A stretch of 64,000 nucleotides of DNA, from NCBI RefSeq assembly GCF_002257665.1, contig NZ_MQWB01000011.1, positions 62,001-126,000 on the forward strand, read 5' to 3'. Every line of letters begins with the position of its first letter. Position 1 is the first letter of the stretch. Shown piece after piece: positions 1 to 64,000 of the stretch. The notes beneath the pieces are model-generated. The model was not told the origin of the DNA. It was given only the letters and a program-made list of their open reading frames with translations, and made no database searches. Both the position numbers and the translations under genes were made by a program. The stretch comes from Rubricoccus marinus. Its GTDB lineage: Bacteria > Bacteroidota > Rhodothermia > Rhodothermales > Rubricoccaceae.

Positions 1-11
1 CTCCGGCGCCG

Positions 12-3000
12 CTAGGCTGCCCGGCGCAGCGCGCCCCGCCCCTCACCGCCTCGGATCTCGACCACAGGCCGGTGCTCCGTCACCGCCCGGAGGACGCCCG
101 TCGTCCTCCCCCCTGTCGGGACGAAGAACCGGGTGCGGAAGGCATGGACCTCGGCGAAGACCCCGTCGGCCTCCAGCTCGCGCATCGCGGCCAGGTCCGG
201 CCCCACGAGTTCGATCCGGGGCTCGTTCGCCACACGTCGGCGGCGGAGTTGCCAGCCGTTGGCGAGATCGGCCTCAGCTCCGGCTACCAGGCGCTCAGCC
301 AGCGCGTCGGGCGTGATCTTGACGCGGTCGCCAGAGGCCCCGAGAGCCTTGAGCGTCGCGCTCAGGTGCTCCGGCATGACGGCCCGGCCGATCATGCGCT
401 CGCCCGCGTCCGTCTGGGCGCGGTAGATCCTCGGGTGCCCCGCGATCCGGTCCCAGATGGGCAGGATGGTCCCGGTCACGAGATGGATGGGCTCGGTCGT
501 GAACTCAGGCGCGGCGTCGACGCCAGCGGCCCAGAGCGCCTTGGCGTCGTCCGTGGGTACGGGCCGGTGGCCTCCCTCCTCCCCTGCCCTGTTGATCTCG
601 GTCTCGTCCATCAGCCGGTTCGAGCGCACGCCGACCCGGCGCACGCGTTGGACGATGCGTCCGGTCTCGGTCGTCCGGCTCCCGGCGCGGAAGAGCGCGT
701 AGGGCTGTCCGCTCCGGCGGTTCTGGACGAACCCGAGCCACGAGCCCATCGCCTGAGAGTCTTTGGCCCAGCGCCAGATTTCGTCCCAGTCCACGATCTC
801 CGTCCGCCGCGTGAGCTCCAGCGTCACGACCTGCGTCGTCGCGCCGGACCGCTCGTGCGTGTAGACGAGCCGCTCGTCGGTCTTGACCACGCGCTCGGCC
901 CGAATCGTCTCGACGCCGAGGTCGAGCGTCCCTGCCTCCCGAGCCGCCTCGGTGGCCTCAAGGAGGTAGCCGTACCATGAATCGAAGACGGCGTCCATGG
1001 CGCCGGTTTGGAGCGAGAGCAAGCGGTTCAAGAACTTCGGCACCTCGGGGACGGCGCTCACGTTGAGCTGCCCGTCCTGGTCCAGAACCTTGATGCCCAT
1101 CTGCTCCTCGACGAGCGCCGGCGTGACGCCCGAGGCGACCGCCCGACCCTCGCCCCGGTAGAGGTCGACGAACCAGTTGTGCAGGCTGGCGCGGGAGAGC
1201 GGGGTCTCCAGGTTGAACTCGCTCGACAAGAGGCCCTGGCTCGCCGTCTGCCGCTGGCCCTTCGTGAGCGCGCCGAGTTGGTCGAGCCGCCGCGCGATGG
1301 TGGAGAGGAAGCGGCGCTGGGCTTTGAGGTTGGTGGTCACGAGCACGAGCTCAGGCGGGCACGCCTGGTTGGCCCGGTGGACCCGGCCCATGCCCTGCAC
1401 GCACCGCGCGCTGCTCCAGCCGGGCTCGACGCAGTAGAGGACCCGGCGCTGCTGGTTCTCGGCCGCGAGATCGGCGTGGTAGCTCCGGCCGGTGCCGCCG
1501 GCCTGGCTGAAGACGAGCACCCGGCGCTTGCCCGCCATGAACTCGTCGGCCTCGGCGTTGCACGTCCGCCTCGTCCGGCGCTCCTCGACGACCTGCTCGA
1601 TGCCATCGACGGTCTTGGTGACGAACCGCCGCGATCTGCCCGTCACCTCGGCCACGGCGTCGGGTCCGAAGTGGGCGACGACCTGGTCGAGCACGCCGTG
1701 GGGCACGGACACCGCCCCCACCTCCAGCATCAGCCGGTCCCTCGCGGCCACGGCCGCAGGCGACTGGACGAAGTCTCCCGCTGCGTTCTTGACGGGCCGC
1801 GAACGGACTCGGCCCTCGTCGTCGAGGTACTCCTCGTAGAGCGTGGTCGGGAAGCTGGCCTCGACGAACTGCAAGAGTTGGTCGCGTGGCGTCACATCGA
1901 GGTCCCGGAGGTCCTCCCCGTTCGCAACGGCCTTCGCGTAGGCTCGCTCGGTGGCCGCCTCCATCGTGGACACCAACTGCACGACGCAGCTCTCGCCCGC
2001 GTCCAAGCGCGCCTCCATGTCCCGGATCAGGCTCGGCGCGCTCATGGCTACCAGCACGTGCAGGAAGAACCGCTGATGGGCGCCCCAGAACTGGCTGTAG
2101 GCTGCGGCCCGGGCGCGCCCGCACTTGTCCGCCTTCGTGACTTCGAGCGCGTCCTGGATGTTGCGGAGCACGACCTGCCACGCCTCGGCGCAGCGGTCAT
2201 AGGTCTGAGCCTGGTGGGATTCGAGGTCGTGGACGAGCGTGCGGTAGTCGACGCCGTCGTAAGAAACGGACCGGGCGAGGTAGAGCCCCATCGACTTCAG
2301 GTCCTTCGCCACCAGCTCCATCGCGGCGATGCCACCGGCACTGACTTTCTCGACGAACGCCTCGACGGTCGGGAAAGGGGTGCCCCGGCCCCAGAGGCCA
2401 AGGCGGGCGGCGTAGGCAAGGTTGGCGACCTCGGTGGCGCCTGTGGCGCTGGCGTAGACGATGCGGGCATTGGGGAGCCGCTCTTGCAACTCCACACCGA
2501 CGAGCGCCCGCTGGGACGCCTTCTGGATGCCTCGGCTGCCCTGACGGTCGAGGGCGGAGGCCATGTTGTGCGATTCGTCGAAGACTACGACGCCCTCGAA
2601 CTCGGCCTCGGAGGATGGCCCACCATCCTCTCCCCCACCGGCGAGCCAGGCCACGACCTGCTCGAGCCGGTCGATGCCGGTCTGCCGGCGGCCGCTGCCG
2701 GCCGCGCCGTCGCGTTCGCGGGGCTTGCCTTTGAGCGTGTCGTAGCTCGCGAAGCAGACGCCCTCGGCCTGCTGAATGGGTCCCTTGCACGCGCCGAGGT
2801 CGAAGACGAAGTCCTCCGGGCCGCCGAGCGCGGTCCAGTCGCGGATGGCGTCGCGCATGAGGTTGCAGTTCTCGGACACCCAGAGGGCGCGGCGGCGCCC
2901 CTGGAGGATGTTGTCGAGGAGGATGGCGGCTGAGGTGTTGTGGGTCACGATGAAGTCGTCCGTGACGTAAAGCCGGGATTCGGCCTCGACCGCGATGCAT

Positions 3001-4502
3001 TGGGCCTCCATATCACCCACGTACTCGACTGACTGGATGTAGCGCCGGGCCGGGTACTTCTCGCGCGGGCCGCACCGCTCAGCCTTCCGGCGGAGACGGA
3101 ACGGCGCCAGCCGGTGGGTGAGTGTGATCGTCGTCGCGAAGCAGTCGCGCTTGGGCGTCTTCTTGACCCGCTTCCGGGCCACGCCGCCGAGGGACTGGAC
3201 AAGGAAGACCACGTCATCGGCGAGACGCTCGGAGGTCGTGTAGTGGATAGTGACCCCACGAGGGTCCGCGTACCCGTCGGAGTCCATGAGCCCACGGAGC
3301 ACGGCGAGCCGGACGGCGACGGTGTTGAAGAGGTAGTCCTCGGGGACCCACTTCTCCCACGCCCGCTTTCCGCAGAGCCCGAGCGCACGGACGCCGTTCA
3401 GAACTGGGTTCCGGTGCTTCGGGAGCCCTCGCGTCGTCCGAGTCCCCCCGGTTACATCGTAGTGGTACTCCCGCGACGGGACCTTCCGGAGCATCGCGCC
3501 CTTTGGAAGAGCCGCCCGGGTCCGTTCGACCATCTCGGCCTCGCCGAGCGTGAGTTGGATGCTGCTCTGGCGGATGCACCCGTCGCCGATCATGACGCCC
3601 AGGAGGTACGGGTCGACCGGGACCTCGCGGGCCTCGAACGCGACCGGGGCCACGAGAGGGACCGAGTGGCAGAGGTGGAGCGACTCGCGGATCTCGCGGA
3701 GCGTCCGGACATCGGGCTTGGGGTAATTGATGCCCCACCCCTTCTTCTGGTAGTACCGCTGGCGCTTCGTCTGTGTGAGCCAGAGGTGGTCGTCCGTGCA
3801 CTCGGTCGCGGAGCCGTCCGAGAACGTCACGCGGTAGACGGCCATCTCGCCCTGCGGGAAGACGCCGGTCACGCGCGTCGGGCGGCCGTCGTCGGAGACG
3901 ACGAGGTCGCCAACCTGGATTTCCCCCATGAACCGCCAACCTGTCGGCGTGAGGACGCGGGCGTGGAGGGGTTGAGCACGGCCTTTTCCAACGCCCGTCG
4001 CGTCGCCGATGAAAAAGCCTTGCCGTGGCCCCTTCTCGTCGGTGCTGGTCCCAGGCAGGTGCGATCTGTGCGCGTCGCCCGTTCGGCAGACGGCCTCCAG
4101 TTGGGCGTCAGAGATCGTGCCGCGCTCCACGAGATGCCGAGGAAGGGTAGGCCGGTAGAAGCACGGCGGCGCGGTGGCCGCGGCCATGGCCGCCGACTCG
4201 ACGAGCCGTGTCGGGTGCGGCTGGCTACCGACGACTCGGACCTGCGGCCGGTAGGCGTCGAACACGGACGCGGTGAGCGCACCGGTCTGGACTGCTTCCG
4301 TCGTCGTCTCGACCGCCAGAGGCTGGGTGTCTGCGAAGGGCCACGATGACGTGGGCTGCGCTGACGGAGCTGACCTGGCCCGTAGGTGAGGAGGCGTCGT
4401 ACCCAGGCTCGCGATTCTGGGTGCGAGGAGGGCAAAGAGGTCGAGTTGTTCGACCGACGTAGCTGCCGCCTTCGAGGCGGCATGGGAGGCGGAGGGAGCC
4501 AT
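12..4502 (-). CDS. Strawberry-notch-like DExD/H helicase interrupted by an intein
   Basis: The product is 1496 aa before splicing and about 1149 aa after it. The N-terminal part matches the Strawberry notch AAA_34 domain: the HPTRLVES and MAAATAP stretch, SDAQLEAVCR, then a Walker A GDATGVGKGR (Lys173) that is split by an intein after Arg175. Past the intein come LLDNILQGRRRALWVSEN, a DESH Walker B box, and a C-terminal Strawberry notch helicase domain with SQAGGTGRSYHADL and QGMGRVHRANQ, the arginine-finger motif VI. I chose the ATG at 4502 because the paralogue at 9750-10268 aligns from the same point; the open frame continues to 4718. Residues 19-23 read QLDLF, a match to the bacterial beta-clamp-binding pentapeptide. 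Family members are common on phages, plasmids and integrative elements; the substrate is unknown. Confidence 0.9.
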   Translation of the reverse strand: MAPSASHAASKAAATSVEQLDLFALLAPRIASLGTTPPHLRARSAPSAQPTSSWPFADTQPLAVETTTEAVQTGALTASVFDAYRPQVRVVGSQPHPTRLVESAAMAAATAPPCFYRPTLPRHLVERGTISDAQLEAVCRTGDAHRSHLPGTSTDEKGPRQGFFIGDATGVGKGRAQPLHARVLTPTGWRFMGEIQVGDLVVSDDGRPTRVTGVFPQGEMAVYRVTFSDGSATECTDDHLWLTQTKRQRYYQKKGWGINYPKPDVRTLREIRESLHLCHSVPLVAPVAFEAREVPVDPYLLGVMIGDGCIRQSSIQLTLGEAEMVERTRAALPKGAMLRKVPSREYHYDVTGGTRTTRGLPKHRNPVLNGVRALGLCGKRAWEKWVPEDYLFNTVAVRLAVLRGLMDSDGYADPRGVTIHYTTSERLADDVVFLVQSLGGVARKRVKKTPKRDCFATTITLTHRLAPFRLRRKAERCGPREKYPARRYIQSVEYVGDMEAQCIAVEAESRLYVTDDFIVTHNTSAAILLDNILQGRRRALWVSENCNLMRDAIRDWTALGGPEDFVFDLGACKGPIQQAEGVCFASYDTLKGKPRERDGAAGSGRRQTGIDRLEQVVAWLAGGGEDGGPSSEAEFEGVVVFDESHNMASALDRQGSRGIQKASQRALVGVELQERLPNARIVYASATGATEVANLAYAARLGLWGRGTPFPTVEAFVEKVSAGGIAAMELVAKDLKSMGLYLARSVSYDGVDYRTLVHDLESHQAQTYDRCAEAWQVVLRNIQDALEVTKADKCGRARAAAYSQFWGAHQRFFLHVLVAMSAPSLIRDMEARLDAGESCVVQLVSTMEAATERAYAKAVANGEDLRDLDVTPRDQLLQFVEASFPTTLYEEYLDDEGRVRSRPVKNAAGDFVQSPAAVAARDRLMLEVGAVSVPHGVLDQVVAHFGPDAVAEVTGRSRRFVTKTVDGIEQVVEERRTRRTCNAEADEFMAGKRRVLVFSQAGGTGRSYHADLAAENQQRRVLYCVEPGWSSARCVQGMGRVHRANQACPPELVLVTTNLKAQRRFLSTIARRLDQLGALTKGQRQTASQGLLSSEFNLETPLSRASLHNWFVDLYRGEGRAVASGVTPALVEEQMGIKVLDQDGQLNVSAVPEVPKFLNRLLSLQTGAMDAVFDSWYGYLLEATEAAREAGTLDLGVETIRAERVVKTDERLVYTHERSGATTQVVTLELTRRTEIVDWDEIWRWAKDSQAMGSWLGFVQNRRSGQPYALFRAGSRTTETGRIVQRVRRVGVRSNRLMDETEINRAGEEGGHRPVPTDDAKALWAAGVDAAPEFTTEPIHLVTGTILPIWDRIAGHPRIYRAQTDAGERMIGRAVMPEHLSATLKALGASGDRVKITPDALAERLVAGAEADLANGWQLRRRRVANEPRIELVGPDLAAMRELEADGVFAEVHAFRTRFFVPTGGRTTGVLRAVTEHRPVVEIRGGEGRGALRRAA
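2937..3977 (-). other. LAGLIDADG intein, class 3 features, in the helicase Walker A motif
   Basis: This is a 347-residue in-frame insertion. Block A contains VLTPTGWRFMGEIQVGDLVV. The two homing-endonuclease motifs are YLLGVMIGDG and VLRGLMDSDG. The C-terminal block is LYVTDDFIVTHN, followed by extein Thr523. Intein residue 1 is Ala instead of the usual Cys/Ser. Block B has Trp66 in HLWLT, block F has Cys327 in QCIAVEAE, and the +1 residue is Thr. That is the Trp-Cys-Thr triplet of class 3 inteins, which do not use a residue-1 nucleophile. Removing it restores GDATGVGKGRTSA, a normal Walker A. The terminal His-Asn and both endonuclease Asp residues are present, so splicing and homing activity both look intact. 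Confidence 0.9.
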
Positions 4503-4540
4503 CGGGTGTTCCAGTTGGCGACTGGTGCGGAACCCTCCAA

Positions 4541-4594
4541 GGGGCTCCGGCCCGCCGCGTTGACGGGCTCGCCCATCGGCCCGGCATCGCGGGG
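4541..4594 (-). promoter_or_regulatory. 54-base conserved leader block upstream of the helicase gene
   Basis: This block ends 38 bases before the helicase start codon and matches 10321-10374 at 52 of 54 positions by my alignment. That is closer than the paralogous coding sequences match each other. Reading frame relative to the gene differs between the copies, so it is probably not coding. Read toward the helicase, it can form two short GC hairpins, GGGC-GA-GCCC and GGGC-CGGA-GCCC. It could be a leader RNA, promoter/operator or recombination site; the sequence does not decide. Confidence 0.55.
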
Positions 4595-4853
4595 GGTGGG
4601 GAAGCCAGCGTTCGACCACGACCTGCCTCTCCTTTCCGGTCCGTCCTCCCCACCCTCGCCCTTCTCTACTCGCCGAGATCAGGAAGGAGAGAGTTGGTTC
4701 GACCGTCGGAAGCCACACGGCGGCGGAGCCAGAGCGAGGGCTCTAGTTTCATGCAAGAAGCGGAGGGCAGGAGAAGCGGTGTGTCGACCGAGCCCAAGCC
4801 ACCAAGCGTGCTCATCTTGTCGCCTAATCACATCCTCCGCCGAAGAACCCCAC

Positions 4854-5390
4854 ATGCCAAGCTTGCTCGCACAGGCGACCCAGGCGGCCGCAGACTCCCT
4901 TTCAGTGGGAGCCGACTGTGAGCCGGACACGTTCGGGTTCTGGTCTGGCCTCGCGTCGATCGTGGGGCTCTTGCTGACGATCTACGGTGTGCACAAAGCA
5001 CGCAAGGGCGAGAAGGCCCAGCAAGCCGCGGCCCGCACGCTGGCTAATGCAGAGGCTCTACGTGACCAGTACACGCGGAAGCAACGTCTCCCGGAATACC
5101 GGAGCAAGCTGGATGCTCACGCGACACGCCTGAACACCCTGCTGAGCGAGTTCACAGCGAACCAAGCGGAGGCCCAGGAGGTCACCAGTCTCATCGTTCA
5201 GACGCTTTCCCTCCTGGTCGTCCACCTGCGAGGCCAGCACCTCGACGTGGTCACCGATCTGTCTCAGCAAATCAAGCAGCGATCCGGACTCATCAACCTG
5301 AAAAGTGGCCAGACCGTCAGGAGCTGTACCCGTCAGATCGTTACGTACCTCGAACTCGTCATCGAAGACGAGCAAGCCAAATCGCTATGA
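4854..5390 (+). CDS. small membrane-anchored coiled-coil protein, first gene of a two-gene cassette
   Basis: The product is 178 aa. A single hydrophobic helix (about residues 28-45, FWSGLASIVGLLLTIYG) is followed by KARKG, suggesting a cytoplasmic C-terminal part. After it comes a long charged, Ala/Gln/Glu-rich helical region predicted to form coiled coils to about residue 120, then a helical tail. I recognise no named family. The ATG at 4854 is the last start before the hydrophobic segment; the open frame reaches back to 4386 over the helicase leader, where it is a shadow. The stop overlaps the next start in an ATGA, so the two proteins are probably made together. The gene contains no copy of the CCAGAGGC decamer, unlike DNA further right. 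Confidence 0.75.
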   Translation: MPSLLAQATQAAADSLSVGADCEPDTFGFWSGLASIVGLLLTIYGVHKARKGEKAQQAAARTLANAEALRDQYTRKQRLPEYRSKLDAHATRLNTLLSEFTANQAEAQEVTSLIVQTLSLLVVHLRGQHLDVVTDLSQQIKQRSGLINLKSGQTVRSCTRQIVTYLELVIEDEQAKSL

Positions 5391-8300
5391 GTAAGACGCA
5401 CTACACTACCGAACAGGCCGCGCGGGTCATAACCGATGTGTTGGATCAGACCCAAGCGGGCGATCTCATCTGGACGCGATCTCGCCCCGCGCTCACTGAC
5501 CTGTCGACGGACCTCTCGGTGCAGCCCAAGGAGCACTTCGAGGCGACGGCGGAGCACGAGCGCTACGTACTTCGGGTGGGTATCGACCAGTCCGGTGACA
5601 TCTCACACACCTTGTTCATTCCTGGGGACGAAGGCGAGCTGACGGCGCTCCGTTCGGATCAACCTGCTCTCCTCGAACCCTACCTGAAAGATCTGTACCG
5701 GGCCGTGACAGCTCAGCGCCGGTTGTTGGAGCGGGCAGGAACTGGGGAGGTGGGGTCGAATCGCGATCTTGCAACGGCGTCTGACCTGGCCTCGTGGGCA
5801 GCGAACCGGCGCGACGCGCAGTCGACACTGCCCCAGCTCGTTCGCCGGTTGGTGACGGCGACGGCGACGGACTTGACTCGGGTCTCCGTCCGTGCGGGGG
5901 AGGGCGTCGGCCTACCGGGATGGGACGGGATTGTCGAGGCCGCTGGGTGGTCCGCTTTCGTACCGGAGGGTCTATCCGTGTGGGAAATGGGCGTCGGGGA
6001 ACCCGAAGGCAAAGCCCAAAAGGATTACCGGAAGCGTACTGACGAGCCTGGGAACATCGATCCGGCTGCGACTACGTTCGTATTTGTGTCACCGAAGCGA
6101 TGGAGGGAGAAAGACGCATGGGTCGAGCGCCGAAAAGCGGATGGGGTCTGGAAGGACGTTCGCGTGATCGACGGAGACGACCTCGAAGCCTGGCTGGAGA
6201 CGGCCCCTTCGGTCCACGCGTGGATCTCGGACCTTCTCGGCAAAGACGTGTGGGAGGCCGAGAGCTTGGAACGGTGGTGGGATGCGTGGTCCGAGGCCAC
6301 GCGCCCTCCTCTCCCCGCGGCGGTCCTGATCTCGGGCCGAGACGAGGAGGTGCAACGCGTGCTGTCGTTCTTGTCCGAGACGGAGGGGTCTACGTCGGTC
6401 GTGGGAGATAGCCAAGATGAGGCCCTCGCGTTCCTCGCAGCAGCGCTTGCCGGGGCTCCGCGGCGCCTCGACCGTTCGCTCATCGTCCGGACGCAGGCCG
6501 CATGGCGGCGGCTGTCGACGTGGCCGACTCCGCTCGTTCTCCTTCCAACGTTTGAGCGTCCTCCGGTCGCGAGCGCCGTTCAGGCTGGGCACCACGTCAT
6601 CGTCCCGCTCGGACGGGAGGCCAAAACGTCGGGGGGCATCCAGCTTCCCCGAGTGCGTCGGGCTGGCATCGAGAAGGCGCTCCAAGAGGCGGGCCTTCTA
6701 CGTGACCGGGCCTCGGACCTCGCGACGCTCGGCCGGCGAAGCCTGTTCTCGCTGCGGCGAAAGCTCGCCGTCAACCCGGACGCGGATCGTCCCGAGTGGG
6801 CGGAGCCCGAACACGCGCGGACGATCGCGCTGGCGGTGCTGGCGGGGTCGTGGAACGACGCGGCCGAGGGCGACCGCGCGGCTGTCGGCGAGATCGCCGG
6901 GCGGAGCTACGACGAAGTCGCGCAGGCGCTGACGCGCTGGGTGAACACGTCGAACCCACCGGTGCGGCGGGTAGGCGAGGTCTGGCTCGTAGCTGCCAAG
7001 GCGGACGCGTGGGCGCTGACGGCGCACGCGCTGACCTCGGACGATCTCGACCGATTCCGTACGGTCGCGCTGACGGTGTTGGGGGGAGACGACCCGGCGC
7101 TCGACCTCCCGCCAGACCAGCGCGCGGGTGCCAGCATCCTGGGTAAGCAGCGCGCGCACTCGCCAATGTTCGTGAACGCCCTGGCCGACACGCTTGCGAT
7201 GATGGCCGTGGCTGACGACGACGTGCCGCTCGTTGGAGGAAGGCGAGGTGCGACCGAAGCTGGGGTGGTCGTCCGCACCGTTCTAGACGCCGCGAACGAG
7301 GACGAGTCGGGGAGGCTCTGGCACGCGGCATCGTCAGCGCTCCCGCTGATGGCCGAGGCCGCGCCGGAGGTGTTCCTGAGCGCTGTGGAGTCGGGCGCCC
7401 GCGACGCCGACGGCCCCGTATTGACCCTCTTTCAGGAGGACACGGGCTTCTTGTCGTCGAGTTCGCCGCACCCATCATTGCTGTGGGCGCTCGAAACGCT
7501 CGCGTGGCATCCGGACTACCTCCCACGGGCCGCGCGCGCGCTGGCGATCCTGACACGACTGGCTCCACCGGTCAAGATCCTTAATCGGCCGTTCAACAGT
7601 CTTCAATCCATTCTGGTGCTCTGGTCGAACGGGACGGCGGCATCGTTGGACGCCCGGGTCCAGATCCTGGACCTCCTCCGCAAATACGAACCGGACGTGG
7701 CGTGGTCTCTCTCGCTCGCGCTTATTCCGTCGGGATCGGACAGTACATCTCCGCCGTCCTCGCCGGCGTACCGAGATTGGAAGCCTGACGACTTGAGACG
7801 TGGGGTCCGGGCTGACGAATTCGACCGAGCGCTCGACGGAGTGGTTCGTCGAGCCAGCGAGTACGCGGCGACCGATGGGGAGCGGTGGGCGGCGCTGGTC
7901 AAGAAGACGGCGTCCTCTGCTTACCCCGTTCGGGACCTGGTTCTCTCTGGATTGGAAGCGCTCGACCCAGATGCTCTGACAGACGATGGGCGGCGGGCGC
8001 TATACCGAACGCTCCGAGAGATCGCGAACCGACATAAGCGCTACCCGGATGCTCAATGGTCGATGTCCCCAGAAGGGATCCAGCGTCTCAACGCACTCGC
8101 GCCAAAATTCGAGCCCACCTCAGCGGTACACCGAAACAGCTGGCTCTTCGATCGTGAGGCCGCCGACGCATTCGTGACGGACGACGAGGACGACTACGAC
8201 GAGCAGAACAGGCTCTGGGCTATCGCGCAGGACACTGCACTCCTGGAGGTCCTGGGAGAGATCGGCGTCGGTGACCTGTCTGCTTGGGTCGACACGCTTT

Positions 8301-9574
8301 CTGATCGTGAGTACTCCGCACGGCTGGTTGGTGAGGCGCTCGCCCGGGTACTACCTCGGGACACCGCCGCGCTGGACCTCCTCACATCCGAAGACGAAAC
8401 AGACAGGCGGATCGGGACGAGCTATGTCTGGCCTGCGGCGCAGCTGAACGGTCCGGAATGGGCCGAGTCCGTTCTCGCGGAGCGAGCGGAGCAGTGGCCG
8501 GCTGAAACAACATCACTTTTCTTGAGGGCTCTTCCCAGATCACCGTCGGTCTGGACACTGGCCGAGGCTTGGGGACCCGAGATTGACAAGGCGTATTGGG
8601 AGCAGGTTCACCCCTTTGCGCTGCCTTCGGAGGGCGAGGTTGCCCTCGAAGCGGCACGCAAGCTGACCGCAGCGGGCCGCGCTCGCGCGGCGCTGCACCA
8701 CTTCCAACGGATCCTTTACCGAGACGCGGATGCGGTACCGCTGGATCTATTGGCGGACACGTTGGAGGCAGCCCTCCAGACGAGTGAGGGTGCAGTTGAT
8801 GCAACCACGGCTCATGACATTGGCAAGCACCTCGACCGGCTAGACGAAGCCGACTTCGACTCCGACCGTCTGGCTGCGCTCGAATGGGCCTACCTCCCTC
8901 TGTTTAGGTTCGACCGACGCCAGTCGGGCGTGCTCCACCGCGAGCTCGCGGAGAACCCCGAGTTCTTCGTCCAAATCCTCTCGTTCGCATTCCGGGGACG
9001 CGGCGAGGAGCCGACGGAACTGACGGAGGCAGAGCAGAACCGAGCAAGCAACGCGCACACACTCCTCGAGTCGTGGCGGACTGTTCCGGGTCAGGGCGAC
9101 GACGGCACCATCGACGCCCAGGTGCTCGACGCGTGGGTCGATGAGGCGCGGCGTCTGCTGAGCGAGGCCAACCGCTCGGAGGTCGGAGACCAGTACATCG
9201 GCCGTGTCCTTCGCTACGGTCCAGAGCCCGAGGCTGTCTTTTCTGGAACGCCGGAAGGGGACACTGACGCCCCCCGCCAGCGCGTGTGGCCTGCCGAGGC
9301 GATCCGCGACGTGATCGAAAGGGTCGCGAGCGAGGACCTCGAAACGGGATTCGCATTGGAGGTTTACAACAGTCGCGGTACCACTTCGCGCGGGATGACC
9401 GACGGCGGCGACCAGGAGCGCGCTTTGGTTCGGACGTATCGCCAGTACGCTGCGCACGTGGGCGCGATGTACCCGCGGACTGCAGCCATGTTGAAGCGAA
9501 TCGCGGATTCCTATCTCCGTGACGCCGAGCGGTACGACCGGGATGCGGCTCTTACGGAGGACACATGGCGATGA
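5387..9574 (+). CDS. large putative defence-type protein: nuclease-like N-terminus, degenerate P-loop, helical C-terminus
   Basis: The product is 1395 aa and has no signal peptide. Residues about 150-290 contain LPGWDGIVEA, SVWEMG and GKAQKDYRKRT. Asp180, Glu200 and Lys209 are spaced like a PD-(D/E)XK-type nuclease core, followed by FVFVSPKRW and VRVIDGDDLEAWLE. Residues about 300-450 resemble a STAND-type NTPase position, but the P-loop site reads SVVGDSQDEA, lacking GK(S/T), and the Walker B site reads TPLVLLPTF. From about 470 to the end the protein is rich in Ala/Leu helical hairpins resembling HEAT/TPR arrays, a common sensor region. Translation is coupled to the membrane protein upstream. 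Large nuclease-STAND-repeat proteins are typical of antiphage systems, so a defence role is inferred; I cannot name the family. Confidence 0.7.
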   Translation: MSKTHYTTEQAARVITDVLDQTQAGDLIWTRSRPALTDLSTDLSVQPKEHFEATAEHERYVLRVGIDQSGDISHTLFIPGDEGELTALRSDQPALLEPYLKDLYRAVTAQRRLLERAGTGEVGSNRDLATASDLASWAANRRDAQSTLPQLVRRLVTATATDLTRVSVRAGEGVGLPGWDGIVEAAGWSAFVPEGLSVWEMGVGEPEGKAQKDYRKRTDEPGNIDPAATTFVFVSPKRWREKDAWVERRKADGVWKDVRVIDGDDLEAWLETAPSVHAWISDLLGKDVWEAESLERWWDAWSEATRPPLPAAVLISGRDEEVQRVLSFLSETEGSTSVVGDSQDEALAFLAAALAGAPRRLDRSLIVRTQAAWRRLSTWPTPLVLLPTFERPPVASAVQAGHHVIVPLGREAKTSGGIQLPRVRRAGIEKALQEAGLLRDRASDLATLGRRSLFSLRRKLAVNPDADRPEWAEPEHARTIALAVLAGSWNDAAEGDRAAVGEIAGRSYDEVAQALTRWVNTSNPPVRRVGEVWLVAAKADAWALTAHALTSDDLDRFRTVALTVLGGDDPALDLPPDQRAGASILGKQRAHSPMFVNALADTLAMMAVADDDVPLVGGRRGATEAGVVVRTVLDAANEDESGRLWHAASSALPLMAEAAPEVFLSAVESGARDADGPVLTLFQEDTGFLSSSSPHPSLLWALETLAWHPDYLPRAARALAILTRLAPPVKILNRPFNSLQSILVLWSNGTAASLDARVQILDLLRKYEPDVAWSLSLALIPSGSDSTSPPSSPAYRDWKPDDLRRGVRADEFDRALDGVVRRASEYAATDGERWAALVKKTASSAYPVRDLVLSGLEALDPDALTDDGRRALYRTLREIANRHKRYPDAQWSMSPEGIQRLNALAPKFEPTSAVHRNSWLFDREAADAFVTDDEDDYDEQNRLWAIAQDTALLEVLGEIGVGDLSAWVDTLSDREYSARLVGEALARVLPRDTAALDLLTSEDETDRRIGTSYVWPAAQLNGPEWAESVLAERAEQWPAETTSLFLRALPRSPSVWTLAEAWGPEIDKAYWEQVHPFALPSEGEVALEAARKLTAAGRARAALHHFQRILYRDADAVPLDLLADTLEAALQTSEGAVDATTAHDIGKHLDRLDEADFDSDRLAALEWAYLPLFRFDRRQSGVLHRELAENPEFFVQILSFAFRGRGEEPTELTEAEQNRASNAHTLLESWRTVPGQGDDGTIDAQVLDAWVDEARRLLSEANRSEVGDQYIGRVLRYGPEPEAVFSGTPEGDTDAPRQRVWPAEAIRDVIERVASEDLETGFALEVYNSRGTTSRGMTDGGDQERALVRTYRQYAAHVGAMYPRTAAMLKRIADSYLRDAERYDRDAALTEDTWR

Positions 9575-9578
9575 GCGC

Positions 9579-9614
9579 GGGTGGCCGAAGGGTAGCGCTA
9601 CCCTTCGGCCACCC
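9579..9614 (+). terminator. perfect 36-bp terminator palindrome after the two-gene cassette
   Basis: Two 18-base arms are exact reverse complements with no spacer (arm GGGTGGCCGAAGGGTAGC). The palindrome starts four bases after the stop codon of the 1395-aa protein. No T-run follows, so it could work from both sides; the truncated helicase copy also runs toward it. Confidence 0.75.
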
Positions 9615-9749
9615 AATCGACGCGCGCTGGCGGCAACTACAACGATCAACGGGCTCGCGAGGACCACGCCGAGGGCGTAGCTCTGCACGGCGCCCCGTGG
9701 CGCGGGCACAAATTCGGACATCTGGGCCATACCAGACGTCTTGACACCC
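9615..9749. other. junction DNA between cassette terminator and truncated helicase
   Basis: This 135-base stretch links the terminator to the broken helicase paralogue. On the minus strand it reads on from the helicase frame as about 25-50 unrelated residues, including a short hydrophobic run (LASPLIVVVAA) in another frame. I see no gene that can be supported. Confidence 0.4.
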
Positions 9750-10268
9750 ACCCACTCCGGTCCCGTCACCGACGAAGAAGCCCTGCCTCGCGCCAGAGGC
9801 CCCGCCTTCTCCGGGCAGGTGCTCGGCGTGGGCAGCGCCCGCGCGGCACACGGTCTCGAGTTGGGCGTCGGAGAGGATGCCACGGGCCACGAGGTGCCCA
9901 GGAAGCAGCGGGCTGTAGTCGCATTCGGGCGCCGTGGCCGCCGCCATCGCCGCCGACTCGACGAGGCGCGTCGGGTGGGGCTGGGCGCCGAGCACGCGGA
10001 CACTCGGGCGGTAGGCGTCGAAGACGCTGGCGGTGAGCGCGCCCGAGGCCGCGGTCTCCGCTGCGACGTCGACCGCCAGAGGCCGGGCATCCTCGAAGGG
10101 CCAGGTCGCTCGGGCGTTCAGCTGGGGGCTCGGGTTCGCCAGAGGCCTCTGGCGAGGAGGGTCCGGAGCGAGAACGGCGGCGCGGGGCGCGAGGAGGGCG
10201 AAGAGGTCAAGTTGCTCGGCCGGTGATGTCGTCGCGCTCGTTGCGACATGGGAAGCGAAGGGGGCCAC
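9750..10268 (-). pseudogene. truncated Strawberry-notch-like helicase paralogue
   Basis: About 173 residues align with the N-terminus of the helicase at 12-4502: EQLDLFALLAPR, GALTASVFDAYRP, QPHPTRLVESAAMAAATAP, SDAQLE and RQGFFVGDGTGVG. Homology stops at the second Gly of GVG inside Walker A, and the frame then runs into unrelated sequence. The alignment implies a GTG start at 10268, paired with the ATG of the full copy. Everything downstream of Walker A is missing, so no helicase can be made. The paralogue carries its intein three codons further on (after KGR), so this break sits nine bases from the homologous insertion site. Confidence 0.85.
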
Positions 10269-10320
10269 GGGATTTCTGGCTGGCACGGAGTGCGGAGCCA
10301 CGACCCGGGACACTCCCAGG

Positions 10321-10374
10321 TGGGCTCCGGCCCGCCGCGTTGACGGGCTCGCCCACCGGCCCGGCATCGCGGGG
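10321..10374 (-). promoter_or_regulatory. second copy of the 54-base conserved leader block
   Basis: Near-identical partner of 4541-4594, lying 52 bases upstream of the GTG of the truncated helicase. The only differences I see are the first base and one T/C change. Confidence 0.55.
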
Positions 10375-10591
10375 GTCGCGTCCGACCCCGTTCACGATCT
10401 ACGCACTCGCCGACATTGACCGCCAGCGGTGGCCCGTCTTCGCGCTCCATGACATCCCGGGGGTCTGCCTCGGCCGGCTGCCCGAGTTCCTCGACGGCCT
10501 CGACCGGCGCGGTGCCGAGACCATCCGTACGTTCCCGCCCGACGTTACGCCGATCGTTCGGGGGGGACGGTCGGTGATGTCGGGCCGTTCG
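10375..10591 (+). other. intergenic region with an unassigned coding-like stretch
   Basis: On the plus strand about 10383-10570 reads as a protein-like segment (TIYALADIDRQRWPVFALHD, then LPEFLDGLDRRGAETIRTFP). It has no convincing start or ribosome binding site, and it runs into sequence antisense to the dioxygenase gene. It may be a fragment of a lost gene. No other feature was seen. Confidence 0.3.
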
Positions 10592-11542
10592 TCAGTCCAG
10601 AGGTTTGAGGCCCGCGACGATCTGCGTGCGGCGCGACTCCAGGATGGGCGGCAGCACGACCGTCTCTCCCAACGTCGCCGCGTCCTCGTCGACGGCGAAG
10701 CCGGGGCCGTCCGTCGCCAGCTCGAACAGCACGCCGCCGGGCTCGCGGAAGTACAGGCTCCGGAAGTAGTACCGGTCGACGGGGCCGCTCGACGGGACGC
10801 CAAACCGCTGGAGCCGCTCGGACCAGTCGTCGTAGGCGTCATCGGGCACGCGGAAGGCGACGTGGTGAACGGCGCCGGCACCCTGCCGCGCCACCGGGAG
10901 GCGAGGTTGGACCGCTACGTGGAGCTCGGCATGGGGGCCACCGCCCTCGCCCATCTCGTAGACGTGGACCGTGTCGGCCGGACGGTCCGGCAGCGGATAC
11001 GTCCGGACGAGGCGCATTCCGAGGACCGTCCGCAGCGCGAGGTCTGTGTTCTCGAGGTCGGGCACGCTCATCGTGATCGGCCCAAGGCCGCGGATCTGGT
11101 GCTCGGCCGGGACCGGGCTCCGGTCCCACGGGGTCGGCGGGTCGCCCGCGCCACCGTCGGCGAGGAGGGCGAGGCGCTGGCCCTCGGGGTCCTCGAATCG
11201 GAGCGTCAGGCGGCCGTCGATCACGCGCACCGGCTCGGCCTCGACGCCGGCCGCCGCCAGTCGGTCGGTCCAGTAGTCTAGACTTGCGGCCGGGACGCGT
11301 AGGCCGGTCCGGACGACGGACCGCGTGCCGCGCTGCTCGGGCGGGACGGGCCAGTCGAAGAACGTCAGGTCGTGGCCCGGCGTCCCGACGGCGTCGGAGT
11401 AGAAGAGGTGGTAGGCTGAGACGTCGTCCTGGTTCACACTCCGCTTGACGAGGCGCATGCCTATCGTCTCGGTGTAGAACCGGTAGTTGTCGCGGATGGC
11501 GGCCGAGACGGCTGTGAGGTGGTGGATCCCGTGGGGAGACAT
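10592..11542 (-). CDS. VOC-family ring-cleaving dioxygenase (glyoxalase superfamily)
   Basis: The product is 316 aa with two vicinal-oxygen-chelate modules. The first begins [20 protein letters not shown] and the second [20 protein letters not shown]. Metal-ligand candidates are His in HHLT, His in VHHVAFRV and Glu in [10 protein letters not shown]. The closest known group is the MhqO/MhqA-like hydroquinone-type extradiol dioxygenases, so the likely role is cytoplasmic detoxification or aromatic ring cleavage. The frame stays open to 11749, but the extension has no VOC homology, so I start at the ATG at 11542. It appears to be a stand-alone native gene caught between mobile DNA. Confidence 0.85.
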
Positions 11543-11553
11543 AGCGTGGGGGG

Positions 11554-11631
11554 CTAGATGGAGACGACGACCTTGTAGATGTGATCGGCCTCGGAGAAGG
11601 GGAAGACGCGGTCGATGACGGGCTTGATAGG
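11554..11631 (-). pseudogene. 3' fragment of a zinc-type alcohol dehydrogenase/quinone oxidoreductase gene
   Basis: About 25 residues read [19 protein letters not shown], then VVVSI and a stop. The first part is the usual C-terminal block of zinc-type alcohol dehydrogenases and quinone oxidoreductases. The rest of the gene is missing upstream, and the tail seems to have lost some residues. It is separate from the fragment at 12174-12779. Confidence 0.6.
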
Positions 11632-11767
11632 CCTCCGACAAGTAATGGCACAGGATTGTCCGGTAGGCAGCTTGGTTGTGCGAGGCTGCCTCAGCCCATC
11701 CTACGCCGAGGAGCACAGCGTCCCGGAGCGGCCGAGTCTCCCCACACACAACGGCGACCCATCCGTA

Positions 11768-11890
11768 GAGACGCAGAGTGGCCAGCTCCGCCGCTTTCTG
11801 GAGCAGGATGGGTATGCCCCTGTGCGGCCTGAGCCGGTTGCCGTGCGAAGTCGTCGACTACGAGTTCAGGCGGAGCGGCCGCCACGACCG
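11768..11890 (+). pseudogene. decayed copy of a serine recombinase N-terminus
   Basis: The segment encodes [13 protein letters not shown], which matches LQLHRFLEQEGYD of the intact recombinase at 13721-14392. DNA similarity is clear over about 33 bases (around 27 identical) and continues in patches, for example a TCGAC..CGAGTTC stretch, in a shifted frame. It lacks the catalytic YLRVS start and has frameshifts, so it cannot be functional. Confidence 0.55.
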
Positions 11891-12173
11891 GCCCGCGGTC
11901 CCGATCGTCTGGGAGGCTGCTGACGGACCGGGGACGAGCACAAAGAGCCGCCTGCCTCTACACGGTGTTGTATGGGTCTCACTTCCCGCGCATAACCCCT
12001 TCACCAAGCCGTCTCGGAACCCGAGGCGTGTCGATCCAGAGGTCAACCTCCTCCGTAGGTCGAACAGAACGGGGACGGGGCATGCCTGTCCGGCCCCACC
12101 CCGCCGGGGGCGGAGGCAGGCAGGGCCGTAGGTGGAAGAGCCGGATACACGGGGCCACGCCGGCCCCTCTGCA
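11891..12173. other. non-coding debris between gene fragments
   Basis: I see no supportable gene in this stretch. A GC-rich inverted element around 12085-12130 (CCCCGCC/GGCGG-type arms) could fold. The material most likely derives from successive insertions and deletions. Confidence 0.4.
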
Positions 12174-12779
12174 TTATGGTTTGAGGACCACCTTGATGCA
12201 GTCGTCCTTCTTGTCACGGAACGTCTCGTACATCTCGGGCGCGTCGTCGAGCGGCGCTGTGTGCGTGATGATGAACGACGGGTCGATGTCCCCGTCCTGG
12301 ATCTTCTTCATCAGCGGCTCGAGATAGCGCTGGACATGCGTTTGGCCCATCTTGAACGTGATCCCCTTGTTCATCGCCGCGCCGAAGGGCAGCGTGAGCG
12401 TCTTGGCGTAGACGCCGGGGACGGAGATCGTGCCGCCCTTGCGGCACGCCATGATGGCCTGCTGGAGCGCGTAGCCGCGGTCGCTCTGGAGGTGGACCGC
12501 CTGCGCGGCCTGGTCCACGAGCGCCTTGGCGTCGTTGGCCGCGTGGGCCTCCGCGCCGACCGCGTCGATGCAGCGGTCCGGGCCACGCCCGTCGGTCATA
12601 TCGATCAGGTGCTTGTGAACGGGGCCGTCGATCTCCTCGAAGTTGACGACCTCCGCCTTCGAGTTCTCCTTCGCCATGCGCAGCCGCTCCGGCTCTCGGT
12701 CGATCGCGATCACACGGCCGGCACCCATCATCCAGGCACTCTGGATCGCGAACTGGCCGACGGGCCCGCAGCCCCAGAC
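12174..12779 (-). pseudogene. zinc-dependent alcohol dehydrogenase, N-terminally truncated
   Basis: About 200 residues of the NAD-binding and C-terminal part of a glutathione-dependent formaldehyde dehydrogenase-like alcohol dehydrogenase remain. Visible blocks are [15 protein letters not shown] (Rossmann GxGPVG), [20 protein letters not shown] and [20 protein letters not shown], with stop TAA at 12174. The catalytic zinc-binding N-terminal half is gone; homology begins at the VWGCG codons, directly where the transposase fragment ends. This gene was probably native and cut by the Tn3-type insertion or a later deletion. Confidence 0.8.
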
Positions 12780-13548
12780 GGGCCGCGGGGACACCCGAGG
12801 CGCCGAGGGCCGCGCGGAGATCCCCGAACGCCCTCGTCTGCTCCACCCTCGACAGGGCAAGCACGAGCTCGGGGCTGCTCACACGGACGGGCGCGCGGCG
12901 GAGCCGTTCGAGTCGGCTCACGCGGTCGCCCTCCGGGATGTCGAGCAGGCCTTCGAGCTCCGCACGCTGCTCGTCCGTCGGGAGCCGTGCGAGGGCGTCG
13001 TAGAGCCGGTCGGCGGCACGGCTCCGCACGCGGGCGACGAGACGTGCCAGGGTGGTCACGCCGGGCAAGAGCACCTTTCGCTCGACGAGCCGGGCCGTCG
13101 CGAGGCCGAAGAGCACCGACGGGCGCTCGGACGCCAGCCACGCCCGGGCGTAGAGCCAGCGGGTGAGCCGGAACGACTCCGACGGGTCGGTGAGCGGCCG
13201 GTACCCGAAGCGGTCCTGGATCTCGGCCGCGTGCTCCCGCCGGGTCTCGTCGCGGCCGAGGTAGCGAGCGAAGGCGGCCTCCGGGTTTGAGACCCCGAGG
13301 CTTGCCCCGACCGTGCGGACGACGACGGGCGGGACCTCGGTGAGGTCCGAGAGGAAGGTGCCGAGGAACCGGACGGTCCCGAGTTGGACCGCGAGCCCGA
13401 GTCGGCTATGTAGAGTCCGGCGCTCGTCGACGACCGAGCGGTCCGCGTCGGAGAGGTAGAAGTATCGGGCGAGTTGGTCGGCCATCGGCGGCCCGTTGAA
13501 GTGGCCGTAGCGAGCGGCTTGGTCGTCGGTGAGGAACTCGACGGGCAT
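12780..13548 (-). pseudogene. tnpA: Tn3-family transposase, N-terminal fragment
   Basis: About 256 residues remain of a protein normally near 1000 aa. The start MPVEFLTDDQAARYGHFNGP and ARYFYLSDADRSVVDERR are the typical N-terminal domain (DUF4158) of Tn3-family transposases. The DDE catalytic region is missing because the gene fuses at about 12780 to the alcohol dehydrogenase remnant. The start ATG at 13548 is divergent from the recombinase gene at 13721, the usual tnpA-tnpR arrangement with the resolution site between them. Confidence 0.82.
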
Positions 13549-13665
13549 GGCATGGCCCCAACGGGGCGGGGGTATCAGGAAAGGGGTACCCCAGCCGTGC
13601 CGCTCTACGCGCCGTGCGGGCCGGTTCGGCCAGCGTCGCCGGGGGCAGCAAGAAACGTTCGGTTG
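13549..13665. other. probable resolution-site region between transposase and recombinase
   Basis: In Tn3-type elements the res site lies between divergent tnpA and tnpR genes. This 117-base gap has short inverted stretches (GGGGTACCCC-like at about 13576-13590) that could be recombinase subsites. I cannot define the crossover dinucleotide. Confidence 0.35.
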
Positions 13666-13696
13666 TTGACACCCCCGCGCGCGGCCCATATATAAT
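13666..13696 (+). promoter_or_regulatory. sigma70-like promoter of the serine recombinase
   Basis: TTGACA lies at 13666-13671 and TATAAT at 13691-13696, 19 bases apart. An overlapping TATATA gives a 17-base spacer. The AT-rich box stands out in very GC-rich DNA and sits about 25 bases before the start codon. Confidence 0.6.
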
Positions 13697-13720
13697 GTGG
13701 CCGCCACTGCCGAACCCTCG

Positions 13721-14392
13721 ATGCCCCCGGACCCGACCCCGCCGAAGAAGCGGGCCGCTCTCTACCTCCGCGTCTCGAAGCGCGACGGGGACCAGACCGA
13801 GGAGAACCAGCGTCTCCAACTCCACCGCTTCCTGGAGCAGGAGGGATACGACCTCGCCCGCCGCGACGGGACGCTCCGGGAGTTTGTCGACCGCGAGTCC
13901 GGACGGAAAGGGCGCCGCGAGCGCTCGGCGTTCGCCGACGTGTTCGAGGCCGCCGAGCGGCGGGAGTTCGATACGCTCGTGTTCTGGAGCCTCGACCGGT
14001 TCAGCCGCGAGGGCATCCGCAAGACGGTCGCCTACCTCCAGCAGCTCGAAGCGCTCGGCGTCCGGTTTCGGTCTTACACCGAGCCGTACCTCTCGACTGA
14101 GAACGAGTTGGTGTCCCACGTGCTCCTCGGGGTGCTGAGTTACTTCGCCGAGTACGAGGCCCAGAAGATCAGCCGACGCACCATCGCCGGATTAGAGCGG
14201 GCGCGGGCCGAGGGAAAGGTGCTCGGGCGGCCGTCGACGTTCGACGAGCACCGGGGCACACTCGAAGAGATGCTCGACGGGGGCGTGGCGAAGGCGGAGA
14301 TGGCGCGGCGGACGGGGCTCGCCTACAACACGGTCAAGGGTCACCTCCGGCGGATCGAGACCGAGCGGGCGGAGACCGATGGCTCAGCCTAA
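13721..14392 (+). CDS. tnpR: serine site-specific recombinase (resolvase/invertase type)
   Basis: The product is 223 aa. The catalytic domain opens with RAALYLRVSKRDGDQTEENQ, where the Ser of YLRVS is the nucleophile. It continues with FWSLDRFSREG, which holds the conserved Arg pair, and LLGVLSYFAEYEAQKISRR, then the E-helix region. The C-terminus (about 180-223) has GRPSTFDEH and MARRTGLAYNTVKGHLRRI, a Hin-type helix-turn-helix. Length and organisation fit a small resolvase of a Tn3-family element, divergent from the broken transposase gene. I use the ATG at 13721, placed just after the promoter. The gene appears complete, so it could still act on any remaining sites. Confidence 0.88.
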   Translation: MPPDPTPPKKRAALYLRVSKRDGDQTEENQRLQLHRFLEQEGYDLARRDGTLREFVDRESGRKGRRERSAFADVFEAAERREFDTLVFWSLDRFSREGIRKTVAYLQQLEALGVRFRSYTEPYLSTENELVSHVLLGVLSYFAEYEAQKISRRTIAGLERARAEGKVLGRPSTFDEHRGTLEEMLDGGVAKAEMARRTGLAYNTVKGHLRRIETERAETDGSA

Positions 14393-14409
14393 CCGAGGCT
14401 CACGCCGCC

Positions 14410-14447
14410 TCTACCGTACAGTACCGTCCCAATGAATGTCAGACCCC
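14410..14447 (-). repeat. Tn3-type terminal inverted repeat (single end)
   Basis: Read from the outside (minus strand, starting at 14447) the sequence begins GGGGTCTGACATTCATTGGG. The first ten bases equal the GGGGTCTGAC start of classical Tn3 terminal repeats, and the size (about 38 bases) is typical. It lies 18 bases past the recombinase stop, so it marks the right end of the element. No matching left end remains in the window. Confidence 0.65.
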
Positions 14448-14524
14448 GCCCCCAACAGCACGCGGGCAGGATTCGACGGCGCGAAGCGGCGCGAGATCTC
14501 CTGAGTCCACACCACGCGATGCTG

Positions 14525-14645
14525 TGGTGGAGCACAGGAGTCGGCTGACCGCCTCGAACCACACCGAGGCCAACCGGCGCGGTTCCGTCCGCTGGCACGG
14601 GAGTACGAGCGCTTGACTGAGACGCTGGCGGGGCTGCATTTCCCA
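14525..14645 (+). pseudogene. remnant of an IS5-like transposase C-terminus
   Basis: In shifting frames the stretch encodes pieces resembling the end of IS5-group transposases: VVEH, then ASNHTEANRR, then YERLTETLAGLHF. Frame breaks make it non-functional. Its position just outside the Tn3-type repeat suggests the insertion landed next to or inside an older IS. Confidence 0.4.
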
Positions 14646-15162
14646 TCGTCCTGCCGTCGTCTCGTCAAGTGTCGCGAGCACGTCCTCTTCCCCCTCGGTC
14701 GCCCCCCGGTAGTTGTATCCCTCGTCGGTCCGCGCTCACCGCGCCGGGAGGTGCGCTGTTCACGGGTAACCCGGTCCACGACATTGACGACAAGATCGGA
14801 GGTCCCCTTCGGGTAAGCTCCGCCTCCCCGACGAGCCGGACTAGAAGGCCCGTTGTACTCGGTGCTGGCCGTGGAGTGGGACCCACGTAGCCACCTCCGG
14901 CCTGGACGAGCCCCGCCTCTAGTTCGGCGCTCAGTATGCCTTCAAGGCCTGCAGGAACGCGACCACGGCGTACCCGGCCTGCGAACATAGCGCGTCCTCG
15001 TTGTGGTCAACACAGAACCCTTCGGCCTCGCCCTGCTGGCGGGCCGCCTCCACGGCTTTAGGACTGCCGCTCCCTGCCAACCACGATGGGTTATCAAAGG
15101 CGAACACTCGCACATTCGAACGCTTAGCAAAGGGCGCGGCGAGACCAGGCCGGTGGATGGGT
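14646..15162 (-). other. non-coding spacer with a possible 3' gene fragment
   Basis: From about 15120 down to 14931 the minus strand reads as a coherent C-terminus (VRVFAFDNPSWLAGSGSPKA, then AGYAVVAFLQALKAY and a stop). The YAVVAFLQAL ending is reminiscent of cytochrome-type oxidoreductase tails, but I would not name it. No start is visible. The rest, about 14646-14930, shows nothing supportable. Confidence 0.35.
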
Positions 15163-17004
15163 CTAATTCGAGCTACGAATAATCTGGATGCTCGATGGTC
15201 GGAACCCCGCCGTAGAGAGGCTCGCCACATATGCACCTGCAGCCACAAGCATGCCTCGAGCGTCGCGGCCATCCCATGTGACGACGCCAGAGCCCCTGCC
15301 GACTGAGGTAGAAGTGTGAATTTGCCTTCCGAGGAGGTCCGTGATTGTAAAGTCGGCAGAGAGGCCCGCTGGTATGCTGACGACAAAAGAGACAGACCCC
15401 GCGCTGGGGTTGGGCGAAGCGTTGACGATGCGCAAGCCTGTGCCTGCTTCTGGCGCCTCGCCAGAGGCGACCGTCTCGCCTTCCAGCAGCCCGTAGCCCT
15501 GCCGGATGCGGACGCGCTGGTTCGTCCTTAGCTGAGTCACGGCCTCCTCTCCCCCGCCCGGCCAGCGCACGACGAGTCGGTCTACGATCTCCGCCTCGCC
15601 CAACCCGACATGAACCGGAGCCAGACTCTGGCCGAGGAACTGCGCGCCATGGTGGGACCGCACCCAGCGCTGGCCTCCCGCTTCGACCTCCACCACCGCG
15701 CCCAGAGCGTCGACGTTGGGCACGTCGCCTTCCAGCGCAATGGAGAGCCACGCGCCGCCAGAGGCGCGGTTGGCGTAGAAGTGCGGCGCCCGCGAGACGT
15801 TGGCGATTAGCACGTCTAGGCGACCGTCCCCATCGGCGTCGAAGATGACGAGGCCCCTGGCGGGGTGGAGGTCATCCACGCTCAGATCCGGGGCGATGTC
15901 GGCAAGCGGGAAGGTGCCGGTGTTCTCGAAGAGCGCGTTCGGCGTGTCGGAGGCGAAGTATCCGTTGGCGACGAAGAGGTCTTGGTCGCCGTCGTTCTCC
16001 AAGTCGAAGAACTCGGCGCCCCAGCCCCATCCGGTTTCGGCGACGCCAGCGGCCTCGGCCTGCCCGGCGTAGCCGCCCGCCTCTTGCGCGACGAAGAGCG
16101 CGTTGGTTTGTACGGGCGAGTCCGCGCGGTTGGTGAGGAAGATGTCCTCGCGACCGTCGCCGTCCAGATCGCCCAGCGCGAGGCCCATGCCTTCGCCAGT
16201 GTTCTCCAGGCCGAATGCGGCTGTCGCCTCGTCGAAGGTGCCTGTTCCGTCGTTGAGGAAAAGCCGGTTGGCGCCGAAGTCGTTGGCGTCGTAGAGGTCC
16301 ACGTCGCCGTCGTGGTCTACGTCTACGGGTAGCGTGGTGTACGTCTTGCCCACATCGCCCAGGCCTCTGGCGGCGCCCGCCTCGGTGAACGTGCCGTCGC
16401 CGTTGTTGACGAAGTACGGGTTGGCGAGATCGCGCGGCGCCCCATCACCGGGATAGTCTTCCCACACGCCGACATGGAGGTCGAGGTCGCCGTCGCCATC
16501 GGTGTCAAACCAGAGCGCGCTCGTGGAGAGTTGGGTGGCGCCGCCCGCGACGCCAGCCGTAGCCGTGACGTCGGTGAACGTGCCGTTGCCGTTGTTGCGG
16601 TAGAGTTGGTTGGGACCGGCGTGCGTGAGGTAGAGGTCGGGCCAGCCGTCGCCGTCGTAGTCGCCCCAGGCGGCGCCCAGCTTGGCACCGTTGCCTGCCG
16701 TGTTGGGTAGCCCGACGCCCGCGCTCCCCGCGACGCCAGAGGCCCGCGTCTGGTCGACAAACGTGCCATCGCCGCGGTTGGCGAAGAGGCGGCTCCACGT
16801 CGTCGTGTTGGCGGCGTCATACGCCTCGCGCACGACGATGTACACGTCGAGGTCGCCGTCACGGTCGTAGTCCGCCACGGCGACGCCGTTCGCGCCCGTA
16901 ACGGAGCCCAGCCCGGAAAGAAACGTCCGGTACTCGAAGCCCTGCCCCGTCGCGCCTCTGGCGAGAAGGACGAGCGCCACGAACAGGAGCGTCCGGCGCA
17001 TCAT
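15163..17004 (-). CDS. secreted FG-GAP/VCBS-repeat protein with ASPIC/UnbV and T9SS domains
   Basis: The product is 613 aa. A signal peptide (MMRRTLLFVALVLLARGATG) is followed by repeated calcium-binding blades of the form DxDxDGDxDxY, for example DYDRDGDLDVYIV, DYDGDGWPDLYLT and DTDGDGDLDLHVG, forming an integrin-like beta-propeller. About residues 440-510 match the ASPIC/UnbV domain (LDVLIANVSRAPHFY, WVRSHHGAQFLGQS). The last 80 residues (IVNASPNPSAG to GAYVASLSTAG) are a T9SS type A sorting domain. Its start overlaps the upstream stop as ATGA, so it closes the long mannan transcription unit. The role is unclear: adhesion or glycan binding at the cell surface is the likely guess. Confidence 0.85.
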   Translation of the reverse strand: MMRRTLLFVALVLLARGATGQGFEYRTFLSGLGSVTGANGVAVADYDRDGDLDVYIVVREAYDAANTTTWSRLFANRGDGTFVDQTRASGVAGSAGVGLPNTAGNGAKLGAAWGDYDGDGWPDLYLTHAGPNQLYRNNGNGTFTDVTATAGVAGGATQLSTSALWFDTDGDGDLDLHVGVWEDYPGDGAPRDLANPYFVNNGDGTFTEAGAARGLGDVGKTYTTLPVDVDHDGDVDLYDANDFGANRLFLNDGTGTFDEATAAFGLENTGEGMGLALGDLDGDGREDIFLTNRADSPVQTNALFVAQEAGGYAGQAEAAGVAETGWGWGAEFFDLENDGDQDLFVANGYFASDTPNALFENTGTFPLADIAPDLSVDDLHPARGLVIFDADGDGRLDVLIANVSRAPHFYANRASGGAWLSIALEGDVPNVDALGAVVEVEAGGQRWVRSHHGAQFLGQSLAPVHVGLGEAEIVDRLVVRWPGGGEEAVTQLRTNQRVRIRQGYGLLEGETVASGEAPEAGTGLRIVNASPNPSAGSVSFVVSIPAGLSADFTITDLLGRQIHTSTSVGRGSGVVTWDGRDARGMLVAAGAYVASLSTAGFRPSSIQIIRSSN

Positions 17005-19205
17005 CGGACCACGTGGACCAGCGCCGACTCGGCGCCTCTGGCGGTCACGATGCGGACGACGTAGGCGCCCGCCGCCAGCGGCTCGGTCGAGAAGCTCGCG
17101 CGGCCTCTGACGTCGAGCCACGCCTCCAACACACGGCGCCCCTGCACGTCGAACACCTCCACGCGGGCGCCAGAGGCATCCGCCTCGATGGTCAACTCAC
17201 GCCCGGCGAGGATCGGACTCGGGAAGGCGCGAAGCCGCGAGACTGCCTCTGGCGTCGGCTCGCCAGAGGTAGCGGTGCCCGTGAACAGCGACGCGGCGAG
17301 GTCGAACGACTGCGGCCCGAGGACGGCGCCGAGGCGGCGGCCGGGGATGTCGTCGGCGGGCGGGTGGATGCCGCCCCAGATGCGCGAGAGGCTGCACTGG
17401 TCGGCGGCGTCGCGGTAGGTGGCCCACTGGAGGCGGACGGTCTGGCTGGGGCCGTCCTCGAAGACGAGGAAGCTGTCTTCTGGCGCGATGAACTCGCCCA
17501 TTCCGCCGGGAAAAAACGGGTCGCCGGTGAGCCGCGTTAGCACTTCGGCGGCGGCGCGCGAGTAGGTAGAGTGCCCCGAGATGTAGCCCGCGAAGGGCGG
17601 CGTCACGAACGTCGGCCGCTGGTACGGCCACCAGTCTTCGAGGCGGATCCAGCCCACGCCCGCCACGTCGGTCTCGGGGTCTTCTACGGCCTCCGGTCCC
17701 CGCCACGCCCACACCTTCACCTTGCCGACGTGCTGGGCGCTGTCGCCCGCCAGAGGATCCTCTGGCGGGATGATCTCGGCGACGCCGGGCGCCAGAGGCA
17801 TCCCGGCGGGGTGGTAGCTCGGCGCGTCGGGATCACTGCTCTGGCCGCGGTCGGCCATCGCGCGGAGCGCGGAGATGGAGCGGATGGAATCGTAGCGGCC
17901 CTTGATTCCCCAGGCCGCGATGGCGACATCGTGCATGGCGCCGCCGAGCGCGAAGTAGGCCTTCACGTCCCACTCCAGTTCGCCCAACACCGGCCCGTTT
18001 CCCCCGAAGCGCTTGACGAGGCGCGGGTCGTCGTTGACCGTGTTGAGGATCGTGAACCAGTGGCCGGGCGGCGTCTCGGAGTCGGGGCCGTCGGCCCAGA
18101 ACTCGGCGAGGACGCGGGTGAGGTCGCCGCGCAGGACGGGGTTGGGCGCGTACGGCTGGCCCGTGCGCGGGTTGAGGCTCCGGCCGGGTCCCAGCGGACC
18201 TCGCCCCTCGGGATCGTAGAATGCGGCGTACTCGGGGAACCCGTCGGGCAGGTCCGCATCCGTCAGCCCGCCCGTCGCGCCGGGCGAGGCGTCCCACGTC
18301 ACGCCAGAGGCAGGATCGAGGTGGCCGCTCCACCGCGCGACGAGCGCGAAGCCGTCGAGGTAAGCCTGCGTGGTGCCCTGCCAGTTCAGGGTGTCCAGCG
18401 GCGGCGGCGGGCCAGGGTCGTTGTAGACCGGGAAGTCGGCGCCGTTGCGGACGAAGACGGTCCGGTCGTCTGCGCGCAACGCGAACGGCCGCACGCGCCC
18501 CCACTCCGGCCCGACGAACGCGGGCGTCCCGCCCGGCACCTCGTTGCCACTCTGGTCGATGAACGTCTCGAAGCGGAGCGGCTGCCACCGGTTGGGGTCG
18601 AGTAGGGTCGGGTTGCCCGGCTGAGCCACGTCCATCGGCGGGTTGACGGGCGCGTAGTCCACGTAGCCATACCCCAGCGCCTCGTTCGCACCGTCGCCCA
18701 TGCCAAAGGCGATGACGCACGCTGCGATGGCGTTGCCGAGCCCGGCCGCGCCGCTGGCGGCATCGGTGGTCACCACGCCGGGATCGTAGCCTCTGGCGAC
18801 GAGCAACGAGTCGAGCAACGGGAGCGTGTCGAGCGCGCCGGGCGAGTTGAGAAAGCGGTGCGTGAGCACGCGGTAGGCGGCGTAACTGATGGCCTCTTCG
18901 CGGGCGGCCTCCACGTCGCCAACGACGGGCGGCTCGCCAATCCTGCAGGCCGTTCCGCCGCGCGGCTGGTTCAGGAAGTACGGCTGCGCCGTGGCGTCGT
19001 AGGCCGCCCACGCGTCGTACATCACGGCGGAGACGTGGAAGAGGTTGCGGGCGTGGACCGTCGGGCGTGCGAGGTCGCCGCGGATGCCCTCCAAGAGCGC
19101 CTCGTTCCACTCGCGCGCGACCGAGTGCGGAGCACCCGAATGCTGGCCTCTGGCGGGCGGCGCCAGAGGCAGCAGCAGCGCGAGCGCGAAGAGGAGGCGG
19201 GCCAT
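17001..19205 (-). CDS. secreted PAP2/vanadium haloperoxidase-like protein with T9SS domain
   Basis: The product is 734 aa. After the signal peptide the protein is helical and carries the PAP2 motifs in order: YQRPTFVTPPF, AGYISGHSTYSRAA and LSRIWGGIHPPADD. The SGHS and SR.....H motifs hold the Arg and two His residues expected at a vanadate or phosphate site, near residues 540-610. The final 80 residues (LRAFPSPILAG to GAYVVRIVTARG) form a T9SS sorting domain. Family members include vanadium chloro/bromoperoxidases and phosphatases, so either activity is possible. Its place as the penultimate gene of a glycan-degradation operon is unusual. The gap to GH27 is nine bases. Confidence 0.82.
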   Translation of the reverse strand: MARLLFALALLLPLAPPARGQHSGAPHSVAREWNEALLEGIRGDLARPTVHARNLFHVSAVMYDAWAAYDATAQPYFLNQPRGGTACRIGEPPVVGDVEAAREEAISYAAYRVLTHRFLNSPGALDTLPLLDSLLVARGYDPGVVTTDAASGAAGLGNAIAACVIAFGMGDGANEALGYGYVDYAPVNPPMDVAQPGNPTLLDPNRWQPLRFETFIDQSGNEVPGGTPAFVGPEWGRVRPFALRADDRTVFVRNGADFPVYNDPGPPPPLDTLNWQGTTQAYLDGFALVARWSGHLDPASGVTWDASPGATGGLTDADLPDGFPEYAAFYDPEGRGPLGPGRSLNPRTGQPYAPNPVLRGDLTRVLAEFWADGPDSETPPGHWFTILNTVNDDPRLVKRFGGNGPVLGELEWDVKAYFALGGAMHDVAIAAWGIKGRYDSIRSISALRAMADRGQSSDPDAPSYHPAGMPLAPGVAEIIPPEDPLAGDSAQHVGKVKVWAWRGPEAVEDPETDVAGVGWIRLEDWWPYQRPTFVTPPFAGYISGHSTYSRAAAEVLTRLTGDPFFPGGMGEFIAPEDSFLVFEDGPSQTVRLQWATYRDAADQCSLSRIWGGIHPPADDIPGRRLGAVLGPQSFDLAASLFTGTATSGEPTPEAVSRLRAFPSPILAGRELTIEADASGARVEVFDVQGRRVLEAWLDVRGRASFSTEPLAAGAYVVRIVTARGAESALVHVVR

Positions 19206-19214
19206 CGCGTGAGG

Positions 19215-20438
19215 TCAGGGACGTGTGAGACGGACCATCATCACGTCGCGAGCCGGGACGGTCACCGCCAGAGGCTGGGCGGTCGTGCCCGCGTCGGCGT
19301 GGCGGAAGAGGTCACGGATGGCGTAGGTGTTCTGGTCGAAGTGCGGGCGGTTCTGCGAAAACGCGTCCTCCACGTCCTCCTCGACCCAGTCGAACGTCAC
19401 CGCCTCCGGCTCGTCGTTGCGGTTGAGGATCGCCATGGCCCACTCGCCGTCCGCCAAAGGCTTGAACCAGATCTCGACGCCGCCCGCGCGCTTGTGCGGG
19501 AAGCCCTCGACGCCGAGAGGGTCCTGATCCACGGCGATGACCTCCTCGTTGGTGAGGATGTCGCGTGTGGCGTCGGTCATCGTGCGGACGTCGTTGCCCG
19601 CGATGAGCGGCGCGTGGAGCATGGCCCACATCGCGAAGTGCGCCCGGTCCTCGTTCGTGGTCGGCATGTTGCCGACCTCCATCATGTCGGGGTCGTTCCA
19701 GTGGCCGGGCGCGGCGTGGACGCGGAGGCCACGCTCGACCTGCATGTCGACGATCCGCATGACGCCGTGCGAGTTCCAGTTGCCGTGGCTGACCACGCAG
19801 TCCCAGCAGTTGATGATGTCGCCGCTGGTCCGCCACATGTGGCCGATGTCCTTGCCCCAGGTCCACGGCTGGTTGTCGCCCCACTCGCAGATGGAGAAGA
19901 AGATGTCGCGGCCGCTGGCGGCGAGCGCGTTGCGCATGGTGCGGTAGGCCTCGGGCGCGTTGCGGCTTTCCGTGTTGCACCAGTCGTACTTGAGGTAGTC
20001 GATGCCCCAGCGGGCGTACTGGAGGGCGTCCTGGTATTCGTATCCCTGGCTCCCAGGGCGCCCCGCGCAGGTCTTGATCCCGGCGTCGGAGTAGATCCCA
20101 ATCTTGAGGCCCTGGCTGTGAACATAATCGGCGAGCGCTTTCATGCCCGAGGGGAAGCGCTGGGGGTCGGGCTGGATAAAGCCGTTCTCGTCGCGCTCGC
20201 CGTGCCAGCAGTCGTCGATATTGACGTAGGTGTAGCCCGCGTCGCGCATGCCGGACGAGACCATCGCGTCGGCGGTCTCACGAATGAGGTCTTCGTCGAT
20301 GTCGCAGGCGAAGGTGTTCCACGAGTTCCAGCCCATCGGGGGCGTGAGGGCCAGGCCAACGGCCTTGGGGGCGTTGTCCTGGGCGCTGGCGCCAGAGGCC
20401 ACGAGGGTGAGCGCGAGGGCGCAGAGGAGTCGGTTCAT
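19215..20438 (-). CDS. GH27 alpha-galactosidase, exported
   Basis: The product is 407 aa. The signal peptide is MNRLLCALALTLVASGASA. The (beta/alpha)8 domain starts LTPPMGWNSWNTFACDIDE, with YTYVNIDDCWHGERD, the nucleophile Asp in YLKYDWCN and the acid/base Asp in NDPDMMEVGN, all standard GH27 signatures. The C-terminal beta domain is short. It would remove alpha-1,6-galactosyl branches of galactomannan. The frame is open much further upstream, but the signal peptide and homology fix the start at 20438. It is followed by the sugar symporter and galactokinase genes in the same unit, which import and phosphorylate the released galactose. Confidence 0.93.
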   Translation of the reverse strand: MNRLLCALALTLVASGASAQDNAPKAVGLALTPPMGWNSWNTFACDIDEDLIRETADAMVSSGMRDAGYTYVNIDDCWHGERDENGFIQPDPQRFPSGMKALADYVHSQGLKIGIYSDAGIKTCAGRPGSQGYEYQDALQYARWGIDYLKYDWCNTESRNAPEAYRTMRNALAASGRDIFFSICEWGDNQPWTWGKDIGHMWRTSGDIINCWDCVVSHGNWNSHGVMRIVDMQVERGLRVHAAPGHWNDPDMMEVGNMPTTNEDRAHFAMWAMLHAPLIAGNDVRTMTDATRDILTNEEVIAVDQDPLGVEGFPHKRAGGVEIWFKPLADGEWAMAILNRNDEPEAVTFDWVEEDVEDAFSQNRPHFDQNTYAIRDLFRHADAGTTAQPLAVTVPARDVMMVRLTRP

Positions 20439-20497
20439 GAGGATGGAGAGACGAGAAGCGGGTGGAGTTGGGGGCGAACGTCCGCATCGAGCGAGAC

Positions 20498-22527
20498 CTA
20501 TCGCGCGACGCCGAGGGGGCTGAAGACGACGTAGAGCACAACGGTGACGGCGCACACGGCGAGGCCCGCCCACAGCGCGCCACGCGATTGGACCAGCGCG
20601 ATGCCCGCGTTGGACTCGAACCGCACCGGCTCCGCCAGAGGCTTCGCGACCGTCATGACGCCCATCACGGCGACGCATAGAGCGAAGCAGATCGCCATGC
20701 GGTTGAGGAACTGCACCTCGGGGACGGCCACCTTGAGCAGTCCGTACGCCACGATGTTGGTCAGCAACCCGGCCACGCCAGAGGCGCGCGGCGCCTTTTT
20801 GACGAGCAGGCCGACGACGAAGACGGCCAGGATGCCCGGCGAGATGAAGCCCTGGCCCTCCTGGATAATCGTAAAGATGGAGTTGCTGACGGCCGGATTC
20901 CCGAGTTGAGGCGCCAGAAGTACGGCCACGGCCGCGAAGGCGAACACGCAGATCCGCCCGATGCGGACGATCTGTTTCTGCGTCGCCTGCGGCTGGATGT
21001 ACGTCTGGTAGATGTCGATGGTGAAGATGGTCGAGGCCGCGTTGAGCATCGCCGCGAGCGACGAGACGACGGCGCCGAGCAGCGCCGCGAGGATGAACCC
21101 GACGATGCCGACGCCCTGCGGCAGCACGCCGCCCAGCAGCCGCGCCAGCGCCGTGTCGTACTTGTAGGCGATGAGCGTCGAGGACGACGTGGCGGCGCCG
21201 ATGCCTCTGGCGGTCGCCTCCTGCGCCGCGTTGAAGGCCGCGATCTCCTGCGCCATGCCCGCGTTGACGTGCGCGAAGGCGAGGTCGCCAGAGGCGAACG
21301 TGGCGTAGGGCCCGGGCTCTGTCGCGTCGAAGGTCGCGCGCGTGAGGGGGATCACGTTGGGTCTCCGCCTGGCCTCCGACGGGATGGCGTCCTCGGTCGG
21401 GTAGATCGCGAGGAGGTATTGGTCGCCCTCGTGCGCGGCGACGGCCTCTGGCGTGGGGCTTTCGTCCACGTCCACGAAGCCGGTCTCCGGGTTGGCCTTG
21501 ACGTATTGCACGAGGACGCTCGCGTTGTCCGGCCCGGCGTCGGCGGCCATCCCGTCGGCGTAGAGGTTGAAGGCGATCATCCCCGGGATGACGATGCCGA
21601 GCGGGAGCAGAAGCTTCATCGCGGCGGCGAAGACGATGCCGCGCTGGCCTTCGGCGAGCGACTCCGAGCCCAGCGTCCGTTGGGTGATGTACTGGTTGAG
21701 GCCCCAGTAGTAGAAGTTGGGGATCCAGAGCCCGAGCAGCAGCGCCGTCCACGGCAGCACGCTGTCGGTCGCGGGCAAGAACATGTTGAGCCGGTTGCCA
21801 TTGAGGTCCAAAAACCGCTCCATCGCACCTGCGCCGCTCGCCAGAGGCCGGCTCTCGATGGCGCCCGTGGCCACGTCGGTGACGGTCGTCGCGGCGCCGG
21901 CGTTGCCTAGGGCCTGGAAAGCGAAGTACGTGATGAGCAGGCCGCCGAGGAGGAGCGCGCTGCCCTGGATGAGGTCGGCCCAGACGGCCGCCTTGAGGCC
22001 GCCAGCGGCCACGTACAGCATCGCGATGAGGCCGATCACGAGGGCCGGGGTGAAGAGCCCTATCGCGTAGCCCGCGTCACCCGCGAGCGTCCGGATGGTG
22101 AGCGCTCCGGAGTAGGTGACCGCGCCCAACAGCAGCAGGTAGATGCCGAGCGTGGCGACGGCCATGACGGTGCGCGCGGCGCCGTTGAAGCGGACTTCGA
22201 GGAACTGCGGCATCGTGTAGATGCCCGCACGCAGGAAGTACGGCAGGAACGCGAAGGCGACGACGACAAGCGTGATCGCGGCCATCCACTCGTACGACGC
22301 AATCGCGAGGCCGACGTGGCTTGCGGCGTTGCCGCTCATCCCGACGAACTGCTCGGTCGAGATGTTGGCAGCGATGAGGGAGAACCCGATGAGCCACCAC
22401 TTCAGGTCGCGCCCGGCGAGGAAGTAGTCCTCGCCCGAGCCGTCGGCGTTGCGGCTGCGCAGCAGACCGACGGTGACGACGACGGCCACGAAGGCGACGA
22501 AGACGAGGGTGTCGACCAGTCCGAAGG

Positions 22528-22531
<4 letters not shown>
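20498..22531 (-). CDS. SGLT-type sodium/sugar symporter (SSS family)
   Basis: The product is 677 aa with about 14 predicted membrane helices. SSS signatures visible include NADGSGEDYFLAGRDLKWWL, SLIAANISTEQFVGMSG, FLPYFLRAGIYTMPQFLEVR and the GLAIASYEWMAA segment, like Vibrio vSGLT. A large extramembranous insert (about 330-430) is unusual in length. Its start overlaps the galactokinase stop as ATGA, so the two are coupled. Galactose (from GH27) or glucose are the likely substrates, taken up with sodium, fitting a marine host. Confidence 0.9.
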
Positions 22532-23680
<1,149 letters not shown>

Positions 23681-23688
<8 letters not shown>

Positions 23689-24703
23689 CGGCGTGCACCT
23701 CGGAATCGTCGCCCAGGACGAGCGCTCCATTCGCGCCAGAGGCGGAGGCCCGGTCGCCGAGAAGGGCGCCGGAGAGTGCCGAATGGCGTACGATGGCCTC
23801 GCGCATCACCACGCTGTCTCGCACGACGGCGTCTCTGATCACCGCCCCGGCCTCGACGACGGCGTACGGCCCGATAACGGACCGCCGCACGTCGGCGTCG
23901 GGGTGGACGTAGCTCGGCGCAACGATCACGGACTCGCCTCTGGCGCCAGAGGCAGCGGTTTCGTGCTCGCCCGCGTCGAGAAGGGCGCGGACGGTCTGGC
24001 GGTAGGACGCCAGCGTGCCGGTGTCGAGCCAGCGCGCCGCGGGCGCCGTCGCCATGCGCGCGCCGTTTTGTACGAGGCGGTCGTAGGCGTCGGTCAGTTG
24101 GAACTCGCCGCCCGCGCCCGTCGCGCCAGAGGCGAGCATGTCGTCTACGGCGGTGCGCAGCGCGGCGCCCTCGCGGACGTAGTAGGCACCGATGAGCGTC
24201 TCGGTCCACTCGGCGGTCGTCGGCTTCTCAATGAGCCGCACGATGCGGCCGTTCTCATCGCGCGCGACGACGCCGAAGCGGCGCGGGTCGTCCACGTGGA
24301 CGGTCCACGCCACGAGGTCCACGTCGCCAGAGGCGAGCGGTGCGGCGCCTCTGTCGGGGGTGAAGAGCGTGTCGGCCCAGCATGTGAGGATCTCGCCGTC
24401 CATCGCGTCGCCCGCGCACGCGATGGCGTGGGCGGTGCCGAGCGGCTCGGGCTGGACCGCGAAGGCGGCGCGGAGCCCGTGGGCGTCGCAGGCCGCCGCG
24501 AGCGCGTCGCGGACGCCAGAGGCAGCGTCGGGGCCGAGCACGAAAACAGCCTCGTCCACCGGCCGCCCGAGCGCTCCCGCGAAGGCGTCCAGGATGTGGA
24601 CGATCGCGGGGCGCCCGAGCAGGGGCAGAAGAGGCTTTGGCGTCGTGTGGCTGAACGGACGCAGGCGTGTGCCCCGACCGCCCATGGGGACGATCAATCG
24701 CAT
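23681..24703 (-). CDS. sugar-1-phosphate nucleotidyltransferase
   Basis: The product is 340 aa. The N-terminal Rossmann-type domain has the signature PMGGRGTRLRPFSHTTPKPL, the lysine in RLIEKP, and GEFQLTDAYDRLV. The C-terminal part (about 260-340) has hexapeptide-like left-handed beta-helix turns (VIGPYAVVEAGAVIRDAVVR). This is the RmlA/GalU/GlmU-type family. Tight coupling with galactokinase suggests UDP- or dTDP-galactose formation directly from galactose 1-phosphate, bypassing GalT. The nucleotide and sugar specificity cannot be read from the sequence. Confidence 0.85.
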
Positions 24704-24733
24704 CCTGGAGCGGTCGGGGAATGGGTCATCGAG

Positions 24734-26629
24734 CTACTTCTGGAGCGTCACGCGCGTGACGACCGACGCGTCACCCGCGGTCAGGCGGACGATGTAGACG
24801 CCGCTGCGCAGGCTCGCGCCCGAGAGAACGGCCTCGTGGTCGCCAGAGGCCATCGGGCCATTTGCCAGGACGGCGACCTCGCGGCCGAGCACGTCGTAGA
24901 CGGTCAGGCGAACGGTCTCCGCCTGCTCCAGCGAGAACGGAATGCGGGCCGACGTGCCGAAGGGGTTCGGCGCGGCGCGGCCGAGCGCGATGCCGCCAGA
25001 GGCCGCTGGCGTCTCCGTACCCGGCGCCACGAGCGGCGTGAGCGTCACGGAATCGTAGTAGGTGTAACCGTAGCACGCCGTGATGACGAGCGTACCTGTT
25101 GAGCCGTCCACCGTTACCGTACCGGACGACGCGTCGGTCAGCGCGAGGTTGGTCCACGCCGTCGCCTCGGGGAACGCGAAGGACTCGGTGCACTCGGCGC
25201 TGTCGCCGTAGCGCACGCCGTCCACGTCGACGTACTCGTACTTCGTGTCGCCGAACGGAGCGGCGTAGCGGACCGAGAGGTTGTACTCCCCCGGCTCAAG
25301 GCCGGAGATGTCGATGGTGAGGGCGCCCTTCTGAAGCGCGACGAATCCGGTCCCGGTGTAATCGGCGGGGACGTTGGTGTCGGTCGTGGCGTCGCGGACC
25401 TCGGCGCCGGGCTCGGTGTCGTCGGGGAGCGGGTCGGAGACCGCGCCGTCTTCGGCCTCGAACGTGAAGCCGCCGACGGGTGGCGTGTCCGCCTCGACGT
25501 CGCCAGAGGCGATGACGAGCACCTGGTAGCCCGCCGCAGGATCCGGGTTGCTGGAGGGCGTGAACTGCCCGACGATCCCTGTGGCCGTGAACGCGCCAGA
25601 GGGGATGTCCGTCCCGTCGATGGCCGTGTCGTCCGCGTTGGGGATGCGGAGGCCGTCCGTGAGGGTCGCCGACACGTCCGTCACCTCGTAGCTCGTCCCG
25701 GCTGCGAACGTGCCCGTGGATGCGGTCGTGAGGCCGCTGACCTGAACGAGTTCGGACTCGTACTGCTCGCCGTTGTCGATAAGCTCCTGGAGCGTGACCT
25801 CTTGCGCGTCCGGTGCGTCGCCCTGGCTGACGACCGTGTAGCTGGTGAGGTCTGGTCCGTTGAGCTGCAGGATGCCGCCGCGAGGATCGCTGGGGAACTG
25901 CGAGATCGTGCCCGTCACCTCGATGACGGTGCCCGGCGTGATGGTGCCGCTGGCGATGTCATCGAAAAACGCGCCAGAGGTCTGGCGAATCGCGAGGCCG
26001 CCCGTCTCATCCTGGAAGTAGCTGAAAGCGCCCGCCGCTCGCGTGACCGTGCCCGAGACGGTGACCTCGGCGTCGACGCCAGCGGCGCGGGCCTCGGCGA
26101 TGGTCATGCCCCCGCTGCCGGGAGCGGTCAGCGTGACGGAGTCGAAGTAGGTGTAGCCGTAGCACGCCGTGATGACGAGCGTGCCCGTCGTACCATCGAC
26201 GGTGACCGTCCCGGTCGTCGCGTCGGCCAGCGCCAGAGGCGTCCAGACGGCCGTGTCGGCGAACGTAAAGGACTCGGTGCACTCGGCGCTATCGCCGTAG
26301 CGCACGCCGTCCACGTCCACGTACTCGTACTTGAGCCCGAAGGGCGAGGCGTAGTTGACGGAGAGGTCGTACTCGCCTGCGGGGACGCTGGAGATGTCGA
26401 CGGTGATCACGCCCTTCTGGAGCGCGACGAAGCCCGTGCCTGTGAACGTGCCGGAGACGTTGGTGTCGGTCGAGGCATCGCGGACCTCGGCGCCGGGGTC
26501 GGCGTCGTCGGGGTCAGAATCGGAGAGCGTGGCGTCCTCCGCCTCGAAGGCGTAGGTCTGCGCGTGGGCCTCTGGCGGAGCCAGAAAGGCGAGGGCGAGA
26601 AAGAAGGAAAAGAGAGTCGCGAGACGCAT
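24734..26629 (-). CDS. secreted protein: CBM, OB-fold-like module, second CBM copy, T9SS domain
   Basis: The product is 631 aa with signal peptide MRLATLFSFFLALAFL. Two carbohydrate-binding-like jelly-roll modules (about 25-165 and 385-525) are near copies: both have FEAEDA/FEAEDG starts, TGTGFVALQKG, KYEYVDVDGVRYGDSAECTE and TLVITACYGYTY. Between them lies a DUF5689-like OB-fold region with two segments (MTIAEARAAGVDAEVTVSGT; EVTLQELIDNGEQYESELVQ). The C-terminus (APNPFGTSARIPF to SGVYIVRLTAG) is a T9SS sorting signal. No catalytic domain is apparent, so it probably binds glycans at the cell surface. DNA similarity between the two modules is also high, pointing to a fairly recent duplication. 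Confidence 0.82.
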   Translation of the reverse strand: MRLATLFSFFLALAFLAPPEAHAQTYAFEAEDATLSDSDPDDADPGAEVRDASTDTNVSGTFTGTGFVALQKGVITVDISSVPAGEYDLSVNYASPFGLKYEYVDVDGVRYGDSAECTESFTFADTAVWTPLALADATTGTVTVDGTTGTLVITACYGYTYFDSVTLTAPGSGGMTIAEARAAGVDAEVTVSGTVTRAAGAFSYFQDETGGLAIRQTSGAFFDDIASGTITPGTVIEVTGTISQFPSDPRGGILQLNGPDLTSYTVVSQGDAPDAQEVTLQELIDNGEQYESELVQVSGLTTASTGTFAAGTSYEVTDVSATLTDGLRIPNADDTAIDGTDIPSGAFTATGIVGQFTPSSNPDPAAGYQVLVIASGDVEADTPPVGGFTFEAEDGAVSDPLPDDTEPGAEVRDATTDTNVPADYTGTGFVALQKGALTIDISGLEPGEYNLSVRYAAPFGDTKYEYVDVDGVRYGDSAECTESFAFPEATAWTNLALTDASSGTVTVDGSTGTLVITACYGYTYYDSVTLTPLVAPGTETPAASGGIALGRAAPNPFGTSARIPFSLEQAETVRLTVYDVLGREVAVLANGPMASGDHEAVLSGASLRSGVYIVRLTAGDASVVTRVTLQK

Positions 26630-26685
26630 GGAGGTGAGACGTGTGGGGTGACCAGGCGCGAGAGGCCCGGACGGTGGGTCCGCTG

Positions 26686-28710
26686 CTAGCGGAGGATGGA
26701 AACGGAGGTCGCCTCTGAGCGGGACCCGCTCTGCAGACGGAGGACGTAGAGCCCAGGGGCGAGGCCGCTGGCGTCGAGGTCGAGGGTGTGGTCACCAGAG
26801 CCGAGGGCGACGCCGTCGAGCAGGCGGAGGACTTCGCGTCCGCGCGCGTCGAGCACGCGGAGGGTGGTGACCTCCGGGGTGGCGAGCGAGAAGCGGACGG
26901 ACGCAGCGCGGCCGAAGGGGTTGGGCGCCACGCCGAGGTCGAGCGACGGCCTCGGTCGGACGGGCTCCGAGGCCGCCGGCACGCCCGTGGCCGAGCGGGC
27001 GGCCTCGACGGAGACCGCGAGGAAGACGAGCGGCGCGTTCCAGTTGATCGCGATCTCGTTGGAGGCGTAGCTGCACCAGACGTCGGTGTACGAGCGCGCG
27101 GGCAGAGCCGAGGGGTAGGTCGTGCAGCCGTCCTGCTGGCCCGGGTTGGGGCCGCCCGCCAGAAGCCCCGGCACGGGATCGGCCACGCCATCGGCGCGCG
27201 AGGGTCGATGGTGCGGGTTCCGAGGCGACTTGTCGCCGATGCCGGTCACGAACGAATAGCCCGTCGCGTTGCGGCCGAGGAGGTAGTCGAGGTTGGCACC
27301 CGCGGCGTGGAGGTAGCGCGCCTCGCCGGTGAGCCGGTAGGCCACCATCAGCGCGACGCCCTGGTTGGCCGCAACGGAGTTGCTGCCCCAGCCCCAGTTC
27401 CAGCTGTCCCGCCCCATCGGCACGCCGTAGGGCGTGCTCGCGACGGCCGACGCCAGAGGCCCAGCGGTGGCGAGGAGTGCGTTTCGAAGAGACGTCGTGT
27501 CCACGTCGGCCGCGATCTCGGCGCGGTGCGCCAGAAGCGAGTGGTAGCCGAGTTCGCGCACGCCTCCCCAGTAGGGAAGCCCGAGCTGGATCGGGTCGAA
27601 GGGCCGCGTGATCGTGAGGAAGCTGTCGGCGCGGGTCGCGACGTAGAGTTCCATCCCGGCCCAGTCGAACTCGTCCTCGAAGGAGCCGTCGCCGTACTCG
27701 CCGGTGTTGATGTTGGGGTCGAAGGCCGCGTTGAGCGCGCCTTGATCGTAGCGGACGTTCGGGTTCGCGCGAGCCCACGCCCATGCATCCAGCGAGGCCG
27801 TCAGAAGCGAGTCGGCGAGGCCGGGCAGGTCGTCTTCGAAGCCTCTGGCGATGCGGGACGCCTGCGCCGTCGTCGCGGCGAAGTCGAGAGTGGCGGCCGT
27901 GCCTTTCTGGACGACGTAGCGCGGGGCGGTGGCGTTTGCGGGCATGACCTCGCCGCTGAAGTTGGCGGTCGTCAGCTTGTGGTAAACGCCGCCGTCTTCA
28001 TCCTGCATCGCGAGCATCCAGCGAACGTTCCAGAGCACCTCATCGAGGAGGTCCGGGACCGCGTCGCCGCTCTCGGGAATGCCCGTCTCGAACGCCTCGA
28101 CGTACACCGGCTCCCACTCGTAGAGCGAGAGCAGCGTGCCGACCGAGATGCCGGAGTTGACGACGTACTTGTTGTAGTCGCCCGCGTCGTACCAGCCTTT
28201 CGGTGCGGAGATGAACGTGTTCGTGGGGCGGCTTGCGGTGGAGGCGGAGGCGTGGACCCGGACGGACGTATCGGGATGGCCCGCCGCGCGTGCCCACGGC
28301 CCGGCGTACTGCGCGTCCAGCGCCGTCGACGCGCGCTGGTAGTAGAAGCCCTTGAGAGCCGCTCGCGCCACGCCCTCCAGCGCCGCTGGCGCGATCTCGA
28401 AGGCGTAGGACGACCCGACGCCCTCGACCGAGAGCGTGTAGCTGCCCGGCGCCGTCACCGCGCTGAAGTCGGCCTGCCGGACCGTCTCGCCCGAGGCCGA
28501 CCACGTCCGCGCCGTGCCGAGCGTGCCGGTGTAGACCGTCGCGCCGTCACCCTCACGAACAACCGAGAACGCGCCGCTGGCGCCAGAGGCCGTCACGACG
28601 GCGACTTTGGGCGCGTCGGGGTAGAAGCCGACTTGGTTGAGGCGGATGTCGGTCTGGGCATCCGCCGCGGTGGCAGCGGAGAGGCAGAGCAGGAGAACGA
28701 GGTAGCGCAT
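26686..28710 (-). CDS. GH9 endoglucanase with T9SS domain
   Basis: The product is 674 aa. The signal peptide is followed by an Ig-like CelD_N domain (about 20-105, IRLNQVGFYPDAPKVAVVTA). The alpha6/alpha6 GH9 domain holds the catalytic Asp pair in GWYDAGDYNKYVVNSG, the GYSFVTGIGDKSPRNPHHRP segment with the His motif, and the acid Glu in YASNEIAINWNAPL. It ends with a T9SS domain (VAPNPFGRAASVRF to GLYVLRLQSG). The expected activity is endo-beta-1,4-glucanase on cellulose, mixed-linkage glucan or glucomannan outside the cell. The gap to the MFS gene upstream is only three bases. Confidence 0.93.
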   Translation of the reverse strand: MRYLVLLLCLSAATAADAQTDIRLNQVGFYPDAPKVAVVTASGASGAFSVVREGDGATVYTGTLGTARTWSASGETVRQADFSAVTAPGSYTLSVEGVGSSYAFEIAPAALEGVARAALKGFYYQRASTALDAQYAGPWARAAGHPDTSVRVHASASTASRPTNTFISAPKGWYDAGDYNKYVVNSGISVGTLLSLYEWEPVYVEAFETGIPESGDAVPDLLDEVLWNVRWMLAMQDEDGGVYHKLTTANFSGEVMPANATAPRYVVQKGTAATLDFAATTAQASRIARGFEDDLPGLADSLLTASLDAWAWARANPNVRYDQGALNAAFDPNINTGEYGDGSFEDEFDWAGMELYVATRADSFLTITRPFDPIQLGLPYWGGVRELGYHSLLAHRAEIAADVDTTSLRNALLATAGPLASAVASTPYGVPMGRDSWNWGWGSNSVAANQGVALMVAYRLTGEARYLHAAGANLDYLLGRNATGYSFVTGIGDKSPRNPHHRPSRADGVADPVPGLLAGGPNPGQQDGCTTYPSALPARSYTDVWCSYASNEIAINWNAPLVFLAVSVEAARSATGVPAASEPVRPRPSLDLGVAPNPFGRAASVRFSLATPEVTTLRVLDARGREVLRLLDGVALGSGDHTLDLDASGLAPGLYVLRLQSGSRSEATSVSILR

Positions 28711-28713
28711 GGG

Positions 28714-30117
28714 TCAGACGGTGGTGGCTACCAGATGCGCCTCTGGAATGGGCGCCTCGGGCGTGGCGCGGGCGCGCCAGAGGCCGTAGGCCGCGATGTA
28801 TCCGTAGCAGAGCGTGAGGAGCAGGAACGCGGGCTGCACGCCGGCCGAGTCCGCCAGGAGCCCGTAGAGCGGCGGGATGATCGCGCCGCCCACGATGGCC
28901 GTGCAGAGGATGCCCGAGCCCTGCGCGGTGTTCTCGCCCAGCCCGTCGATGGCGAGCGTAAAGATGGTCGCGAACTGGATGGAGTTGCACAGCCCGACGG
29001 CCAGGATCGCCACCATCGCGACGGCGCCAGAGGACGAGACGCTGAGCGCGATCAGGGCGATGGCCGCGCCGGAGAACAGCGCCAGAAGCCGTCCGGGCGA
29101 GACGAACTGGAGGAGCGCCGAGCCCACGAACCGGCCGATCATCGCGCCGCCCCAGTAGAGCGCCACGAACGTGCCCGCCAGCCGCTCCACGTTGAACGTC
29201 TCGAAGTCGCCGCCGGAGAGGAAGCCCGCGATACCCGCGAGTCCCGGGCTCTCCCGCACCAGCGCGGCCACGTCCAACTCTAGGAAGTAGTTGACGAGGT
29301 AGCTGCCAATCGCGACCTCGGCGCCGACGTAGACGAAGATGCCGAGGGCGCCCCACATCAGCGCGCCAGAGGCCCGCGCGGCGCGGTAGCTGCCCGCGAT
29401 GTGCCCGTCGCCCTCCAGGATCGTCGGCAGCTTGAACAGCGCGAAGCCGACGGCGATAGCGGCGAGGATGACCGCGAGGACGATGAACGGCGTCTGCACC
29501 GTCCCCGCCTCCGCCGCGAAGTAGGCCGCCTTGGCCTGGGGTGACATCGCGCCGATCTCGTCCGAGGTGAGGACCGTGTTGCCCAGGATGAACGCCGCGC
29601 CTACGAGCGGCGCGATGGTGGTCCCGAGCGAGTTAAACGCCTGCGCGAGGTTGAGCCGGGACGAGGCGGTGCGCGCCGGTCCGAGCGCGGCCACGTACGG
29701 GTTCGCGGCCACCTGCAGAACCGTGATGCCGCCCGCGAGCACGAACATCGCGAGCAAGAACAGCGGGTACACCCGGATCCCCGCCGCCGGCACGAACAGC
29801 AGGCACCCCGCCCCCATCGCGAGCAGCCCCACGACCACGCCGCGCTTGTAGCCGATCCGCGCGATGAGGTTGCCGCTCGGGATGGAGACGATGAAGTACG
29901 CCGCGAAAAACGCGAACTGCACCAGCGCCGCCTCGAAGTAGCTCAGCTCGAAGACCGCTTTCAGCCGGGGCACGAGCGCGTCCACCATCACGGTGATGAA
30001 CCCCCAGATAAAGAAGAGGCTCGTGACGACGATAAACGGCGTCCGGTAGCGGGCGGCGGGCGTGGCGCCGGGGGCCTCTGGCGCGCTCTGTGGCTGCGAG
30101 GGCGAGGTCGTGCTCAT
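28714..30117 (-). CDS. MFS sugar permease, FHS (FucP/GluP) family
   Basis: The product is 467 aa with 12 predicted helices. It opens RTPFIVVTSLFFIWGFITV, then FAAYFIVSIPSGNLIARIGY (the family loop 2-3 motif), and QVAANPYVAALGPARTASSR with LNLAQAFNSLGTTIAPLVGA, which are typical of fucose and glucose/galactose proton symporters. It is coupled by ATGA overlap to the GH3 gene. The probable cargo is a monosaccharide (glucose, galactose or mannose) produced by the locus enzymes. Confidence 0.9.
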   Translation of the reverse strand: MSTTSPSQPQSAPEAPGATPAARYRTPFIVVTSLFFIWGFITVMVDALVPRLKAVFELSYFEAALVQFAFFAAYFIVSIPSGNLIARIGYKRGVVVGLLAMGAGCLLFVPAAGIRVYPLFLLAMFVLAGGITVLQVAANPYVAALGPARTASSRLNLAQAFNSLGTTIAPLVGAAFILGNTVLTSDEIGAMSPQAKAAYFAAEAGTVQTPFIVLAVILAAIAVGFALFKLPTILEGDGHIAGSYRAARASGALMWGALGIFVYVGAEVAIGSYLVNYFLELDVAALVRESPGLAGIAGFLSGGDFETFNVERLAGTFVALYWGGAMIGRFVGSALLQFVSPGRLLALFSGAAIALIALSVSSSGAVAMVAILAVGLCNSIQFATIFTLAIDGLGENTAQGSGILCTAIVGGAIIPPLYGLLADSAGVQPAFLLLTLCYGYIAAYGLWRARATPEAPIPEAHLVATTV

Positions 30118-32375
30118 CGGCGCGGGACGTCGGCGAGGAACCGGACGGGGCCGATCACCTCGAACGTGGCCTCTTGGTCATCGATCATGACGCTGAACGT
30201 GCCCGGCTCCACGACCGGCCGGCCGTCCAGTCCGATAAAGGCGAGGTCCTCTGGCGTGAGCGTGAAGCGGACGGTTTCGGACTCGCCCGGCTCCAGGTCC
30301 ACGTCTGAGAAGTCGCGCAAGCGGCGAACGTGGGGCGTGAGGCTCGCGAAGTGTTGGCGCGAGAAGAGGAGAACGGCGTGGCGTCCCGCGCGGTCGCCCG
30401 TATTCGTGATCGTCACCTCCACGTCCACCTCGCCGTCCGTCCCGATCTCGGCCTCGCTCGTGCTCAGGCCGCTGGCGGCGAACGTCGTGTAGCTGAGTCC
30501 ATCGCCAAACTCGAACTGCGGCACGAAGCCGTCGGGGATGCGGGTGAAGCCGACGCCAAGCGCCTCGGGGTACTTGTGGTCGTAGGCAGTGATGCCGTTG
30601 GGGCCATCGGGGTAGGTCATCGAGAGGCGGCCGCTCGGGTTGACCTCGCCGAAGAGCGTCTCGGCGAGCGCTTCGGCGCCCTCGCTGCCGGGCCAGTAGC
30701 CCATCACGACCGCCTGCACGCCGCTGGCGATGCGGTTGATGAGCCGCGGGCGCCCTTCGAGAAGGACGAGCACGACTGGCGTGCCCGTCGCGATGACGGC
30801 CTGCGCGAGGTCGAGCTGGGCGTCGGGCAGCGCGAGGTCCTCGATGTCACCGACCCACTCGGCGTAGCCGGTTTCGCCGAGTGCGAGAACGACCACGTCG
30901 GCCTCTTGCGCGGCGGCGACGGCGGCCTCCACGTCGTCCGCGTCGGTCCACGTCGCGCCTCTGGCGTAGCTCGCGCCAGCGGCCCGGGTGCGGATGGCGT
31001 CGAGCAGCGTCGGCGAGCCCTCGGGGAAGAACTGGTCGTCGGTCCCCTGCCAGGTGTAGCTCCAGCCGCCGTGGAGCGCCGTCAGGTCGTCGGCAGCGGG
31101 GCCGATAACGGCGACCTTTGCCTCTGGCGCCAGAGGCAAAATGGCGCCCTCGTTCTTGAGCAGCGTGATGGACTGGCGCGCGGCTTGGCGGGCCGCTTCG
31201 GTATGCGCGTCCGTCCCCACGTCGCCCGCGAGGGCGGGGTTGGGGTGCGGCTCGTCGAAGAGGTGGAGCTTCTCCTTGAGCGTGAGGATGCGCCGCACGG
31301 ACTCGTCGACGCGGCTTTCAGGGATCGTGCCCTCCTCCACGAGTTCGACCAGCAGGTCGGTGAAGTCGTAGTCGTAGGGCGTCATGCTGATGTCGATGCC
31401 CGCCTCCACAGCCATCCGCACGGCGTCCTTCATCGTCGGAGCGACGCGGTGGCGGGTGTGGAGGAAGATGATGTCTTCCCAGTCCGTGACGGCCACGCCC
31501 TCGAAGCCAAGTTCGCCGCGCAGCACGTCGGTCAGCCAGTACTGACTGGCGTGGACGGGCACGCCGTCGATCTCGCCGGAGTTGATCATCACCGTCATTG
31601 CGCCCGCCTCCACGGCGGCGGCGAATGGCGGGAGGTGCCGCTCGCGGACGACGCGCATGGAGCCCTCGATAGGCGTCCGGTCTTTGCCGGAGATCGGGCC
31701 GCCGTAGCCCAGGTAGTGCTTCATCGTGGCCGCGATCTCGCCAGAGGCCTGGAGACCGCGGATCGTCGCGGCGCCCAGTTCGCCCGCGAGAAAGGGGTCC
31801 TCGCCGAACGTCTCGTAGAAACGCGGCCAGAGCGGCTGGCGACCTACGTCCATGACGGGTGCGAAATTCCACGTCAACCCGGCGGCGGCGCTCTCCGAGG
31901 CGGTCACGATGCCCGCCTGCTCGGCGAGGTCGCGGTCGAACGTCGCGCCCATGCCGACGCCGTGCGGAAAGATGGTCCCGCCGACGACGTAGTTGGCGCC
32001 GTGGACGTTGTCGATGCCGTACAGGACGGGAATACCGAGGCGCCCTTCTTCGAGCGCGACGGTCTGGATCTCTCGCAGCAGCGCGTGCCACCCCTCGACG
32101 GGCAGCGCGTCATCGTGGACGTTGATGATGGAGCCAATGCCGCGGTCGACGACGGCCTCGCGGAGTTTGGCGGCGTCCATCTCGACCCGGCCGCTCCCTT
32201 GCGACGGGGCCACCGCGAGAGGCGTAAGCGTGAGCTGCGTCATCTGGCCGACCTTCTCCGCCAACGTCATCTGCGAGAGGAGCGACTCGACGCGGTCGGA
32301 CGGGGTGAAGTCAGCGGGTTGCGCCTGAGCGGCGGCCACGGCCAGGGTCATGAGGAGAGGTGCGAAGCGATGCAT
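30114..32375 (-). CDS. GH3 beta-glucosidase/beta-mannosidase-like enzyme
   Basis: The product is 753 aa with signal peptide MHRFAPLLMTLAVAAAQA. The GH3 N-terminal domain contains KHYLGYGGPISGKDRTP and the nucleophile Asp in GFEGVAVTDWEDI. The GH3 C-terminal domain contains VAVIGPAADDLTALHGGWSY and GETGYAEWVGD. A fibronectin III-like domain ends the protein (HVRRLRDFSDVDLEPGESE). It resembles BglX, a periplasmic exo-acting beta-glycosidase that would trim glucose from cello- or glucomanno-oligosaccharides. A mannosidase specificity cannot be excluded. Confidence 0.92.
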   Translation of the reverse strand: MHRFAPLLMTLAVAAAQAQPADFTPSDRVESLLSQMTLAEKVGQMTQLTLTPLAVAPSQGSGRVEMDAAKLREAVVDRGIGSIINVHDDALPVEGWHALLREIQTVALEEGRLGIPVLYGIDNVHGANYVVGGTIFPHGVGMGATFDRDLAEQAGIVTASESAAAGLTWNFAPVMDVGRQPLWPRFYETFGEDPFLAGELGAATIRGLQASGEIAATMKHYLGYGGPISGKDRTPIEGSMRVVRERHLPPFAAAVEAGAMTVMINSGEIDGVPVHASQYWLTDVLRGELGFEGVAVTDWEDIIFLHTRHRVAPTMKDAVRMAVEAGIDISMTPYDYDFTDLLVELVEEGTIPESRVDESVRRILTLKEKLHLFDEPHPNPALAGDVGTDAHTEAARQAARQSITLLKNEGAILPLAPEAKVAVIGPAADDLTALHGGWSYTWQGTDDQFFPEGSPTLLDAIRTRAAGASYARGATWTDADDVEAAVAAAQEADVVVLALGETGYAEWVGDIEDLALPDAQLDLAQAVIATGTPVVLVLLEGRPRLINRIASGVQAVVMGYWPGSEGAEALAETLFGEVNPSGRLSMTYPDGPNGITAYDHKYPEALGVGFTRIPDGFVPQFEFGDGLSYTTFAASGLSTSEAEIGTDGEVDVEVTITNTGDRAGRHAVLLFSRQHFASLTPHVRRLRDFSDVDLEPGESETVRFTLTPEDLAFIGLDGRPVVEPGTFSVMIDDQEATFEVIGPVRFLADVPRR

Positions 32376-32401
32376 GAAGGAGGGATCGGGGGCGCCAGAG
32401 G

Positions 32402-35188
32402 CTAGCGGGTGAGGAGCACGCGGCGGACCTGGACGGCGTCGCCTGCCTGGAGGCGGACGAGGTAGACGCCGCTACTGAGGCCGCTGGCGTCGAAGCGGAC
32501 GGTGTGGGCGCCCGCGTCCTGCGGGCCGTCGGCGAGAGTGGCCACGCGGCGGCCGGTCACGTCGAGCACGTCGAGGCGGACGGCCCCTGGCGTTGCGAGG
32601 CGGTAGGTGAGCGTCGTGGCGTCCGAGAAGGGGTTGGGCGCAGCGGGGCCGAGGCGCGGAGCGCCAGAGGCCTCTGGCGCGTCGTCCGTCCCGACGACAG
32701 CGGCCAGTTCGACGCCGAGATAGTCCACGTGCATGTAGCCCCAGAAGCGCTCCATGCGGATGGTGTTGGCGCCCGCCTCCAGGTCGAGCGTGACGCGGCG
32801 CTGGAGCCACTGGTTGTCCGGGCCGGTAAAGCGGACGGATGTAGAATCGCCGTCTACGACGAGGTACTGCGTCTTCTCCCCGAAGGGCAGCCGGTAGCCG
32901 ACTGTCACGGTCGCAGGGCCTGCGCGGACGGCGTCCACGGTCCAGACGAGCGTGCCGCCGTTCTCGCCGTTCATCTCGGCGTAGCTCCCGCCGCTGGCGC
33001 TGGACTCGCTGACGGTCGCGATGTCGCCAGAGGCCTGGGCGGCCTCGGCCTCGTAGCGCTGGAACGATGCCGCTGGTGCGATGAGGACGGGGTAGTCCCC
33101 CGTCGAGACGACGAGCCCGTCGCTGTCGGTGGCGATGGCGGTGAGGACGTGCTCGCCCGCTTCGGCACCGCTCCACGCCGCGGTGAACGGCGCCGCGGCG
33201 TCGGTCGCCAGAGGCTCGCCGTCGAGGACGAACTGGACGCTCGCGACGGTTCCGTCGGAGTCCGTCGCCTCGGCGGTGAGGGTAAGGTTCACGCCCGGCA
33301 CGTAGATGGCCTGGAGGCCGGGGTTGGCGAACGCGACCTCTGGCGGCTGGAGCGCGGATTCGAGCCCGTAGACCTCCATCTCGAAGAGCGAGAACCCGTA
33401 GCGCTGGCCGCTGATGGTCACGCGGTCCAGCCCGTGCATCCGCACGAAGCGGCCGCTGGCGGGCGTGGCGAACGTGATCTCATCCGTCCCGCCGTCGCCG
33501 CTGCGCTCCTCATAGACCGAGCGCCAGAGGTGGCCGTCGTAAGACACCTCGATGTCGTACGACGCGCCGTAGGCGGCTTCCCAGGAGAGGACCACGCGCG
33601 CGATGTCGTAGGCCTGGCCGAGGTCGACGGCGATCCACTCGTCGTTGGGGTCGTCGTCGAGTTGCTCGTCGGCGGTCCCGCCAGAGGCGCCGTCGTTCCA
33701 GGCGCTGGCCCAGCGCGTGGTGGGGTCGCCGTCCACGGCGCCCTCAGGCACGCGGTCTACGCCGCAGCAGGTCTCGTAGGTGGAGGCCGTGACGGGACCG
33801 TTCAGGGCGCGGTTGACCTCGCTCGGCTCCAGCACGCTGACGGTGACGGAAGCTGTCTCCGTATTCGTGGCGTCGTCCACGTCCGTCGCGACGAGGGTGT
33901 AGGTCGTTGTGGCCTCTGGCGAGACGGCGAGTACGCCAGAGGCGTCGACCGGGCTGCCGTCGAGCGTGACCGTCGCGTTGCTCGTGGACCATTCCAGCGT
34001 GCTCGTTTGTCTTGCTTCGATGCCCTCGGGAGAGGCCGTGAAGCTCAGGAGGCGGAAGCCGGGGTCGATGTCCACGTCCTCGGGGTGGAGATCGAACATC
34101 GTCTGGGTGGATTCCAGGATGCGCGGCCAGTTGACGACGCCTTCGGCGCTGACGGGGTAGTTGAACCACTGCCACCCAAGCGCTCCCGCGTAGCCGGTGT
34201 CGTAGAGCGTCGTGTAGAGGTCCCCGTACGGCACCCCATAGACGGCGTCGTTGTTGCCGTCACCGCCTCCGTTGCTCCCGCCGAGGTAGAACTCTGCCAT
34301 CACGATGGGCTTGTCCAGCCCCCAGTAGTTGGCCGGGTGGTGGAACGGCGACAGCGCCGTCCCCCCCCACTCGTAATAGTGGACGCTGTAGAAGTCGAGC
34401 GTGCCGTCGGGGTCGCCTCCAGCGGCAACGAGGCGGGCGTCGGCGTAGTAGTTCATGTCCGGCTGGCCCTCCTGCGAGAGCCGGTCAGACGAAGCGCGGA
34501 AGCTCCACGAGCCGTTGGTGACGAGCACTCCAGGGGCCGCGCGGTGGATCGCGCCGACGGTCTGGTTCACGAACCGCTGGACGTCGGCCATGCCGACGCG
34601 CTCGGGCGTCCAGCCGAACTCGCGCGTCATCCCCTCGGGCTCGTTGAAGATCTCCCAGGCGATGATGGCCGGGTGGTCCTCCAGCGCGTCCACCATCGGT
34701 ACGAGGGCGTTGTCGATGTACGTCTGCGTCAGGGCCGCGCTCTCGAGCAGCGCGCGGTTCTGCGCCAGCTTGGTCGCTGAGCGCCCGGACTGGAGCATGT
34801 CGAAGGACCAGAGGCAGAGCTTGAGCCCGATCTCGTTCTCCCACGCGAGGTCCAGGATGGCCTGCAGATCCTCGATGGTCCCCTCGCCCGGCCCGGTGAT
34901 CACGCCCGTCTCGGTAGCGCTGTACGCTGGCGACGCGTCCCCCGTCGTGTGGAGCCAAAGGCGCATCGCGTTGCCGCCGCTCGCGTGAAGCTCTTGGAAG
35001 ATGGTCTCGAACTGCGCGAGGTCGGTGTTTCCTGGGCCGATGTCGCGCGAGAAGTCTACCCAGGCCACGTTGCCGCCGCTTAGCCAGAAGTCCTGGTCGT
35101 TGAACGCGATGGTGCTCTGCGCCGCCGCTGGCGCGGCGCCAGCGGCGAGAAGCGTCAGGAAGAAAGAAGCGAGGATCCGGCGGAACAT
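32402..35188 (-). CDS. multimodular GH5-type mannanase with F5/8C, Ig, CBM35-like and T9SS modules
   Basis: The product is 928 aa. After the signal peptide the catalytic domain (about 25-360) has the acid/base Glu in WEIFNEPEGM and the nucleophile Glu in KPIVMAEFYLGG, as in GH5-type beta-mannanases. Then come a short Ig-like linker domain (about 375-455), a discoidin F5/8C domain (NRALNGPVTASTYETCCG to RFVRMHGLDRV), a second Ig-like domain and a CBM35-like module (RYEAEAAQASGDIA to WGYMHVDYLGVEL). The T9SS tail is APNPFSDATTLTY to GVYLVRLQAG. It is probably surface-attached or secreted. The linker-F5/8C pair resembles that of the partial esterase at 62208. Confidence 0.88.
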   Translation of the reverse strand: MFRRILASFFLTLLAAGAAPAAAQSTIAFNDQDFWLSGGNVAWVDFSRDIGPGNTDLAQFETIFQELHASGGNAMRLWLHTTGDASPAYSATETGVITGPGEGTIEDLQAILDLAWENEIGLKLCLWSFDMLQSGRSATKLAQNRALLESAALTQTYIDNALVPMVDALEDHPAIIAWEIFNEPEGMTREFGWTPERVGMADVQRFVNQTVGAIHRAAPGVLVTNGSWSFRASSDRLSQEGQPDMNYYADARLVAAGGDPDGTLDFYSVHYYEWGGTALSPFHHPANYWGLDKPIVMAEFYLGGSNGGGDGNNDAVYGVPYGDLYTTLYDTGYAGALGWQWFNYPVSAEGVVNWPRILESTQTMFDLHPEDVDIDPGFRLLSFTASPEGIEARQTSTLEWSTSNATVTLDGSPVDASGVLAVSPEATTTYTLVATDVDDATNTETASVTVSVLEPSEVNRALNGPVTASTYETCCGVDRVPEGAVDGDPTTRWASAWNDGASGGTADEQLDDDPNDEWIAVDLGQAYDIARVVLSWEAAYGASYDIEVSYDGHLWRSVYEERSGDGGTDEITFATPASGRFVRMHGLDRVTISGQRYGFSLFEMEVYGLESALQPPEVAFANPGLQAIYVPGVNLTLTAEATDSDGTVASVQFVLDGEPLATDAAAPFTAAWSGAEAGEHVLTAIATDSDGLVVSTGDYPVLIAPAASFQRYEAEAAQASGDIATVSESSASGGSYAEMNGENGGTLVWTVDAVRAGPATVTVGYRLPFGEKTQYLVVDGDSTSVRFTGPDNQWLQRRVTLDLEAGANTIRMERFWGYMHVDYLGVELAAVVGTDDAPEASGAPRLGPAAPNPFSDATTLTYRLATPGAVRLDVLDVTGRRVATLADGPQDAGAHTVRFDASGLSSGVYLVRLQAGDAVQVRRVLLTR

Positions 35189-35225
35189 GATGGGCGGGAG
35201 TACGGGCGAGAGCAGCGGGGTGGAC

Positions 35226-36398
35226 CTACTGCTCGTAGAGATCGGGCAGGTCGCCTTCGAGCCAGACGAAGTCGCGTGAGGCGAAGCGCCGGAAGTCCTC
35301 GGCGTCGGCGCCGGCGGGGTGTGGGCCGAAGTAGTGCGTCGTGCTCTGGCCGCTGGCGGCGCGGGCTTCGGCGTTGGCGTTGCGCCAGACGAGCGCGTAG
35401 GCGATGCGCCGCGCGTCGGGGTCGGACTCGATGGCGCGCAAGAGGCGGTTCGTCCACCAATCCGCGTCGGGCACGCCTTCCAGGCCCGTTTCGCTGAGCA
35501 CAGCGAGCTTGCCTCTGGCGTCGGCCATGCGGACGACCATCCCGAGGCGGCGCGTCATGTCGGCGACGGTTGAATCGGAGCGGAGCGCCTGGTAATCGTC
35601 CGAGCCGAGCACGTCCACGTAGTCGTCGCCGGGGTAGCGCTCCAGGTACTCCGCCTCAGTCTGGAAGACGTCGGGCGAGTACACGTAGAGCAGGTTGTGC
35701 AGCCCTTTCTCGTCGCGGAGGTACTCGACGGTGAAGCGCCAGAGGCCCGTGTACTCCTCCACGGTCGAGAGGTCGCGGCCCCACCAGAACCAGCTTCCGG
35801 TGTGCTCGTGGTAGGGGCGGAAGAGGATGGGAATGGGTCGGCCGTTGGCATCGCGGAGGCCGTCCACGAAGGACGCGAACGTGTCGAGCCAGGATCGGAA
35901 TTCCTCATGCTTCTCCCCCCCTGGCAGAGCCGCGTAGACGGCGCGCGTGGTGTCCCAGGTGTTGCCGCCCGAGACGGGGTTCGCCATGTGCCACGCGAGC
36001 GTGATGACGCCACCTCTTGCGTGGCCCTCGCGGATCCACCGCTGCATGTTCTGGAAATCCACGCCGTCGAGGTTGGCAGCGTTGCCGAGTTCGAGGTCGC
36101 CGAGCTCCCAGCCGTAGACGGCGGGGTAGTCGCCTGCGGTCTCTTTCACGTCCGAGCGGCCCGGCTCGTTCACCCACTCCACGCCGTACGCGAGGTCGTC
36201 CTGGTGTCCGAAGAGGACGCGGTCGGGCGCGATCCGCTGGAGGTTGGCATAGAGCGCGCGCGTCTCTGCCGTCGCATTCGGGTCCACGAGGTCTGGGCCC
36301 TCGGCCTCTGGCGCCAGAGGCGGCGTAGAGGCGCAGGCAGCGAGGCTCGCGGCGAGCGCGAGGACCGCCAGAGCACGAGAGAAGGAACGAGGCAACAT
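35226..36398 (-). CDS. GH26 beta-mannanase, lipoprotein (copy 1)
   Basis: The product is 390 aa with a lipoprotein signal peptide ending LAACAS, so it is lipidated on Cys22. GH26 features: RVLFGHQDDLAYG, GGVITLAWHMANPVSGGNTW, the acid/base Glu in FRPYHEHTGSWFWWG and the nucleophile Glu in LAVLSETGLEG. Mannobiose-producing or endo-mannanase activity is expected. It shares most blocks with the next gene (36406-37578), so the two are tandem duplicates that have diverged considerably. The gap between them is seven bases. Confidence 0.93.
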   Translation of the reverse strand: MLPRSFSRALAVLALAASLAACASTPPLAPEAEGPDLVDPNATAETRALYANLQRIAPDRVLFGHQDDLAYGVEWVNEPGRSDVKETAGDYPAVYGWELGDLELGNAANLDGVDFQNMQRWIREGHARGGVITLAWHMANPVSGGNTWDTTRAVYAALPGGEKHEEFRSWLDTFASFVDGLRDANGRPIPILFRPYHEHTGSWFWWGRDLSTVEEYTGLWRFTVEYLRDEKGLHNLLYVYSPDVFQTEAEYLERYPGDDYVDVLGSDDYQALRSDSTVADMTRRLGMVVRMADARGKLAVLSETGLEGVPDADWWTNRLLRAIESDPDARRIAYALVWRNANAEARAASGQSTTHYFGPHPAGADAEDFRRFASRDFVWLEGDLPDLYEQ

Positions 36399-36405
36399 CG
36401 GCGGG

Positions 36406-37578
36406 CTAGGGCGTGCTCCCGGGGAGCGTGTACAGGTCAGGCAGTTCGTCCTCGAAGAGCACGAAGTCGTCCTGGTAGAAGCGGACGAAGTCGGGCGCGC
36501 TGGGGTGGCCGGGGAACGGCGCGTAGAAGTGGTCCGCGCGGTCGCCGTCCGGGTTGGCGTTGCGCCAGACGAGCGCGTAGGCGATCCTGCGCGTCATCGC
36601 GTCGGTCTTGATGGCGGGCAAGAGCACGTTCGTCCACCACATGGAATCCGGTACGGTCTCCACGCCGGTCTCGGTCAGCGCGGCCAGCTTGCCGCGCTCC
36701 GTTGCCAGCTCGCCGACCGTCCGCAGACGCATCGCGAACGTGTCGCGCGAGGCGACGGTCTTGACGCTGTGGTAGTCGTCGAAGCCTAAGATGTCGATGA
36801 TGTTATCGCCGGGATACCGCTCCAGGTACTCCTCGCGGCTGTCGAAAACATCAGTGGAGTAGGCGTACAGCAGGTTGTGGACCTCCTTTTCGTCGCGGAG
36901 GTACTCGGCCGTGAAGCGCCAAAGGCCGGTGAACTCCTCGACCGTGCTGTGGGCGCGCCCCCACCAGAACCAGTCGCCGGTGTGCTCGTGGAACGGGCGG
37001 AAGATGACGGGAACGGGCTCATCGGAACCCTCTGGCGTCAGCGTTTTCAGGAACGCCGCGAGTTCGTCCAGTGCGCCCCGGTACAGGTCGTGGCGCTCGC
37101 CGCCGGGCAGAATGGCGTAGACGGCGCGCGTCGTGTCCCAGGAGTTGGTCCGCGCGACGGGGTTCTCCATGTGCCAGCACAACTCCACGACGCCGCCTCT
37201 GGCGTGGCCGTCCAGAATCCAGGTGCGGAGTTCAGCCTGGCGCTCGGGGTCGGGCTGGTCCAGCCGGTTGCGGCGGAAGAGGCGGCTCACGTCCCAGCCG
37301 TATACGGCCGGATAGGATCCGGCGGTCTCCTTCACGTCGGAGCGTCCGGGCTCGCCACGCCACGTCGTGCCGTACGCGAGGTCATCGTGGTGCCCGAAGA
37401 GTACGTGGTCGGGCGAGATCTGAAGCAGGTTCGCAAACAGCGCCTGCGTTTGGGGTAGCGCGTCAGGGTCTGCAGGGCGCGGGCCATCCGCGCCGCCTCG
37501 GGCGGCTCCGCCAGAGGCGCACCCAGCGATAGCCAGAAGAGCGGTCGCGAGAATGAACAGGGAGGAACGAAGTCGCAT
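36406..37578 (-). CDS. GH26 beta-mannanase, lipoprotein (copy 2)
   Basis: The product is 390 aa with a lipoprotein signal (MRLRSSLFILATALLAIAGC). It has the same plan as its neighbour: HVLFGHHDDLAYG, GVVELCWHMENPVARTNSWD, FRPFHEHTGDWFWWG with the acid/base Glu and LAALTETGVET with the nucleophile. Differences in loops and in the tail suggest different cleavage patterns or chain-length preferences. The frame reaches 37701, but the lipoprotein signal fixes the ATG at 37578. Confidence 0.93.
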   Translation of the reverse strand: MRLRSSLFILATALLAIAGCASGGAARGGADGPRPADPDALPQTQALFANLLQISPDHVLFGHHDDLAYGTTWRGEPGRSDVKETAGSYPAVYGWDVSRLFRRNRLDQPDPERQAELRTWILDGHARGGVVELCWHMENPVARTNSWDTTRAVYAILPGGERHDLYRGALDELAAFLKTLTPEGSDEPVPVIFRPFHEHTGDWFWWGRAHSTVEEFTGLWRFTAEYLRDEKEVHNLLYAYSTDVFDSREEYLERYPGDNIIDILGFDDYHSVKTVASRDTFAMRLRTVGELATERGKLAALTETGVETVPDSMWWTNVLLPAIKTDAMTRRIAYALVWRNANPDGDRADHFYAPFPGHPSAPDFVRFYQDDFVLFEDELPDLYTLPGSTP

Positions 37579-37597
37579 CGCCAGAGGCAAAGAGAGA

Positions 37598-37658
37598 GAC
37601 CCCCGCCCGGTAAAGGGCGGTCGCGGCAGTTGCCGCTCGCCCGCACCGAGCGGGGGTC
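37598..37658 (-). promoter_or_regulatory. structured intercistronic element between beta-helix and GH26 genes
   Basis: The 126-base gap 37579-37704 is long for this compact operon. It contains an outer inverted repeat GACCCCCGC (37598-37606) with GCGGGGGTC (37650-37658), an internal hairpin GCGGCA-GT-TGCCGC (37623-37636), and an alternative stem CCGCCC/GGGCGG (37603-37620) that overlaps the outer arm. The overlapping stems could switch. It may act as an mRNA stabiliser, attenuator or partial terminator. Confidence 0.45.
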
Positions 37659-37704
37659 CCAGGTTCAACGGAAGCAGGGGGCGTGCCCCCCCACTCCTCA
37701 CGGG

Positions 37705-40305
37705 TTACCGCACGACCGTCATCCGGCGCGTCTGCACGCCGACCGGTGTGGTCAGGCGGTAGACATACGTGCCGCTCGCTAGCTCTGCGGTGTTGACGCG
37801 GAGCTGATGCGGACCTGCGGACATGGGACCGTCCACGAGCGTCGCCACCTTCCGGCCCAACACGTCGAAGACGGCGAGTTGGACGTCAGCACTCTCTCCC
37901 AGTTGGAACTGGATTGAGGCCGCGCCAGAGGCGGGGTTCGGGAACGAGTTGCCCAGCGACCAGCCCTCTGGGAGAGGCTCCAGTCCCGTGGAGTTCGGGT
38001 TGGCGAAGACCGCGAACTGAACGTAGTCCAGGTCGATATCACCCGTGGTCGTCGAGAGCGTGAACGTATGCGTGCCAGGCGTGATGTTGATCCGCGAGGC
38101 CGTCACCGTCCCGCGGCTGCCCTCGGGGCTCGGCGTGAACGTCAGGTTGGCCGCGCTCGCCCCGTCGATCAGCAATTCGCCAGAGGCTCCGGACTCGGAC
38201 TCATAGAAGAACACCACCGTGACGCTCTGTCCCCCTTCGATGATGGGGTAGGCCAGCGTCACCGATCCATCCATGTCGAGGTTTACCGACTTGAAGCCCT
38301 GCGGGCAGTACTGCGTGTCGTCCTCGCACACTTCCTCGACGCCTTCGGTGATCGCCTCTGGCGGGGTCATCGTGTCCACCACCGTCCCACCAGCATCCAC
38401 CACCTCAATCTCGGCGAAGGCTTGGTAGCCCCAGACCGGCTCAATCCGCAGCGTGTGCGTACCAGCCGTCAGGACGAGCCCATCTACGGCATCGTTGATG
38501 AGATGATCGTTGCGGAGTTCGTACACCGTGAACCCATCGGCCGTGGCGATCGGATGATCACACGTGCCACCGGTCCATGCCGAGGTGCAGAAGAAGAGCT
38601 CACCTGCGTTGTCGTCATTCTCCAGGTTCAGGCCGTCGAGGAGGAACCGCTCGCCTCGAGGGTCGCTCCCCCGAAGATCCGTGTTGATGTTCAGGCCATA
38701 CGTGCCGTCGGTCGGAACGGTGAAGGTGTGCTCGATGAATCCGCCAGAGGTGACGAAAATGCTTGTGAAGCCCTCTACGGAGTTCACAGCCGCGTTGTCG
38801 CCGATCGTACCGGCCTCTGCCTGTACGATCAGGCCGTCGATCTCGTTTTCCGGAGGCGGACCCGTCAGGTCGACGATGTCCGTGAGGTACTGCGTGCGGT
38901 TAGCGAGGTAAGTGGCCTTCGCTGCGGGAAACCAGTTGAGATCTCCGAGCGGCAAGCCGTCTGTCCCTGCCGTCAGGAGGGCTGGCGTTGTGTACGAGAA
39001 GTCCTCCGGCAGTGGCCAGTTGATCGCCAATGGGTTGTCTAGACGACCTGGATCCCAATCGAGAATCGCGAACGGAGTGGGCCCCGCATTCGTCACGCTC
39101 TCGATAAAAGACTGCATCGTGGTATACACCTCGTTCGTTAGAGGCGCCACCGCGAGGTTTGGTGAAACGTTGATGTTGCCCTGCCGAACCATTCCAGGGT
39201 AGAGGTTGAAGAAGCTCTGGGTCGAGTCATTCACCAACGGCTGAGCCCGAACGACAGGGTCAAATGTCGTGTAGTAGTTTTCAAGCTCTGGGCTTCTCCA
39301 GTGCGCATTGTTTACGAGAGCAATGCGTCGGTTTTCTTCGAACCCAAAACGAGGGGGTAGCGCGGCTACGCCGAACACGCCCGAGAATGGATCTGCGCGG
39401 TTTGGCTCATTGTACAAGTCCGCGCTCTCCCCTTGCCAGAAGGGGTTGACCATGATGTTGTTCGACACGAAGGAACGAATCCAAATTCCGCCCGCGTTAA
39501 ATGCCAGACCGAAGTTAACCAATGTGTTATGGTTGAACGTGAACGATCGTATCGGCGCAGCCTCTGACTGGAAAGGAAACGACGTGATATTGAAGAACGT
39601 ATTGTTCTCGAACACAACCGAGTCTGCTCCCGCCTCGAACCGGATCCCACGTCCGCCGTAGCGCTGCGTGTTCTCAGTAAGGTTGCGGAAGCTGGAATTC
39701 TGCATCAGAACGATGTTATCCGCGCCCTTCACGCCGAGGTGATGCCAATCGTTGCGATCGAAGATGACGCCGTCGTACGAAAGCATGGCGCCCGAAGAGT
39801 TGACAACGATGGGTTCATAGTTGGCGGTGATGCCCGTGTTGTCCTGACCCATGATCCACAGGTTTGAGAACTCGTGTCCGCCGCCGTTGCTGCTCTCGAT
39901 CATGACGGCGTCAACGGTTCCGTCATCTCGGACGAATCGCTGCAGCGTAGCAGGTCCGCAGTCTTCGGTACCGGAGGCCCCGCAAACGTTGTCCTCTGGG
40001 CGGGCTTGGTCCGCCGTCTGTCCATCGAGGCGAAGGTCGAATCCGTCGTTGACGATGCGATCCTCGTTGTAGTAGAGCCCGCCGCGACGGAGAACGTAAA
40101 CGCGGTCTTCGGGTCGGTCGGTGTCGTTTGCGACCGTGTTGCGTAGCGCGTTGATGTCAGGAAGAAAATCGCCATCGCCGTCCCATTCGACCACGCACTC
40201 TGCGGGGCTGGCCGGGCACGTCGTAAACTGCGCGTTCGCCGTTTGGGTCAGCCCAAGAGCCATCATCACGATGGTCCCGAAGGCGTAGGAGTAGAGATTT
40301 CTCAT
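37705..40305 (-). CDS. secreted right-handed beta-helix protein with CBM-like modules and T9SS domain
   Basis: The product is 866 aa with a signal peptide ending TANA. Residues about 100-330 show parallel beta-helix coils rich in Asn ladders (VVFENNTFFNITSFPF, SFTFNHNTLVNFGLAF, SNNIMVNPFW). Such folds are found in polysaccharide lyases, glycoside hydrolases and adhesins; I see no confident catalytic residues. Two jelly-roll, CBM-like domains follow (about 490-640 and 650-770). The tail is a T9SS domain (GNSFPNPASGAASIQF to GTYVYRLTTPVG). It lies directly after the TonB receptor, where SusD-type genes usually sit. Base composition of the 5' half is clearly lower in GC than the neighbours. Confidence 0.75.
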   Translation of the reverse strand: MRNLYSYAFGTIVMMALGLTQTANAQFTTCPASPAECVVEWDGDGDFLPDINALRNTVANDTDRPEDRVYVLRRGGLYYNEDRIVNDGFDLRLDGQTADQARPEDNVCGASGTEDCGPATLQRFVRDDGTVDAVMIESSNGGGHEFSNLWIMGQDNTGITANYEPIVVNSSGAMLSYDGVIFDRNDWHHLGVKGADNIVLMQNSSFRNLTENTQRYGGRGIRFEAGADSVVFENNTFFNITSFPFQSEAAPIRSFTFNHNTLVNFGLAFNAGGIWIRSFVSNNIMVNPFWQGESADLYNEPNRADPFSGVFGVAALPPRFGFEENRRIALVNNAHWRSPELENYYTTFDPVVRAQPLVNDSTQSFFNLYPGMVRQGNINVSPNLAVAPLTNEVYTTMQSFIESVTNAGPTPFAILDWDPGRLDNPLAINWPLPEDFSYTTPALLTAGTDGLPLGDLNWFPAAKATYLANRTQYLTDIVDLTGPPPENEIDGLIVQAEAGTIGDNAAVNSVEGFTSIFVTSGGFIEHTFTVPTDGTYGLNINTDLRGSDPRGERFLLDGLNLENDDNAGELFFCTSAWTGGTCDHPIATADGFTVYELRNDHLINDAVDGLVLTAGTHTLRIEPVWGYQAFAEIEVVDAGGTVVDTMTPPEAITEGVEEVCEDDTQYCPQGFKSVNLDMDGSVTLAYPIIEGGQSVTVVFFYESESGASGELLIDGASAANLTFTPSPEGSRGTVTASRINITPGTHTFTLSTTTGDIDLDYVQFAVFANPNSTGLEPLPEGWSLGNSFPNPASGAASIQFQLGESADVQLAVFDVLGRKVATLVDGPMSAGPHQLRVNTAELASGTYVYRLTTPVGVQTRRMTVVR

Positions 40306-40362
40306 GTCGATCCGTGGAGGGTTTGAGTGAGGAGCCGACCGAGGGCCGACGGGAGAGGGGTG

Positions 40363-43356
40363 TTAGAACCGGTATCGAGCGCCGACATCTACGGTGTAGC
40401 CATAGAGCTCTCGGTTGGCGAGGCCTCGATCCGTAAACGAGTACTCACCTGTCGTGGAGTTCTGGTTCGTGTACGCGACGTCCGGCCTGTTATTCAGGTT
40501 GTTCAGGTTGACGAAGACCTCGACACCCAGGTCAAGCTTCTGGCGGACGGACAAGTCAAAGCGGGAGTAGTCCCCTACGAAGCGATCATTCAGCGGGTCG
40601 TTCGTGGAAACGGACGACGTCGTGTTGCTCTGGAAGAGGTAGGACACCCGCGTTGAGAACCCCTTGTAGTCGTAGCCCAGCGTCACATTCGCGATGTGCG
40701 CGGCCTGACCGGGCATCCGTCCTACCCGCGAGGTGTCGCTCACCGAAAACGTCTGCGAGCATGGTCGGGGGTTGCAGACCGTCTCACTCTCCAAGAGGTA
40801 GCTGAAGTAGGTCGTCTCTGAGAAACCCCGCGTGTAGTTGAGGTTGAGGACGATCCCTTTCAACAGGCCGGGTAGGTACGAGAAGTTGGTTTGCCATTCG
40901 AGCTCGTAGCCGTAAAACGTGGTCGGCTCAGGGCTGTTGATCTGCGTGTAGAGCGTCGGGCGTGCGGTCTGGTACCACGCCTCCGGCACGTTGGTACCCT
41001 CCGGCGGCGGAAGCGTGCTCGTGATCGGGATGCCGACCCCAACAACCAGGTTGTCAATCTCCTTGTAGAAGCCGGAGACACCGACAAGGCCCAGGTTGCC
41101 TCGGATGACCTGCGCGGACGCGTCGTAGTTCACCGCTGAAGCAGGGCTCAGGCGCGAGTTCGCAGCGACGACAGACGAACTGTAGATGTCGATGGACGTG
41201 ATCGGCGCGTACTGGCTGAAGCTGGGCCGGATGAGCGTCTCGGTGCGGGCCAGTCGGAGCGAGAACCAGTCGGTCGGCCGGATGTCGGCATGGACCATCG
41301 GCAGCCAGTAGTCGAACGTGCGATCCCGAGTGATCCGCTCGTAGTCTCTCGGCGGCTGACCAGCTTGCCCGGTCGCGACGGCGCGGAAGACCTGCCCGGT
41401 GTACGAGGTGTTGTCTCTCTCGTAGCGGATGCCCGGGATCACCGTGAGGTAGGGGCCGAGATTGAGTTCAGCCATCACGTACCCTGCCTGGTAGTTTTCC
41501 GAGCCCTCGTAGTCGCGCCCTAGCGATCCAATCGACTCCGGGATGTACTCGCCGAAGTAGACCTCAGCGCCGGGTACGTCGCGCGGGTCCGAGCAGAAGT
41601 CGGGGTTTTGCAGGGCTCGCGTCAGCTCCATGAGCCTGTCCTCGTCAGGAACCAGCCCGAGCCCGTACACCCCGTCGAAGAAATCGGTACCCCGATCGTA
41701 GTCCGTCAGGACAGAGCCGATGGGTAGGCGATCCCCGTTCCGGAACTGATCGGCGAAGTCAGGGACCCCCTGCGCGAGGCACTCATAGAGCTGCGCGTCT
41801 GGATACTGGAGCCCTTGACGACCGAACCGGTTGGTGTCAAAGGTCCGATCCAGCCAACGGAGCTTGCCTCCGGTCTTGACGTATCCCGAGATGAAGTCTC
41901 CTAGCCGGAATGGCGCCTGCAGGTTTGCCTGAACGCCCATCTGGTCTTCGTCCAGGCGGCTATCGTCAACCCAGAGCTGGGAGAGCTCAGTGGTCGAGTC
42001 TACGAGGACCGTGACGTCCTCTGGAAAGACGTTGTAGCGCGCCTCGGTTCCTTGTCCGAAGCCCGTCCCCTCCTTGTTGAACACCCACGTGAAGTTCTCC
42101 GGGCTCTTCGCGCGTGATGTGCTGAGCGTGGCCGTCGCGTCGTACTGGATCCATCCGAAGTCCTGCTCGACGCCGAGCGCGCTAGACAGGAGGGACGTCT
42201 CGTTCTGCTGCCGTTCGAGGTTGTAAGCGAGGCGGTCTGCCACGTTTTGGTAGCGAAAGCGCGCGTCGTCGTTGCGTGAGTTGTAGAACGCGTTGGCCGT
42301 CGCTCGTCCACCCGGGAGGGTGTAGTCGAGGAGTACGCTGCCTCCTGTGCGCCCGCGCCGGACCGTCTCCTCACGGGTCGAGAGGTCGTTTACGTAGAGT
42401 GCGGATTCCCCCGACCCATCCGTGAGCGAGCCGAGCCCATATCCCACGTTCAGCTTGTCCGCGCTCCGATCATACTCCTCAGCGTTGAACGTGACGATGG
42501 CTCCCAGCCGGTCTTGAAAGAACCGATTGCTAGCGGTCCCCACAAACTTGTAGTTGCCGAGGTAGCCCTGGAGACCGGTGTACCCACCCTGGGCGAGGAG
42601 GTCCAGCGCCGGGCGGGAGGGCGCATTTTTGAGACGGAGGTTGATCGTTCCGCCCACGGCGTCGGCATCCATGTCAGGAGTGATCGCCTTGCGGACCTCA
42701 ATGCCGTCGAGAATGTTGCTCGATACGAGCGAGAGGTCGACGGACCGGTTACCGCCGTCCGTTCCTGCTAGGCGGACACCATTAACGGTAACGTTGTTGA
42801 ACTCCGGCGAGAGCCCACGGATGGAGACGGAGTTGGCCTCTCCGCCCGAGCGCTGAATTGCAACGCCCGGTAGGCGCCCGATGGATTCTGCGGCGTTGTT
42901 GTCTGGGAGCTCCTGGATTCGGTCTGCCGAGACGACGTTGACGACCGTCCGGCTCCGGTACTGCTCGTTGATGGCCGCGAGTTGGCCAGCAACTTGGGCA
43001 GTGACCGTCACCCCCTCGAACGTGGCGCTCTGTAGAAAGACCTCTACCTCGATGGTACCCCGGTCGGGCACGCTTACGGTGAGCGTGTCGCTTTGATAGC
43101 CAACGTAGGACACCACGAGCCGCTGCTCACCCGAAGGGACGCTGGGGATCGAGAAGCGCCCGTCGAGATCTGTCGCGGCGCCGAGGGAGGTGCCCACCAC
43201 GAGGACGTTGGCACCGATGAGAGTCTCGCCCGATACGGCATCGGAGACGGTTCCCACGACTCGACCGGCGGCGTCTAGGGGCACCGCAGCGAAGGCTTGC
43301 GCAGAAGCAAGCATGAGCACGGAGACGAGGAGGGTGCGGGAGAGTGTCGCAGTCAT
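40363..43356 (-). CDS. TonB-dependent outer-membrane receptor with CarboxypepD_reg-like domain
   Basis: The product is 997 aa. After the signal peptide a CarboxypepD_reg-like domain (GRVVGTVSDAVSGETLIGAN) precedes a plug domain (VVNVVSADRIQELPDNNAAE; RLPGVAIQRSGGEANSVSIR). The 22-stranded barrel ends with the aromatic signature YTVDVGARYRF. The linker INEQYRSRTVVNV matches the Xanthomonas/Caulobacter-type carbohydrate receptors (TIGR01782-like). It is the first gene of the long leftward unit and would import manno-oligosaccharides across the outer membrane. No SusD partner is present. The gene lacks the CCAGAGGC decamer that pervades its neighbours. Confidence 0.9.
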   Translation of the reverse strand: MTATLSRTLLVSVLMLASAQAFAAVPLDAAGRVVGTVSDAVSGETLIGANVLVVGTSLGAATDLDGRFSIPSVPSGEQRLVVSYVGYQSDTLTVSVPDRGTIEVEVFLQSATFEGVTVTAQVAGQLAAINEQYRSRTVVNVVSADRIQELPDNNAAESIGRLPGVAIQRSGGEANSVSIRGLSPEFNNVTVNGVRLAGTDGGNRSVDLSLVSSNILDGIEVRKAITPDMDADAVGGTINLRLKNAPSRPALDLLAQGGYTGLQGYLGNYKFVGTASNRFFQDRLGAIVTFNAEEYDRSADKLNVGYGLGSLTDGSGESALYVNDLSTREETVRRGRTGGSVLLDYTLPGGRATANAFYNSRNDDARFRYQNVADRLAYNLERQQNETSLLSSALGVEQDFGWIQYDATATLSTSRAKSPENFTWVFNKEGTGFGQGTEARYNVFPEDVTVLVDSTTELSQLWVDDSRLDEDQMGVQANLQAPFRLGDFISGYVKTGGKLRWLDRTFDTNRFGRQGLQYPDAQLYECLAQGVPDFADQFRNGDRLPIGSVLTDYDRGTDFFDGVYGLGLVPDEDRLMELTRALQNPDFCSDPRDVPGAEVYFGEYIPESIGSLGRDYEGSENYQAGYVMAELNLGPYLTVIPGIRYERDNTSYTGQVFRAVATGQAGQPPRDYERITRDRTFDYWLPMVHADIRPTDWFSLRLARTETLIRPSFSQYAPITSIDIYSSSVVAANSRLSPASAVNYDASAQVIRGNLGLVGVSGFYKEIDNLVVGVGIPITSTLPPPEGTNVPEAWYQTARPTLYTQINSPEPTTFYGYELEWQTNFSYLPGLLKGIVLNLNYTRGFSETTYFSYLLESETVCNPRPCSQTFSVSDTSRVGRMPGQAAHIANVTLGYDYKGFSTRVSYLFQSNTTSSVSTNDPLNDRFVGDYSRFDLSVRQKLDLGVEVFVNLNNLNNRPDVAYTNQNSTTGEYSFTDRGLANRELYGYTVDVGARYRF

Positions 43357-43380
43357 TAGGGCATGCAGGGCCTCGGGACC

Positions 43381-43418
43381 CGGAAGCGGTTCCGAGAAAG
43401 TATGTCAATCAAATTGAC
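43381..43418 (-). promoter_or_regulatory. candidate operator region upstream of the TonB receptor
   Basis: CGGAAGCGGTTCCG (43381-43394, arms CGGAA/TTCCG) lies 25 bases before the receptor start. It is followed by the inverted repeat GTCAATCAAATTGAC (43404-43418, perfect arms GTCAAT/ATTGAC). The same pair of boxes recurs upstream of other units at 49509-49565, 56302-56347 and 62177-62201. Confidence 0.5.
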
Positions 43419-43435
43419 GAATGCAAGCGATCTGT

Positions 43436-44782
43436 TTAATTCCGTCCCGAAGGGTCTGTCGCGGGGTTCTCATCAGAGGCTCCAAGTGCCCGCATTAGAG
43501 CTGCATAGCGTTTGAGAACGGCCTGCGTACTGTCATCCTCGGCGTAGATGGAATACCACCCCTGGTTCTCGTGCGGCGGATCCCCGGTGAGCGGGTTGCC
43601 GGGCTCCCACGTCCCGCCTGGCGCCAGAGGCTTGCCTTCTCCAGACCATGACCACACGTTGCTGCCAGCAACGGGGCGCCCAGCGACGGCGAGGGAGTAA
43701 ATGGCCTGGTACAGGGCGCGGTAGTAGCGATCGCGATACGTCGTGGCGGCTTCGGGCCGGTAATCGAGCCCATCGCGGGAGGCGCCGAACTCTTCCACGA
43801 CGAGAGGCTTGCCGAGCCGGTCTGCGATGGCGGCGTGGTCCCCGAGGTAGGCGAGCGCGTTGCCGAGCGCTTCTACGAACGTGCCTTCGGGGTCGGTCCT
43901 GGGCTGAAACCACTGCCAGTTCTCGATCCAAATGTGGACGGTGAGGTAGTCCAGGTGGGGGGACGAGCTGACGCGTTCGAACTGGGTCCGCGGCACTTCG
44001 TAGCCGTTCTGGAGCTTGCCTTCGCCGCCGAGCGAGACGAGGTGATTGGGGTCGAGCGTCTGGAGCAGCGCGGCGGTGCGGTCGGCCCAGAGGACGTAAG
44101 CGTCGGAGTTCTGGAAGCCGCGCGGCTCGTTGCCGAGTTGCCACGCCATGATCGTCGGGTCGTCGCGGTAGTCGGCTCCGGTGATGGTGTTCTCGCGGAG
44201 GACGACGTGGCGCAGGTAGGCTTCAAACATCGCCTGAGCCTCGGCATCGACGTAGAACTCGGCGGCGAACATCTGGAACTCGTCCCAGGTGTGCTCGCCG
44301 GCGTTGGGATACGGGACGGGCTCGCCGGAGGCCCAGCTGTGGTACTGCGCCATCCCGCCCGACCAGTGGAAGAAGTTGTTGAGCACGAGAACGGCCGTCA
44401 TGTCTCGCTTGCCCATCTCGGCGAGCAGGAAGTCCAGCCCGCGCAAGAGGCTCTCGTCGTACTCGCCGGGGGCGTTCTGCACGGCGGGATGCACGCGCCA
44501 CGGCTCGCCTGCGGGTCCTTCGCTGGCGGCCATCACGCGGAGGTTGGTCACGCCGAGCGCCTGTAACCGGTCTAGTTCACGCACGAGCCGCTCACGGTCG
44601 CCCCCGGCCTCTGGCGAGCCCAGGTTCATGCCGAACCACAGGTTCGCGCCGACGAAGTAGTACGGCTGGCCGTCGCGGACGAAGTGGGCGTCCTTGACGC
44701 GGACGAACGCGTCGGGTTGGGCCGCTGGCGCCACGGACAGGAGGACGGCGAGGGCGGCGAGCGCCAGGGGCGGGCGGAGCAT
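43436..44782 (-). CDS. GH5 beta-mannanase (GH5_7-like), exported
   Basis: The product is 448 aa with signal peptide MLRPPLALAALAVLLSVAPA. GH5 features: FVGANLWFGMNLGS, LRVMAASEGP, the acid/base Glu in MAWQLGNEPRGFQ and the nucleophile Glu in KPLVVEEFGASRDG, with WSWSGEGKPLAPGG near the end. This pattern matches subfamily 7 mannanases. The frame starts at a TTG at 44797, but the signal peptide places the ATG at 44782, eleven bases after the stop of the small HTH gene. It is the last gene of the unit starting at 49480. Confidence 0.9.
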   Translation of the reverse strand: MLRPPLALAALAVLLSVAPAAQPDAFVRVKDAHFVRDGQPYYFVGANLWFGMNLGSPEAGGDRERLVRELDRLQALGVTNLRVMAASEGPAGEPWRVHPAVQNAPGEYDESLLRGLDFLLAEMGKRDMTAVLVLNNFFHWSGGMAQYHSWASGEPVPYPNAGEHTWDEFQMFAAEFYVDAEAQAMFEAYLRHVVLRENTITGADYRDDPTIMAWQLGNEPRGFQNSDAYVLWADRTAALLQTLDPNHLVSLGGEGKLQNGYEVPRTQFERVSSSPHLDYLTVHIWIENWQWFQPRTDPEGTFVEALGNALAYLGDHAAIADRLGKPLVVEEFGASRDGLDYRPEAATTYRDRYYRALYQAIYSLAVAGRPVAGSNVWSWSGEGKPLAPGGTWEPGNPLTGDPPHENQGWYSIYAEDDSTQAVLKRYAALMRALGASDENPATDPSGRN

Positions 44783-44793
44783 AGAGGCGGGGA

Positions 44794-45054
44794 TCAAGAG
44801 GCGTCGGGATCGAGAGGTCGGACGCGGTAATACGGGCCTTCGAGCGTGCAGCCCGCGAGGCGTTCGAGGATGGCCTTGCGAACGCGGATCATCGAGCCCC
44901 AGCGGTGGCTCTCAGCGCGGACCACGTCGGCCTCGTCTAGGTCCAATCGAGACGCGACATCGGCGCGAGAGAGGCCCTGCCGCTGGCGACAGCGGCGGAC
45001 CTCCGCGCTGAGTTCGTGGGGGGAGACGAGCTTGGATCGTCGCGGCGTGCCCAT
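44794..45054 (-). CDS. small helix-turn-helix protein in the mannobiose operon
   Basis: The product is 86 aa. Residues about 10-60 (SPHELSAEVRRCRQRQGLSR, then ADVASRLDLDEADVVRAESH) look like an XRE-type helix-turn-helix with an unusual final helix (GSMIRVRKAILERLAGCT). It starts four bases after the epimerase stop and ends before the GH5 start, so it is inside the operon. A local regulator of mannan genes is plausible. It could instead be a DNA-binding remnant; no partner domain is visible. Confidence 0.65.
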   Translation of the reverse strand: MGTPRRSKLVSPHELSAEVRRCRQRQGLSRADVASRLDLDEADVVRAESHRWGSMIRVRKAILERLAGCTLEGPYYRVRPLDPDAS

Positions 45055-45058
45055 CGGA

Positions 45059-46288
45059 TCAGGCAGGGTGCGCGCGAGCCGCCAGTGGCTCGGGCGTCGG
45101 GACCCGGTGCATGATTTCCATGCACGCACGGGCGTTGTGGTAGGGGCATTTCCAGGGGCCCACCTTGTCCTCCTCGCGGTAGGGCGTGCCGTCGCGGGAA
45201 ACGCGGAAGAACCACTCCCCGCCCTCGCGGTCGATGATGTGCTGCTGGATAAAGGCCCAGGCCTGGGCCGCAGCGCGCGCAAAGGCGGGATCGTCTGTGT
45301 GCGCGTACGCGTTGAGGAAGCCGACGACGGCCTCGGCCTGTGGCCACCAATGTTTGTCGGCGTCGAGGTGGCCGCTGGCGTCCCGTTCGTTGAAGAGGCC
45401 ACCGTCTTCGTCGAGGCCTTCGGTGCACGCGAGACGAGCCAGACGGAGCGAGGCGGTGCGCACGCGGGTGCTGAGCTCGTCGTCGCCGAGCACATCGGCC
45501 GCTTCGTCCATCAGCCAACTCGCTTCGATGTCGTGCCCGTAAGAGACGACGCCAGAGGCCGGCGTCCAGTCCATGCCGAAAAAGCTCCCGAGGTGGCCCG
45601 TCACGGGGTCGATCACGCGGTCGAGGAACAGGTCGAGGAGCGCGCGGATGCGGGCGGCGAGGCCCGCGTCGGGCCAGACGTGGTAGAGCGTGGTGTAGGC
45701 CTCCAGGACGTGGAGGTGCGTGTTCATCGTCTTCGGCGCGTCGGTGTCTTTCTCGCTGAGGCGGACGTCCGCCAGAGGTCCCCACTCGCGAGAGAACGCC
45801 TCCAGGTAGCCGCCGCGCACGGGGTCGACGGCCCGCCGCTCGATCAATCGGTACAGGTCCTGAGCCCAGGCCAGCGCCTCCGCGTCCTTTGAATGCCGGA
45901 CGTACTCCGCGAGGCCGTAGATGGCGAACGCCTGCGCGTAAACCTGCTTCTTGGTCTCCGTCGGCTCGCCAGAGGCGCTGACCATCCAATAGATGCCGCC
46001 GTGGTCGGGGTCGCGGAAGCGGTCGCGGAGGGCGTGGTAGGCCTCGTCGGCTTCGTCACACCATTGGTCCGTCTGGAGCGTGCGGCACGCCGCAGAGAAG
46101 GTCCACAGGATGCGGGCGTTGAGGACGGCGCCTCTGGCGGCGCCGGGCTCGGGGCGGTCGTGGCCGTCGATGCGCCCGATGAAGCCGCCGCGCACGGGGT
46201 CGATGGTCCGGTCGGCCCAATACGGCAGGATGTGGTCGACGAGTTCGGCGCGAGCGCCAGAGGCGAGTCGGGCGAGGGCGTCCATCAT
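45059..46288 (-). CDS. cytoplasmic cellobiose/mannobiose 2-epimerase (AGE family)
   Basis: The product is 409 aa without a signal peptide. AGE/renin-binding alpha6/alpha6-barrel features include [27 protein letters not shown], the histidine blocks [29 protein letters not shown] and [16 protein letters not shown], and [13 protein letters not shown]. These match cellobiose 2-epimerases, which turn mannobiose into mannosyl-glucose. The start overlaps the GH130 stop as ATGA. With GH130 it completes the known cytoplasmic mannobiose pathway: epimerisation, then phosphorolysis to mannose 1-phosphate and glucose. Confidence 0.93.
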
Positions 46289-47523
46289 TCCGAGCGGTCG
46301 AGGACGGCGCGGTTGCGCCGGATGAGGTCGAGGCGCTGCTCGACCGAGGCCGCCGAGCGGAGCGCGTCCTCCGGCGTGTGCTGCGCGTAGTCCACCAGCC
46401 GGCCTAGAGTACTGGTGGCGACGTGCAGGCGGGAGTCCGACGAGGCGTAGTAGATGAGCACGGCCCCGTCGTCGTCCAGAATCCAGCCGTTGGCAAACGT
46501 GACGTTGGAGACGTCGCCGACGCGCTCCTCGCCCTGCGGCTCGATGAGGTGACCGCCTGGGGCGTGCGTGATCCGCCACGGCTCGTCGAGCGCGGTCATG
46601 AACAGGTAGGTCACGTAGCGCAGCCCCGCGGCCGTGTTGCGGACGCCGTGCGCCAGGTGGAGCCACCCGGCGTCGGTCTTGAGCGGCGGTGGACCCTGCC
46701 CGTTCTTGACCTCTTTAATGGTGTGGTAGACGCGAGGGTCGATCACGCGCTCGGCGTCCACACGCGCGCCGTCCATCGTCGGCGAAGTGCCCCAGCCGAT
46801 GCCGCCGCCCGAGCCTGCCGAGATGAACCCGTCCTGGGGCCGCGTGTAGAGCCCATACTCTCCCCCGACGAACTCCGGGTGCAAGACCACGTTGCGCTGC
46901 TGCGGCGACGGCGTTACCAGATCCGGGAGACGCTCCCATGTCCTCAGGTCGCGTGTCCGCGCGATCCCGCACTGCGCAATGGCGTCCGAGAGGTCACCTC
47001 TGGCGTGGGCCTCCAGGTCGGCGCGTTCGGTGCAGAAGAGGCCGTAAATCCAGCCGTCCTCGTGCGCGGTCAGGCGCATGTCGTAGACGTTCGTGTCCGG
47101 GTCGTCGGTCTCCGGCATCGCCAGAGGCTCGTCCCAGAAGCGGAAGCCGTCGACGCCGTTGGGGCTCTCGGCGACTGCGAAGAACGACTTCCGGTCGTCG
47201 CCTTCGACGCGCGCCACGACGAGGTAGCGCCCCTCGTGCTTGATGGCGCCCGCGTTGAACACGGCGTTGACGCCGAGCCGCTCCATCATGAACGGGTTCG
47301 TCTCGGGGTCGAGGTCATAGCGCCACGCCAGAGGCGCGTGCTCGGCGGTGAGGACGGGGTAGCGGTAGCGGGTGTAGATCCCGTTGCCGAGCGCTTCGGG
47401 CTCGTTGGGCCGCGCGAGGAGCGCCTCGTGGGCGTCGCGGAGCGCGCGGAGACGGGCCTCTGGCGAGGGCGAGGGTGAGGGGGCGCCGTCACCCCCAGAG
47501 GAGAAGGAAGAGCCGAAAGCCAT
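46285..47523 (-). CDS. GH130 mannosylglucose phosphorylase
   Basis: The product is 412 aa. The five-bladed propeller features match GH130_1: [60 protein letters not shown] (with the catalytic Asp region) and [12 protein letters not shown], then [20 protein letters not shown]. The substrate is expected to be 4-O-beta-mannosyl-glucose, giving mannose 1-phosphate plus glucose. I use the ATG at 47523 because the earlier start at 47541 is a TTG with no additional homology. It is tightly coupled to the epimerase. Confidence 0.93.
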
Positions 47524-47548
47524 TGGAGAGGGCGGATACAAAGATGAG

Positions 47549-49480
47549 TTAGGCGGGAACGGGCGACTCGAACGGAGCCTGCTGCGGGCCGCCAGAGGCC
47601 GAGACGGGCGTGCCCGAGGTGGAGGCGTCGTCGAGGCCGGGCTGCTCGGGGTAGTCCTCCAGCTTGTCGTACCAGTTGACCTTGAGGAAGGCGCTCGTCA
47701 CGATCACGACGGTGACCGAGGTGGCGAGCCCGCTCCAGTCCTCCAGCACGATGAGAATGCCGGTGGCGACGAGCGCCGTCTGCCACACGATGCCGACGAC
47801 GACGTTGACGGCGTCGCGCTTGAAGCCGCCGTTGGCCTGGATCTCAGGATGCTCCGCCACGACGGCTTCGTGGACGGGGCTCCAGAAGCCCCACGGCCGC
47901 ACCTTGAGGTAGAAGTTCTTCAGCACCCCTGGGGGGTCGGGCTCGGTGAGCAGGCTCCCCGCGATGCAGCCTACGAGCGAGAGCGCGAGGATGAGCGGAA
48001 AGGCGTAGAGCGGGGTTGCGGCGCCGAAGTCGAGCCCGAGCAGGCCCATCGTCGGGGCGGCGATGCCCGCGGCGACGATGCCGGCGAGCATGCCCCAGAA
48101 GTAGCCGTAGCTGTTGAACCGCCACCAGTGCCATTTCAGCAGGTTGGAGGCCGCGTAGCCGCCATAGAGCGCACCCACGAGCCACTGCACGATCTCGTTC
48201 AGGTTCTGCGCCACGAACCCGAACCCAGTCCCGATAACGACAACGATGATCGAGACGAGATAGCTCATCCGCACATACGTCTTCTCGGACGCGTCCGGGT
48301 TGATGTACCGCTTGTACACGTCGTTGACGATGTAGGCAGGCGCGGCGTTGACCGTGGCGGCGTAGGTGCTCATGAACGCCGCCAGAAGCGCCGCGATGAG
48401 GAGGCCGAGCAGGCCGGTCGGGATGAACTCGCGGAGCGTGAAGGGCAGGATGAGTTCGAAGTTGACGTCGGAGCCCATCGCGCCCAGCTCGTCGCGGAAG
48501 AAGACGAGCGCGAGGACCGTCAGGCCGGTGATGAGCATGTAGCGAGGCACCATCAGGACGAGGCTCACAAGCCCGCTCATTTTGGCCGCCTCCTTTGGCG
48601 TCTTGGCCGAGAGGACGCGCTGCATGTCGTAGTTGGGAGCAGGGCCGGCCATGCTCCCGAGGACGCCCTTGAAAAGCATCATCATGAAGAAGGCCCCAAA
48701 GAGGGTGTACCCGTCCGCGGCGATCTTCTCGTTCGCGGAGGGCAGGATGGCGGCCCAATCGAGGTCCAGGTTCCAGCCGAACCAGAGGTTCCCCCAGCCA
48801 TCGGGCACCGCCGCGCTGAGGGCCTCTGGCGCGACCTGCTGCATCGCGATTGCGCCGACCCAGAGGCAGGCCACGGTCATGATGCAGAACTGGAGCACCT
48901 CGGTAAAGACCACGCTGAACATCCCGCCCTTGACCACATAGAGCGTCGCGATGGCGGTGATGATGAGGCCGTAGAGGTTGGCGTTCCACGTCGGGTCGGC
49001 CGACAGCTCGAACGGGAGGAAGGCAGACGCGAACTGCCCGATCCCGATGAACCCGTAGGCCAGGAACCCGACGACGTTGATGAGCGCGAAGAGCACCACG
49101 ACGAGGTGCGACAGCTTCGCGCCTTGCCCATCCCCAAACCGGAATCGGATCCACTCCGCCCCCGTCATCACCCCGGAACGCCTGAGCCAGACCGAGAGGT
49201 ACACCATCAGGAAGATCTGGTTGAAGACCGGCCACAGCCAGGGGATCCAGATGCTCTTCATCCCATAGACGAAGAGGAGGTAGACGAGCCACATCGTGCC
49301 CGAGATGTCGAACATCCCAGACGCGTTCGAGAGACCGAGGGCGTACCAGGGAATCTCGTTTCCGCCGAGGAAGTAGTTCTGGATGCTCTTGGAGGCCCTC
49401 CGCGAGATCCAGAAGCCGATAAACACCGTGACCACGATGTACGCGGCGATGATGGTCAGATCGATGGGGTGAAGGTTCAT
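47549..49480 (-). CDS. sodium/solute symporter (SSS family), probable mannobiose transporter
   Basis: The product is 643 aa with about 14 helices. It opens [40 protein letters not shown] and [20 protein letters not shown], an SSS-family layout. The mid part has [27 protein letters not shown]. It is the first gene of the unit carrying the epimerase and GH130, the usual position of a mannobiose importer in mannan loci. The spacing to GH130 is 25 bases. Its promoter region is shared with the divergent ROK regulator. Confidence 0.9.
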
Positions 49481-49508
49481 CGGCGAGGACGCGGTGGACG
49501 AGTGGCGA

Positions 49509-49565
49509 AAGCGCTTCCGGCGAAGCTAGCGCGCCGGCACCAATAAATCAAAACGATTGATCAAT
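49509..49565. promoter_or_regulatory. divergent operator region between symporter and ROK regulator
   Basis: The 150-base intergenic region holds AAGCGCTTCC (49509-49518), the inverted repeat ATCAAAACGATTGAT (49547-49561) and an overlapping perfect palindrome ATTGATCAAT (49556-49565). AT-rich palindromes beside a divergent ROK gene are good operator candidates for that regulator. AAGCGCTT has the central-CG form of LacI-family operators. Confidence 0.55.
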
Positions 49566-49630
49566 AGAATCCCTCCCTCCCTCGATTTACAGAGCGAGAG
49601 GGCGCTAGATTTTGCCCCCCCCTTCCACAC

Positions 49631-50875
49631 ATGCTCACCGGAACGAACCTCTCTCACGCCAAGCGCCACAATCTCCAGATTGTGCATGAGACGATCCGGC
49701 TGTATGCGCCGATCTCGCGGGCGGACGTAGCCAGACGCACGGGGCTGACCGCGCAGACGATCTCGAACCTCGTCCGCCAGCTGATCGATACAGGGCTCGT
49801 GATCGAGACGGCTCGGGCGACGGGGGGCCGCGGCGCACCGCCGATCCAGCTGGAGGTCAACCCCGACGCCGCCTTCTCTGTCGGGCTGGACCTGGACACG
49901 GACCACCTCACCGCCGTTCTCGTGGACCTTTCGGGTGCCGTGCGCGCGCGCATCCACCACGAGGTGTGGCTCGCGGCGCCAGAGGCCGCGCTCGACCTCT
50001 GTGTCGAGACGACCGAAGCCCTCGCGAAAGAGCTCGACCTGCGTCATGGCCAGATCTGGGGCATCGGGGTCGGGATCCCAGGGCCGATGCGGCCAGGACC
50101 GGACGGGACCTATCTCGTGAACCCCATCGCGTTCCCGCAGTGGCACGACGTGCCTCTGGCGGAGCAGCTCCACGCCCGGCTGGGCCTGCCGGTCTTTATC
50201 GAGAACAACGCGACGGCCGCGGCCGTGGGCGAGCACTGGTATGGCGCCGGGCGCCACCTCTCGACGTTTTTCTACGTGTACCTCGGGAGCGGGCTCGGCG
50301 GCGGGCTCGTGGTGCAGGGGACGCCGTTCGAGGGCCACACGGGGAACGCGGGCGAGATCGGCTACCTCGCGCCTCAACGCGCCTCTGGCGGGCCGACGCA
50401 CGTCGGCGAGCTGTTCAACCTCGCGAACCTGTACGCGCGCCTGGGCGAAGCGGGCGTCGAGGCCGCGACCCCCGACGATCTGCTCACGCTCCACGAGGCC
50501 GGGGACGACGCCTTCGAGGCGTGGTTCGACGAAGCGGGGGAGCAGCTCGCAAACCTCCTGTTCACCGTCCGCGCTATCCTCGACCCCGAGGCGACGTTCG
50601 TGGGCGGCCGGTGGCCGGACCGCCTGCTAGGAGATTTGCTGGAGCGCGCCCGCGTGCATCTCACTGACAGAGTGGTCCCCGGCGGCCTGGACGCGCCCGA
50701 ACTCCGCCTCGCGACCGCTGGCGCCGACGCCGGCGCGCTGGGCGTCGCCTCCCTCCCGCTTTACCACGCCTTCGCGCCGCTCCAGCGAACATCGCTGCGC
50801 CGCGCCGACTCGGCAACGGGACAGAACAACGGGTCTGAGGCCGTGTCCGCATTCGAGCGAACCGAGGCGGGCTAG
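49631..50875 (+). CDS. ROK-family transcriptional regulator
   Basis: The product is 414 aa. An N-terminal MarR-like winged helix (about 8-65, NLQIVHETIRLYAPISRADVARRTG) precedes the ROK domain with GLDLDTDHLTAVLVD, the GIGVGIPGPM block, ENNATAAAVGEHWYGAG and YLGSGLGGGLVVQG. The cysteine cluster CxCGxxGCxE that usually binds zinc is replaced by GYLAPQRASGG, so the regulator is an atypical member. It is divergent from the mannobiose symporter and likely represses it until a sugar ligand binds. No kinase activity is implied. Confidence 0.88.
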   Translation: MLTGTNLSHAKRHNLQIVHETIRLYAPISRADVARRTGLTAQTISNLVRQLIDTGLVIETARATGGRGAPPIQLEVNPDAAFSVGLDLDTDHLTAVLVDLSGAVRARIHHEVWLAAPEAALDLCVETTEALAKELDLRHGQIWGIGVGIPGPMRPGPDGTYLVNPIAFPQWHDVPLAEQLHARLGLPVFIENNATAAAVGEHWYGAGRHLSTFFYVYLGSGLGGGLVVQGTPFEGHTGNAGEIGYLAPQRASGGPTHVGELFNLANLYARLGEAGVEAATPDDLLTLHEAGDDAFEAWFDEAGEQLANLLFTVRAILDPEATFVGGRWPDRLLGDLLERARVHLTDRVVPGGLDAPELRLATAGADAGALGVASLPLYHAFAPLQRTSLRRADSATGQNNGSEAVSAFERTEAG

Positions 50876-50915
50876 GCGCCCGAGGCCTCTGGCGGGCTGC
50901 GCCTCTAGCGCCGGC

Positions 50916-53279
50916 CTACCAGCCGGTGATCTCGCGGACGACCGGCTCCAGCTCATCGGCCATGCGGACGTGCTCGGCGCCGCCGGGGTGGCCGTCGCAT
51001 CCCGCGACGTAGCGGCCGTCGTAGGTGAACACCGAGACCGCCGGGTCGCCAGAGGCCGCGCGGCGGGCGGCGACCTCGCGGAGGTAGCCTGCGAGTTGCG
51101 CCTTCTGCGCGCCCTCGAAAACGGGGCTGTTGAGGAGCAGGACCGGGGCGTCGGGGTAGCGCTCGCGGAGGCGGGCAAGGAAGCGCGCATAGTCTGCGAC
51201 GAAGGCGGCGCCGTCCAGAGCCTCGCGAGTAGTCTCGCCGTCGCCTGCGGAGAAGTCGTTGGTGCCGAGGGCGACGACGACAAGGTCGGGGCGGTACAGC
51301 GTGCTGTCCCACGGCGGATTGTCCGTGGCGTACTCCATGTACACGCCGTCGTACACGTCCGGCATCACCGGCGCGAGCGTGTTCCAGTTGCGGTGCAGGC
51401 CCATCCCGGAGACGGACGACAGCATCCACTGCGCGTCCAGGCGCCTCGCGAGGCGCGGGCCGTACGCGATCCACGCGTGAGTCGCGTCGTACCACGTCCC
51501 CGCTCCGCAGGCGATGGGCTCCGAGTCGGCGCCGAAGCCGCTCGTGATGGAGTCGCCGATGAACTCGATGCGGCGGGCGGGAAGCGGTTCGGCAGGCAAG
51601 AGCTCAGCGCCCGAGAACGAGACGAGCCGGTTGTGGCCGTTCTGGCCTTCGGTCGCTTTGCTCAACCAGAGCGTGTGCTCGCCAGAGGCGAGGCCTTCTG
51701 CGAGCACCGTCTCGCGCTGGCCGGGCCGCGTCTGGAATCGGACCGGCTCCCCGCCGTCCACGACCACGGTGAACCAGTTGTGCTCCGTCCCGTAGCGGAA
51801 CTCGTCTTCGATGTGGGCGGCGAGGCGCGTGCCTCGGAAGCGAACGACGAACGTGACGCCAGAGGCAGCAAACGAGACCGAACCGTCCGGGTGCGCGAGG
51901 TGGCGTCCCATGATCTGAACACGCGGATCGGCGGCGGGGACGCTCTGCAAACGGCGGGCGACGTTCATGAGCGCGCGGGCGTTGTGGTACGGCCCTTTCC
52001 AGATCCCGCCCTTGTCCGCGCGGCGAAGCCCGGGCTGGCGGTCGAGGGTCCCCATGTACCAGCCGCCGTGCTCGTGGTCCACGAGGTAGGCCTGGATGGT
52101 GCCCCATATCTGCAAGAAGCGGTCGTGGTAGCGCATCGGGTCGTCCGGGAAGTGGTCGCCCATGAGCAGGAGCGTGTTCAGGCCCTCGGCCTGCGCCCAC
52201 CAGTTCTTGGTCGGGTCGGTGACCGACAGAGGCTCGCCGTCGGCGAAGTAGTAGCCCGCCTCGACGAAGCCCGCGTTGGCGGCGTCCCAGCCCGTGCGAA
52301 GGCTGTGATCGACCATTTTCTTGCCCGCCAGAAGCGTTGGCCCGGAGTCCAGTCCGATCGCCTCGGCGGCTTCGAGCATGAGGAAGGCCGTCTCCACGTC
52401 GTGCCCGAACGAGACGTGGTCGTAGTACCGGTTGGCCTCTCGCACGTCTTCGGTGGAGTCGCGGTAGGAGACGGGCGTCCAGTCCGCGAGCGAGAACAGG
52501 GTGAGCGTGCCGGGCTCGACGGTGATGGTATCGCGGATGAGCGTCAGCATCTCGTCGATCCTCTGGCGGAGCGTCGCATCGGGCCAGACGTGGTAGAGCT
52601 CGGTGAACGCTTCCAGGATGTGGATGGATGAGTTCTGGTCCTTCGGCGGCGTGCGCCCGAGCCCCTGGCGGAGCGGCTCGCCCTCGCGCGTGAGGTAGTT
52701 GAAGTAGCCACCGTGCTCGGCGTCGTGGGCGTGGGCATCGAGCCAACGGAAAGCCTCTTGCGCCATCGCCAGAGGCTCCGGGTGGCCTGTGGCCGCGTGA
52801 GCGGCGGCGAGGCCGTAGATGGCGAAGGCGTTGCCGTAGGCCTGCTTGACGAGGCGCCCGTCGGCCTCGGGGATCGGCGTGCCGTCGCGCTGGACGAGCC
52901 AGTAAAAGCCGCCGTTCTCGGCGTCCCACATCTCATCCCGCAGGAAGGCGACGCCGTGGAGTGCCATCTCGCGGTAGGCCTCGTCGTCGGTCCACATCGC
53001 GGCCTGCGCCGTCGTCCAGACGTGGCGCGACTGCGTGACGATCATCTTCTGTTGGTCGCCGACCGGATTCCACGCGTAGTCGAACCGGCTGAGGAAGCCG
53101 CCCGCCTCGCGGTCGACGGCGCGTGGATACCACGCGTCCAGAACCTCGCTCTGGAGCGAAAACGTCATCTCCTCTGCGAGCGCCGCGCGCACGTCGGGCG
53201 CCAGAGCCGTGCCGGCGGTCTGGCCTCTGCCGGGGACGGCGAGGAGCGCGAGCGCTGCGAGGGCGAGGGGTCGGATCAT
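50916..53279 (-). CDS. exported fusion of an AGE-type 2-epimerase and a CE2-like SGNH esterase
   Basis: The product is 787 aa with signal peptide MIRPLALAALALLAVPGRG. Residues about 25-430 are an AGE/cellobiose 2-epimerase domain. It keeps the three histidine blocks seen in the cytoplasmic enzyme (SSIHILEAFTELYHVWP, FGHDVETAFLM, KGPYHNARALM) and WWAQAEGLNTLL. Residues about 440-560 form a CE2-type jelly roll. The SGNH hydrolase has FIGDSITSGFGAD (Ser577), LGTNDFSAG and DGHPGGAEHVRMAD near residues 760-770 (catalytic Asp/His). CE2 enzymes deacetylate manno-oligosaccharides. Coupled by ATGA to the CBM-GH26 gene. An exported 2-epimerase fused to an esterase is not an arrangement I know. Confidence 0.88.
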   Translation of the reverse strand: MIRPLALAALALLAVPGRGQTAGTALAPDVRAALAEEMTFSLQSEVLDAWYPRAVDREAGGFLSRFDYAWNPVGDQQKMIVTQSRHVWTTAQAAMWTDDEAYREMALHGVAFLRDEMWDAENGGFYWLVQRDGTPIPEADGRLVKQAYGNAFAIYGLAAAHAATGHPEPLAMAQEAFRWLDAHAHDAEHGGYFNYLTREGEPLRQGLGRTPPKDQNSSIHILEAFTELYHVWPDATLRQRIDEMLTLIRDTITVEPGTLTLFSLADWTPVSYRDSTEDVREANRYYDHVSFGHDVETAFLMLEAAEAIGLDSGPTLLAGKKMVDHSLRTGWDAANAGFVEAGYYFADGEPLSVTDPTKNWWAQAEGLNTLLLMGDHFPDDPMRYHDRFLQIWGTIQAYLVDHEHGGWYMGTLDRQPGLRRADKGGIWKGPYHNARALMNVARRLQSVPAADPRVQIMGRHLAHPDGSVSFAASGVTFVVRFRGTRLAAHIEDEFRYGTEHNWFTVVVDGGEPVRFQTRPGQRETVLAEGLASGEHTLWLSKATEGQNGHNRLVSFSGAELLPAEPLPARRIEFIGDSITSGFGADSEPIACGAGTWYDATHAWIAYGPRLARRLDAQWMLSSVSGMGLHRNWNTLAPVMPDVYDGVYMEYATDNPPWDSTLYRPDLVVVALGTNDFSAGDGETTREALDGAAFVADYARFLARLRERYPDAPVLLLNSPVFEGAQKAQLAGYLREVAARRAASGDPAVSVFTYDGRYVAGCDGHPGGAEHVRMADELEPVVREITGW

Positions 53280-55003
53280 CGGGTCACGACGAGTCGGCCG
53301 TGCGAGACGCGGTCGCCCGCGGCGACGCGGACGAGGTAGGTGCCGCTGGCGGTGGGGGCGGTTACGGCGGCCTGGAGCGCGCCCGCAGGCTGCACGCCGA
53401 GCCTCTGGCGCGAGACGAGGCGGCCCGTGAGATCGAACACGTCCACGGTTACGTCAACCGTGGCGGCGAGCGTGAGAGTGAGCGTCGTGGCGCCAGAGGT
53501 CGGGTTGGGATAGAGCGCCAGCGGGATTTGGGCCTCTGGCGTGGGCTCGGAGGCGGTGGCGAGCGTGTAATCGCGCCAGTCGGGGAGCTCGTCGCGTGTG
53601 AGGACGACCTCGCTGGTGTAAATCCGCGTCAGGCGGTCGGCGGGGATGTCGCGCTCGAAGCCGTTCCAGACGTTGAACCAGCTCCACCAGATGCCGCGGT
53701 CGGCCGAGTCGTCCATGTCGGGGAGCGTCCCGGACTCGGTGAGCGAAACGAGCTTGTTGGCGCCGAAGGCGTCCTGGAGCAGCTCCCACTGGCTCGTGAT
53801 GAGCGTTTCGGGGTCGTCGGAATAGAAGTCCCGCCCGACCACGTCGACGTAGTCGTCACCGGGGTACCACGCCAGAGGATCGCTCGCGGGCTCGTAGGTC
53901 CAGACCCAGATGAGGTTGTGGAGGTCGTGGACATCGGTCAGCCGGTCGTACACGAGCCGCCACAGCTCGACGTAGTCGGCGCCGCTCTGGGCGCCCCACC
54001 AGAAGAAGCCGCCTGCGGCCTCGTGGAGCGGGCGCCAGAGGACGGGGATGTCGGCGTCCTCGAACTTCTGGAGTTGGACGGCGATGGCGTCGATGTCCCG
54101 CAAGAGGAGGTCGTAGTTGGCGCCGCCGGGGCCTTCGGCGAGGGCGTCGGCGAAGTCGAACGAGGTCGCCTCGGTGTAGAAGCCGCGGTACCACGGCTGA
54201 TCCGCCGTGTTGTAGAGGTCCGTCGGGGCGTTCCAGTGCCACATCAGGTTGACGATCCCCTCCTTTCCGTCGGCGTCGGTCTGCGCCCAGCCGATCCATT
54301 CCTCGGACCAATCGCGCGGCGCGCCGCCGAACTGGATGCGCGAGGGGGAGTAGTCGATCAGGTCGAAGCCGCCGATGGCGGGCACCTTGCCCGTAACGCT
54401 CGTCACGTAGTCGATCTCCGCCGTGCGGGGAGAGCCGCTGTAGATGTCCTGCTGCGCCGAGAGGATGTGCTCGCCGTACTCGTCCAGCAAGAAGGCGAAG
54501 AGCGCGCGTGCGGACGGCGACGCATCCGGGTCCGAGAGAACCGGCGGGGGGACGGCCGGGCCGGGGTACGAGACGGGCGCGAACGTGAGGTAGTCCACCT
54601 CGAAGCTCCCGTGGACCGTGATCGTGTGGGAACCGGGGCTCAGCCGACGCTCGGCCACGACGATCTCGCGGAAGGCGCCCGTCACGGGGACGTTGGTCGA
54701 GATGGGCGTCTGGTCATCGACCTGCACGGTGTACGACGCGAAGCGCGCGTTCGCCGCGACGGCGAGACGGATCTGGACGAAGTCGCCAGAGGCGTCCACG
54801 GTAAAGCGGAGGCTGTCGCCGGGCTGGACGATGCCGGTCACGTAGCCCGTCCCGGAGTACCCGGCGCGCTCGGTCGCGACAGCGGCGTTGCCGACGAGCG
54901 CGGCGTCCTCGGCTTCGAAAAGCGCCTGGGCGCGAGAGGCGCCGCTGGCGAGGAGGAGGACGGCGAGGAGCGTGGCGGTGCGGAGCGTGGCGGTGCGGAG
55001 CAT
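53276..55003 (-). CDS. CBM35-GH26 beta-mannanase with T9SS domain
   Basis: The product is 575 aa. The signal peptide is followed by a CBM35-like module (FEAEDAALVGNAAVATERAG to FEVDYLTF). The GH26 domain (about 155-480) has IVNLMWHWNAP, the acid/base Glu in VLWRPLHEAAGGFFWWGA and the nucleophile Glu in LVSLTESGTLPD. The tail ALYPNPTSGATTLTL to GTYLVRVAAG is a T9SS signal. It attacks insoluble or cell-wall mannan at the surface. The frame runs to 55261, but homology and the signal peptide set the start at 55003. Confidence 0.92.
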   Translation of the reverse strand: MLRTATLRTATLLAVLLLASGASRAQALFEAEDAALVGNAAVATERAGYSGTGYVTGIVQPGDSLRFTVDASGDFVQIRLAVAANARFASYTVQVDDQTPISTNVPVTGAFREIVVAERRLSPGSHTITVHGSFEVDYLTFAPVSYPGPAVPPPVLSDPDASPSARALFAFLLDEYGEHILSAQQDIYSGSPRTAEIDYVTSVTGKVPAIGGFDLIDYSPSRIQFGGAPRDWSEEWIGWAQTDADGKEGIVNLMWHWNAPTDLYNTADQPWYRGFYTEATSFDFADALAEGPGGANYDLLLRDIDAIAVQLQKFEDADIPVLWRPLHEAAGGFFWWGAQSGADYVELWRLVYDRLTDVHDLHNLIWVWTYEPASDPLAWYPGDDYVDVVGRDFYSDDPETLITSQWELLQDAFGANKLVSLTESGTLPDMDDSADRGIWWSWFNVWNGFERDIPADRLTRIYTSEVVLTRDELPDWRDYTLATASEPTPEAQIPLALYPNPTSGATTLTLTLAATVDVTVDVFDLTGRLVSRQRLGVQPAGALQAAVTAPTASGTYLVRVAAGDRVSHGRLVVTR

Positions 55004-55073
55004 GTAGAGCGGAGGGGCGCCTCTGGCGAACCCGTTCGAGTTGGAGAGGGTGTGCGTGAGCGGGCGAGCGGGA

Positions 55074-56288
55074 TCAGCTGGAGAGGAGGAGGTCGGCCAT
55101 CCTGCGGTCCAGCTTGTGGCCGCGGAAGTCCTCGTAGGCCACGTCTTCGCGGCCGCTATCGAGGATGCCGAAGGAGCCGCGGAAATTCCACATGGCCCAG
55201 CCCCAGCCCATCTCGCGCCAGAGGCTCGTGACATCGCGCATCCAGCCCAACGCGGCTTCATGCGGCGTCTTGTTGTAGCAGCCCCACTCGCCGACGTGGA
55301 CGGGCACGCCCTGATTGACGAGCGGTTGCCAGACCTGGACGAGTTGTTCGCGGAGCACCTCCTTGTTCCAGAGGCGGCCGTCCTTGTCGGTCATGGGCCA
55401 GACGGGGGTCTCGAAGCTCTCGAACTCGTTCTCGGGCACCCACGTGGCGGTGTAGTGCGAGATCATCTTGGGCAGGTAGCCGCGCGTGCTCTGCACGAGC
55501 CCGAGCGGGACGATGCCCGGGACGGGCGTCTGCCCGATGTCCGCGCCGTCGGCGACGATGAGGCGGTCCGGGTCGATGTCCCGGATGGCGGCCACGAGCC
55601 GCGTGGCGACCTCGACGTAGCGGCTCTGGTCCTGGTAGCTCCACGGCGGCTCGTTGAAGAGGTCGTAGCTGACCTTCTGGTTCGACGTGTGCTTGTAGCG
55701 CTCGGCGAGGGTTTGCCAGTGAAGCGTGGCCGCGTCCATCGCGAGTTCCATCTCCTCGCGCGGGCTGTCGAACAGCAGGTGCGGCTCCAGTTCGCGCCCG
55801 TTGACGCAGTAGCCTGGGATCCGATGCAGGTTGAGGTTGACGTGCAGCCCGTACTTCTCGCCGTACTCCACCGCCTCATCGACGGTGTTCAGCGCCTCCT
55901 CGTCGATCTCCATCCAGTCCTCTGGCGAGGACCACGCCCAGTAGGACATCGGGATGCGGACGAAGTCGAAGCCCAGTTCGGCGATCCACTCGAAATCCGT
56001 CTCGACGAACGAGCGGTCGCGGGCGCCGCCGGTGAGTTCGGTGAGGTTGAAGCCGCGCCAGCGCGGGATGCGTGGCTGCGTGCGCGTACCCGGGAGCGCG
56101 CCGTGCTGGCTGACGATGACTTCGCCGTCGGTCGAGCGGGCAGGCCCGGCGCCGGTCGCCTCTGGCGGCATCACGGCGCCGGAAGCCGGGTTCATCGCAT
56201 TTTGGGCGGCCGCGCCTGAGGCGCACCCGGCGGCGGTGGCGCCGAGTGCGGCGGCGGAGGCGGTCCCGAGAAAGGCGCGGCGGTCCAT
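55074..56288 (-). CDS. GH5 family enzyme with TAT-type lipoprotein signal
   Basis: The product is 404 aa. The N-terminus MDRRAFLGTASAAALGATAA has the twin-arginine motif DRRAFLG, followed by a lipobox ending AAGC. The GH5 domain has PRIPRWRGFNLTELTG, FDFVRIPMSYWAW, the acid/base Glu in SYDLFNEPPWSYQ and the nucleophile Glu in VPVHVGEWGCYNK. An endo-glucanase or mannanase is expected. TAT export suggests folding in the cytoplasm first, unusual for a GH. First gene of the unit that continues with GH26 and the epimerase-esterase fusion. Confidence 0.88.
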   Translation of the reverse strand: MDRRAFLGTASAAALGATAAGCASGAAAQNAMNPASGAVMPPEATGAGPARSTDGEVIVSQHGALPGTRTQPRIPRWRGFNLTELTGGARDRSFVETDFEWIAELGFDFVRIPMSYWAWSSPEDWMEIDEEALNTVDEAVEYGEKYGLHVNLNLHRIPGYCVNGRELEPHLLFDSPREEMELAMDAATLHWQTLAERYKHTSNQKVSYDLFNEPPWSYQDQSRYVEVATRLVAAIRDIDPDRLIVADGADIGQTPVPGIVPLGLVQSTRGYLPKMISHYTATWVPENEFESFETPVWPMTDKDGRLWNKEVLREQLVQVWQPLVNQGVPVHVGEWGCYNKTPHEAALGWMRDVTSLWREMGWGWAMWNFRGSFGILDSGREDVAYEDFRGHKLDRRMADLLLSS

Positions 56289-56301
56289 GGGCGTGCTTTT
56301 A

Positions 56302-56347
56302 TCAATTGACTGGAGTAAATAGGATACGTCTGCTCGTAAGCGCTTCC
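56302..56347. promoter_or_regulatory. divergent operator region between GH5 (minus) and GH9 (plus)
   Basis: The 72-base gap contains the perfect palindrome TCAATTGA (56302-56309) and AAGCGCTTCC (56338-56347), matching boxes at the other unit starts. AAGCGCTTCC ends 13 bases before the GTG start of GH9. Confidence 0.5.
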
Positions 56348-56360
56348 AACCCCTCCCGCC

Positions 56361-58832
56361 GTGATCCGCCTCTTCTCCCTCCTTCTCCTCGCGCCTCTGG
56401 CGGCTTTTGCACAGCCCGCCGACTTCGCCCTGACCGAGCGCGGCTACTTCGAGCGCGAAGGTGTGAGCGTGATGGCGTTCCAGGACTTCTACCCCGATAG
56501 CCACCAGGGCGGCATCACCGTCGTCCAGCACGGTATCCGGATCGCGGCCAACGGCGACCTGCGGCTCGGCGCCACGCCCGGGCAGTGGGACCCCGTCCCC
56601 AAGCAGGACAGCCGCGAGGAGGCCTCTGGCGAGATCGTGACGCGGCTCTCGTACCCGGATCCGGGCAAGAACCGGCGCGGCTTCAACCCCATCGAGTACC
56701 CCGACCTGGAGATGGGCTACGCCGTCCGCGCCCGCGCCGAGGGCGACGCCATCGTCGTCACCGTAGACCTCGACACGCCGCTTCCCACCGAGTACGTGGG
56801 GCAGGTCGGCTTCATCCTGGAGCTGTTCCCCGTGGACCTCTTCGGCAAGAGTTGGATGCTCGGCGACGCCAGAGGCCAGTTCCCGCGCCAACCCAACGGC
56901 CCGACTGCCCGCAGCGCCTCAGGCGAGGCCGAGGCCATCCCCTTCGCCAGAGGCCGCAGCCTGACTGTCGCGCCGGAGACGGACGACCTCCGCTTGACCA
57001 TCGAGAGCCGAACGGGGGAACTGGCTCTGCTAGATGGGCGCACCCTGCACAACAACGGCTGGTTCATCGTGCGCGAGACGGTCCCGGCGGGCGCCACCTC
57101 TGGCGCCATCGAGTGGACGATCCGGCCACACGCGATTCCCGGCTGGGTGCGCCCTCCCGTCGTGCAGGTCTCACAGGTCGGCTACCACCCGGCGCAGCGG
57201 AAGACGGCCGTGATCGAGCACGACGCGCGCGATACCGAGTCCACGCCCGCGCGCCTCGTCCGCATCACGGCCTCTGGCGCCGAGACCATCCGCGAGGCCA
57301 CGCCAGAGGCCTGGGACGGCGACTTCCTGCGGTACGACTACCGCCTCTTCGACTTCTCGGACGTGACCCAGCCCGGCCTCTACGCCATCGAATACCGCGG
57401 CGAACGGACGCACGCGTTCCAGATCTCGCCAGAGGTCTACGCCCGCGACGTGTGGCAGCCGACCGTGGACTACTTCCTGCCGGTCCAGATGTGCCACATG
57501 CGCGTGGAGGACCCCTACCGCCTCTGGCACGGTGCCTGCCACCTGGACGACGCCCGCATGGCGCCCGCCGATTCGAACCACTTCGACGGCTACGTGCAGG
57601 GCGCGGAGCTTCTGGCGCCGTTCGAGCACAACGACCGCGTGCCCGGCCTCGACGTCGGCGGCTGGCACGACGCGGGCGACGACGACCTCCGCATCGAGTC
57701 GCAGGCGGACGAGGTGTGGGTCCTCGCCTCGGCTTACGAAGCCTTCGACGCGCTCCGCGACTACGACGACACCACGATCCGCCAGCAGGATCGGTTCGTC
57801 AAGATCCACCAGCCCGACGGCGTCCCGGACCTGCTCCAGCAGATCGAGCACGGCACGATGAACATCGTCGGCGGCGTGCGCTCGTTGGGCCGGTTCTACC
57901 GCGGCGTCATCGTGCCCACGCTGGAGCAGTACCGCATGATCGGCGACTTCGCGGGCAGCACCGACAACCTCGCCTACGACCCCGACCTCGCGCCAGAGGC
58001 CCGGACCGCCACGGCCTCTGGCGTGGCGGACGACCGGATGGTGTTCACCGAGCAGAACGCTGGGCACGAGTACAAGGGCATCGCCGCGCTCGCCATCGCC
58101 GCCCGCGTGCTGGCCGAGTACAACCCGCCTCTGGCGCGAGAGGCCCGCGAGGCCGCCGAGAGACTTTGGGCCGCTCCGCGCGACGATTCCCGTGGCTTCG
58201 CCGACAAGGTCGCCGCGGGCGTCGAGTTGTTCCTCACGACGGGCGGCGACCGCTACCGCCAGTGGCTTCTGGCGAGCCAGGACCAGATCGTCGCCCAGAT
58301 CGGTCGGACCGGCTGGACCGTCGGCCGCGCGGTTCCGCGTCTTGGCGACGCCGGGTTCGAGCGCGCCGTCCGCCAAGCCGTCGCGTCCGACTTCTCGGCC
58401 ACCGCCGAGGCCCAGCGGAGCACGCCGTACGGCGTCCCCTACGAGCCCAACATCTGGGGCGCGGGCTGGGACATCCAGGCCTTCGGCGTGCGGCAGTACT
58501 TCCTGCACCGCGCCTTCCCCGAGACCGTCAGCGCGGAGTACATGCTCAACGCGCTCAACTTCATTCTCGGCGTCCACCCCGGCGCCAACACCGCCTCGTT
58601 CGCCTCTGGCGTCGGCGCCCACTCCGTGGAGCGTGGCTACGGCCTCAACCGCGCCGACTACGCCTACATCCCCGGCGGCGTCGCCAGCGGCACGGCGCTC
58701 ATCCGGCCGGACTTCCCCGAGTTGAAGGACTTCCCGTACCTCTGGCAGCAGGCCGAGTACGTTATGGGCGGCGGCGCGACGCACTTCATGGTCCTCGCCC
58801 TCGCGGCGGACCAGATCCTCAACGCGGAGTAG
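56361..58832 (+). CDS. GH9 enzyme with an extra N-terminal domain
   Basis: The product is 823 aa and starts with GTG at 56361, directly before a signal peptide (IRLFSLLLLAPLAAFA). Residues about 20-270 form a domain of unknown function rich in beta strands (HQGGITVVQHGIRIAANGDL; FNPIEYPDLEMGYAVRARAE). CelD_N-like Ig domain about 275-375 (VQVSQVGYHPAQRKTAVIEH). The GH9 domain has the Asp pair in GGWHDAGDDDLRIESQADEV, TPYGVPYEPNIWGAGWDIQ and LGVHPGANTASFASG, with a late Glu in WQQAEYVMGGG. This divergent GH9 type often acts as an exo-glucosidase or endo-glucanase on cello- or glucomanno-oligosaccharides. No T9SS tail. Confidence 0.87.
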   Translation: MIRLFSLLLLAPLAAFAQPADFALTERGYFEREGVSVMAFQDFYPDSHQGGITVVQHGIRIAANGDLRLGATPGQWDPVPKQDSREEASGEIVTRLSYPDPGKNRRGFNPIEYPDLEMGYAVRARAEGDAIVVTVDLDTPLPTEYVGQVGFILELFPVDLFGKSWMLGDARGQFPRQPNGPTARSASGEAEAIPFARGRSLTVAPETDDLRLTIESRTGELALLDGRTLHNNGWFIVRETVPAGATSGAIEWTIRPHAIPGWVRPPVVQVSQVGYHPAQRKTAVIEHDARDTESTPARLVRITASGAETIREATPEAWDGDFLRYDYRLFDFSDVTQPGLYAIEYRGERTHAFQISPEVYARDVWQPTVDYFLPVQMCHMRVEDPYRLWHGACHLDDARMAPADSNHFDGYVQGAELLAPFEHNDRVPGLDVGGWHDAGDDDLRIESQADEVWVLASAYEAFDALRDYDDTTIRQQDRFVKIHQPDGVPDLLQQIEHGTMNIVGGVRSLGRFYRGVIVPTLEQYRMIGDFAGSTDNLAYDPDLAPEARTATASGVADDRMVFTEQNAGHEYKGIAALAIAARVLAEYNPPLAREAREAAERLWAAPRDDSRGFADKVAAGVELFLTTGGDRYRQWLLASQDQIVAQIGRTGWTVGRAVPRLGDAGFERAVRQAVASDFSATAEAQRSTPYGVPYEPNIWGAGWDIQAFGVRQYFLHRAFPETVSAEYMLNALNFILGVHPGANTASFASGVGAHSVERGYGLNRADYAYIPGGVASGTALIRPDFPELKDFPYLWQQAEYVMGGGATHFMVLALAADQILNAE

Positions 58833-58965
58833 GCCCGCCTCTGGCGACCCGCCCTCTCCAGACCCCGCCTCTGGCTCCAGAGGCCCGTTTCTCGCCGTTC
58901 CCGCGCCTCAGCGCGCTGACTTCGCCTCTGGCGTCGGCGCCAGAGGCTCCCCCCCCCCCTCTCCC
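58833..58965. other. spacer packed with decamer copies and a hairpin pair
   Basis: In 133 bases the core GCCTCTGG/CCAGAGGC occurs five times. GCCTCTGGCTCCAGAGGC (58867-58884) folds into a tight hairpin that may terminate the GH9 message, and a second inverted pair lies at 58924-58947. A run of nine or more C bases (58949 onward) precedes the next start. Confidence 0.55.
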
Positions 58966-59973
58966 ATGCACCGCCTCCTCCTCCTCGCCGCCCTGCTCCT
59001 CGCGCTTCCCGTCGCGGCGCAAGAGGCCCTGCCCGCCCTCCACGTCGAGGGCAACCGAATCGTCGACGAAGCGGGCGCGACCGTGATCTTGCGTGGCGTC
59101 TCGTTCTCTGACCCCGACAAGCTGGAGAGCCAGGGCCACTGGGACGACGAGTACTTCGCCACCGCCGCCGACTGGGGTGCCAACGTCGTCCGCTTCCCGA
59201 TCCACCCGCGCGCGTGGCGCGAGCGCGGCGAGGCGGCTTACCTCGCGCTCGTGGACGCGGGGGTCGAACTCGCCGCCGAGCATGGCCTGTACGTCATCCT
59301 CGATTGGCATTCCATCGGCAACCTCCGCACCGAAGTATTTCAGGCCGACATGTACCAGACGAGCAAGGCCGAGACCGCGCGCTTCTGGCGCACCGTCTCC
59401 GCGCGCTACGCGGGCAACCCGACCGTCGCGTTCTACGAGCTCTTCAACGAGCCGACGAGCTACCGCGGCACGCTCGGGCGGCTGGCGTGGCACGAGCAGC
59501 GCGAGATGATGGAGGACCTCATCACGATCGTCCGCGCGAACGACCCCGACACGATCCCGCTTGTGGCCGGGCCGGACTGGGCGTACGATCTGACCGGGCT
59601 CCGCGAGGACCCCGTCCGTGCCGAGGGCATCGCGTACGTCGCGCATCCGTACCCGCAGAAGCGTGAGCAGCCGTGGGAGCCGAAGTGGGAAGAGGCCTGG
59701 GGCTTCGCCGCCGAGACCTATCCCATCGTGGCGACGGAACTGGGCTTCATGAACGCCGACGGCCCCGGCGCCCACGTCCCCGTCATCGCCGACGAGACCT
59801 ACGGCCGCGCCATCGTGGACTTCTTCGAGGCCCGCGGCATTTCGTGGACGGCCTGGGTATTCGACCCGGAGTGGTCGCCGCAGATGTTCTCCGACTGGGA
59901 CTTCACGCCCACCATGCAGGGGACGTTCTTCCGCGACGAACTCCGCCGCCTCAACGGCACCTCGGACGAGTAA
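58966..59973 (+). CDS. GH5 endo-glycanase, exported
   Basis: The product is 335 aa with signal peptide MHRLLLLAALLLALPVAA. GH5 blocks are VILRGVSFSDPDKL, VVRFPIHPRAWRERG, YVILDWHSIGN, the acid/base Glu in FYELFNEPTSYRG and the nucleophile Glu in YPIVATELGFMN. This compact enzyme resembles subfamily 5_2/5_46-type endoglucanases or mannanases. It belongs to the rightward unit with GH9 and the aldo/keto reductase. Confidence 0.9.
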   Translation: MHRLLLLAALLLALPVAAQEALPALHVEGNRIVDEAGATVILRGVSFSDPDKLESQGHWDDEYFATAADWGANVVRFPIHPRAWRERGEAAYLALVDAGVELAAEHGLYVILDWHSIGNLRTEVFQADMYQTSKAETARFWRTVSARYAGNPTVAFYELFNEPTSYRGTLGRLAWHEQREMMEDLITIVRANDPDTIPLVAGPDWAYDLTGLREDPVRAEGIAYVAHPYPQKREQPWEPKWEEAWGFAAETYPIVATELGFMNADGPGAHVPVIADETYGRAIVDFFEARGISWTAWVFDPEWSPQMFSDWDFTPTMQGTFFRDELRRLNGTSDE

Positions 59974-60110
59974 CCGCGCCTCTGGCGTACGCCTCTCCCC
60001 TCCCCCGCCAGAGGCCTCTGGAGAGCCCGGCACCCCGCCGCCGTCTGCGGGTACCGGGCCCTGTCTCCCTCATGCCTCTGGCGCCAGAGGTCCTACCCCT
60101 CTCCCCTGCG
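59974..60110. other. intergenic spacer with inverted decamer pairs
   Basis: This spacer carries CCAGAGGCCTCTGG (60009-60022, perfect 14-bp palindrome) and CCTCTGGCGCCAGAGG (60075-60090, perfect 16-bp palindrome). Either could form a transcript hairpin between the GH5 and reductase genes. If the reductase starts at the earlier ATG (60072), the second pair lies inside its coding region. Confidence 0.5.
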
Positions 60111-61124
60111 ATGATCTACCGCGACCCCGCCCCACCCTACCGCCCCGAAGCCGACCGCTACGGCGGCATGGCGTACGTCCGCTGCGGACGGAGCGGGCTC
60201 AAGCTGCCCGCCGTCTCGCTCGGCCTGTGGCACAACTTCGGGAGCGTGGACCGCTACGAGAACGCCCGCGCGATGGCGCTCCGCGCCTTCGACCTCGGCA
60301 TCACGCACTTCGACCTCGCCAACAACTACGGCCCCGAGAAGGGCTCCGCCGAGGAGACCTTCGGCCGCATCCTCGCCGAGGACCTGGCGGGCTACCGCGA
60401 CGAACTGGTCATCTCGACCAAGGCGGGCTACGGGATGTGGCCCGGCCCCTACGGCGAGTGGGGCTCGCGGAAGTACATGCTCTCCAGCCTCGACCAGAGC
60501 CTCACGCGCATGGGGCTGGACTACGTCGACGTCTTCTACTCCCACCGCTTCGACCCCGAGACGCCTCTGGCGGAGACGATGGGCGCGCTGGCGCACGCCG
60601 TCCGCAGCGGCAAGGCGCTCTACGCCGGCGTCTCGAACTACCCGCCCGAGGCGACCCGCGAGGCCGCGGCGCTCCTCCGCGAGCTGGGCACTCCGCTGCT
60701 CATCCACCAGCCCAAGTACTCCATGCTGGAGCGCGCGCCAGAGGCTGAGCTGTTCGGCGTGCTAGAGGATGAGGGCGTCGGCGCCATCGTGTTCTCGCCG
60801 CTGGCGCAGGGGCTGCTGACCGACAAGTACCTCGATGGCATCCCAGACGACTCCCGCGCGGCGAAGGCCACAGGCTTTCTGCGCGAGGACCAGGTCACCG
60901 ACGACGTGGTCGAGACGGTCCGCCAGCTCCGCGAGGTCGCCCGCACCCGCGGGCAGTCCATGGCGCAACTCGCGCTCGCGTGGACGCGGCGGCGCCCGGA
61001 GGTCACGTCGACTCTCATCGGCGCCAGCCGCGTGGAACAGATCGAGGAGGCCGTCGAGATGCTCAGCCAGGCGCCTCTGGCGGACGGCGAGATCACCGAG
61101 ATCGAGACGATCCTCGGCCGCTGA
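60111..61124 (+). CDS. aldo/keto reductase, YghZ-like
   Basis: The product is 337 aa. The TIM-barrel AKR signatures are FDLANNYGPEKGSAEE, VISTKAGYGMWPGPYGEWGS and VDVFYSHRFDPETPLAE, holding the Asp, Tyr, Lys and His of the catalytic tetrad, and TSTLIGASRVEQIEEAVEML for cofactor binding. This matches the AKR14/YghZ group (L-glyceraldehyde 3-phosphate or methylglyoxal reductases). The ATG at 60111 begins the conserved region (IYRDPAPPYRP); an in-frame ATG at 60072 would add 13 residues coded by the decamer palindrome. It may reduce sugar-derived aldehydes. Confidence 0.88.
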   Translation: MIYRDPAPPYRPEADRYGGMAYVRCGRSGLKLPAVSLGLWHNFGSVDRYENARAMALRAFDLGITHFDLANNYGPEKGSAEETFGRILAEDLAGYRDELVISTKAGYGMWPGPYGEWGSRKYMLSSLDQSLTRMGLDYVDVFYSHRFDPETPLAETMGALAHAVRSGKALYAGVSNYPPEATREAAALLRELGTPLLIHQPKYSMLERAPEAELFGVLEDEGVGAIVFSPLAQGLLTDKYLDGIPDDSRAAKATGFLREDQVTDDVVETVRQLREVARTRGQSMAQLALAWTRRRPEVTSTLIGASRVEQIEEAVEMLSQAPLADGEITEIETILGR

Positions 61125-61155
61125 ATCCGCACGGGCGCCAGAGGCGGACCCTGAC

Positions 61156-61180
61156 GCGCCAGAGGCCCGTCCTCTGGCGC
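61156..61180. terminator. bidirectional terminator built from two decamers
   Basis: GCGCCAGAGG (61156-61165) and CCTCTGGCGC (61171-61180) form a perfect 10-bp stem with a five-base loop between the convergent reductase and permease genes. It is the decamer in inverted orientation placed exactly at the end of both genes; the last stem base belongs to the permease stop codon. Confidence 0.6.
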
Positions 61181-62097
61181 TAGCCGTACATCGCCACGAC
61201 GGCGGCGCCCAGCGTGACCAGCCCGCCGCCCACGAGCCGCGAGTGCCCCGCCCCGCGCTCGCCCAGGAACACCATCCCCGCCACGACCGCCAGCAGAATG
61301 CTCGTCGAGGCCAGCGCCGTGACGTACCCGGCGGGCGCCTCGCTGAGCGCAAACTGGAGGCCCACCTGCTGGACGGCGTAGAGCGCGCCAGAGGCGACCA
61401 CCCAGAGCCACCAACGGCTAGCCTCTGGCGGCTCCGTGCCTGGCGGCTCGGCTTTCAGCGTCTCCGCCTCTGCCGTCTCGCGCAGAGAACGTGGGAGCAG
61501 CGGCGCCACGAGCGCCATCGCCACCGCCGAGCCCAGCGCGAGCGTCACCGCCCACGGCATCGGCCCGGACGCCGCGATGCCCACCCTGTGGAGCACCGTC
61601 GTGAGGCTCCACGCGAGGATGGACACGCCCGCCCAACGGCCCGCCGGATCGCGCGCGAGCGCCCGGAACGGTGCCAGCACCCCACGCTCCCCTCCCAGCC
61701 CGAGCTCGTAAACGCCAGAGGCCACCAGCGCCACGCCCGCGAAGGCCTCTGGCGTCGGCCGCTCGCCGAGCAGCAGGGCGCCGCCGAGCGTCACCGTGAC
61801 GGGCATCAAGCCGAAGAGCGGCTGCACGAGCGAGAGGTCGCCTGCGCGCAGCGCCAGTGAGAACGCCAGCGTGCCGACGATCTCCAGCGGGATCACGAGC
61901 GCGGTCGCGACGGCGTAGTCCGCGCCGAGCGGAGCGCCCAGCCCGCCCCCCACGAGGAGCGCGAGGAGCACGATTCCGCCAGCGGCCCGGTACGCCACCG
62001 TCGAGGCGATAAGGCCGCCCGCGCCCAGGGTCCGCTTGAGCGCCAGCCCCGTCCCGGCAGCGCCGACGGCAGAGAGGAGGGTGAGCGGAATCCACAT
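61180..62097 (-). CDS. EamA/DMT-superfamily permease
   Basis: The product is 305 aa with ten predicted helices in two EamA repeats (about 1-135 and 150-300). The start is IPLTLLSAVGAAGTGLALKR and the second repeat carries LYAVQQVGLQFALSEAPAGY and STSILLAVVAGMVFLGERGA. Substrate unknown; sugars, amino acids or nucleotide precursors are typical for the superfamily. It is a single gene, convergent with the reductase and divergent from the partial esterase. Confidence 0.85.
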   Translation of the reverse strand: MWIPLTLLSAVGAAGTGLALKRTLGAGGLIASTVAYRAAGGIVLLALLVGGGLGAPLGADYAVATALVIPLEIVGTLAFSLALRAGDLSLVQPLFGLMPVTVTLGGALLLGERPTPEAFAGVALVASGVYELGLGGERGVLAPFRALARDPAGRWAGVSILAWSLTTVLHRVGIAASGPMPWAVTLALGSAVAMALVAPLLPRSLRETAEAETLKAEPPGTEPPEASRWWLWVVASGALYAVQQVGLQFALSEAPAGYVTALASTSILLAVVAGMVFLGERGAGHSRLVGGGLVTLGAAVVAMYG

Positions 62098-62176
62098 GAG
62101 GCGCTAAATGGGGGGGCGTCGAGCCCCGTGAGAAGCAGACCAGGTAAGGTGCAGCCACGCGGGACCGGATATACTA

Positions 62177-62201
62177 AATTGATTGGATGAAAAGCGCTTC
62201 C
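62177..62201 (+). promoter_or_regulatory. candidate operator upstream of the partial esterase
   Basis: AATTGATT (62177-62184) and AAGCGCTTCC (62192-62201) repeat the two-box layout seen before other units. The second box ends seven bases before the ATG at 62208. If translation starts at the in-frame ATG at 62187, the box would lie inside the coding sequence. Confidence 0.45.
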
Positions 62202-62207
62202 ACCTCG

Positions 62208-64000
62208 ATGACCACGTTCTCCTGGCGCCTCCTCGGCGCCCTCCTCCTTCTCGTCGTCGCGCCAGCGGCCTCGGCACCGCTGCAGCTGTTCCCCTACTTC
62301 GCCAGCGGCGCGGTGCTCCAGCGCGAGGCCCCGATCCCCGTCTGGGGCCAGGCGGGTGCGGGCGCCGAGGTCACGGTGACGCTCGCGGGCACCAGCGCGA
62401 CCGTAACGGCCGACGCCGCAGGCCGCTGGCGCGCCGCGCTCCCCGCACGCGCCGCTGGCGGACCCTTCGCGATGACCATCGCGTCTGGCGCGCAGACGCG
62501 GACGCTGACGGACCTGTACGTCGGCGACGTGTGGGTGGCCTCGGGCCAGTCCAACATGGAGTGGCGGTTGGACCAGGCCGATGGCGGCATCGCCGAGGCC
62601 AACGCGGCCAACGACCCGCAGCTTCGCCAGTTCAAGGTCCCGAAAGGACTCGCGAACGAGCCCTCGAACACGCTCCCGGCGGGCGCTGCGTGGGCCAGCG
62701 CGACGACGCCAGCGGCCACGCGCGCCTTCTCGGCCGTCGCCTACTACGCGGCGCGAGGCCTCCGCGCCGAGCTCGGTATTCCCATCGGCATCCTCAACAC
62801 GTCCTACGGCGGCAGCCGGATCGAGACGTGGATGTCGGAAGACATGCTCGGGTACGACGAGGGCGACGTGACGCTCGGCAACGGAGAGCCCGAGCGTCAG
62901 CCGACAGTCGCGTGGAACAAGATGGTTCACCCGCTGCTCGGCCTTCCCTTCAAGGGCGTCCTGTGGTACCAGGGCGAGTCCAACGCTGACAACCTGGACG
63001 ACGCGCTCGCCTACGGCGACCTCTTCCAGACCATGATCACCGGCTGGCGCGCGGACTTCGGCCAGGGCGACCTCCCGTTCGTGTGGGTCCAGCTTCCCAA
63101 CTTCGGCGCCCTACAGACGGTAGCTGAGGGCACGCCGCCGACTTACAACGCGTGGCCCGAGCTTCGTGCAGGTCAGAGCCGCGCGCTCGCGCTCCCGAAC
63201 ACCGGCGAGGTCATCTCCATCGACACCGGCAACCCGGACGCCAGCGGCTCCGTGGACATCCACCCGACCAACAAGGAGCCGGTCGGCGAGCGGATGGCGC
63301 TCGTGCTCCGCGAGGTCGCCTACGGTGAAGACATCGTCGCCAGCGGCCCGCGCTACGCCTCCAACCAGCTTCTCGACGATGGCAGCGTCGCGGTGAGCTA
63401 CACCGGCCTCGGCAGCGGCCTCGCGAACGCGGACGGCACGCTGAACGGCTTCACCATCTCGGGCGCGAACGGCACCTTCGTCTGGGCCAACGCCGAGATC
63501 GACGGCGACCGCGTCATCGTGTCGAGCCCGTCCGTCTCGACCCCCGCCATGGTGCGCTACGCGTGGCAGTACAACCCGGGTAACCTGGGCGTACCCGGCG
63601 CGGCAGACCTGACCAACGCCGAGGGCTTGCCCGCGGCGCCGTTCGAAGCCGCGGTCAACCCCGGCTTCTCCATCGCGCAGTTCTCTGCCGCCCGCACGAC
63701 CATCGAGGCCGGTCAGAACACCGTCCTCTCGTGGCGCGTGTTCGACGCCGCCACGGTCACGCTCGACGGTGCGCCTGTGGCCCTGGAGGGCTCGCAATCG
63801 GTCTCGCCAGAGGCCACGACGACCTACACGCTCACGGCCGTGAGCGCCTCTGGCGAGACGCTCACGGCGAGCGTCACCCTTGAGGTGATCGACCCGAGCC
63901 TCATCAACCGCGCCCGCAGCCAGCCCGCGACGGCCTCGACGGTCGAGGCGTGCTGCGGCGATCCGCGAGAGGCGGCGTTCGCCGTGGACGACGACCTCAC
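62208..64000 (+). CDS. sialate-O-acetylesterase-like SGNH esterase with F5/8C module (partial, runs off the window)
   Basis: At least 597 codons are visible and no stop is reached. Signal peptide MTTFSWRLLGALLLLVVAPA. The SGNH esterase has YVGDVWVASGQSNMEWRL (nucleophile Ser in GQSNM), GVLWYQGESNADN and DIHPTNKEPVGERMA (Asp and His), as in SIAE-type acetylesterases. After about residue 490 an Ig-like linker (TYTLTAVSASGET) and the start of an F5/8C domain (INRARSQPATASTVEACCGD) follow, resembling the GH5 protein at 32402. It probably removes acetyl groups from mannan. An in-frame ATG at 62187 is an alternative start. Confidence 0.87.
   Translation, partial: MTTFSWRLLGALLLLVVAPAASAPLQLFPYFASGAVLQREAPIPVWGQAGAGAEVTVTLAGTSATVTADAAGRWRAALPARAAGGPFAMTIASGAQTRTLTDLYVGDVWVASGQSNMEWRLDQADGGIAEANAANDPQLRQFKVPKGLANEPSNTLPAGAAWASATTPAATRAFSAVAYYAARGLRAELGIPIGILNTSYGGSRIETWMSEDMLGYDEGDVTLGNGEPERQPTVAWNKMVHPLLGLPFKGVLWYQGESNADNLDDALAYGDLFQTMITGWRADFGQGDLPFVWVQLPNFGALQTVAEGTPPTYNAWPELRAGQSRALALPNTGEVISIDTGNPDASGSVDIHPTNKEPVGERMALVLREVAYGEDIVASGPRYASNQLLDDGSVAVSYTGLGSGLANADGTLNGFTISGANGTFVWANAEIDGDRVIVSSPSVSTPAMVRYAWQYNPGNLGVPGAADLTNAEGLPAAPFEAAVNPGFSIAQFSAARTTIEAGQNTVLSWRVFDAATVTLDGAPVALEGSQSVSPEATTTYTLTAVSASGETLTASVTLEVIDPSLINRARSQPATASTVEACCGDPREAAFAVDDDL

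Follow-up and report, generated by a model that had tools for sequence, protein, structure and literature searches.

In the window, by which we mean the whole 64,000-nucleotide stretch of the Rubricoccus marinus genome that was analysed, one gene encodes a signal peptide, a 2-epimerase and a CE2 esterase in a single protein. We consider with moderate confidence that this protein works in the periplasm as a bifunctional enzyme of a galactoglucomannan utilisation locus, in which the CE2 domain would remove acetyl groups and the epimerase would then act on the reducing end; the parts of this explanation that we infer are the activity, the substrate, which step comes first and what partner acts downstream. 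A wider reading is offered more tentatively: in Bacteroidota and relatives, a clade of exported 2-epimerases, joined to CE2 or to GH9, might form an unrecognised periplasmic stage of glucomannan use. Once the oligosaccharides are deacetylated, these enzymes would reset reducing ends between mannose and glucose ahead of inner-membrane transport, with a second epimerase in the cytosol feeding GH130.

Domain architecture and predicted export of the fusion protein

The gene and its parts are as follows.

50916..53279, minus strand: fusion protein of 787 aa (signal peptide, 2-epimerase and CE2 esterase), one uninterrupted ORF
53220..53279, minus strand: signal peptide, residues 1-20, from the N-terminus and the N-termini of orthologues
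52035..53099, minus strand: epimerase domain PF07221, residues 61-415, with His220, His293 and His432 (Pfam E 7e-36)
51915..51941, minus strand: short linker, residues 447-455; at the same place in the related genome G006, a stop codon and a short gap precede a separate lipoprotein signal
51594..51914, minus strand: CE2_N jelly-roll domain, residues 456-562 (Pfam PF17996, E 4e-19)
50919..51563, minus strand: SGNH esterase domain, residues 573-787, with Ser577, Asn674 and His764 (PF13472, Lipase_GDSL_2, at 573-739, 8e-18)

All three Pfam matches lie above the curated cut-offs, and the homologous barrel of the epimerase half extends beyond the PF07221 match to about residue 446. The NCBIfam models EpiA (1.4e-50) and AxeC2 (7.8e-56) also match, both below their curated equivalog cut-offs; for EpiA the fusion scores 172 and the canonical cytosolic copy 400 against a cut-off of 800, so that both fall short. 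Among solved structures, the epimerase half matches the cellobiose 2-epimerases 5zig and 3wkf (about 1e-50 to 1e-45) and the esterase half the CE2 acetylxylan esterase Axe2C, 2waa (about 1e-42). AlphaFold models the epimerase as a confident (α/α)6 barrel, with a mean pLDDT above 90 across most of the domain; its best fold match is RmCE, 3wkf (TMt 0.90, rmsd 2.6), and the Runella glucose-2-epimerase 8h1k is another close one. The CE2 half was modelled poorly in the full-length run because the alignment there was thin; modelled alone, it reached a pLDDT of 87 and a pTM of 0.90, and it matches Axe2C 2waa with a TMt of 0.69. Two alignments mixing both halves (A2 and A3) were left out of prediction, as their CE2-only rows were misaligned.

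By alignment, the RmCE residues R66, Y124, N196, H200 and H259 correspond to R85, Y148, N216, H220 and H293 of the fusion, and E262, W322, W385 and H390 to E296, W361, W427 and H432; the roles of His259, His390, Tyr124 and Trp385 in RmCE are given in PMC5726027 and PMC6222537. The sequence-only reading had described a signal peptide, three histidine blocks and a C-terminal SGNH esterase with its catalytic residues, and this architecture is borne out by the ORF, the Pfam matches and the residue mapping.

Signal peptides were called by simple rules and by comparison with orthologues. The N-terminus of the fusion, MIRPLALAALALLAVPGRG followed by QTAG, looks like a signal peptide: it has a charged start and a hydrophobic core, and a Q follows the likely cleavage site. 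The cleavage motif of the fusion itself departs from the classic AxA, which the orthologues do have (VFA and VHA, each followed by Q). In G006 the epimerase and the CE2 esterase are two adjacent genes, the first ending in TAG and the second opening with a new ATG about 20 nt on, and this CE2 has a lipoprotein signal of its own (MPRVLALLAVSFLTATGCAS). All other stand-alone CE2 proteins that were inspected likewise have their own N-terminal signals. Since stand-alone epimerases and CE2 enzymes carry their own signals, both halves appear to be separately extracytoplasmic in relatives, which supports the predicted export of both halves of the fusion. No lipobox was seen at the fusion N-terminus, and the Pfam and NCBIfam scans of the protein gave no match to Por_Secre_tail, the T9SS tail. 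The neighbouring GH26 protein has such a tail and the fusion does not, which probably places the GH26 at the cell surface and the fusion protein in the periplasm. The earlier wording that the fusion acts before uptake does not hold as it stands, because the protein lacks the T9SS tail of its GH26 neighbour; it holds when rephrased as acting in the periplasm, before inner-membrane uptake.

A search for the same architecture in other genomes, the check proposed with the sequence-only reading, found the fusion in 2 of the 245 genomes searched within the class, both of the same family. The second fused genome, G005, has the same full-length architecture at 77% identity, and together with the comparison of junctions it rules out a frameshift, sequencing or assembly artefact; the third member of the family having these genes is G006, where they are split. 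The epimerase adjoins a CE2 encoded as a separate gene in three further genomes, G009 and two Ferruginibacter. In G009 the epimerase has no signal peptide and the CE2 next to it has one, which means that adjacency of the two does not always imply one compartment. G005 (fused; L085/L128) and G006 (split; L086/L129) belong to one genus and pair up in the epimerase tree with a support of 94, the window genome (G000, fused) falls outside that group, and the linkers of the two fused proteins differ; the fusion may have arisen twice independently, or once with a later replacement.

The galactoglucomannan locus and the proposed pathway

The fusion gene lies in a galactoglucomannan locus of about 40 kb, spanning roughly 20 to 61 kb of the window, the relevant neighbours being these.

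53276..55003, minus strand: GH26 mannanase-like protein with CBM35 and a T9SS tail; its stop overlaps the fusion start by 4 nt (ATGA)
49631..50875, plus strand: ROK-family regulator, convergent with the fusion gene, an arrangement kept in G005 and G006
47549..49480, minus strand: sodium:solute symporter, candidate inner-membrane importer (Pfam/NCBIfam)
46285..47541, minus strand: GH130 of the mannosylglucose phosphorylase (MGP) type (3was, 590 bits)
45059..46288, minus strand: canonical cytosolic cellobiose 2-epimerase without a signal peptide, from family profiles and its N-terminus
40363..43356, minus strand: TonB-dependent receptor-like protein, named from sequence; homologues lie near the epimerase in other loci
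56361..58832, plus strand: divergent GH9, whose relatives lie next to the exported epimerase more often than any other gene and are fused to it in four genomes

The glycosidases of the locus comprise three GH26, several GH5, GH3, two GH9 and the MGP-type GH130, and the locus also holds an MFS and two SSS transporters and a GHMP-family kinase with a galactokinase signature. At 20498-40305 are found two further GH26, GH5 and CBM35 proteins with T9SS tails, a GH3, a conventional GH9, the MFS transporter, the galactokinase-like kinase and a β-helix T9SS protein. The GH9-like protein at 56361-58832 has a DAGD motif and a weak Pfam score, and phmmer against solved structures gave no match for it; it possibly represents an uncharacterised GH9 subgroup linked to glucomannan. 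The mannan context proposed earlier for the fusion is supported by this content and by the core gene order of the locus, which is kept in G005 and G006, and the cytoplasmic epimerase said to lie about 5 kb off is the one at 45059-46288 (minus strand), 4.6 kb away.

In the pathway that we favour, GH26 and GH5 mannanases at the surface would release acetylated (gluco)manno-oligosaccharides, which the TonB receptor would bring into the periplasm. There the C-terminal CE2 esterase would strip the acetyl groups; CE2 enzymes act on 3-O, 4-O and 6-O acetyl mannose (PMC13276840). The N-terminal epimerase would then exchange mannose and glucose at the reducing end, turning for example Man-Man into Man-Glc or Glc-Man into cellobiose. 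Its chemistry would be the His-His acid/base cis-enediolate mechanism of cellobiose 2-epimerase, which would need an unacetylated reducing-end O2 and probably O3, so that the known mechanism leads one to expect no action on an O2-acetylated reducing end and probably none on an O3-acetylated one. Conversion of Glc-Man to cellobiose would open it to hydrolysis by GH9 and GH3. GH130 needs mannose at the non-reducing end (PMC12704710), and a mannosylglucose phosphorylase therefore cannot use Glc-Man. Conversion of Man-Man to Man-Glc would supply the importer and GH130. The products would be oligosaccharides that periplasmic GH9, GH5 and GH3 enzymes and the inner-membrane symporters can manage, while the second, cytosolic epimerase would keep feeding GH130.

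The exported clade and alternative functions

Relatives of the epimerase half, 45-60% identical, occur often in Bacteroidota and neighbouring phyla. In trees with canonical enzymes and PDB references, the fusion epimerase and these relatives form one clade (support 100), separate from the canonical EpiA clade and about 30-38% identical to canonical epimerases. By a rule-based scan, 94 of the 121 clade members have a signal peptide or lipobox; most of the others have one that is evident on inspection, follow a fused GH9, are fragments or are ambiguous (L098), and 13 have no signal. About 107 clade sequences were classed as exported, and none of the canonical copies in the sample has a signal peptide. 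These numbers rule out that this genome alone has the exported epimerase, as well as that the whole clade is exported. In place of the earlier picture of a one-off, the exported epimerase is one of many in a large clade, mostly exported, of Bacteroidota and relatives; only its fusion to CE2 is rare. The clade is widespread and apparently uncharacterised. A Chitinophagaceae-like copy (L058) comes from a record under the title Williamsia (Actinomycetota), which is likely a mislabelled or contaminated bin.

The pocket of most clade members differs from that of RmCE: H198 is replaced by Ser, D188 is lost, A263 is replaced by Thr and Y307 by Asp or Glu, and an insertion precedes the H259 position. 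With H198 replaced and D188 lost, the substrate may differ from those of characterised enzymes. It might then be supposed that the exported epimerase acts mainly on a monosaccharide or another disaccharide (mannose or glucose, lactose-like or other β-linked sugars), the mannan link being incidental. Many clade members do sit in neighbourhoods without mannan genes, certain cellobiose 2-epimerases use mannose or glucose (PMC13281645, PMC6222537), and the close fold match to the Runella glucose-2-epimerase points the same way. However, N196, W321 and K381 in all clade members, and D260 in nearly all, are as in cellobiose 2-epimerases and unlike the Runella enzyme; W385 of RmCE stacks on the non-reducing sugar (PMC6222537) and its equivalent does not vary within the exported clade, although the Runella enzyme has Trp there too; and a cytosolic subclade partners GH130, as described below. 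We regard this explanation as rather unlikely. Outside mannan loci, exported epimerases were seen beside methylmalonyl-CoA mutase in Algoriphagus and beside SIR2/OMP genes in Prolixibacteraceae (L012, L015, L078 and similar).

A single nested subclade, with a support of 100, holds 12 of the 13 members without a signal (L109, L111/L144, L114-L119, L137, L138, L148, L150 and L152). The 12 genomes that carry it have an MGP-type GH130 and no canonical epimerase, and the signal-less gene is beside or near GH130 in G196, G059, G070 and G009. Tree and gene content indicate that the signal peptide was lost in this subclade, which took the place of the canonical cytosolic enzyme in genomes with GH130. 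It thus seems that a clade member can step into the role of cytosolic mannobiose epimerase, which is good evidence that the chemistry of the clade is of the cellobiose/mannobiose 2-epimerase type. Several genomes with GH130 and without a canonical epimerase had raised the idea that the exported copy replaces the cytosolic one for GH130; it was rejected when the N-termini showed that those genomes carry signal-less clade members.

Could the exported epimerase nevertheless be a relocated copy of the cytosolic step, chiefly making mannosylglucose for the symporter and GH130? It shares its locus with an MGP-type GH130 and an SSS symporter, also in G005 and G006, and a marine Muricauda mannan PUL likewise takes up disaccharides by a symporter (PMC9860051). 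However, among surveyed genomes, which were picked for having the clade and are uncorrected for kinship, 23 of the 24 with an MGP-type GH130 have a cytosolic epimerase, either canonical or of the re-internalised subclade, the other (G022) being ambiguous, and those with an exported copy only (G222, G235, G258 and G426) lack the MGP-type GH130. GH130 genomes nearly always keep a cytosolic enzyme, which argues that the exported form is no substitute for it and not just a feeder of GH130, and we consider a relocated copy unlikely. The same survey supports the earlier proposal that the exported enzyme has a role separate from that of the cytosolic one.

The commonest neighbour of the exported epimerase is a divergent GH9 (17 of 76 loci, usually directly upstream), and in four loci the two are a single protein of about 1235-1290 aa with GH9 at the N-terminus.

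L052, 5583-9290: GH9-epimerase fusion
L065, 5583-9296: GH9-epimerase fusion
L074, 5469-9314: GH9-epimerase fusion
L100, 1492-4284: GH9-epimerase fusion

Across 74 hand-picked genomes, uncorrected for kinship, this GH9 type occurs in 13 of 23 with an exported epimerase versus 7 of 51 without (Fisher p 4e-4).

The mapped substrate and acid/base positions of RmCE, including the three histidines, are invariant in 107/107 exported relatives, and so is the equivalent of E203. In the esterase, Ser577 (GDSI), Asn674 (GTND) and His764 are shared by all 12 CE2 relatives compared; the Asp two positions before the His does vary, as would be expected for CE2 enzymes relying on a Ser-His dyad. Conservation thus supports the catalytic competence of both domains. 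It is very improbable that the fusion works as an esterase only, with the epimerase domain acting as a non-catalytic sugar-binding module or scaffold: fusions often recruit binding modules, but a retired catalyst would not show invariant equivalents of R66, H200, E203, H259, E262, W322, W385 and H390 in all exported sequences.

Comparison with known systems

Current models of β-mannan use place 2-epimerisation in the cytoplasm, just ahead of GH130, and probably, judging from the signal peptides, it also takes place in the periplasm. If so, the exported clade, fused to CE2 or to GH9 in different lineages, would add a periplasmic processing step and account for the two epimerases found in many mannan degraders; the benefit of epimerising ahead of inner-membrane transport is presumed. 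Bifunctional enzymes for prebiotic sugars, with products of the epilactose and mannosylglucose types, might follow from it. In the open-licence literature, no description of an exported epimerase or of an epimerase–CE2 fusion was found, and the available passages of the papers on Muricauda and B. cellulosilyticus (PMC9860051, PMC13276840) name an epimerase without placing it outside. The earlier statement that such a periplasmic step is undescribed stands to that extent; as to novelty, the exported epimerase itself is common and only the fusion is rare.

The fusion epimerase resembles the EpiA/RmCE family of the AGE superfamily in its (α/α)6 barrel, its three histidines, its Trp and Arg/Asn/Glu set and its association with GH130 and mannan loci. 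It differs in being exported, in belonging to a separate clade, in being fused to CE2, and in its pocket (H198 to Ser, D188 lost, the insertion before H259). The esterase half is similar to the CE2 family (Axe2C 2waa, CtCE2 2wao and RiCE2) in its CE2_N jelly roll and SGNH domain, its Ser/Asn/His residues and its mannan context, but here it is fused behind an epimerase. To our knowledge, characterised CE2 enzymes either have cellulase modules as partners or stand alone.

The pathway of Roseburia intestinalis, in which a CE2, a second esterase, an epimerase and GH130 work in one entirely cytoplasmic route (PMC6385246), likewise brings deacetylation and 2-epimerisation of manno-oligosaccharides together, but as separate proteins and behind an ABC transporter. 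Glucomannan PUL 7 of Segatella copri (PMC12704710) is also similar, with GH26 and GH5 outside, GH130 and an assayed EpiA inside and a separate esterase (CE7); its EpiA is predicted to be cytosolic, and the part of that paper available mentions no exported epimerase. Overall, the fusion is built from known enzyme families.
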